Source of the DNA: a virus
Strand: one strand, 5' to 3'
Virus record (IMG/VR): IMGVR_UViG_3300028835_001016
Location: 1 to 29,011 of that record
DNA: 29,011 nt
Program-made: the position numbers and the translations under genes
Notes under the pieces: generated by a model
The model's input: the letters and a program-made list of their open reading frames with translations, nothing else
Told to the model about the DNA's origin: nothing
Database searches by the model: none
Shown here: in pieces, positions 1-29,011 of the stretch
Position numbering within the stretch: the stretch's first letter is position 1
How the letters are laid out: every line of letters starts with the position of its first letter

Positions 1-20
1 AGGCATACTACTTCACTCTC

Positions 21-482
21 CTACGTGGTGGTAGTAGTCATCGTCGATGTAGTCGTGGTAGTACTCGTCGTCGATCCAGTAACCGTGGTACTAGTCGTCG
101 TCGATCCAGTAACTGTCGTACTAGTCGTCGTCGCTGTCGTACTAGTCGTCGATGTAGTACTCGATGTAGTCGTCGCCGTAGTACTCGTCGTGGTCGTGGC
201 CGTAACCGTTGAGGTAGTCGTGCTCGTGGTAGTAGTCGTGGTCAGTGGAACAGTACCTTCCAGCGTGTAGATACACGGCGAATGCGTCACCATACCTTGC
301 GCTGCCGTTATCACACCAGGTTTGCCTACATTCAACTGTCCTGCTACTGGTCTACCAATTACTACCGATGCCGCAAGATTCCTTTCACCACTAGCTACTA
401 ATGTGGTGTCTGCTACTTCGTTAGTGCTACTCGCCCCTGCGTCTCTCTCTTCATCCAACAGACCGCTTGATGTGCCCGCCAT
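21..482 (-). CDS. Small protein, half Thr-rich tail
   Basis: A 153-residue protein. The first 80 residues are mixed and probably beta (ATTLVASGERNLAAS-like stretch, VVIGRPVAGQLNVGKPG, IYTLEGTVPL). The rest (24-243) is Thr with Ser, Ala, Val and a few Gly. No family recognised. The start ATG 482 has AGGAG upstream. After its stop codon the minus strand reads GGAGAGTGAAGTAGT followed by ATGCCT at 6-1, so a further gene in the same direction probably begins at the window edge. Confidence 0.6.
   Translation of the reverse strand: MAGTSSGLLDEERDAGASSTNEVADTTLVASGERNLAASVVIGRPVAGQLNVGKPGVITAAQGMVTHSPCIYTLEGTVPLTTTTTTSTTTSTVTATTTTSTTATTTSSTTSTTSTTATTTSTTVTGSTTTSTTVTGSTTSTTTTTSTMTTTTT
24..243 (-). 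repeat. Thr-rich C-terminal tract of the 153-residue protein
   Basis: About 73 residues; contains the repeated unit TSTTVTGSTT and related TTATTTST segments. One of the longest tracts relative to its protein (about half). Confidence 0.75.
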
Positions 483-493
483 GTTGATTCTCC

Positions 494-1078
494 TTATGTA
501 GTAGTTGTGGTAGTAGTAGAAGTTGTCGTACTGGTACTAGTCGATGTGGTGCTCGTTGATGTTGTAGTCGTGACCGTAGTAGTGGTTGAGGTAGTACTGG
601 TCGTGGTAGTTGTCGTACTAGGTACCTGGTAATCCTCTACCATTATATTACCACCTAGTAGGATTGTGTCCGTGTCTGTAGCAATACCCATAAACTGTAT
701 ATCATTTGCTGGCCGCGTTTGTGTTAGTTGTCCTTGAACAGTATGTAAGTAGACAGGTCTTCCGATCTTCGAGAAGGTTAATGAAGTAGAAGTAAATGGT
801 CCAACTCTTTGTACTCTTATCTCGTCTGTAGGAACTCCTGACTCAATAGCTAGTCCTATTGATGGCTTTCTATCTGAACCGGCTCCCGCTCTAGCTAACC
901 TACCAAGAGCACCAGGACCTAGGCATATAGCGTTACCCTCCCCGACTGTTTGCTCTAGGGTAACTTCTAGTCTCGTATGCAAGTGCAGATCGAATAGTTC
1001 AATATTATTATCCATGATACCATTCCATCCAGTAGTACCTATCGAAACATTACCAAACTCGTATTTGTCAGTAGACAT
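494..1078 (-). CDS. Small beta-rich surface protein with Thr tail
   Basis: A 194-residue protein. Residues 1-150 are beta-rich and Gly-rich (YEFGNVSIGTTGWNGIMDNN, LHLHTRLEVTLEQTVGEGNA, IGRPVYLHTVQGQLTQTRPA). The tail from about 152 is almost only Thr and Ser. No family is recognised with confidence; small decoration-like proteins are a possible comparison. The start ATG 1078 has AGGAG upstream. It follows the tip gene and precedes a second small Thr-tailed protein. Being the only large fold in the gene, the beta domain probably anchors the Thr tail on the particle. Confidence 0.6.
   Translation of the reverse strand: MSTDKYEFGNVSIGTTGWNGIMDNNIELFDLHLHTRLEVTLEQTVGEGNAICLGPGALGRLARAGAGSDRKPSIGLAIESGVPTDEIRVQRVGPFTSTSLTFSKIGRPVYLHTVQGQLTQTRPANDIQFMGIATDTDTILLGGNIMVEDYQVPSTTTTTTSTTSTTTTVTTTTSTSTTSTSTSTTTSTTTTTTT
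497..621 (-). repeat. Thr-rich C-terminal tract of the 194-residue protein
   Basis: About 41 residues of Thr and Ser with two Val near the start of the tract and an alternating STST segment near the middle. It begins after the sequence VEDYQVPS. Confidence 0.7.
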
Positions 1079-1086
1079 GATTACTC

Positions 1087-2703
1087 CTAAGTCGTCGTGG
1101 TAGTAGTCGTACTCGTTGTCGTAACGGTAGTACTCGTTGTTGATGTAGTCGTACTCGTTGTCGTAACGGTAGTACTCGTTGTCGATGTAGTCGTACTCGT
1201 TGTCGTAACGGTAGTACTCGTTGTCGATGTAGTCGTCGAACTCGTCGTCGTGCTAGTCGTGGTGGTAGTCGTGTATCCCGGTCTCTTTACTACTATCTCT
1301 ATAGCTTCAGATTCAAAAGTTACACCTAGACCGAATTGACTATCCTGTTGAATGTAGTTTGTAATCTCAGTAGTGATAGGACTTGGATACTTCCCATTGT
1401 CAGATAGTATTTCTGCTGCTGTATAGTCCTCAAAAAAGACTGTTGCATCAGAATCAAAGGTAGTATATAACTCTCGCTTCAGTACTTTGTTATCTCCTAT
1501 CCCGGCATAGTGTTTTATATGGAAAGAGCCTTCATGAGTAATCTCAGCGTCTACTACTGAATCAGGATTCCCCACTCCTGTTCCATACCCTCTCATCCTC
1601 ACATTCCAAGTATAGTTTATCGTCTCCCCTGCCTTATAAGTAGCATTCCTACTCTTTCCTTCTGCTTTCAAGTTCTCTATCGGATAAGGCTTGTAAGTGA
1701 ATCCAGCAATCACATATGGCCAGGATAATGCACTAGATAATGATCCAGTACTATCCTCACTGTATGGTACTACCTTAAAATACTGCTGAGCACCTTCAAC
1801 GAAAGTAGATCTTTGAACTAACTCTATATTAGGAAAGAAGTAGAACTCAGCCCCTTTGCTATGAGACTGCATAGTTGATCCCCATCTAGCCCGATATACT
1901 CCATAGAGTTTATATTGAGTAGCCGTGATAGGTAGTATTGTTTGAAAAGTTATCAACTCATTACCTATCACTGCAATGTTATTAGTGCCATATAATTCAT
2001 CCCTACTAATACTCTGTATCAGATCTATATTCTGAGCAGTATCAAAGTTAATAGTAACACCAACAGTATCATCTATAGTAGTAGTTTTAGCATAAGAACG
2101 TGCAAGAGTACCAAACACTGCATACGATTTAGAATCCCCCAACTGCCAGTAGTTCTCATCATCAAGACTCATATATATCAGATAGCCTAGTTCGTTTCCT
2201 GACTCTCGCCCAACTCCAAACATTAATGCTATCTGATCAGTTATAGCGTAGGGTGCTTCTATTATCTTGACATGCTGTAGTCCTGCTACGCTCTTCGGTA
2301 GTTTTGGTTTCCTAGTAGAAGGCGGCTCTACATATATTGGTAGTAGATCGACATCTGCTATCTCTTCTATCGCCGTTACAATTAGTTTCTCGCTCTCGAC
2401 ACTTTCTTCCTCTATCATTATAACACGACACACCATAGAAGTTATGTCGTACTTCGGAAGTACTAGGTTGAATACATCTCCTGGCTGTAGTCTAAACAAC
2501 TCTCTGTTCGCAGGAAACCGAACTCTCGCTGCTGGATACCCTTCTTTGGATAGTACGTAATCTCCTATCCACACAGCATTTTTATTAGTAGTGAATAGAC
2601 CCATCTTGATAGTCTTACTCACTCTCATATTTTGAGCTTCTATATTAGAATGATCCAAGCTAGTAGGATTCCCAAGAGCTTGTTTGTAGTCAATCGCTGG
2701 CAT
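1087..2703 (-). CDS. Tip protein, C-terminal part, with Thr tail
   Basis: A 538-residue protein that looks like the C-terminal half of a gpJ/ORFG15 tip. It starts AIDYKQALGNPTSLDHSNIE. It then has a segment of the kind that follows the middle domain (RVRFPANRELFRLQPGDVF, a strand-rich MVCRVIMIEEESVES, LIVTAIEE). Later parts include DDTVGVTINFD, IGNELITFQTILP and YRARWGSTMQSHSKGAEFYF, and a possible FN3-like domain around 330-430. The last 60 residues are Thr-rich and contain a 14-residue repeat three times. The start ATG 2703 has GAGGT upstream. It is separated from the middle parts by two lectin-like genes, so the three tip pieces are not adjacent. Confidence 0.65.
   Translation of the reverse strand: MPAIDYKQALGNPTSLDHSNIEAQNMRVSKTIKMGLFTTNKNAVWIGDYVLSKEGYPAARVRFPANRELFRLQPGDVFNLVLPKYDITSMVCRVIMIEEESVESEKLIVTAIEEIADVDLLPIYVEPPSTRKPKLPKSVAGLQHVKIIEAPYAITDQIALMFGVGRESGNELGYLIYMSLDDENYWQLGDSKSYAVFGTLARSYAKTTTIDDTVGVTINFDTAQNIDLIQSISRDELYGTNNIAVIGNELITFQTILPITATQYKLYGVYRARWGSTMQSHSKGAEFYFFPNIELVQRSTFVEGAQQYFKVVPYSEDSTGSLSSALSWPYVIAGFTYKPYPIENLKAEGKSRNATYKAGETINYTWNVRMRGYGTGVGNPDSVVDAEITHEGSFHIKHYAGIGDNKVLKRELYTTFDSDATVFFEDYTAAEILSDNGKYPSPITTEITNYIQQDSQFGLGVTFESEAIEIVVKRPGYTTTTTTSTTTSSTTTSTTSTTVTTTSTTTSTTSTTVTTTSTTTSTTSTTVTTTSTTTTTTT
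1103..1228. repeat. Three tandem 42-bp repeats in the tip gene
   Basis: Units at 1103-1144, 1145-1186 and 1187-1228 are the same except for one base (T for C at 1141). Each encodes the 14 residues STTTSTTSTTVTTT. The near identity points to recent duplication and possible copy-number variation between relatives. Confidence 0.85.
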
Positions 2704-2711
2704 TACTACCT

Positions 2712-3887
2712 CTAGATATTTATCTTGATACCGCTCTGTATAGTTGCAACAGTAGCCTCAGTCCATTGTGTACTAGTAGCAGGATTTAATGTCACCGGAT
2801 TATAGTAGAATTTATAGAAGTCAGGAACATCTATATCTCTACCTGAATCATAATTATTAGCACCTATTCGTAAGAACTGCTCTACTTGCTTCTGCCCTGC
2901 ATCTGTTTTCCTAAACATAGACACTTGCTGCACAGCTAGTACTGGGGTATTAAGAGACAGTAGACTCTCATGGTGGTAGCACTCCCGGTGACCTACTGTA
3001 ACTCCTTCATTGTACTTATCCTTATCAATAGCAGTAGCATCCCACCACCACTCGAAAGGAAAGAGACCTCTGTAGTAGGAAAATAGTATAGGCTGTACGC
3101 ACTCGTAGTTGTCTTCGGTATCAGGAAATGGATTGAAGTCTATCAAGTCGCCATCAGCATCAGGATAGATAGTATCAATCCTCACATCTCCAATGAAGTC
3201 GTTTGCAACACTACCCTGTCCATCTAGTACATAGAAATCATCCACCGCCATCCCTGCAAAGATCCCCTTCTCGATAGCTACTTCAGCAAAGGAGTAGTTG
3301 TTGTTACTATCTCCACCGGTCTTGAAAGTCTGGATACCACTCTCATCTATGACTAGAGTCTCATTGATTTTAAGTTCTATAGTACCAGCACTATCGTCAA
3401 ACAATATCTTGCACTCGCAGTGATACCATGTGTTTTCTTCGGTAGTATCATTTGGACCGTAGTAATCATCATAAGCACCAGCATCCTTGAACACCCTCAC
3501 CCATGGTCTACCTAGTGAGTCTATCGGATGTACTTCTGCACACAAGTTCAGATCCTCATCATAAAAGAGAATCTCAGGGGCAGTCGGTGGATTCATTGCG
3601 TGTAGTGCATTGAAAGCAAAACCTACTATCAGAGTATCATAGTGTGGCTCATTGAAGTGCCTATAGATCTTGATCGGATACCAAGAAGTAGCAACACCAA
3701 GATAACCAATGTTCCAACTACTAGGTGCTGTCCGTCTAAGCACAGATAAAGAACTACGGGCACCTACTCCTCCCACATTGATAGAGTACTCCCACTTATC
3801 CCATAACTCATTAAGAGGATCATCACCAGCTAGCTCAGGAGTTCTATCCGTGTAGTGGTCAAAGCCATCCATAAATACTAGGGCCAT
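2712..3887 (-). CDS. Lectin-like tail protein B, paralogue of A
   Basis: A 391-residue protein that starts MALVFMDGFDHYTDRTP and shares with the upstream gene the same opening, a strand pattern (GIFAGMAVDDFYVLDG, FIGDVRIDTIYPDADGD) and the WTEATVATIQSGI end. The middle is more divergent and holds extra aromatic residues (FPFEWWWDATAID). It is probably another concanavalin-like tail protein used in host binding. The start ATG 3887 has AGGAG upstream. The two copies most likely arose by duplication and then separated in sequence. Neither has a Thr tract. Confidence 0.65.
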   Translation of the reverse strand: MALVFMDGFDHYTDRTPELAGDDPLNELWDKWEYSINVGGVGARSSLSVLRRTAPSSWNIGYLGVATSWYPIKIYRHFNEPHYDTLIVGFAFNALHAMNPPTAPEILFYDEDLNLCAEVHPIDSLGRPWVRVFKDAGAYDDYYGPNDTTEENTWYHCECKILFDDSAGTIELKINETLVIDESGIQTFKTGGDSNNNYSFAEVAIEKGIFAGMAVDDFYVLDGQGSVANDFIGDVRIDTIYPDADGDLIDFNPFPDTEDNYECVQPILFSYYRGLFPFEWWWDATAIDKDKYNEGVTVGHRECYHHESLLSLNTPVLAVQQVSMFRKTDAGQKQVEQFLRIGANNYDSGRDIDVPDFYKFYYNPVTLNPATSTQWTEATVATIQSGIKINI

Positions 3888-3895
3888 CGTTTCTC

Positions 3896-4912
3896 CTAAG
3901 TACTAAGATTGATTCCAAACTCTGCTGCTTCTATCTTCACTTGTGTCCAAGCCGCGCTATCATCTGGATCAAGTTCCCATATAGCGCAGTGATATAAGTA
4001 ACCAGCAGTGACAGCGGGAGACTCACTACTAAGATAGTCACTACCGTTACTGCGACACAAACCTTTTGTTTTCCTAGTAGCTCCGGCATCTTCCGCCCTC
4101 CTATGATTGTTAAGCTGAACTCCTACTACTGTATCTGCCAGTGCTCCAGTAGTAAAGCCAAAACTGTTTTGGTCCGTCACCGTAGCACTAGAGATATAAT
4201 CTGTATCATCGTTCGGTCCTTGCTCATCTACACACTGAAATCTGTTACCTGCACTAGGTGTCCAATCCTGATGAGTCTCATCGGAGTCAGGCCAGAACGT
4301 CTTGATAGTAACATCGCCATGGAATTGACTGCTATCAATATAGAAGTCATCAAACCAAGTATCTATATTTCGAACCAATGCAAATCGTACTTTCTTGATA
4401 TACTCAGTCCCATACCTAGTATCTTTATTAGTAAGGTTTAGGACCTCTGTATTGTTTATGCGAACTACTACTACTCCCGTTGTATTGTGTACGGTGCACC
4501 TGGCTTCTATATAAAGCCATGTAGTAGCAGGTATTAAATCAATAGCAGACGTACCTAGTAATACTCCGGCCCCATTATATACTACTATCTCTCTAGCAGC
4601 CGTTACGTGTATCCTAACCTGTACTACTCCATTCTCATCGTAAAAACCAAACATAGGGCTAGCACTACTATAAGCAGGAGCGACACCCGTAGATAGACGA
4701 ATAGCTATACCCATATAAATACTAGTATATGTAGTGTCAAGAGGATACTCTGCATTGATAATACTAGACTGCATATGGATTCCTTCTCCATTGAATCTCT
4801 TATAGGTAGTACTAGGTGCAAAAAAGTTGATGTTAGTACCACTATAGCCTTTCTCTCCAGCATCGTTCCCATGATCGTAATGATCAAATCCGTCTATGAA
4901 CAGTAAAGCCAT
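3896..4912 (-). CDS. Lectin-like tail protein A (MAL.F.DGFDHY family)
   Basis: A 338-residue beta-sandwich protein beginning MALLFIDGFDHYD. This opening is common in phage tail proteins with concanavalin-like domains. Residues 30-190 alternate beta strands typical of LamG/ConA folds (TYTSIYMGIAIRLS, FGFYDENGVVQVRIHV, TWLYIEARCTVHNTTGVVVV, VRFALVRNIDTWFDDFYID). A second part ends DDSAAWTQVKIEAAEFGI, another family hallmark. The start ATG 4912 has AGGAGAG upstream. It is a paralogue of the next gene. Likely role: binding host surface sugar, or tail fibre structure. No Thr tail. Confidence 0.7.
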   Translation of the reverse strand: MALLFIDGFDHYDHGNDAGEKGYSGTNINFFAPSTTYKRFNGEGIHMQSSIINAEYPLDTTYTSIYMGIAIRLSTGVAPAYSSASPMFGFYDENGVVQVRIHVTAAREIVVYNGAGVLLGTSAIDLIPATTWLYIEARCTVHNTTGVVVVRINNTEVLNLTNKDTRYGTEYIKKVRFALVRNIDTWFDDFYIDSSQFHGDVTIKTFWPDSDETHQDWTPSAGNRFQCVDEQGPNDDTDYISSATVTDQNSFGFTTGALADTVVGVQLNNHRRAEDAGATRKTKGLCRSNGSDYLSSESPAVTAGYLYHCAIWELDPDDSAAWTQVKIEAAEFGINLST

Positions 4913-4920
4913 TCTCTCTC

Positions 4921-5880
4921 CTATGTAGTCGTCGTGGTAGTATGCACCACCAATACTTCTAGAGTTACTTGACTATCTCTTACTCCAGGTGCCGTATCGC
5001 TCTGTAGCACTTCCAACGGTACTTGACTATCTCGTACTACAGTCGGAGGACCAGTGGTAGTCGTTGTTACCGTCGTGCTAGTCGTCGTCGCTGTAGTACT
5101 AGTCGTCGTTACTGTTGAGGTAGTCGTGGCTGTGGTACTCGTCGTTTCTGTAGTACTCGTTGCTGTAGTGCTCGTCGTCGTTGCTGTAGTGCTCGTCGTC
5201 GTTTGCGTTGAGGTAGTCGTCGTTTGTGTAATACTAGTCGTCGTTACTGTAGTACTCGTTGAGCTTACTACAAACAATTCTATATCATCTATAGCAGCAA
5301 ATATATTAACTCTTGCTACCTCTACTACCTCCGCAACATTAGAAATCTTAGGCTGACCCTTTCGAAGTACTTCTATTGCCTCTTGAGCACTATGTACTCT
5401 AGGATCTCCCTCTCGAAGTACTTCTATTGCTTCCTGCACATAACGTAAACCAGCCGGAGGATAGATTCTCTTACTATACTGTATCTTTATTTCACCATAA
5501 GTCTCCCTCCATGATCCCCGGTCTATCATAGGCTCTCCCAGTACTACGTTCTCGTTTACTACTGGAAGATTTTCTACTAGATAGTCTTTTCGAAGTAAGA
5601 CTATATGAAACTTACCATCTGTTCCCCATAGTAGTACTCCTTGAATATGATGTAGTATTTGTTGTATAGTAGATTTAGCATCAATCGAATTATTTAGTTT
5701 TGCACTTATCCCAAGACCTTCATTGTAGACTGTTATAGCTGCTGCTAGAAAAGAAGACTCGTTCAGTCTACTATCTGGCATCCCTATTTCAGTTAGTAGA
5801 TACCATATCGCATGAACCGGATTATAATCAAAGGGCACTGCCGGTCCATTCTCATCATAGAAAGAATCATACTGCGGCAT
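4921..5880 (-). CDS. Tip protein, middle part, second copy, with Thr linker
   Basis: A 319-residue protein. Residues 15-135 repeat the tip domain of the upstream gene (YNPVHAIWYLLTEIG, SSFLAAAITVYNEGLGISAK, GVLLWGTDGKFHIVLLRKDY, GEIKIQYSK). Short repeats follow (VQEAIEVLREG, AQEAIEVLRKG, VAEVVEVARV). A long Thr/Ser tract (5053-5270) ends in TTTTTGPP. Two more short repeats come next (VRDSQVPLEVL, VRDSQVTLEVL), and the protein ends with six threonines. The start ATG 5880 has AAGGG upstream. It probably continues the tip started by the 276-residue protein, whose end it could follow directly in an unsplit ancestor. Confidence 0.65.
   Translation of the reverse strand: MPQYDSFYDENGPAVPFDYNPVHAIWYLLTEIGMPDSRLNESSFLAAAITVYNEGLGISAKLNNSIDAKSTIQQILHHIQGVLLWGTDGKFHIVLLRKDYLVENLPVVNENVVLGEPMIDRGSWRETYGEIKIQYSKRIYPPAGLRYVQEAIEVLREGDPRVHSAQEAIEVLRKGQPKISNVAEVVEVARVNIFAAIDDIELFVVSSTSTTVTTTSITQTTTTSTQTTTSTTATTTSTTATSTTETTSTTATTTSTVTTTSTTATTTSTTVTTTTTGPPTVVRDSQVPLEVLQSDTAPGVRDSQVTLEVLVVHTTTTTT
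5053..5270 (-). repeat. Thr/Ser repeat tract in the second tip copy
   Basis: About 73 residues of Thr with Ser, Ala, Val, Gln and Glu, ending TTTTTGPP. It shares 37 of 39 bases with the distal tail tract (5098-5136 versus 9716-9754) and has the same GPP end, which suggests copying between genes. Confidence 0.75.
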
Positions 5881-5883
5881 ATA

Positions 5884-6804
5884 CTACCCTTCAGGTATAT
5901 CGTCACCAATAATTCCTGCTGTTCGCTCTGGCTCAGTTAGTCGATTGTATTGTATCTTTATCTCTCCTGTGGTATCCAACCAACTAGGTCTATCTATTGT
6001 CGGATCGCCTAGTAGGACAGATACATCTACTACAGGCAAATCACCTACCACATAATCAGTACGCATTAATTTGATATGCAACTTACTATCCACACCATAA
6101 AACAGAACTGCCCCAATATGGGCTAGTAGTGATTTAAGATAAGTCAAACATTCTTGATAATCTCTCATATTAACACTAACACCTAGTTCTTCCCCATAAA
6201 CTGTTGTTGCTGCTGCTAGGAACGATGGAGCATCTAGCCATTCTTCTAGTAGTCCTGCTTTCAATAAGCACTGCCATATAGCATGAACCGGATTGTAGTT
6301 CAGTGGCCAGTTTGCTGTCTCCGCTACTACTCCATCAATATAGAACTCAAGTCCACCGAAGTCTACCAGTCCTACTATACCAACTGATTCAATACTAGTC
6401 CATTGGGCAGGAACTTCTATAATCTTAGATACGAACTGCCACTCTCTCCCGATCAACTTAGGAACATCAATCGGTATGTTAGCTACTCCATTATCAAGAT
6501 AGAACTGTAGTACATTTGCCCCTACGTTTCTCTCAGCCGCTATCCAGAATCCTACTTGGTGATAACTACTAAGGTCAACCGGTGTAAACGAGTAGTCGGA
6601 TAAGAGACCTGTACCAAAACTACCATCTACTACTATCCTAGCTGAAGATACATCTGCCGGATTAGGATTAGCAACATAGTTCTCCGTACTAACCAAAGTG
6701 CTGATGTACGTTCTCTCGCTCCACAAACTAGTACAGTCTACGAATATAGAGCTAGTAAAACCAGAGTTCCGTAGTCTCACATCTATAGTATCATAACTTC
6801 CCAT
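5884..6804 (-). CDS. Tip protein, middle part with CBM-like insert
   Basis: ATG 6804 lies one base after the upstream stop; the frame also allows TTG 6816, and neither has a clear ribosome binding site. Residues 20-170 look like a carbohydrate-binding beta sandwich (FGTGLLSDYSFTPVDLSSYH, VGFWIAAERNVGANVLQFYL, GREWQFVSKIIEVPAQW, GLEFYIDGVVAETAN). From about 175 comes the middle of a gpJ-like tip (YNPVHAIWQCLLKAG, PSFLAAATTVYGEELGVSV, LLAHIGAVLFYGVDSKLHIK, GEIKIQYNR). The next gene repeats this last domain. I read it as an extra copy with an added surface domain. Confidence 0.6.
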   Translation of the reverse strand: MGSYDTIDVRLRNSGFTSSIFVDCTSLWSERTYISTLVSTENYVANPNPADVSSARIVVDGSFGTGLLSDYSFTPVDLSSYHQVGFWIAAERNVGANVLQFYLDNGVANIPIDVPKLIGREWQFVSKIIEVPAQWTSIESVGIVGLVDFGGLEFYIDGVVAETANWPLNYNPVHAIWQCLLKAGLLEEWLDAPSFLAAATTVYGEELGVSVNMRDYQECLTYLKSLLAHIGAVLFYGVDSKLHIKLMRTDYVVGDLPVVDVSVLLGDPTIDRPSWLDTTGEIKIQYNRLTEPERTAGIIGDDIPEG

Positions 6805-6805
6805 A

Positions 6806-7636
6806 TCACGGATCAAATGAGCATGTAGGTGCTTTTCTAATTACTATCTTTATACTAGGTGCTCGGTTATATCTACCAATGTAGCAGTTATGCATGTAAG
6901 CATAGCACTGGTTTCTATAAGCTAGTGCCCAACTACTATCGTCGATAGCTCCCTCATCTATCATCTCTTGTGTTAGTTGTGCATTTATTGGCTGATTAGA
7001 AGTACCAAAATAGAAAGTCATGATTCCTATGTATTGTGCAGTCTCCTCTCTTGGACTATTAACTATTTGGTCTTCAAAGTCACTAAGTTTACTATCATCT
7101 TGCTGTCCAGTGTCATGATCTTCGAAATCGGATAAATCAGATCTATCCCCAAGTACTAGTATTATACTAGCTTCTCCATCTATAGCATCAGCTAGAGATA
7201 GATTACCGTTCCATACTACATCATCATCATAGTAGACTGTGTATAGAGTATCTACTGGACCTAAGCAAAATCCCATCGCCCAAGTCAAGAAGTGCTTGTA
7301 TCCTGTTACTGGATCAGGGGCATCAGGTGTAGACGCTCCTTGCTCGCTTTGTAGTACTTCATGTCTATGATTATTACTATACCAAAGTAAGTTGCCAGTC
7401 ATCTTTGTGGTGCCTAGTACATCAGGTAGGGGTATTCCTTCTATGTTAGTCATTACTTCTAGCTCGTTCATCGGCTCCCCAGGAGCGGGCATATCTGGCA
7501 TCATAGGATCAATGATACTACCTAGACCCATGCCTATACTAAAGCCTATCCATGCTCCATAGGGATTGCCGGCAGAGACTACCCAACCTATTACTGCTCC
7601 AATTACCCCTAGTACTACATTAGTTATCTTAGACAT
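6806..7636 (-). CDS. Tail tip protein, N-terminal part (gpJ/ORFG15-like)
   Basis: A 276-residue protein. It opens with a hydrophobic, Gly-rich helix (VVLGVIGAVIGWVVSAGNP, then GFSIGMGLGSIIDPMMP). A characteristic tip motif follows: IEGIPLPDVLGTTKMTGNLL with WYSNNHRHEV, then FLTWAMGFCLGPVDTLYTVY and a DDDVVWNG segment. This is the start of gpJ-like or GTA ORFG15-like tip proteins, which usually exceed 1000 residues. Here it stops at residue 276 after SIKIVIRKAPTCSFDP. The missing later parts appear in the next genes. It overlaps the NlpC/P60 gene by eight bases. Splitting of a tip protein this way is unusual. Confidence 0.75.
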   Translation of the reverse strand: MSKITNVVLGVIGAVIGWVVSAGNPYGAWIGFSIGMGLGSIIDPMMPDMPAPGEPMNELEVMTNIEGIPLPDVLGTTKMTGNLLWYSNNHRHEVLQSEQGASTPDAPDPVTGYKHFLTWAMGFCLGPVDTLYTVYYDDDVVWNGNLSLADAIDGEASIILVLGDRSDLSDFEDHDTGQQDDSKLSDFEDQIVNSPREETAQYIGIMTFYFGTSNQPINAQLTQEMIDEGAIDDSSWALAYRNQCYAYMHNCYIGRYNRAPSIKIVIRKAPTCSFDP

Positions 7637-8093
7637 TCTTTATCCTAAAGTTAAACCGCCTTCTTCTATGCCATCGCTTATCTACATATAGTACTTTTTG
7701 AACTCCTGATAATTGCACCGCTTGGTATACTACTCTATCAAAATATATACCGCAATGACTAGTAGCCCTACCAAACTTATAAAGTACTAGGTCTCCATTC
7801 ATCACACTCTTCAATGGTACTTCTATTATATCAGCCCTAGCCTTGAGTGCTAGATAGAATATCTCTTTGCTGATATGATGGCACCAATCGCTATCATAGT
7901 GTGGTATATTAACAGGTAGTCTAATTGCCCCAACCGCCTGGTATACTGCATTAGTAAAGTGAATACAATCTGCACCTACTTGTTTAACTCCTGCTAGGTG
8001 TCGAAATGGAGTACCTAACCACTCGTCTAGTTCCTTTTTCAAAGTAGCCTGATTGTCACTACTAGTAAAATACCAACTCATTTTGGTATCCAT
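7629..8093 (-). CDS. NlpC/P60 tail-tip peptidoglycan hydrolase
   Basis: A 154-residue NlpC/P60 cysteine peptidase. The catalytic cysteine is C43 in GADCIHF and the histidine H113 in SHCGIYF, spaced as in the family. It begins with a helix and WLGTPFRHLA, usual for the GTA ORFG14-like group. It likely cuts cell-wall peptides during DNA entry. The start is ATG 8093; ATG 8081 would give an ATGA overlap with the upstream stop and is equally possible. It lies between the DUF2163 hub gene and the tip gene, the normal order. Confidence 0.88.
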   Translation of the reverse strand: MDTKMSWYFTSSDNQATLKKELDEWLGTPFRHLAGVKQVGADCIHFTNAVYQAVGAIRLPVNIPHYDSDWCHHISKEIFYLALKARADIIEVPLKSVMNGDLVLYKFGRATSHCGIYFDRVVYQAVQLSGVQKVLYVDKRWHRRRRFNFRIKNV

Positions 8094-8965
8094 GTTGCAG
8101 GGTTATCTGTGGGAATCCATGGATGTCCAAAGAAGTTTACTATATTACTAAACTTACTTCTACAAGTAGCTATCTGCTTATCACACCCCGCATATATATA
8201 GATAGTCTCTCCTACTTTAAAGAAGTCATTGAACTTGTATCGGATACTAGCTTGCTGACCTATATGCTTAACTATCATACGATAATGATCTCTCTTGTAA
8301 CCAGTATCAGGATTAGTATAGGCATCTCGCCATCTAATGAATCCTCTAGTGTAGTAATTCTCATCCTCATCCCCAAACTCTGTTGCATTAATTACTACCC
8401 CTGCACTATCTAGTATTGTTACAGTCGCAGTCTCTTCATAGTCATCCTTTTCTAGAGTACAAAGATCATCAAACAAGTCATTATTACAACTAATCTGATA
8501 TCTATACTTTGGTATTCTCTGAGTTAAGAAGTGTTCAAACCCTACACAACTAATAGTAGCCGCCGTACCCTGAAAAGATACAGTCTTAATCTGCCCGACA
8601 AATACTACACTAGCTTCTTCGGGAATCACATCCTCATAGTACTTCATAACCTGCACCCATATCATATCTACCGGGTTAGTAGCTATGTACTTCATCACCG
8701 GATCTACTAGGTAGGCTACGTTTATATCTAGAGTAGTGACTTCGAACTGACTATCATAAGTAACGGTCCCTCTTTGTATAGTAGCAGGATAGTACCAATT
8801 CCCCTTATAATGTATTGGCTCGCTGTAAGAAGTATATCTCCAATGCTCTACTAGTATCTGTTCTCCTGAGACACTAGCTTCTCCCCGCCAGATATGATAC
8901 AACTCTATCGGTTTTCGAGTACTAGTCTCTTCCTCAGCAATATAGTCGTCTGTATGGTCTTTCAC
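8078..8965 (-). CDS. Tail hub protein, DUF2163/BR0599 type
   Basis: A 295-residue protein with the C-terminal signature of the BR0599/DUF2163 family: a cysteine-containing YAGCDKQIATCRSKF, then NIVNFFGHPWIP. Earlier it has IELYHIWRGE, a beta region (VTYDSQFEVTTLDINVAYLV) and FVGQIKTVSFQGTAATISC. In gene transfer agents the homologous ORFG13 lies in the tail tip hub, followed by the NlpC/P60 gene as here. The start is GTG 8965 with AAGGGA rather far upstream, so the exact start is uncertain. The 3' end overlaps the next gene by 16 bases. Confidence 0.85.
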   Translation of the reverse strand: MKDHTDDYIAEEETSTRKPIELYHIWRGEASVSGEQILVEHWRYTSYSEPIHYKGNWYYPATIQRGTVTYDSQFEVTTLDINVAYLVDPVMKYIATNPVDMIWVQVMKYYEDVIPEEASVVFVGQIKTVSFQGTAATISCVGFEHFLTQRIPKYRYQISCNNDLFDDLCTLEKDDYEETATVTILDSAGVVINATEFGDEDENYYTRGFIRWRDAYTNPDTGYKRDHYRMIVKHIGQQASIRYKFNDFFKVGETIYIYAGCDKQIATCRSKFSNIVNFFGHPWIPTDNPATWIPK

Positions 8966-8980
8966 TATTCAAGACATCCC

Positions 8981-11209
8981 TTACGTCGTAGTCGTAGTAG
9001 TAGTCGTCGTGGTAGTGCTATACATGAGAGCAGTGCCACCATTAGTAGCGACAGAGAACCAATCAACAGTAGTATCAACTGTACTAGTAGATGCTCCTAT
9101 CCATCCACCGGCTGATATACCACTATCAGTTCCTTCTAGTGTCCATGCTCCTGGCTCTTCACTTCCGTAGTTCCATATCTTCGCTTTAAAGCTATCACCT
9201 ACTACACGGAGCCGGATGAACATCCATACATCATTACCCACAACATGAGCAGCGGGTCCGTCTATACTAATCCAGTCACCATTAAGATACCTACCTAGGT
9301 AGAACCAATCGGATGACCATACTGCCGTATAACCACTTTCAATAGGTGCAGCATTTACTCCACGTACTACTATACCAATTCCATTACCAGTACCTACTTG
9401 AGGAACACCTAGTAGAAGAACTTCTGCATCTTCTACTCCATCGAGATCATCCCAAGATAGTAACCACCGGTCATCTCCTTCCCGATCACCGTATAGTAGT
9501 TTAGTGCCTACATGAGGACCGCCTTGCTGACTAGTCTTGATTGTCCATGATATGAAGTCTCCTTCTTCCGTCCATCTCTCCGTCCAGTCATCCGGTTGTA
9601 CTGCTGTCTCATATTCACTAAAGTCTGTCGTGTAGTACTCTACCCCCGGTGGTCCCGTAGTAGTCGTTACCGTTTCAGTAGTCGTCGTTACTGTCGTTGA
9701 GGTTGTCTCTGTACTACTAGTCGTCGTTACGGTTGAGGTAGTCGTCGCTGTGGTGCTAGTCGTCGATGTAGTACTGGTTGCTGTAACTGTAGTGCTAGTC
9801 GTCGTAACCGTTGATGTAGTCGTCGCTGTCGTGCTAGTCGTCTCTGTAGTACTAGTCGTCGATGTAGTGCTGGTTGCCGTAACCGTAGTACTAGTCGTCG
9901 ATGTAGTACTCGATGTAGTCGTCGCCGTGGTACTAGTCGTCGCCGTAGTACTAGTCGTCGCCGTAGTACTCGATGTAGTCGTCGCCGTGGTACTAGTAGT
10001 CGTCGTACTTGTTAGACTAACTACATCATTTAAGGTTCTGAAAGGTAGTTCTGTTTGAAACGGACCATCTAGTGCCAAGAACTCTATCTTCATATCATCT
10101 GAGGATAGTCTCCCCATAAGTAGAAAGCAGCATATAACTCCATGGGTACTTGTAATACTCGTACCCATAGCAGAGTCCACAACCATAGTCGTAGCACTAG
10201 CTGATACTATCCTCCTTATAATCTCAGTACCATTAGGTAGTAATACATATAGAAACCGACCTGTAGTCTTATTATGTCTCCAAGTACTACTCCACTCGAT
10301 ATCCTGAATACTCAATGCAGTATCAGTATCAGAGAACGGCGCAGTAAGTACTACATCATCCTGCCATGAAGGATACCAGAACGGTCTCCACATGCCCCGA
10401 TGATAATCATGAAGTCTATATAGGGGTAGTAGGTCGCGTCTATTATAACCACGAAAAGTATAGGTAGACTCTATAGTGCCTTCCGTAGTATAGGAATAGC
10501 TTGCCCCTTGTGCTAAGTACTTCAAAATATCAGGGTAGGATTCAAACATACTAACTAATGGATTACTTCTCTCTGGCTCAAGGTTTACTACCCTATACCC
10601 CATGTAAGGAGTAAACCAAGATCCCCACACCCAATACTCACTATCGGGATCAAACTCTTCTACTACCTCTATAACAAAAGAACCATGTCCATGACTCGTA
10701 ACATTTGGTAGTTGTACTGCTCTCCTAATTCTACCTTGTAATACAGGACAACATTTAGAGCCTACCGGCCATGTATCAACAAAGGGGTCATCCCATATTT
10801 TAACGTATACTATATGAGAAGTTCTATACTCCTTTATCTCATATGTATCATAGTCCTGCATAACTACTACAGGAGCATGAGTTCCCCATGTTCGAACATC
10901 AGCATCTAGTGTCCAGAATATATCCCCACTTGTAGGACTACACTCGGTAGTAGTAAAAGTTAAGTCGCACCATATAGGAACACCAAAAATCTTATCGCTA
11001 GCCCTATATAGTTTTCTCTTCAGATAGTTACTCTCCGCTGCTGTCTGCGGCGTGACGGTAAACTCAATAACCTTACTAGGTGAGTGTATTAGGCTAGCTC
11101 TTTTTTCTCCTTTCACCAAAGAGGTTTGTATAGAAGTTTTCCATTGCCTAGTAAGAGTAAAAGGATAGGCCCAATCTGGCTCTATCATTAAGTAATCGTC
11201 GCATATCAC
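8981..11209 (-). CDS. Distal tail protein with Thr linker and lectin-like domain
   Basis: A 742-residue chimera. Residues 1-400 form a distal-tail-like domain at the GTA-like position before the DUF2163 hub (WAYPFTLTRQWKTSIQTSLV, VIEFTVTPQTAAES, CPVLQGRIRRAVQLP, MWRPFWYPSWQDDV). A Thr/Ser linker with Val, Ala and Glu (about 400-525; bases 9645-10011) ends in TTTTGPP. A concanavalin-like beta sandwich follows (TTDFSEYETAVQPDDWTERW, GIGIVVRGVNAAPIESGYT, FYLGRYLNGDWISID, WIGASTSTVDTTVDWFSV), probably sugar-binding. The last 11 residues are threonines. The start is GTG 11209, overlapping the tape-measure stop (GTGA), with GGAG nine bases upstream. The N-terminal assignment is by position; the lectin-like fold is by pattern. 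Confidence 0.75.
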   Translation of the reverse strand: MICDDYLMIEPDWAYPFTLTRQWKTSIQTSLVKGEKRASLIHSPSKVIEFTVTPQTAAESNYLKRKLYRASDKIFGVPIWCDLTFTTTECSPTSGDIFWTLDADVRTWGTHAPVVVMQDYDTYEIKEYRTSHIVYVKIWDDPFVDTWPVGSKCCPVLQGRIRRAVQLPNVTSHGHGSFVIEVVEEFDPDSEYWVWGSWFTPYMGYRVVNLEPERSNPLVSMFESYPDILKYLAQGASYSYTTEGTIESTYTFRGYNRRDLLPLYRLHDYHRGMWRPFWYPSWQDDVVLTAPFSDTDTALSIQDIEWSSTWRHNKTTGRFLYVLLPNGTEIIRRIVSASATTMVVDSAMGTSITSTHGVICCFLLMGRLSSDDMKIEFLALDGPFQTELPFRTLNDVVSLTSTTTTSTTATTTSSTTATTSTTATTSTTATTTSSTTSTTSTTVTATSTTSTTSTTETTSTTATTTSTVTTTSTTVTATSTTSTTSTTATTTSTVTTTSSTETTSTTVTTTTETVTTTTGPPGVEYYTTDFSEYETAVQPDDWTERWTEEGDFISWTIKTSQQGGPHVGTKLLYGDREGDDRWLLSWDDLDGVEDAEVLLLGVPQVGTGNGIGIVVRGVNAAPIESGYTAVWSSDWFYLGRYLNGDWISIDGPAAHVVGNDVWMFIRLRVVGDSFKAKIWNYGSEEPGAWTLEGTDSGISAGGWIGASTSTVDTTVDWFSVATNGGTALMYSTTTTTTTTTTT
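9645..10011 (-). repeat. Long Thr/Ser repeat tract in the distal tail gene
   Basis: A tract of about 120 residues, with two copies of TTVTATSTTSTTSTT and many ATTTST- and STETTST-like units. It joins the distal-tail domain to the lectin-like domain. A 39-base piece (9716-9754) matches bases 5098-5136 in the tip gene with two differences. Confidence 0.75.
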
Positions 11210-14200
11210 TTCAGGATTCTCCTGATAAATTCTTTCCTACTAGACAAAACATTGAGTATAGCATTTTGTCCGGAGCTAGTAGACAGATACCTATCTAGTT
11301 CTGTGGGATCTACTACATTTACAATATTGATTTCCGGTGCCTTCTGTGCTTCTTTACCCACTGATCTGAAACGTCTTTCTTCTACTGCTCCACCAGCAGC
11401 GTAACCAGTCCTACGTGGTACACTAGTTGCATATGCAGGGACAGGTAGTCGGTAACCATCAAACAAGTTAGGCGGGATGAGTCTTTGCCGTAGTCCTTCC
11501 ATGACTCTCCTACCATACATCTTCACAGAGTCTATGGGTAGTACCCACTCTCCCGCAGTAGCATTGACCTGGATGTTGTCGGCTCTCTTGTGAGGACTAC
11601 GCCCTGGTACTTCCCCGCCCTTAGCCAAATTAGTACTAGTTACTTTTGCTATACTCATTGCACCTTGAGCATAGATTAGTGCTGCTTCTATCTTTCCCCA
11701 TATGCCTAGTTGGTCAAGCACTTTCATGGCGGCGACTCTAGTACTAATTACAATCTGAGCTATAGCTGCTGCCTTCTGTAAGTAGAACCAGGCTTTTTGC
11801 TTCTTATCAACCATCTCATACATATCACCAAATATGTCAGACAGTCTCCCGGCTTGCTGTGCTTGCCAGTTCATCTGCGCCATAGAGACTTTCTTCTCAT
11901 TGTTAGCCATCTGATTAGCTGTCTCATTAGCTAGTAGTATTTTATAGGCTGCTAGCTCTTCGTCACCCATCTTGGCCGCTTCTGCCATTAGTGCTTTCTG
12001 TTCTTCTGTATTCTTGTATATAGCTAGTTCTTGTTTTGCTATCTCTTGCTGTGTAGATACACCCGACCGTAGTATATCCATCCTAGCTTTCAGAGTCATG
12101 CTTTCTACTAGTAGTTGTTGGCGTTGAGCCTCAAGAGCTATAGCTTTCCCGGCTTGTGGATCTCCTGCTACTATCCCCGCCTTTTTCGCTTCTAGTGTTC
12201 GTTGCTGAATCTCTAGTACTTGTATTATAGGATTGTCTTCCGAGTTTTGTCTAAGCTCCTCTAGCTTAGCTTGCAGGATTGCTATCTCCATATCTATTAC
12301 TGCTGTTTGGAGAGCTAGTACTTTTTGCGTGTACTCTTCTACACCTATCTCTTTATCTTTATACTGTCTCTCAATTAGTTCTAGCTCATTTTGATTAAGT
12401 TGTTTTGCTAGAGATAGTTGCTCTTGGTTCAACTTACTAGTTTGACCTATGCGAAACTTTCTAATATCAACATCCCGCTCTTTATTTATTGCTACTACTA
12501 AGTCACTGTATCCCTTCTGGTTGATCCCCTTCCTCTCTAGAGTCTCTTTAAGTACTTCTATCTCTAAGTCGGCTTCTTTATTGATTCTGTCTATAGTCAT
12601 CGGGCCTAGAGCTAGTACTTTTTTCTGAGCCTGTCTATTTATTTGTAAGATCTGGTCAGCTACCCTATGTGCTTCTAGTATCCTACTATCATTGAATTTG
12701 ATGTTAGCTTCTTTAGATGCCTTCAGTAGTGCTTTAATTGCTTTTGCAGTCTTCTTTGCTTCCTCTGTCTCTGCCGAACCAGATGCAATTATCTGATTAT
12801 CTACTTCCATCAATGCAGCTAGTCTTGTCTCTGCATAGTCCCGATTGATTTTTGCTATATCTAATTGATACTCCCACTCTTGTATCTTTTTTAGCTTCTT
12901 ACTATGTACTAGGTCCGCAAGCTCTTTATCGTAACCCTCTTTGGCATCCTGTAGTGCACTCGCTCTCAGCGCTTTGATTACTTCATTTTTCTTCTTCTCT
13001 AATTCTGTTGCCTGATTTACAACCTTTTGTCTAGCATCGTGTGCTATCTCTATACTCTCTCTGAGATCTTCCTGATCTAGTTTCTGCTCTTCAGATAGTT
13101 GTTTCCACTCAGCGGATAACTCTCTAGTTTTTTTAGCTATCTTATCTAGGACAGTAGCAGTTCTCTCAGCTTCCTCACCAGTACTTATCAGGCTTTGTTT
13201 TAGTTCATCGGTAGTAGCATCGGCAACATCTTTTACTGCTTTCTTGACTGCGGATAGTTCACCTTGCATAGTAGAAAAGACTTGTACCATATCATCTGAG
13301 ATCTTCTTACTATAGCCTCCTACTATCTCAAAAAATGATGCTGCCTCAGAGAGAGTCATAGTCATATCGAAACTCTCCATAGCAGTCATGTACTGTATAG
13401 TATTTCGATAAGCTAGTTTTATTTCCTGACGCATTAAGTTGACTTTCTCTATATGCTCATCCCAAACACCCATAACAGTACTACCAGGAGTCAGTGCTGC
13501 CCATACAGTCTTCGCACCTAGTACTAGATCATTCCATTCACTTATTACTCCTTGTGTTCCTACGTTCAGGCGATCTAGTTCTATGTTAAGACCTACTATC
13601 TGACCCTTCATAGCATCTAGACCAACATCCTTAAGTTTCTCCTTATAGGCATCTAGTGCCTTACCTGCATCTAGTAGTTTACCACTATTCTCATCGATAC
13701 TAAGTGCTGCTGCCTTTGCTTCATTCTTTAGTTCTTCATGAGCCTTTGCAGTCTCTAGTAGTTTAGTACGCATGTTAGCCATAGCTGCTGCATACTCTTC
13801 AGTTCCTTCTACTAGGTCCTCAAGTGCATTTGTGAAGTGAGCAAAGTTTTTATATAGTCCTCTCATCTCTGCTGCTAACTTCTTAGTAGTAGAAATCAAA
13901 GTCCTATTCTTTTGCGCCCACGACGCTAGAGCTACCATCAGTAATCCAATTGCTGCAAGCACCCATAGTACAGGGTGAGCAAGCATTGATGCCCACAATG
14001 CCTTCATTACTACTAACACTTTCGCCATAGCTATTCTTAGAACTATCATGCTCTTTGCCAGAAGAGTATTAGCACCTGAGTATACCATAGTAGCGATAGT
14101 CGTAGCCTTTATCAGTTTAGCAGCATTGATAAGCTGCCACGCTAGTCCTACTCCCAATGCTTTCGATGTAGCTCCTGCTACACTACTTACAGTCGCTAGC

Positions 14201-15513
14201 GCTAGAGCCAATCCACCTAATGATCCGGTGAGAGCTATCACTCCTAGCATCAGCGTACCTAGTACTGCTGTAATTACAGGGAAGGCTTCTACGAACTCAG
14301 TTGTTATAGTAAGGATTCCGGTGAGTGCTCTGATGAGAGTCTTGATTGTATCGAGTAGTGGTCCGGCCATAGCTCTCTTAAAGCCATCCAGAGCACTAGT
14401 CATGATAATGAAAGAGCCTTCTACATTGTCTTTCATTATCTTTGCCATGCGTTTAGCACTACCGGCAGATCTACGGTTGGATATTATCAACTCATCTAGT
14501 TGCTCGATGTTGGCTGTAACTGCTAATGCACCGGCAGCGGCAAATCTACCGAACAACTTATTCGCTTCGGCAGTAGTTAGTTGTGCTTCCGCAAGATCGT
14601 GTAGTACTTTGATAAGTTCTATACTACCATCTGCATTAGTCTTAATCTCGATATTTAATTTTTCAAGAACTTCCTTTGCTGCTGAAGTAGGTGCAGCAAT
14701 TGACCGTAGCATACCACGAACTGCTGTACCAGCCATACTAGCCTGGATACCATTATTACCTAGTACACCCATAACGGATGCAACTTCTGTTAGACTTACT
14801 CCGGCGGCGGCTGCTAGTGGACCGGCGTACTTCATACCGTCTGCTAATTGCAGTAGATTAGTATTCGCATTAGCAGTAGTATTAGCAAGAATATCTGCCG
14901 CGTCTCCTAGATCCTCAATAGGTACTCGCATTGCAGATACTACATTTGTTACTATGTCTGCGGCTTGTGCTAGGTCTATCCCAGCGGCGGCTGCTAGAGT
15001 AAGTGCCGGACCAATTGCCTCTATTACTTCCTGAGCATCCATGCCAGCCATACCAAGAAATACCATACCCTCTGCTGCTTGTTTAGCAGTGAACATGGTA
15101 GTACGGCCCAACTCACTTGCTACGTTAGTAAGTTCTTCAAATCGTTCCGTTGCTCCCGCAGTCACAGCTTTGACTGCGCTCATCTCGTGTTGAAAGTCGG
15201 ACGCTGCTTTGATCGGGAAAAAAGCCATACCAGCTAAAGAAGCTGCAATTCCTACTAGCCATGCCCCGGTAGTTCCTACTCCTTCCAAAGATGAATTTAC
15301 TTGATCTAGTCGGTTACGAAGACTTGTAACACCCTTTTCGAACTTCCCCATTGCAGCAGCACCTTGACTACCCGCTTTCTTAGAGCTAGTAGCAAGTCCT
15401 ACTGCTGCTTTAGTGACTTCGTTTATTTGATGTTGAAGTGCGCCGACCTGCTTTGAGGCTTTGTTTGTAGCTTGAATAAGTAGCTTTAGGCTGACGGTGG
15501 TTCCGGCGGGCAT
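11206..15513 (-). CDS. Tape measure protein, TP901 type
   Basis: Sets tail length and spans the tube. ATG 15513 is preferred (1435 residues): the in-frame ATG at 15522 has AGGAGG directly against it, while 15513 has it nine bases upstream. The N-terminus is a helix with coiled-coil character. A TP901 core lies at about 105-330 (FQHEMSAVKAVTAGATERFE, MFTAKQAAEGMVFLGMAGMD, GVSLTEVASVMGVLGNNGIQ). Hydrophobic stretches follow near 395-450 and 495-530, suggesting membrane segments, and then a very long coiled coil to about residue 1200. The end carries GGEVPGRSPHKRADNI and NATAGEWVLPIDSV, common in tape measures. By the usual rule of about 0.15 nm per residue the tail would be roughly 215 nm. No Thr-rich tract is present. 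Confidence 0.92.
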   Translation of the reverse strand: MPAGTTVSLKLLIQATNKASKQVGALQHQINEVTKAAVGLATSSKKAGSQGAAAMGKFEKGVTSLRNRLDQVNSSLEGVGTTGAWLVGIAASLAGMAFFPIKAASDFQHEMSAVKAVTAGATERFEELTNVASELGRTTMFTAKQAAEGMVFLGMAGMDAQEVIEAIGPALTLAAAAGIDLAQAADIVTNVVSAMRVPIEDLGDAADILANTTANANTNLLQLADGMKYAGPLAAAAGVSLTEVASVMGVLGNNGIQASMAGTAVRGMLRSIAAPTSAAKEVLEKLNIEIKTNADGSIELIKVLHDLAEAQLTTAEANKLFGRFAAAGALAVTANIEQLDELIISNRRSAGSAKRMAKIMKDNVEGSFIIMTSALDGFKRAMAGPLLDTIKTLIRALTGILTITTEFVEAFPVITAVLGTLMLGVIALTGSLGGLALALATVSSVAGATSKALGVGLAWQLINAAKLIKATTIATMVYSGANTLLAKSMIVLRIAMAKVLVVMKALWASMLAHPVLWVLAAIGLLMVALASWAQKNRTLISTTKKLAAEMRGLYKNFAHFTNALEDLVEGTEEYAAAMANMRTKLLETAKAHEELKNEAKAAALSIDENSGKLLDAGKALDAYKEKLKDVGLDAMKGQIVGLNIELDRLNVGTQGVISEWNDLVLGAKTVWAALTPGSTVMGVWDEHIEKVNLMRQEIKLAYRNTIQYMTAMESFDMTMTLSEAASFFEIVGGYSKKISDDMVQVFSTMQGELSAVKKAVKDVADATTDELKQSLISTGEEAERTATVLDKIAKKTRELSAEWKQLSEEQKLDQEDLRESIEIAHDARQKVVNQATELEKKKNEVIKALRASALQDAKEGYDKELADLVHSKKLKKIQEWEYQLDIAKINRDYAETRLAALMEVDNQIIASGSAETEEAKKTAKAIKALLKASKEANIKFNDSRILEAHRVADQILQINRQAQKKVLALGPMTIDRINKEADLEIEVLKETLERKGINQKGYSDLVVAINKERDVDIRKFRIGQTSKLNQEQLSLAKQLNQNELELIERQYKDKEIGVEEYTQKVLALQTAVIDMEIAILQAKLEELRQNSEDNPIIQVLEIQQRTLEAKKAGIVAGDPQAGKAIALEAQRQQLLVESMTLKARMDILRSGVSTQQEIAKQELAIYKNTEEQKALMAEAAKMGDEELAAYKILLANETANQMANNEKKVSMAQMNWQAQQAGRLSDIFGDMYEMVDKKQKAWFYLQKAAAIAQIVISTRVAAMKVLDQLGIWGKIEAALIYAQGAMSIAKVTSTNLAKGGEVPGRSPHKRADNIQVNATAGEWVLPIDSVKMYGRRVMEGLRQRLIPPNLFDGYRLPVPAYATSVPRRTGYAAGGAVEERRFRSVGKEAQKAPEINIVNVVDPTELDRYLSTSSGQNAILNVLSSRKEFIRRILK

Positions 15514-15760
15514 CTGGAGCATCCTCCTGCATGGCTTCCGCTTGCCTAGTATACCTTTTACGTACTAGCTCTACGAATAGAAAAAGCTGTGGAATACTAT
15601 ACTTTCGTATATCTCGATAGGAGTGTCCTTCACTAATCAGTAGTTCTACACTACCCGCTACTACTCCACTGAAGGTGATTTCATCGTCCCGCTCAGACCT
15701 GGAACTACTGGTAGATCTACTCCGATCTGATCTATTAGCTTCTGAACGAGACTTTTCCAC
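15410..15760 (-). CDS. Tail assembly chaperone, T-domain made by frameshift
   Basis: The frame is -1 relative to the G-type gene and is entered at the GGGAAAG site. The fused part begins VEKSRSEANRSDRSRSTSS, a basic Ser/Arg linker. A T-like domain follows (SVELLISEGHSYRDIRKYS, then IPQLFLFVELVRKRYTRQ) with a basic end. In lambda the corresponding T domain recruits the tube protein to the tape measure. The frame overlaps the G-type end by 100 bases and the tape-measure start by 104 bases. GTG 15760 could serve as a separate start, but only a weak GGGAAA precedes it. Confidence 0.75.
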   Translation of the reverse strand: MEKSRSEANRSDRSRSTSSSRSERDDEITFSGVVAGSVELLISEGHSYRDIRKYSIPQLFLFVELVRKRYTRQAEAMQEDAPDARRNHRQPKATYSSYKQSLKAGRRTSTSNKRSH

Positions 15761-16089
15761 TTTCCCACTACTGTCTCCGTAATGTTCTGCTCAATTATTA
15801 CTTCTAACAGATCGGGAACTTCTGTCGCAGGGATACGACTAGCAGGTAGGCTGATGCAGTAAGGAATTAGGAGTAGTAGTTCTTCTATTCCCTTTGCTGC
15901 TATCTCGGCGGGTTCAAGGGAGCCCTCTTCGGCTATCTTCATAAGTCTACCAAAGACTTGTGCTACCCTTGGTAAGTCTTCCAGTGAAAGAGGAGTAACA
16001 AGAACGGGGTACTCTTGTTCGCCCACCTTAATTACTACCTCTTTCCCTGGAAACAATACGTCTAACTCAGTCAGTTGATTCTCTGTCAT
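15661..16089 (-). CDS. Tail assembly chaperone, G-type
   Basis: A 142-residue protein upstream of the tape measure, matching lambda gpG in place, size and composition. The N-terminus is a beta segment (PGKEVVIKVGEQEYPVLVTP), followed by helices (LEDLPRVAQVFGRLMKIAE; AAKGIEELLLLIPYCISL; VPDLLEVIIEQNI). These chaperones bind the tape measure during tail assembly. At codons 109-110 the coding sequence contains GGGAAAG, the same slippery heptamer used in lambda G/GT. Slipping back one base there leads into the frame of the next feature. The start ATG 16089 has GAGGGA upstream. Confidence 0.8.
   Translation of the reverse strand: MTENQLTELDVLFPGKEVVIKVGEQEYPVLVTPLSLEDLPRVAQVFGRLMKIAEEGSLEPAEIAAKGIEELLLLIPYCISLPASRIPATEVPDLLEVIIEQNITETVVGKWKSLVQKLIDQIGVDLPVVPGLSGTMKSPSVE
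15760..15766 (-). promoter_or_regulatory. -1 ribosomal frameshift site GGGAAAG
   Basis: On the minus strand the zero frame reads G GGA AAG, fitting the X XXY YYZ rule and identical to the lambda G/GT heptamer. A -1 slip here joins the first 110 residues of the G-type protein to the 116-codon downstream frame, giving a fusion of about 226 residues. Lambda gpGT is of comparable size (279). The downstream frame has no good start of its own. The match in sequence, frame and position is convincing without a modelled stimulator. Confidence 0.8.
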
Positions 16090-16146
16090 GATTCCCTCGC
16101 TTTGAGTAGTCTAGCGCCAGCTAGTACTCAGTAAACGTCAGGTGGA

Positions 16147-16752
16147 TTATGTGGTGGTAGTCGTGGTCGTCGTGGTCGTCGTGGTCGTTGATGTAGTAGT
16201 CGATGTAGTAGTCGTCGATGTAGTCGTAGTAGTCGTGGCGAATGTCACGTCGAAGTAAGGACTAGTCGGATTGTTTACTACATCCGATAGTCCTTCTGCG
16301 GTAAACGACATCAAAGACCACTCATCTGAAATCAAGTTCAATGCGCCACCGGGAGACAGTTTGGCTTTATGAAACAACCAAGTCTCATTTGGCCCCGCTG
16401 GATTGTCACTCACGAACTCAACCTCATACTCCTTGTCAAGTTCCGTATTTGCAGATATCACGTTGCCGGATATACTACCCTTCAGAAACATAGCAAGGTT
16501 ACGAACGGAGAACTCATCCAGATCAAAGTTCAGGTTGTAACCGATCTCAATGGTTACTTGCTTGTCCTTGTTCCTAGTACCAGATCGAGAGGAGAAGTGA
16601 TCGAGATTCTCTTCGACTACCTCACACTCAAACCTGGGAGAGTTCCCCACATCCGTCTGACTAGCCGGGGGAGTAGTACCTACCCACGCCGCAATGCTCA
16701 CGACTCCACGCCCTAGTTTATATAGTGTAGTACTTGGGTTCTGTGCTACCAT
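16147..16752 (-). CDS. Tail tube protein with Thr-rich C-terminal tail
   Basis: A 201-residue tube protein. The beginning fits phage tubes of the lambda V type (LYKLGRGVVSIAAWVG, then SPRFECEVVEENLDHFSSR, TIEIGYNLNFDLDEF, LAMFLKGSISG). The fold ends near residue 170. The last 30 or so residues are almost only Thr with a few Ser (16150-16238), starting after FDVTFA. Tube proteins in other phages often carry an Ig-like domain at this end, displayed on the outer face, so the tail is likely exposed. The start ATG 16752 has GGAGGT eight bases upstream. No sheath gene is adjacent, consistent with a non-contractile tail. Confidence 0.85.
   Translation of the reverse strand: MVAQNPSTTLYKLGRGVVSIAAWVGTTPPASQTDVGNSPRFECEVVEENLDHFSSRSGTRNKDKQVTIEIGYNLNFDLDEFSVRNLAMFLKGSISGNVISANTELDKEYEVEFVSDNPAGPNETWLFHKAKLSPGGALNLISDEWSLMSFTAEGLSDVVNNPTSPYFDVTFATTTTTTSTTTTSTTTSTTTTTTTTTTTTT
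16150..16238 (-). repeat. Thr-rich C-terminal tract of the tube protein
   Basis: About 30 residues, mostly Thr with four Ser, coded by mixed Thr codons (ACC, ACG, ACT, ACA). Mixed codons argue that the protein composition is selected, not just a simple DNA slippage run. Confidence 0.75.
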
Positions 16753-16765
16753 GCTGCTTTACCTC

Positions 16766-17230
16766 CTATAATGCGTTGAAGTCCTCTTTGAATTGAACTG
16801 CTAGTACTTGGCCGATACCTACTACCTTCTTGTCAATGGCTGGTCTATACACTCTTGATATTTCTTCCTCAACTACTAGGTCTGCCAACCCTCCCAAGGT
16901 TTGACCATCTATAAAGATTTCCTGTCTACTAGCCTTGAGGTAAATATTGACATCCCTATTTGTCTCTCCTGCTGTTGCTGAGAGATACCAGTGCTCAATT
17001 ACTATCCTCATCTCCTGTTTGTAGATAGGCTTGCTACGCGCTCCCCTACTAGGTGCAGTGTCTAGAGTGATAGAAGGAAACTCGAAGACGTTACTACATG
17101 GCATGAAGTCTAGTCCCGGTTCTTCATCGGGATTTCGAAAGACGTACTTGATATCAAAAGGATGTCCGTTCGCAATAAGTATGCGATTCATCCTCCGCTG
17201 CACGTCTACTACTATGTCATCTCTTCGCAA
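16766..17230 (-). CDS. Tail terminator-like protein
   Basis: A 154-residue protein in the slot between gp10-like and tube genes, where the tail terminator lies. Mixed alpha/beta: an N-terminal helix (VVDVQRRMNRILIANG), strands (NVFEFPSITLDTAPS; QEMRIVIEHWYLSA), a helix (NIYLKASRQEIFIDG) and strands to the end. The start is TTG 17230, supported by AGGAAGGA seven bases upstream. The first internal ATG has GGAGG directly against it, too close for initiation. The function is assigned from order and general shape. Confidence 0.65.
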   Translation of the reverse strand: MRRDDIVVDVQRRMNRILIANGHPFDIKYVFRNPDEEPGLDFMPCSNVFEFPSITLDTAPSRGARSKPIYKQEMRIVIEHWYLSATAGETNRDVNIYLKASRQEIFIDGQTLGGLADLVVEEEISRVYRPAIDKKVVGIGQVLAVQFKEDFNAL

Positions 17231-17243
17231 TACTCTTTCCTTC

Positions 17244-17684
17244 CTATTGCATTGCGATACTCTTTCCCTGTACTAGCAAGCCTAACAACTCTACCGCTAT
17301 TTTCTCTGCTAGTTCATCCACATTAGCTTTAGCTGTTATGCCTTCCGGTGCCTGACTAGAGTATACTCTCCCTTTATTGTAAACGGTTCTTGGTCTACTC
17401 TCGGGAACACTAGGCCAGGGACGCTTTCCTATAGGACTACCTTTCTCTAGAAAGAAAGTCTGGACGCGGGGATTACTAAAGGAGTAACCACCGCCATCTT
17501 TTCTAACCGCAGTCCAACTATCTTTTGCCTTCTTCTCTCCTGAAGGAGTAGGCCGGTCGCCAACGGGTGTAGCTCTAACTACTTCTCGTCTAATTCTCGC
17601 GGCAACACTTCGAGTCAACTTACTTATTTGACCCGGAGATAGATCAGGTAGTTTCCCTGAAACATCAATAGATAGTTCTAGCAC
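17244..17684 (-). CDS. HK97 gp10-like neck protein
   Basis: A 146-residue protein resembling HK97 gp10: a short beta start (LELSIDVSG), a helix (KLTRSVAARIRREVVRATPVG), then GDRPTPSGEKKAKDSW, a hairpin (YSFSNPRVQTFFLEKGSP) and a C-terminal helix (VDELAEKIAVELLGLLV). Proteins of this family join head and tail. The start is GTG 17684, which overlaps the upstream stop as TAGTG. The gene overlaps no other downstream except for a close join to the terminator gene (13 bases). Confidence 0.75.
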   Translation of the reverse strand: MLELSIDVSGKLPDLSPGQISKLTRSVAARIRREVVRATPVGDRPTPSGEKKAKDSWTAVRKDGGGYSFSNPRVQTFFLEKGSPIGKRPWPSVPESRPRTVYNKGRVYSSQAPEGITAKANVDELAEKIAVELLGLLVQGKSIAMQ

Positions 17685-18082
17685 TATGCATACCCTAGTA
17701 CATCCACTTTCACAATGAGACCAAAGACAGGGTAGATCTTCTTGACATTATAAGTAATCCCACCCTCTACTACTAGGTCTCTAATACTAGCACCGTCTGG
17801 AACATCTGCAAACTGAAACAAGTACTGGACATCTCCTGTTGTTGTAGCCCACTGACCAGGGGGATAGATACGTCCGGCATTACTAGCACCAATTTCTTTC
17901 TCTATTCTTATGGCACTAATATCCTTAGTGTCTACATAGGTATCAACATTTACTCCATGACCTTCATCAAATACACTGTCTGTGAACTTCTTCCATGTTA
18001 CTAGGCTAGTTAAGCCCTCATCCTCAAAGAGTGTTGGAAGTATCGAATTGACTGCTCCCTGAATCTGATCAAAGATTCCCAC
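17684..18082 (-). CDS. Head-tail joining (stopper-like) protein
   Basis: A 132-residue protein assigned by position between the connector and an HK97 gp10-like protein, where head-closure proteins normally sit. It is beta-rich, with the segments LTSLVTWKKFTDS, YLFQFADVPDGASIRD and VKKIYPVFGLIVKVDVLGY. The start is GTG 18082, preceded by GGGGGAG about ten bases upstream, two bases after the previous stop. The stop codon overlaps the next start (TAGTG). Confidence 0.65.
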   Translation of the reverse strand: MGIFDQIQGAVNSILPTLFEDEGLTSLVTWKKFTDSVFDEGHGVNVDTYVDTKDISAIRIEKEIGASNAGRIYPPGQWATTTGDVQYLFQFADVPDGASIRDLVVEGGITYNVKKIYPVFGLIVKVDVLGYA

Positions 18083-18084
18083 TA

Positions 18085-18657
18085 CTACGCTACTCCCCCA
18101 GTGATTCTCTTATACCACTTTCCTACATGGGCATAGATGATGTCTAGTGAAGACAAATTGTTCTTCGATAGGTTAGGACTATCAACGCTACCAAAGAACT
18201 CTATCGCAAGTGATCCCCCTAGTTCGAACGACTTAATGGTTTGTTCTGGAAACGATAGAGGGTCCAATGATAAGATATGGTCTACTACCTGATAAGCAAT
18301 CTCACACTGAGCATTCTTGATTTCGGTAGGTGTAGTAGGAGCGTTCTCCGTAATGTCAGAGTAGTTGATGAAGTAGTCTTCATCTTCGGACACGTAGTCG
18401 TACTCGTCGTCCGTTCTCCACCATCTAGGAAACTCTAACCGCTGATCCCTACTAGCTTTTGCACCCCGCCAGGGCATGGTGTTCATCATCAGTGCAGCTA
18501 GTTTAAGTCTTTGCTCTTTCGCTGCTGTAGCTAGAGCAACGAAAACTACTACACCTGCATGTGTTGCACCATACATCGCCGGGAGGTACGCATCTAGTTC
18601 AGTAACAGTAGCGTAACTCTCACTACTACTCCCACCGATTGAAACATCAAGTGCCAT
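18085..18657 (-). CDS. Head-tail connector, adaptor type
   Basis: A 190-residue protein with the layout of phage head-tail connectors of the DnaT-like group. Near the N-terminus it has SYATVTELDAYLPA; then helices with KEQRLKLAALMMN and MPWRGAK; then LEFPRWW; and later EIKNAQCEIAYQVVDHIL. These connectors join the portal ring to the tail. The start ATG 18657 has CGGAG eight bases upstream. It directly follows the capsid gene and is followed two bases later by another joining protein. No portal gene is seen in the window, so the portal this ring binds must be encoded elsewhere. Confidence 0.8.
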   Translation of the reverse strand: MALDVSIGGSSSESYATVTELDAYLPAMYGATHAGVVVFVALATAAKEQRLKLAALMMNTMPWRGAKASRDQRLEFPRWWRTDDEYDYVSEDEDYFINYSDITENAPTTPTEIKNAQCEIAYQVVDHILSLDPLSFPEQTIKSFELGGSLAIEFFGSVDSPNLSKNNLSSLDIIYAHVGKWYKRITGGVA

Positions 18658-18675
18658 AGCACTGCTCCGCTACGC

Positions 18676-19638
18676 TTAGGTAGTAGTCGTTGTGGTCGTA
18701 GTGGTAGTGGACGGAAGCCCAGTATCGGTGAAGTTCTCAACCACTACTGCTGCTTGCGGCTCTTCCATCTTCACGTCACAACGCATGGTCAGTACTATGA
18801 TAAGGACTCTACGCCGGATATCCTTATCAGTCTCGATCATGATGTCTCTCTGGATTCCCCAAATGATGTTCTTGGGGTAGGAGAGAAACAACTTATGATC
18901 CGGCATCATTGCAATCGGTGTCACCGGAGTCCCATATGCAAACATGGGAGTGAAGGCACTAACCTTCTCATCACCAAGGCTAGTAGCGCGAGTAGCGATA
19001 CTATCCCTGTACTCCATCTCCGCATGGTGACTCACATAGTGCCGCATGGCCGCTCTGTTCCGCAGATACCTAGTAGGCATCCTCTGCATCGCAAGTTTGA
19101 ACAGAGTCTTGGTGATGTTAGTAATAGCACTACCATCAACAGTGTTAGCAGTAGGCGTAAGCGCAAGCATACCGTCTACTAGGGCGAGATATTCATCGGA
19201 CGATCCGGTGTCGCCAAGTACTACTAGCTCTTCCAGATCCAGGGCCGCTCTGCCCGCGATCATGCTCATGATGGTCTGCTCTAGTCCACCGCGCTCGATG
19301 TTGTCCTCAAGCACATCATAGGGTAGCCATACTTCAGCGATGATCTCCTCTGTCTCCAACTCGATAGTACCAAGATCCGGTCGTGCTCTCTTGGAGGCGT
19401 CGAGTGCTGTGCCACTAGCCGGGGCTGCTCTCAGGATACGACTACCGAACCCGATCTTTTCGATCTTCCGCTTGGGTGCGTTCATGCGTACTACCCGACA
19501 ATCATTGATGATAGTCGGTTGATCGATAATCATACGGACAAAGGCATTAGCCTGTTCGGTGTTGAGATAGCCACCACTTGCTACTAGGTTAGCAACAGCG
19601 ATGTCTGCTTTCTCTACTATGCTACGGTTGTCAAGCAT
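18676..19638 (-). CDS. Major capsid protein, HK97 fold, with Thr tail
   Basis: A 320-residue shell protein. Residues 60-120 read as the E-loop/N-arm and P-domain strands (KIGFGSRILRAAPASGTALD, EEIIAEVWLPYDVLEDNIE). A P-domain spine-like helix follows (TIMSMIAGRAALDLEELVVL), then GDTGS. The A-domain lies in the second half (FAYGTPVTPIAMMPDHKLFL, NIIWGIQRDIMIETDKDIR). Position after protease and scaffold agrees. Start ATG 19638 has a perfect AAGGAGG. The C-terminus ends in a run of ten threonines (plus-strand positions 18679-18711), which is not part of the fold and resembles tails on other virion proteins here. Confidence 0.88.
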   Translation of the reverse strand: MLDNRSIVEKADIAVANLVASGGYLNTEQANAFVRMIIDQPTIINDCRVVRMNAPKRKIEKIGFGSRILRAAPASGTALDASKRARPDLGTIELETEEIIAEVWLPYDVLEDNIERGGLEQTIMSMIAGRAALDLEELVVLGDTGSSDEYLALVDGMLALTPTANTVDGSAITNITKTLFKLAMQRMPTRYLRNRAAMRHYVSHHAEMEYRDSIATRATSLGDEKVSAFTPMFAYGTPVTPIAMMPDHKLFLSYPKNIIWGIQRDIMIETDKDIRRRVLIIVLTMRCDVKMEEPQAAVVVENFTDTGLPSTTTTTTTTTT

Positions 19639-19696
19639 TTCTAAAACCTCCTTGAATGTTGAGTGTACTACTGCTTCACATAACCGAAACTACTAG

Positions 19697-20767
19697 CTAT
19701 GCCTGCTTACGGAAAAGAACCCCGCTGAATAGTTTCTCCTCTTTCTCATCAGCTTCGGAAGTATCGTCGTCATCACCTTCTGATTTCATAGACAGGGTAG
19801 TATTGTGGATATCCTCCATACCCTTCGTGATAACTTCAACACTATCCTTCATTGACTTGTTAGAGTCTTTCACATCCTGGCCGACTTCCTTGATGGATGC
19901 TACTAGTGAGTTTCCAAAGTTGGTAAGAGTCTCATTGAACTTATCCACAAAGCCATCGAAGTCAACCTTGTCTTTGTTCTTACCGGTATCATCATCATCG
20001 CCACTACTAGCAGCCGCAGCAGCCGCAGCGTCATCAGCAACTTTCTTATCCGCAGCTTCCTTCTCTGCCTTCTCCCTAGCAGCTTTCTCGTCGGCGGTCT
20101 CTTCCTTCACCGTAAGGTCTACTACTAGAGTCGGATGGTCTTCGGCCTTTACACCGAGCGCTACCTTGCCATCATCCAACGTCTCCAGTACTATTTCCGC
20201 GAAAGTCTTAAAGTTGTCGATTGCTGTCAGGATGGTAGTCTTCCTGAAACTAGCTTCCGCGTTCTCTTGCCGCATGGCTCCCCCTACTACGTCTGCCATG
20301 GCATACAGTTCGGTATAGAGATTATCCATAGTAGCATAATCCACCGCTGCCTTGGCATCCATCATAAGAGTGCCGCTCTCGCTCTCTCCCTCTGCTAGGT
20401 CACCTAGTACAAAGAGAATCCCTTCCACGGCTTCATGCTTTACTACTACCGCAGACTTGGGATCAATCTTCGATGGGTGAATCTGAGGGTACGCCGTGAA
20501 AGTAGTATATGCTTTCTTACTTCTCTTGTCGATACCCTCCAGCTTCGAGATGTTCTCCTCAGAAACATCGTTTCTGATTAGAACGCTCTGGACTACTTTG
20601 TTCGCCATGCCTAGTACCTCCTTTAACTTTTCGCTCTTCATTACTTTGAAGGGAGCGCGGTTCGCACCGTGTTTCACTAGGGATACGTACTCCACGGTCG
20701 GGTTTACCATAAAAGTCACAGTGTCTTCTATGGTAGTAGTTACCTCTTTCAGTTTTTTATTTGCCAT
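19697..20767 (-). CDS. Scaffold-like acidic head protein
   Basis: A 356-residue protein between the protease and the capsid gene, where a scaffold is expected. The N-terminus holds a segment typical of XkdF-associated proteins (VSLVKHGANRAPFKVMK, about residues 28-44). The centre is mixed. Residues of about 220-260 form a charged Ala/Lys/Glu helix with a run of alanines and an acidic GDDDD patch, followed by a coiled-coil-like helix and a second acidic patch near the end. This composition, low in aromatics and rich in Ala, Lys, Asp and Glu, is usual for scaffolds. The start ATG 20767 has GGAGTAGGA upstream. Direct evidence of a scaffolding role is limited to context and composition. Confidence 0.7.
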   Translation of the reverse strand: MANKKLKEVTTTIEDTVTFMVNPTVEYVSLVKHGANRAPFKVMKSEKLKEVLGMANKVVQSVLIRNDVSEENISKLEGIDKRSKKAYTTFTAYPQIHPSKIDPKSAVVVKHEAVEGILFVLGDLAEGESESGTLMMDAKAAVDYATMDNLYTELYAMADVVGGAMRQENAEASFRKTTILTAIDNFKTFAEIVLETLDDGKVALGVKAEDHPTLVVDLTVKEETADEKAAREKAEKEAADKKVADDAAAAAAASSGDDDDTGKNKDKVDFDGFVDKFNETLTNFGNSLVASIKEVGQDVKDSNKSMKDSVEVITKGMEDIHNTTLSMKSEGDDDDTSEADEKEEKLFSGVLFRKQA

Positions 20768-20771
20768 GTTC

Positions 20772-21701
20772 CTACTCCAGAATTACTCGGTGTCGATGAT
20801 CTAGTTGTTCCTCAGTAGCAGTACCATGCTTGATTATATGACTATGCTCCAGTACTACATCAGTCTTCCCTGAAACAATTACACCATCATTGTCTAGATT
20901 GATTACGAAGGTGTGTTCATGCGGGGGGAGAATATCTTCTACATTCTCTTCTGTAATACCAGAGATTTGTTTGGCAACTTCTACTAGTACTCTTGCTACA
21001 ACTTTCTCACTAGTCCCATAAAATGAGAATCCGTTTAGCTCTCCTGATTTAACATCGGCCCATATATCATCTATACACTTGACTCCCATCACCCAGGCAC
21101 CGTCTACCCATGGGTCCCATCCCTCTCTAGCTATGAAGCTCTCAACTACTACACAACCTGATTCTTCTAGACTATGTTGTATGTCAATCTTCTCAACTTT
21201 GTTACTAGCTAGAAACTCCCATGCTGCTTTCTCTACATCGTCCTCACTCATGGTCTCGCCATCAGTGTCTACTCTATTTGGAACATAGACTTCGCCATAT
21301 ACTACCTGATCTTCCTCATTCTCTGCCTTATGAAGATTACCGATCTCGACTATTACTAGCTCTTCTTTGTCGGCACCTATGGCTTTCCTATGTTTCTCAA
21401 TATGAGACTTCACCGATGCAGATGCTTCTACTCCACTCCTAGCACCTTGCGCTGCTGCATAAGCAGCGTTCAGTCCTCCCTTGTGTAAGTACATAGTTCC
21501 AGACGTGTAGAATCCATCATCGCCTACTTCTCCACCTACTACATGATGATGGGGATACTTCCAGGTAGATTTCTTTCCTGCTTCACCTTTGTCAGCATAA
21601 GCATTGCGTGGGAGTTTAGTTTTCTTAACACTACCCCAACTAGGTTCGGAGTCTGCTAGAGTAGAATTATGGGAAAGGGCTTTTCGTACTAGCTCTAACA
21701 T
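20772..21701 (-). CDS. XkdF-like prohead serine protease
   Basis: Prohead maturation protease of the XkdF/S78_2 type, expected to cleave scaffold and capsid precursors inside the prohead. Residues 20-110 form a domain often fused to phage head proteins (WGSVKKTKLPRNAYAD, YPHHHV, GGLNAAYAAAQGARSG). The protease core spans about 130-235: VVYGEVYVPNRVDTDG, a histidine in DIQHSL (H176), GAWVMGVK, and the C-terminal GELNGFSFYG with the presumed catalytic serine S226. A histidine-rich tail follows (HEHTF, EHSH, HRHRV). The start ATG 21701 has AGGAG seven bases upstream. The stop lies four bases before the scaffold-like gene, the usual order of protease, scaffold, capsid. Confidence 0.85.
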   Translation of the reverse strand: MLELVRKALSHNSTLADSEPSWGSVKKTKLPRNAYADKGEAGKKSTWKYPHHHVVGGEVGDDGFYTSGTMYLHKGGLNAAYAAAQGARSGVEASASVKSHIEKHRKAIGADKEELVIVEIGNLHKAENEEDQVVYGEVYVPNRVDTDGETMSEDDVEKAAWEFLASNKVEKIDIQHSLEESGCVVVESFIAREGWDPWVDGAWVMGVKCIDDIWADVKSGELNGFSFYGTSEKVVARVLVEVAKQISGITEENVEDILPPHEHTFVINLDNDGVIVSGKTDVVLEHSHIIKHGTATEEQLDHRHRVILE

Positions 21702-21761
21702 AAAGGATCTCCTAAATAGAATACTTAGATTCCTTATGCTTACTAGAGCTAAACGATCAAG

Positions 21762-22004
21762 TCAAGGAGTGTTTTTCTTACGTGACTTTCTTGTGTTCGG
21801 GGTAGGTAGTCGTTCGGAGAAGTACCGCTCAAACTCCATACGGTAAACTCTTTTGTCCGGCGTGATTCTGATCTGTTCTCGATGATTCAAAACGTATAGG
21901 TGAGACCTACTACATTGCAATATTATTAATGATTCCGGTATGCTATAAGATGCTTTCAGGGATAGTCCTACACTTGGCAGTACTACCTCTTCAAAATAAG
22001 ACAT
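21762..22004 (-). CDS. Unknown 80-residue basic protein
   Basis: No family recognised. The N-terminal half is hydrophobic with alternating strands (SIPESLIILQCSRSHLYVL). The C-terminal half is basic (RITPDKRVYRMEFERYF, then RKSRKKNTP), as in small nucleic-acid-binding proteins. The start ATG 22004 has only a modest AGGT upstream. It is the first gene after the terminator and promoter region, which would suit a regulator or a small head protein, but that is a guess from position. Confidence 0.55.
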   Translation of the reverse strand: MSYFEEVVLPSVGLSLKASYSIPESLIILQCSRSHLYVLNHREQIRITPDKRVYRMEFERYFSERLPTPNTRKSRKKNTP

Positions 22005-22073
22005 GAGATTTACCTACAATAAAATCTTTGAAACTATGGTAAAGGTATTGTACTACTTGTCTTTGGATTGTTA

Positions 22074-22102
22074 CGTGTAGCAGGTATTTGGAGGGGTGTC
22101 AA
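22074..22102 (-). promoter_or_regulatory. Possible promoter for the head gene block
   Basis: A perfect TTGACA (22102-22097) lies directly after the terminator T-run. A 17-base spacer follows, then TACACG (22079-22074) with TG one base before it. The -10 is poor (three of six). An alternative weaker pair is TTTACC/TATTGT further downstream, nearer the 80-residue gene. Some restart of transcription is expected here because the terminator should stop the upstream message. Confidence 0.35.
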
Positions 22103-22103
22103 A

Positions 22104-22140
22104 CAAAAAAAGCCCCACGGCTTCGGGGGTCCATGGGGCT
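22104..22140 (-). terminator. Intrinsic terminator after the helicase gene
   Basis: On the minus strand, the stem AGCCCCA ... TGGGGCT (22140-22134 with 22117-22111) is perfect over seven pairs. It has further GG/CC pairing inside the loop and is followed at once by seven T residues (22111-22105). This is a textbook rho-independent terminator for leftward transcription. It separates the replication block from the head block. Confidence 0.85.
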
Positions 22141-22155
22141 CTGGGTAGGAACAGA

Positions 22156-22178
22156 TGACAGCGGGAAGTTGGCTGTCA
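22156..22178. repeat. Perfect 7-bp inverted repeat with 9-bp spacer
   Basis: TGACAGC (22156-22162) and GCTGTCA (22172-22178) flank GGGAAGTTG. It lies 10 to 30 bases downstream of the predicted start at 22187. It may be an RNA hairpin or a protein-binding operator that would block the promoter; both readings fit. Confidence 0.55.
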
Positions 22179-22193
22179 AGGGAGTACAACTAC

Positions 22194-22222
22194 TATATAC
22201 TAAAGTCTTTTGAGAATGTCAA
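22194..22222 (-). promoter_or_regulatory. Sigma70-like promoter in the helicase-downstream gap
   Basis: Minus-strand TTGACA (22222-22217), a 17-base spacer and TATATA (22199-22194). The predicted start is near 22187. It begins just after the helicase stop codon and is followed within about 50 bases by a strong terminator, so its main product should be short. Spacing and -35 are consensus; the -10 matches four of six positions. Confidence 0.55.
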
Positions 22223-22230
22223 GGAGTTTT

Positions 22231-23544
22231 TCAGGCCACGACAAAATCTTCACTATCCATGTCTGAATCTATGTTCTGCTCTAGTAGCTCTTCTTCTTCT
22301 ACTCTACCAACGATTATACTCTTTTGGTGAATCTGAGTAGTCTTCATATTAAACTCTATTCGCATACTACAAAACTCACCGTCTCTCCCCTTAGTAAGTC
22401 TAAGTATGCGCGTCTGGACCGGATTACTACTATTCATATCTTCCTTGCGCTCGAACTCAAAAGATATCACCATACTAGCTATTTGAGGTATAGCAAAGCC
22501 ACCACCTACTCCTTCCAGCTTCCCGGCATCCTTCTTAAGGTATTGATAAGTAGCTAGCACAGGGATACCCTCAGTCAAAGCTAGGTTCTTAAGAGAAGTA
22601 GCAACGTCCATGTTCCTTTCCCACCAGGACTTCGCTGTAGCCTTTAGTAGATAAGCACCATCTACTATAGCCATGTCCGGTTTCAATTCCTTGACTAGTA
22701 TAATAAAATCGTCTACGTTAGGAAACATCCCGCCAGGAAGCATATTGAAGTAGTTGCCTTGCTCATCTTCAATGATGATACCATTTGCGATAATCTCTTC
22801 CGCTCGTTTTCTAGCAAAATAAGATAGTCTCCCTTTCTTTAGATCATCAGTGGAGAAGTGGCCTTCCATAGCTAGTACTCGTCTCGCTGATTGTAAGTTC
22901 GGCATCTCAGTGGAAAGTACTAGTATTTTCTTGCCTGTCTGAAAGCTAGAGTATCCTATCTTGAAAGCTAGATAGGTTTTTCCTACTCCTGTTTGTCCTA
23001 CTATAATAATGAAGTCTCCATCTTGAGCACCACCGGAGACTCTATCTAGATAAGGAAAGCCGAAGGAGACTCCCGGTATCCCTGGCTTTTGCTGAACGTA
23101 GTCATGGCGCTGTAGTACTTCTTGCTGGACATCTCGAAGTTTCACAGTACGTTTAGTAGAATAGGATTCTCGGATCTCTAAGTACTTAGCACCCATCTTA
23201 TTTAGAGCTTCTTCTATCTCTTGATTCTCTAGATGGGTCCTCATATCTAATAGGCAACCACGCAGATCATCATACCGTTTACGCTGCTTTACTTCATCCA
23301 GCCAGTAGTCGAGATACTCATCAGGTAGTTCATCAAAGATAGCCGGGGATTGACCTATAGTCCTACTAAGCGTCTCTAGCCTAGGGTATCTCCCATAGTC
23401 ACCCACAAACTCTCTAATGAAACGATAGGCACCTACTTCATCATCCTTAAAATGTTCTTCTGATATCAAGTTATCAATAAGAGTAGAAAATGGAGTCTCA
23501 GTATCAATCAAGGATTTAAACAAACCGAATCCAATACTAGGCAC
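22231..23544 (-). CDS. DnaB-like replicative helicase
   Basis: RecA-fold hexameric DNA helicase of the DnaB type, expected to unwind DNA at the phage fork. GTG 23544 is chosen as start: GGAGG lies nine bases upstream and it gives the eight-base GTGCCTAG overlap seen at two other joints in this block. The result is 437 residues; the frame also allows TTG 23586 and ATG 23568. The N-terminal 130 residues are helical and DnaB-N-like. Then come Walker A GQTGVGKT (183-190), a Walker B strand (MAIVDGAYLL, about 291-300), a glutamine sensor (ATYQ, about 331-334) and an arginine-finger-like TKGRDGEF (about 384-391). The C-terminus is acidic. The length fits the family. It is the last gene before the terminator at 22104-22140. 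Confidence 0.88.
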   Translation of the reverse strand: MPSIGFGLFKSLIDTETPFSTLIDNLISEEHFKDDEVGAYRFIREFVGDYGRYPRLETLSRTIGQSPAIFDELPDEYLDYWLDEVKQRKRYDDLRGCLLDMRTHLENQEIEEALNKMGAKYLEIRESYSTKRTVKLRDVQQEVLQRHDYVQQKPGIPGVSFGFPYLDRVSGGAQDGDFIIIVGQTGVGKTYLAFKIGYSSFQTGKKILVLSTEMPNLQSARRVLAMEGHFSTDDLKKGRLSYFARKRAEEIIANGIIIEDEQGNYFNMLPGGMFPNVDDFIILVKELKPDMAIVDGAYLLKATAKSWWERNMDVATSLKNLALTEGIPVLATYQYLKKDAGKLEGVGGGFAIPQIASMVISFEFERKEDMNSSNPVQTRILRLTKGRDGEFCSMRIEFNMKTTQIHQKSIIVGRVEEEELLEQNIDSDMDSEDFVVA

Positions 23545-23935
23545 TAGTATGACCCTCCGCTTCCTCATCTGCTTTACGGTCAGCAATTATTACTATAGCC
23601 TTGGGTAGTTCTTCCAGATCCCGGTTCTTTATCAAGGTTCTCTTTACTAGGTCTAGGAATAGAAGTTCGAACTTCCGTACTTCCTGTTCTTTCAAAGCAA
23701 CAAACTGATCCAGAATCATACTTGCCATCACACTAAACTTCTGTCTAGCCTCAACTACTATCGTCTCGATATAGTCCTCTATCTGAGAGTCTAGCATGTC
23801 GGGATCTAAACCAAAGTAGTTAGTCTTTCTGACTTCCTCTTGAATCTTAGGTTTGACATCAGAGAAGTACTCCCTTATATAGTACTCCATAATACCTTGC
23901 AGCTTTGCTTCTTTACTTACTTCCTTCTCTGCCAT
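23537..23935 (-). CDS. Unknown helical protein between loader-like and helicase genes
   Basis: A 132-residue, mainly helical protein with no recognised family. It contains long amphipathic helices (IEDYIETIVVEARQKFSVMA; FVALKEQEVRKFELLFLDLV) and an acidic tail. The start ATG 23935 has a GGGGGA element upstream. The gene overlaps the loader-like gene by 23 bases at its 5' end and the helicase start by eight bases at its 3' end. Position alone suggests it acts with the helicase. Confidence 0.72.
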   Translation of the reverse strand: MAEKEVSKEAKLQGIMEYYIREYFSDVKPKIQEEVRKTNYFGLDPDMLDSQIEDYIETIVVEARQKFSVMASMILDQFVALKEQEVRKFELLFLDLVKRTLIKNRDLEELPKAIVIIADRKADEEAEGHTSA

Positions 23936-24548
23936 TTTGATCCCCCGTAATTACTACCCGTTTAGAGTTGTCATCGCTAAACAATTCAAAAGCAGTATAC
24001 CCAAAAATGTCTACTATCCCTGCGCTTATACCTAGTGCTTTCTTTGCATCTATCTTAGCTGGAATACTTCTCACAAACATATTGAACACAGTTGCATGGC
24101 CCCGATATTTCCTTCTATGTAGTATGTTTGCGATAGCTCCCTTTTTCCACTTCAACTCAGGATTAGCAGGGTCGCAGTAGTTGATAAGTAGTAGGTCAGC
24201 ATATTCTATGATGTCTCGCTTATCTCCTTCAGGGTCATTTATAGCTTCAGTGAGATCATCTACGTCTACAGCTATAGCCCGTTTACCTGTAGTGAACACA
24301 TAGCTAGCTAGTACATAATCGAATAGCTTCCGCATATAAATAGTACTCTCCGATATACAGATGATCCAATTACGACTACCCGTAGTCCATTGTACTAGGC
24401 TTTCAATCTGCTTCTTCAAGTGATCGGTATGTGGACTATAGTAGATAAAGGAATCCTGCTCGAACCCTCTCAGGTTCAGGAATCCATATCCCCATTGCCA
24501 GCGATCTGCACTTGAGTCTACTTCCCAACTAGGAACTACATCAATCAT
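23913..24548 (-). CDS. DnaC-like helicase-loader relative lacking Walker A
   Basis: ATG 24548 is preferred over the upstream in-frame TTG 24563 because AGGA lies seven bases before it; this gives 211 residues. The order of elements resembles a DnaC/DnaA-type AAA+ module. A strand is followed by a helix (NWIICISESTIYMRKLFDYV) where the P-loop belongs, then a basic turn and strand (GKRAIAVDVDDLTEAI). A Walker B-like strand follows (YADLLLINYCDP), then a helix and sensor-1-like strand (RKYRGHATVFNMFV). The P-loop consensus is absent (SESTIYMRK in its place), and the Walker B acidic pair is replaced by NYCD. It is one gene upstream of a DnaB-like helicase, the usual setting for a loader. My reading is a degenerate, probably non-ATPase loader or adaptor; an unrelated fold remains possible. 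Confidence 0.55.
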   Translation of the reverse strand: MIDVVPSWEVDSSADRWQWGYGFLNLRGFEQDSFIYYSPHTDHLKKQIESLVQWTTGSRNWIICISESTIYMRKLFDYVLASYVFTTGKRAIAVDVDDLTEAINDPEGDKRDIIEYADLLLINYCDPANPELKWKKGAIANILHRRKYRGHATVFNMFVRSIPAKIDAKKALGISAGIVDIFGYTAFELFSDDNSKRVVITGDQNGREGSK

Positions 24549-24705
24549 TGAAGATTCCTGCAAAGACTTCCTTTTTGGCTTCCTCCCACATACTAGAGCA
24601 GACTGCTACCGCCTGATCTTGCTCATCGCCTTCCTCTATCCGAACAGGAATACATCGTTTCATCCACTCGGCTCTAGTCTCAGTACTAGGGCTTGGTGTT
24701 GGCAT
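24541..24705 (-). CDS. 54-residue protein with RCIP...AVAVC...W motif
   Basis: A short gene found by direct translation. It starts at ATG 24705 with an AGGGGG element just upstream and ends at TGA 24541. The protein begins MPTPSPSTETRAEWMKRCIP, continues with an acidic turn (EEGDEQDQAVAVC) and then SSMWEEAKKE. Short phage proteins commonly show this pattern: a Pro-rich start, [ER]xWM/FxxRCIP, an acid-Gln turn, AVC and an aromatic residue. Their function is not known to me, and the two cysteines are typical of the group. It sits snugly between its neighbours: two bases after the upstream stop and overlapping the downstream start by eight bases (ATGATTGA). That packing supports a real gene. Confidence 0.72.
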   Translation of the reverse strand: MPTPSPSTETRAEWMKRCIPVRIEEGDEQDQAVAVCSSMWEEAKKEVFAGIFND

Positions 24706-24707
24706 AA

Positions 24708-24899
24708 CTACCCCCTATCGTGTCTAGCTTTCAACTTCTCCCTGATTCTACTATCTTCGCTTTCTTGTAAGGCATCGAGTCTATTCTTGATAATATTCAT
24801 AGCCTCACTCACAGTCTCCTCCGGTAGTTCTGTTTCACCTTCCGTTCTCTGCTTCTCAGCCAGGACGTGTACTATAGTCAATGCTTCTCTGAAATCCAT
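24708..24899 (-). CDS. Small helical unknown protein, 63 residues
   Basis: No family recognised. Predicted almost wholly helical and highly charged (ETVSEAMNIIKNRLDALQE), compatible with a short coiled coil. The start ATG overlaps the upstream stop codon in a TAATG arrangement, a sign of coupled translation. The next gene starts two bases after its stop. Confidence 0.65.
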   Translation of the reverse strand: MDFREALTIVHVLAEKQRTEGETELPEETVSEAMNIIKNRLDALQESEDSRIREKLKARHDRG

Positions 24900-25423
24900 T
24901 AGTAGTCCTCCATCTGTCTCTCGTAATCAGCTTGCATTTCTTCTTCAGTAGGTGTATGACTTTTCTTCTTAGTCTTCACTACTACAGTAGCAGTACTAAC
25001 TACCGGTTCGATTATATCCTCTCTACCTGCTCTATCTATAGCAGACAGAATAGTTTCTCGACATATAAGAAATTCCAACAGACTAGGCCGGTCGCCTAGT
25101 AGTACACGTTTACGATTCTTTAAGGTGTGATGATCCTGGAGTTTGATGTAGTCCCAATGAACTACTAGGTTCTTAATGGTTTGATAGATATCTTTTTCAG
25201 GCCAACCACTACTCCTGCATACCTTGATAAACCCATTCAGCATACCCCGTACTTGAGTAGTTACAGGTGGTGGAGTACCATAGTTAGTCTCTTTGAAACT
25301 ACTACTAAATATCCGAATGAGTTTATCAGGAGATGCAGGGGAGTTGTAAAAACTATGTAGTCTTCTTTTTCTCCCCCGCTCTGACTTCTCCATTGCTGCA
25401 AGGATAGCTTCCCTGCTATCCAT
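24899..25423 (-). CDS. Unknown basic protein, possible replication accessory
   Basis: The frame opens at a TTG (25438), but ATG 25423 is preferred because AGGAG lies five bases before it; this gives 174 residues and an eight-base overlap with the gene upstream. The N-terminus is strongly basic (SERGRKRRLH). The middle is helical, with aromatic patches (GMLNGFIKVCRSSGW, VVHWDYIKLQ). The C-terminus has a basic stretch (VVVKTKKKSH) and an acidic end. It lies a few genes upstream of a helicase-loader-like protein and a DnaB-like helicase, which suggests a replication role such as origin or primase-like binding. That is inference; no motif proves it. Confidence 0.7.
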   Translation of the reverse strand: MDSREAILAAMEKSERGRKRRLHSFYNSPASPDKLIRIFSSSFKETNYGTPPPVTTQVRGMLNGFIKVCRSSGWPEKDIYQTIKNLVVHWDYIKLQDHHTLKNRKRVLLGDRPSLLEFLICRETILSAIDRAGREDIIEPVVSTATVVVKTKKKSHTPTEEEMQADYERQMEDY

Positions 25424-25784
25424 TATGCTCCTTGCCAATCTCTCGTATCCTTACTTCATGAGGGAGTCGCAATTGCTCCTCTAGGAACTCTACCTCATAG
25501 TCGATAGCCTCTTGCCTAGTCTTCATCATGACAGGTAGTATAAGACCGGTCTTCAGGTACTTGATCTTCCAGCCATGATCCTTGTTACAGTAGTACACGT
25601 CACTCACTCGATCTATCTTCAGATCTGCCAGTGTGGATAGTACTTGCTGCATGAAGTCGTTGTGTATGTTGACTATCTCTTTGCCATCAGGACTTATCCT
25701 GAGTACTACTCGTCTCCTGGGTAAGTCCATGCACTTCTCACATCGGCACTTCTTAGAATGCGCCTGGAACGGTCTCCTTAACAT
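25416..25784 (-). CDS. Unknown 122-residue protein with CxCxxC motif
   Basis: No family recognised. A cysteine cluster near the N-terminus (KKCRCEKCMD, about residues 11-20) could bind a metal, though only three cysteines lie together. A beta hairpin with ISPDGKEI follows, resembling the core of the DUF2997-like protein just upstream. The middle has a further beta region (VYYCNKDHGWKIKYL), and the C-terminal half is helical and charged. The start ATG 25784 has GGGAGGGAG directly upstream. The 3' end overlaps the next gene by eight bases (ATGGATAG). The 109 bases before this gene hold a weak GCAAC/GTTGC inverted repeat and no gene I can support. Confidence 0.7.
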   Translation of the reverse strand: MLRRPFQAHSKKCRCEKCMDLPRRRVVLRISPDGKEIVNIHNDFMQQVLSTLADLKIDRVSDVYYCNKDHGWKIKYLKTGLILPVMMKTRQEAIDYEVEFLEEQLRLPHEVRIREIGKEHNG

Positions 25785-25893
25785 ACTCCCTCCCCGAAGT
25801 ACTAGCCTCTCCCCGCAACCTTAGTAGTTGCACACCAGTAAGCCCTCAACTCCATACTAAATTACCGGAGAGCAAAGACATTTTCAGTCAAGA

Positions 25894-26088
25894 CTAGATC
25901 TTATTAGTAATGACACTGACATCTTCCTGGTAGTACTCAGGGGTGCGCTCATTGCCTATCGTTCCTGCCTGGAAGATCGCAGTCTCCAGGTCTTCAGTAA
26001 GAGTCTCACAACCCTCTCCGACTACCCCTTCGACTTTAATCTCAGTCTCACTACCATCAGGACTGATCTTTATCAGTAGTTTCCCCAT
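25894..26088 (-). CDS. DUF2997-like small protein
   Basis: A 64-residue protein with the DUF2997 pattern: a short beta hairpin around ISPDG (KLLIKISPDGSETEIKVEG), then a glycine/cysteine turn (GEGCETLTEDLE) and a helix (LETAIF). The family is small, of unknown function, and often found next to DUF1257. The start ATG 26088 has GGAGGAGG about nine bases upstream, lying inside the previous gene. The next gene also carries an ISPDG segment (VVLRISPDGKEIV), a shared motif worth noting. The family call rests on motif shape. Confidence 0.65.
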   Translation of the reverse strand: MGKLLIKISPDGSETEIKVEGVVGEGCETLTEDLETAIFQAGTIGNERTPEYYQEDVSVITNKI

Positions 26089-26284
26089 TGTCTACTACCT
26101 CCTCCGGTAGTACATGCAATCGCACGTAGGTTTTGGCTCCCTCTTCTGTTTGAGGAACCGTCACTTTTGCTATCTCACTCTCCACAGATAGTAACGACAT
26201 AGCCATATCATCTACTTTGATGGCACCGCTTTTGATAGTCGTCACTACTACTGTTGCCGGATACACTTTCTTCACTGTGGACAT
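26057..26284 (-). CDS. Small unknown protein, 75 residues
   Basis: No family recognised. Beta-rich N-terminal half (VYPATVVVTTIKSGAIKV) and an acidic C-terminus. The start is ATG 26284, with GGAGGG upstream. Its 3' end overlaps the next gene by 32 bases, so the two are probably translated together. It sits between the DUF1257-like and DUF2997-like genes and may work with them, but this is inferred from position only. Confidence 0.7.
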   Translation of the reverse strand: MSTVKKVYPATVVVTTIKSGAIKVDDMAMSLLSVESEIAKVTVPQTEEGAKTYVRLHVLPEEVVDNGETTDKDQS

Positions 26285-26308
26285 AGTACTTCCCTCCGTT
26301 CCGTTCAG

Positions 26309-26695
26309 TTACGGCGTGTGTACTTCCAGATAGACATAGCCTTCGGTGTCAACCTCTTGACTTGCTATCACACCGCCTAGCAATTGAGACTCTTGTTTGC
26401 ACTTCTCAGTCATGTACTCTCTCGTGAGTAGTGCACCGGTTTTCCCGGCAATCTCACAGATAGGATTGTAGTAGTTATCCATCGCCACTTGGTACTCTCC
26501 TTCTACATTAGTCTCGACTATAGCAAGTTTACCTTCACCGTCTTGAGTAGTGATAACAAACTCGCACTTATCAATATCGATGTACTGGTCATGCATGGAG
26601 TTCTTGTCTACTACCTTCAATCCCATAGACTCTGCTACTTCCCGTAGTTTAGCAAGGTCTGCGATCTTGGACTTCCCTTTACTCTCGTGAGACAT
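26309..26695 (-). CDS. DUF1257 / Ycf35-like protein
   Basis: A 128-residue protein. The layout matches the DUF1257 (Ycf35) family: an MSH start, a helix ending in a 'DL..L...AESMGLKVV' pattern, a central beta region (YIDIDKCEFVITTQDGEG), a tyrosine-containing segment (MDNYYNPICEI) and a late helix leading to GYVYLEV at the end. The family occurs in plastids, cyanobacteria, other bacteria and phages, and its biochemical role is not established. The start is supported by AGGGGGTG upstream of ATG 26695. The DUF2997-like gene two genes downstream strengthens the call, because the two families are often neighbours. The assignment is by eye from motif order. Confidence 0.65.
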   Translation of the reverse strand: MSHESKGKSKIADLAKLREVAESMGLKVVDKNSMHDQYIDIDKCEFVITTQDGEGKLAIVETNVEGEYQVAMDNYYNPICEIAGKTGALLTREYMTEKCKQESQLLGGVIASQEVDTEGYVYLEVHTP

Positions 26696-26713
26696 TCGTT
26701 CACCCCCTTTCTA

Positions 26714-27523
26714 CTAGTCCATTCGGACCATCCGAACTTCTTGTGGTTTAGTCTCTTCCATTTCCAAGTCACCCGACCCTGTATTAGGTGAGACAGTTAC
26801 TAGCTGATTAATTCTCCGCTTGCTCAGAAACGCTTGCCTATTGTAGAATCTCCAGGTATCACTATCTCCCCCAAAGTATGCTTTGATCTCCGGTTTCTTC
26901 AGGAAACGCCCTGCTGCTTTGAAGTACCAATCATCAACACAGCCTTGCTCGAATCCTAGTGGTTTGATTCCTACTACCCATGATCCATTTGGGTCCATCA
27001 AAAAGAAGTAGGAGAAATACTCTTTTGGAATCCCGAACCCACTAGTAGAACTAAATACCTTTACTATAGGCATAGCTGACATATAGGTTTCCTTACTCAC
27101 TGGCGCTGCTAGCATAGTAGCCCGAGCAACTCGCCCCGGTTGTGACATCAATTCATCTGCCTCATTAACTACTAGCCCACGCTTCTTTGCTTCAAACAGG
27201 TGATGCTCTAGTGAATCACTATCTGCAATGAAGCAATGAAACTTAAAGTTCATATTGTCTTTTCTAATACCGCCTCCCCGATAGGCAAATTTGTACTTGT
27301 ACATAGTCTCATCCTTTCGTTCGCACTCTTTTGTACTACCCTCTTGATTACTTGCGTCTGCCTTCGCCCGTAACTCCCCTCTACCAATTCTATCAAGTGC
27401 TTCCCCGATTGCCGATATAACACCCAGGAACACTCCATCAATTGCACCTGATAGTAGCTGACTCCCTCTACTAGCATGTATAGCCAATCTTTGGAGTGTA
27501 TCTCTGTAGGTAGTATTAGCCAT
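26714..27523 (-). CDS. Unknown 269-residue protein
   Basis: I do not recognise this family. The start is ATG at 27523, with GGAG eight bases upstream. Residues 1-50 could form an amphipathic helix with a hydrophobic stretch (GAIDGVFLGVISAIG). A charged linker follows, then a folded-looking part from about residue 75 rich in aromatic residues, including FHCFIADSD, YFSYFFLMDPNGSW and CVDDWYFKAAGRFLKK. The C-terminus is charged. It is the first gene after the promoter at 27585-27613 and comes 18 bases before a DUF1257-like gene. In cellular genomes DUF1257 genes often sit near an AAA+ ATPase, but no Walker motif is visible here. It is too short for a portal protein and has no portal-like layout. 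Confidence 0.75.
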   Translation of the reverse strand: MANTTYRDTLQRLAIHASRGSQLLSGAIDGVFLGVISAIGEALDRIGRGELRAKADASNQEGSTKECERKDETMYKYKFAYRGGGIRKDNMNFKFHCFIADSDSLEHHLFEAKKRGLVVNEADELMSQPGRVARATMLAAPVSKETYMSAMPIVKVFSSTSGFGIPKEYFSYFFLMDPNGSWVVGIKPLGFEQGCVDDWYFKAAGRFLKKPEIKAYFGGDSDTWRFYNRQAFLSKRRINQLVTVSPNTGSGDLEMEETKPQEVRMVRMD

Positions 27524-27584
27524 CCACTCTTCTCCAATGCTTTAGCTAGTACTTGCTTTCTTGACTTTTTTGAATACATAACTT

Positions 27585-27613
27585 ACCATATCAAAACTGG
27601 CACACTTTGTCAA
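27585..27613 (-). promoter_or_regulatory. Sigma70-like promoter with extended -10
   Basis: On the minus strand a perfect -35 TTGACA (27613-27608) is followed by a 17-base spacer and TATGGT (27590-27585). A TG one base before the -10 makes it an extended -10. Predicted transcription starts near 27578, about 55 bases before the next gene at 27523. It lies just after the terminase stop codon, so the small-gene and replication block can be expressed separately from the terminase. Confidence 0.6.
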
Positions 27614-27631
27614 TAGTTATTTTCTACTAGG

Positions 27632-29011
27632 TCAAGAATAAAGTGGCGCTCTACCACTTGTCGGTCTTCTTGTAGTGCTACCCCTATCTCCCTTTCTTGG
27701 TATAGGTACATTAAGGGGTAGTACTTTTGGTGGCCCCTTCAACCTATAACTAGATCTCTTATTGCTCAAAGTAAATACTACTCCAGCAACACAGTCCGAT
27801 AGGTCTTTACTCTCTCCTTCTGGATGATCGATCTTGCCAGTAGTATTGTCTTGGTCTAGTATTGGCATCTCATCGAGTACTACCTGATGACGCGCAATAT
27901 ATACTCGCTCCTCTTTAATCCCGAATTTAGTTTCAATATAGGCATCTGGTTTTGCATCCACAGAAAGTATGCTAGTATTGACATTGCGACTTCGAAAGTA
28001 CTGTAAAGTACTAGCCGATTGATGTCTATCCATAGTAAGCCAGTATACAGGTATGTAGTCTGATATAACACTAACAAGGCCACGAAGCATGTGGATCTCG
28101 ATCTCACCGCCATCTGGTGGTACTACCTGGAGTAGTCCAGGGATACCAAAGACTGGGAGTGCTCCTTTTGGTTGTCGACTAAATTCTCCCGTATCCTTAT
28201 TGTATACCAGTCGGTAGTTTACTTCTCTATTACCTATAGCGTGTCCAATACCTACTCCCGCACAATCTCCCGATATAGCTAGATCTATATGTACTGCAAA
28301 AGGACCGTGAGGAGATAGTCTTCTCAAAAAGGTACTATTGATTAAATCCTGAATCTCACTGCCAATTCTCAGTTCTACTGTATCCTGAGTAAATATCTGC
28401 TCTTTGCCATAAATAGACTCGTACTTATTAAAAGAATTCTTTATGTAGTCAGGATTTATAAACCGACTAGTCCTGGTAACTGCTACTCCTGCTATGTCTC
28501 GTAAAGATCCAATCAGATCTTTATCAAATGCTACCCTATGCTCGACAGGCACTTCTAGTATGTTGTCTGTATCATCACCTACTACTTCCGGTCTCTCATC
28601 ATAAACACCACCAGCAGCATTCTCTGTCGGCTTCCTGACAAAAAACAACTTCCCGGAGTACTTCTTACGCATGAGAGATCCGTCCTTATTTTGGAAGGAC
28701 TCCCATTGCGCCATATGCATGACAAAGATGTTAGGATTTACTAATGCTTCTCTCTCCTTCTTATCAATGAAGTCATTTTCGTAGTTAGCACTACTAATCA
28801 AATATAGCTTCCCTGGTAGTCTACCTAGCTCAGCAAACCGGGATTCCATACGTCTAAGGATAGTACGGTATAGAGTCTCCGCTTGATCATACTCACCCTC
28901 TCCCTGCCTAACATTCCTTTTTGACTTCTTAACTTTACTCATGAAGTTCATCTCATCGATGACTGCTCCAAACACGCTCATACCTAGAGCAGAAGTATCG
29001 GCGCTGCTTAT
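27632..29011 (-). CDS. terL: Terminase large subunit, 5' end outside window
   Basis: Motor and nuclease that packages DNA into the prohead. The frame stays open to the window edge, so the N-terminus with Walker A is missing and 459 codons are visible. Numbered from the methionine at 28981: an ATPase Walker B-type segment (FGAVIDEM, residues 4-11) opens the sequence, followed by a coupling-like motif (LYLISSANY, about 59-67). An RNase H-like nuclease domain starts near residue 225, with acidic residues expected to bind metal at D233 (HIDLAISGD), D318 (TMDRHQS) and D393/D396 (SKDLSDCVAG). The tail is basic and low in complexity. The window-edge codons read well into the Walker B region, so the annotated methionine is internal. 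It is followed by a 108-base gap with a promoter. The family assignment is firm; the packaging strategy cannot be told from this. Confidence 0.93.
   Translation of the reverse strand: MSSADTSALGMSVFGAVIDEMNFMSKVKKSKRNVRQGEGEYDQAETLYRTILRRMESRFAELGRLPGKLYLISSANYENDFIDKKEREALVNPNIFVMHMAQWESFQNKDGSLMRKKYSGKLFFVRKPTENAAGGVYDERPEVVGDDTDNILEVPVEHRVAFDKDLIGSLRDIAGVAVTRTSRFINPDYIKNSFNKYESIYGKEQIFTQDTVELRIGSEIQDLINSTFLRRLSPHGPFAVHIDLAISGDCAGVGIGHAIGNREVNYRLVYNKDTGEFSRQPKGALPVFGIPGLLQVVPPDGGEIEIHMLRGLVSVISDYIPVYWLTMDRHQSASTLQYFRSRNVNTSILSVDAKPDAYIETKFGIKEERVYIARHQVVLDEMPILDQDNTTGKIDHPEGESKDLSDCVAGVVFTLSNKRSSYRLKGPPKVLPLNVPIPRKGDRGSTTRRPTSGRAPLYS

Follow-up and report, generated by a model that had tools for sequence, protein, structure and literature searches.

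Type-I 3'UTR-derived small RNAs, of which DapZ and MicL are examples, have an internal promoter. Among phages, the OOP RNA of lambda is a short, terminated RNA. One established mode of small RNA action relies on unpaired C-rich motifs directed at G-rich start regions, as in sX13 and the UCCC motifs of S. aureus (PMC3771888). For two phage small RNAs, PreS of lambda (~88 nt) and VpdS of VP882, targets and Hfq dependence have been reported (review PMC12197685). In the PalpB-tB system, which operates with AlpA, a promoter is followed by a short leader, an intrinsic terminator and downstream genes; AlpA uses residues up to H142 (PMC9371919).

Here we describe a phage locus that shares some features with each of these systems. 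It lies in an IMG/VR virus record of 29,011 bases without end repeats (the whole of this stretch is called the window), and contains a promoter (P1), a C-rich motif at the predicted 5' end of a short RNA (box A), an intrinsic terminator and a second promoter (P2). As in type-I 3'UTR-derived small RNAs, an own promoter at the 3' end of the upstream unit is combined with a shared intrinsic terminator and a conserved 5' end. Unlike DapZ and MicL, the RNA unit is a phage gene with a C-rich box A; the likeness drawn here is one of layout, not of sequence, Hfq binding or target. With sX13 of the Xanthomonadaceae and the S. aureus UCCC RNAs it shares a predicted unstructured 5' part, mostly unpaired C-rich motifs and potential G-rich start-region targets, but sX13 forms three stable stem-loops and is linked to polA, whereas the phage unit has one stable hairpin common to all members. 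Like PreS and VpdS it would be a short phage-encoded RNA, and the trans action on mRNAs during infection that is known for those two would have its counterpart here; it differs from them in coming from other phages and in being known from sequence alone. The order of promoter, short leader, intrinsic terminator and then genes also recalls lambda PR' with 6S RNA and Q, and PalpB-tB with AlpA. From these the locus is set apart by a second conserved promoter past the terminator, an unconserved P1 spacer and the lack of an identified Q-type protein (ten early proteins, Pfam).

Results

The minus strand carries all long genes assigned in the window, in the order early/replication block, DnaB-like helicase, 226-base gap, 80-aa protein and head genes. 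Beyond the 80-aa gene, the head and tail block comprises a head maturation protease, a probable scaffold, the major capsid protein (MCP) and tail genes. Among named phages, the capsid proteins related to that of the window (Stenotrophomonas DLP_5, Vibrio, Rhodobacter RcZahn and others) show less than 60% identity to it, and the genomes of these phages, among the best matches listed, measure ~80-110 kb, so that the window is probably a fragment of a larger genome. A search of bacterial genomes with the MCP found no relative. Many gene products of the window end in poly-threonine tails (~T5 to T13 or longer, at times followed by V, I or A), among them the major capsid protein, the major tail protein with an Ig-like domain, and tail assembly and tail proteins. 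Such tails, which may be a glycosylation tag or a product of repeat slippage, also occur in three related phages: G001 (L064, L065), G002 (L066) and G003 (L055).

The original prediction had read a TTGACA-17-TATATA promoter, a hairpin with a 7-bp stem and an intrinsic terminator, in this order, on the minus strand of the gap, and all three were confirmed at the positions given in Table 1. The -35 box of P1 starts 8 nt past the helicase stop codon, and the -10 box of the window matches the consensus at just 4 of 6 positions. The 84-nt RNA folds at -29.7 kcal/mol (z -4.7), a stability equalled in none of 200 shuffles; the isolated 31-nt hairpin reaches z -5.8 and the 50-nt 5' part z -3.5. The terminator loop is C-rich, with five C. 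The further claim that the RNA holds no translated frame was borne out, as its sole ATG opens an 11-codon frame that runs through the terminator and has no Shine-Dalgarno sequence; by inspection, this frame is not maintained across the differing lengths and sequences of the relatives. In a generic scan of window positions 14000-29011, promoter- and terminator-like matches were no commoner than in shuffles, and comparison with relatives was therefore needed to decide. On its own, the window is weak evidence for the RNA unit.

Table 1. Features of the window, with the basis of each assignment.
Feature	Position	Strand	Basis
DnaB-like helicase, final gene of the replication block	22231-23586	-	phrog_19, E 3e-43
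P1 promoter: -35 TTGACA 22222-22217, 17-nt spacer, -10 TATATA 22199-22194	22194-22222	-	sequence and relatives
Predicted small RNA, ~81-84 nt, start at G22187 or A22185, end in T tract	22105-22187	-	promoter and terminator positions, fold, relatives
Box A, ACTCCCTTG, candidate seed at the very 5' end of the RNA, mostly unpaired	22177-22185	-	relatives, shuffles
5' hairpin: stem TGACAGC 22178-22172 with GCTGTCA 22162-22156, loop CAACTTCCC	22156-22178	-	folding
Intrinsic terminator: 12-bp stem 22142-22131 with 22120-22109, loop ACCCCCGAAG, T7 22111-22105	22105-22142	-	scan, folding
P2, TTGACA-17-TACACG, TG before -10 (extended -10), putative head operon start	22074-22102	-	relatives; function inferred
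80-aa HTH_17-like protein, first gene past P2	21762-22004	-	HTH_17 profile in relatives
Genes for poly-threonine-tailed products	18676-19638, 16147-16752, 8981-11209, 4921-5529, 1087-2703, 494-1078, 21-482	-	translations

Protein searches gave five distinct, very divergent but syntenic phage contigs (L049, L002, L010, L011 and L012), which with the window make up the six phages of all counts below; L013 is near-identical to L012. Compared with the window, identity is 54-66% in the helicase and 81-89% in the capsid protein. The order P1, box A, terminator, P2 and HTH gene is common to the six. P1 (TTGACA, 17-18 bases, TA-box) stands shortly behind the helicase gene in 6/6, and in all relatives ACTC follows 7-10 bases beyond the TA-box, then a stretch of ~80-95 bases and then the terminator. 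A GC-rich hairpin leading into a T-rich tail is likewise present in 6/6; the T tract of L012 is interrupted (CCCTTTCGCTTTTT) in a layout otherwise as in the other relatives. That promoter- and terminator-like sites equal those of shuffled sequence in the scanned half of the window would speak for a chance resemblance, but conservation in six phages at one locus effectively refutes this reading, which we find barely credible. The same conservation supports the predicted self-contained, short, non-coding transcription unit, and very probably the unit is transcribed and under selection.

Pairwise identity among the six phages was then compared element by element. It was 100% in the -35 box of P1, 62% in the -10 box and 33% in the spacer; 30% in the bases between the -10 box and box A (discriminator); 72% in box A, or 83% leaving out L012; and in P2 94% in the -35 box and 29% in the spacer. 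Box A is a near-invariant ACTCCCTT(G/A) just past the -10 box of P1. ACTCCC occurs in 5/6 phages at a constant offset and the 8-mer ACTCCCTT in 4/6, counts that were reached in 0/3000 shuffles; these were mononucleotide shuffles that do not model relatedness, and the spacer identity shows that neighbouring unconstrained bases have drifted almost to chance. In minimum-energy folds box A is unpaired in the window and L049, and weakly paired or variable in the others. In the five phages whose terminator could be delimited (that of L012 was not), C makes up 30-44% and G 12-19% of the 5' part of the RNA.

The original prediction had also pictured a hairpin before the terminator and proposed a test for compensating changes in both stems; of the two, only the terminator stem recurs in the relatives. 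Terminator stems of the relatives are 11-18 bp long and differ in sequence at equal position, and pairing is kept through many pair changes (CG to TA and GC to CG, counted from the loop, between the window and L049); the terminators aligned poorly with MAFFT. Whether the first stem is conserved had been set beforehand as a test that could refute the prediction, and none of the five relatives has the 7-bp stem. Of their 5' parts, those of L002 and L010 fold at close to random stability, L049 and L011 show modest folding, and L012 does better with a different hairpin. By sequence comparison, the conserved features are the promoter, the ACTCCCTT 5' end, low G with high C, the terminator and their position, without a reading frame.

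If the locus were operon punctuation only, the terminator would close the replication operon and insulate P2, and the P1 RNA would be functionless. The terminator does sit exactly on the replication/head operon boundary, and a scan for hairpin-plus-U sites ranked it strongest in the window and in L055; also in keeping with punctuation, no target among phage gene starts and no 5' structure was seen to be conserved. A terminator alone, however, requires no preceding promoter, whereas all six phages retain P1, its -35 box unchanged, and the transcribed box A is conserved. We hold punctuation alone to be an unlikely account.

We asked how specific the unit is to this locus. In 819 kb of related phage DNA, searched on both strands, an exact-TTGACA promoter with a strong terminator 45-130 nt downstream was found in this gap in five phages and at one site elsewhere, in L048; the scan passed over L012 on account of its broken T tract. 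With a 5/6 -35 box, a dozen further units appear elsewhere in the same DNA. The pattern of P1 plus ACTCCCTT hit four contigs in IMG/VR, three of them the RNA-unit locus; the fourth, L053, has neither the neighbour genes nor a terminator past the match. In bacterial genomes the pattern gave six scattered matches with differing surroundings, four of which were scanned with Rfam without a hit. Among P1-like sites of the phages box A was found only at the RNA unit, and a role as a repeated DNA operator was rejected. Rfam covariance models had no match to the window at gathering score, and the one match in the relatives at E up to 1, to an unrelated miRNA model, lies outside the RNA unit (L012:1843-1911). 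No matches were returned for the exact window hairpin sequence in IMG/VR, nor by blastn for the RNA-unit region against phages and plasmids or for the L049 RNA against phages, and the stretches examined upstream of the head genes of distant MCP relatives held no exact-TTGACA promoter-terminator unit. A second promoter-terminator unit was seen at L063:7101-7206 (+) of record G001 (TTGACA-17-TATAAG, hairpin of -22 kcal/mol, RNA of ~75 nt). It lies on the strand opposite the genes and overlaps the start of gene 6241-7140, a candidate antisense RNA.

P2 follows the terminator in 6/6 with TTGAC(A/T), 17/18 spacing and TGn before a TA/CA box. The HTH gene accompanies the RNA unit at every locus and was found by sequence only at RNA-unit loci. 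Its product is 63-80 aa long across the phages. The HTH_17 profile matched 4/5 aligned members (best E 1.4e-6) and gave no match to the window protein itself at E 0.1; sequence search with the HTH protein found no named phage at E 0.01. It is possible that this protein regulates the replication/head switch. In L049, the HTH gene has in its leader a repeat of AAAGTATTTAC with 20-base spacing (L049:6484-6514), possibly an operator for the HTH protein. As a Q-like antiterminator the protein was rejected, being too small, and profile search gave no solved structure.

If the RNA were the leader of an attenuated late operon, a constitutive P1 would yield transcripts that stop at ~82 nt until a Q/AlpA-like antiterminator or an RNA element permits read-through into the HTH and head genes, and the short RNA would be a by-product, as with lambda PR'/6S RNA. 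Promoter, short leader and strong terminator do indeed precede ~20 kb of structural genes in the same orientation, a layout that matches the AlpA/Q systems (PMC9371919), and box A could be an initially transcribed element instead of a seed. Against this, P2 lies past the terminator in 6/6, so that read-through is not needed. The P1 spacer, site of Q/AlpA binding elements, is only 33% identical; the initially transcribed region has no conserved -10-like pause element, box A (ACTCCCTT) not being -10-like; the HTH protein is too small for a Q/AlpA-type ring protein; and the Pfam scan of ten early-region proteins found no antiterminator in a window that is possibly a fragment. The antitermination role suggested earlier is a live rival, but the pause and binding element tests speak against a Q/AlpA-type leader, and we consider it unlikely. 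Antitermination through pairing of box A with the 5' arm of the terminator was rejected as not general: by inspection it is possible in L002, L010, L011 and L012 (GGGAG in the arm) and not in the window or L049.

An origin transcript, a primer or an OOP-like RNA next to the helicase gene was also considered. The unit adjoins replication genes, and lambda OOP RNA is comparable (review PMC12197685). Yet GC skew runs monotonically through the site without a turn, box A is unrepeated and a search gave no iteron-like array, and a replication RNA appears very improbable.

Finally, we compared the predicted RNAs with phage gene starts. The whole 5' region, in six phages, gave no gain over shuffled RNAs (best group global p 0.61). 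For the first 16 nt the best group was the head protease (global p 0.055), where the window itself ranks badly, at 0.93. The phages' own RNAs paired with phage gene starts no better than RNAs swapped in from relatives. The 5' end of the L049 RNA is 10/11 complementary to the ribosome-binding site and start of the HTH gene, that of the window is not; and in the window the best box A partner, with a 7-nt match, is the ribosome-binding site GGGGAGGGAGTATG of a small early protein (25416-25784, minus strand). These candidates, namely the small early gene, the head protease and the L049 HTH start, are suggestive singly and did not exceed controls. Since the phage gene-start tests were negative, targets, if any, are more likely host than phage. 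Predicted pairings are unspecific, as a C-rich RNA fits any Shine-Dalgarno sequence. Of the functions first proposed, an assembly-related RNA found no support, and a regulatory RNA is the best reading even though the tests on phage gene starts gave no target.

Discussion

We give about an even chance that the RNA is a trans-acting small RNA with a 3'UTR-style type-I layout. In the proposed mechanism, the sigma-70 type P1 directly behind the last replication gene would produce an RNA of ~82 nt, ending at the terminator that would also end the replication (helicase) mRNA. This RNA would open with ACUCCCUU(G) and stay C-rich and G-poor as far as the terminator, whose loop is C-rich too. Most likely it would act in trans, its C-rich stretches pairing with mRNAs of the host, and perhaps with some of the phage, at G-rich ribosome-binding sites. 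The terminator would also part the replication operon from a head operon starting at P2. Transcription, the exact start, mRNA pairing and targets of the predicted RNA are what we infer from this arrangement. It is doubtful that the unit represents a new phage small RNA family, fixed at the replication/head boundary in a clade of so far uncultured phages, whose anti-Shine-Dalgarno-like 5' ACUCCCUU and C-rich loops would silence translation of the host or of early phage genes when the head operon is turned on.

Comparatively supported phage small RNAs are few in uncultured phages, and this unit comes in six natural variants, with a defined 5' box and a position, at the boundary of early and late genes, that lends itself to testing. 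Judged by comparison of these variants, the unit credibly adds a new phage small RNA to a kind already known. Provided that it is transcribed and has a function, it would offer a concise example of a phage RNA maintained for the sake of its 5' end as most of the remainder drifts, and a clue to the way in which this clade keeps replication apart from head expression.
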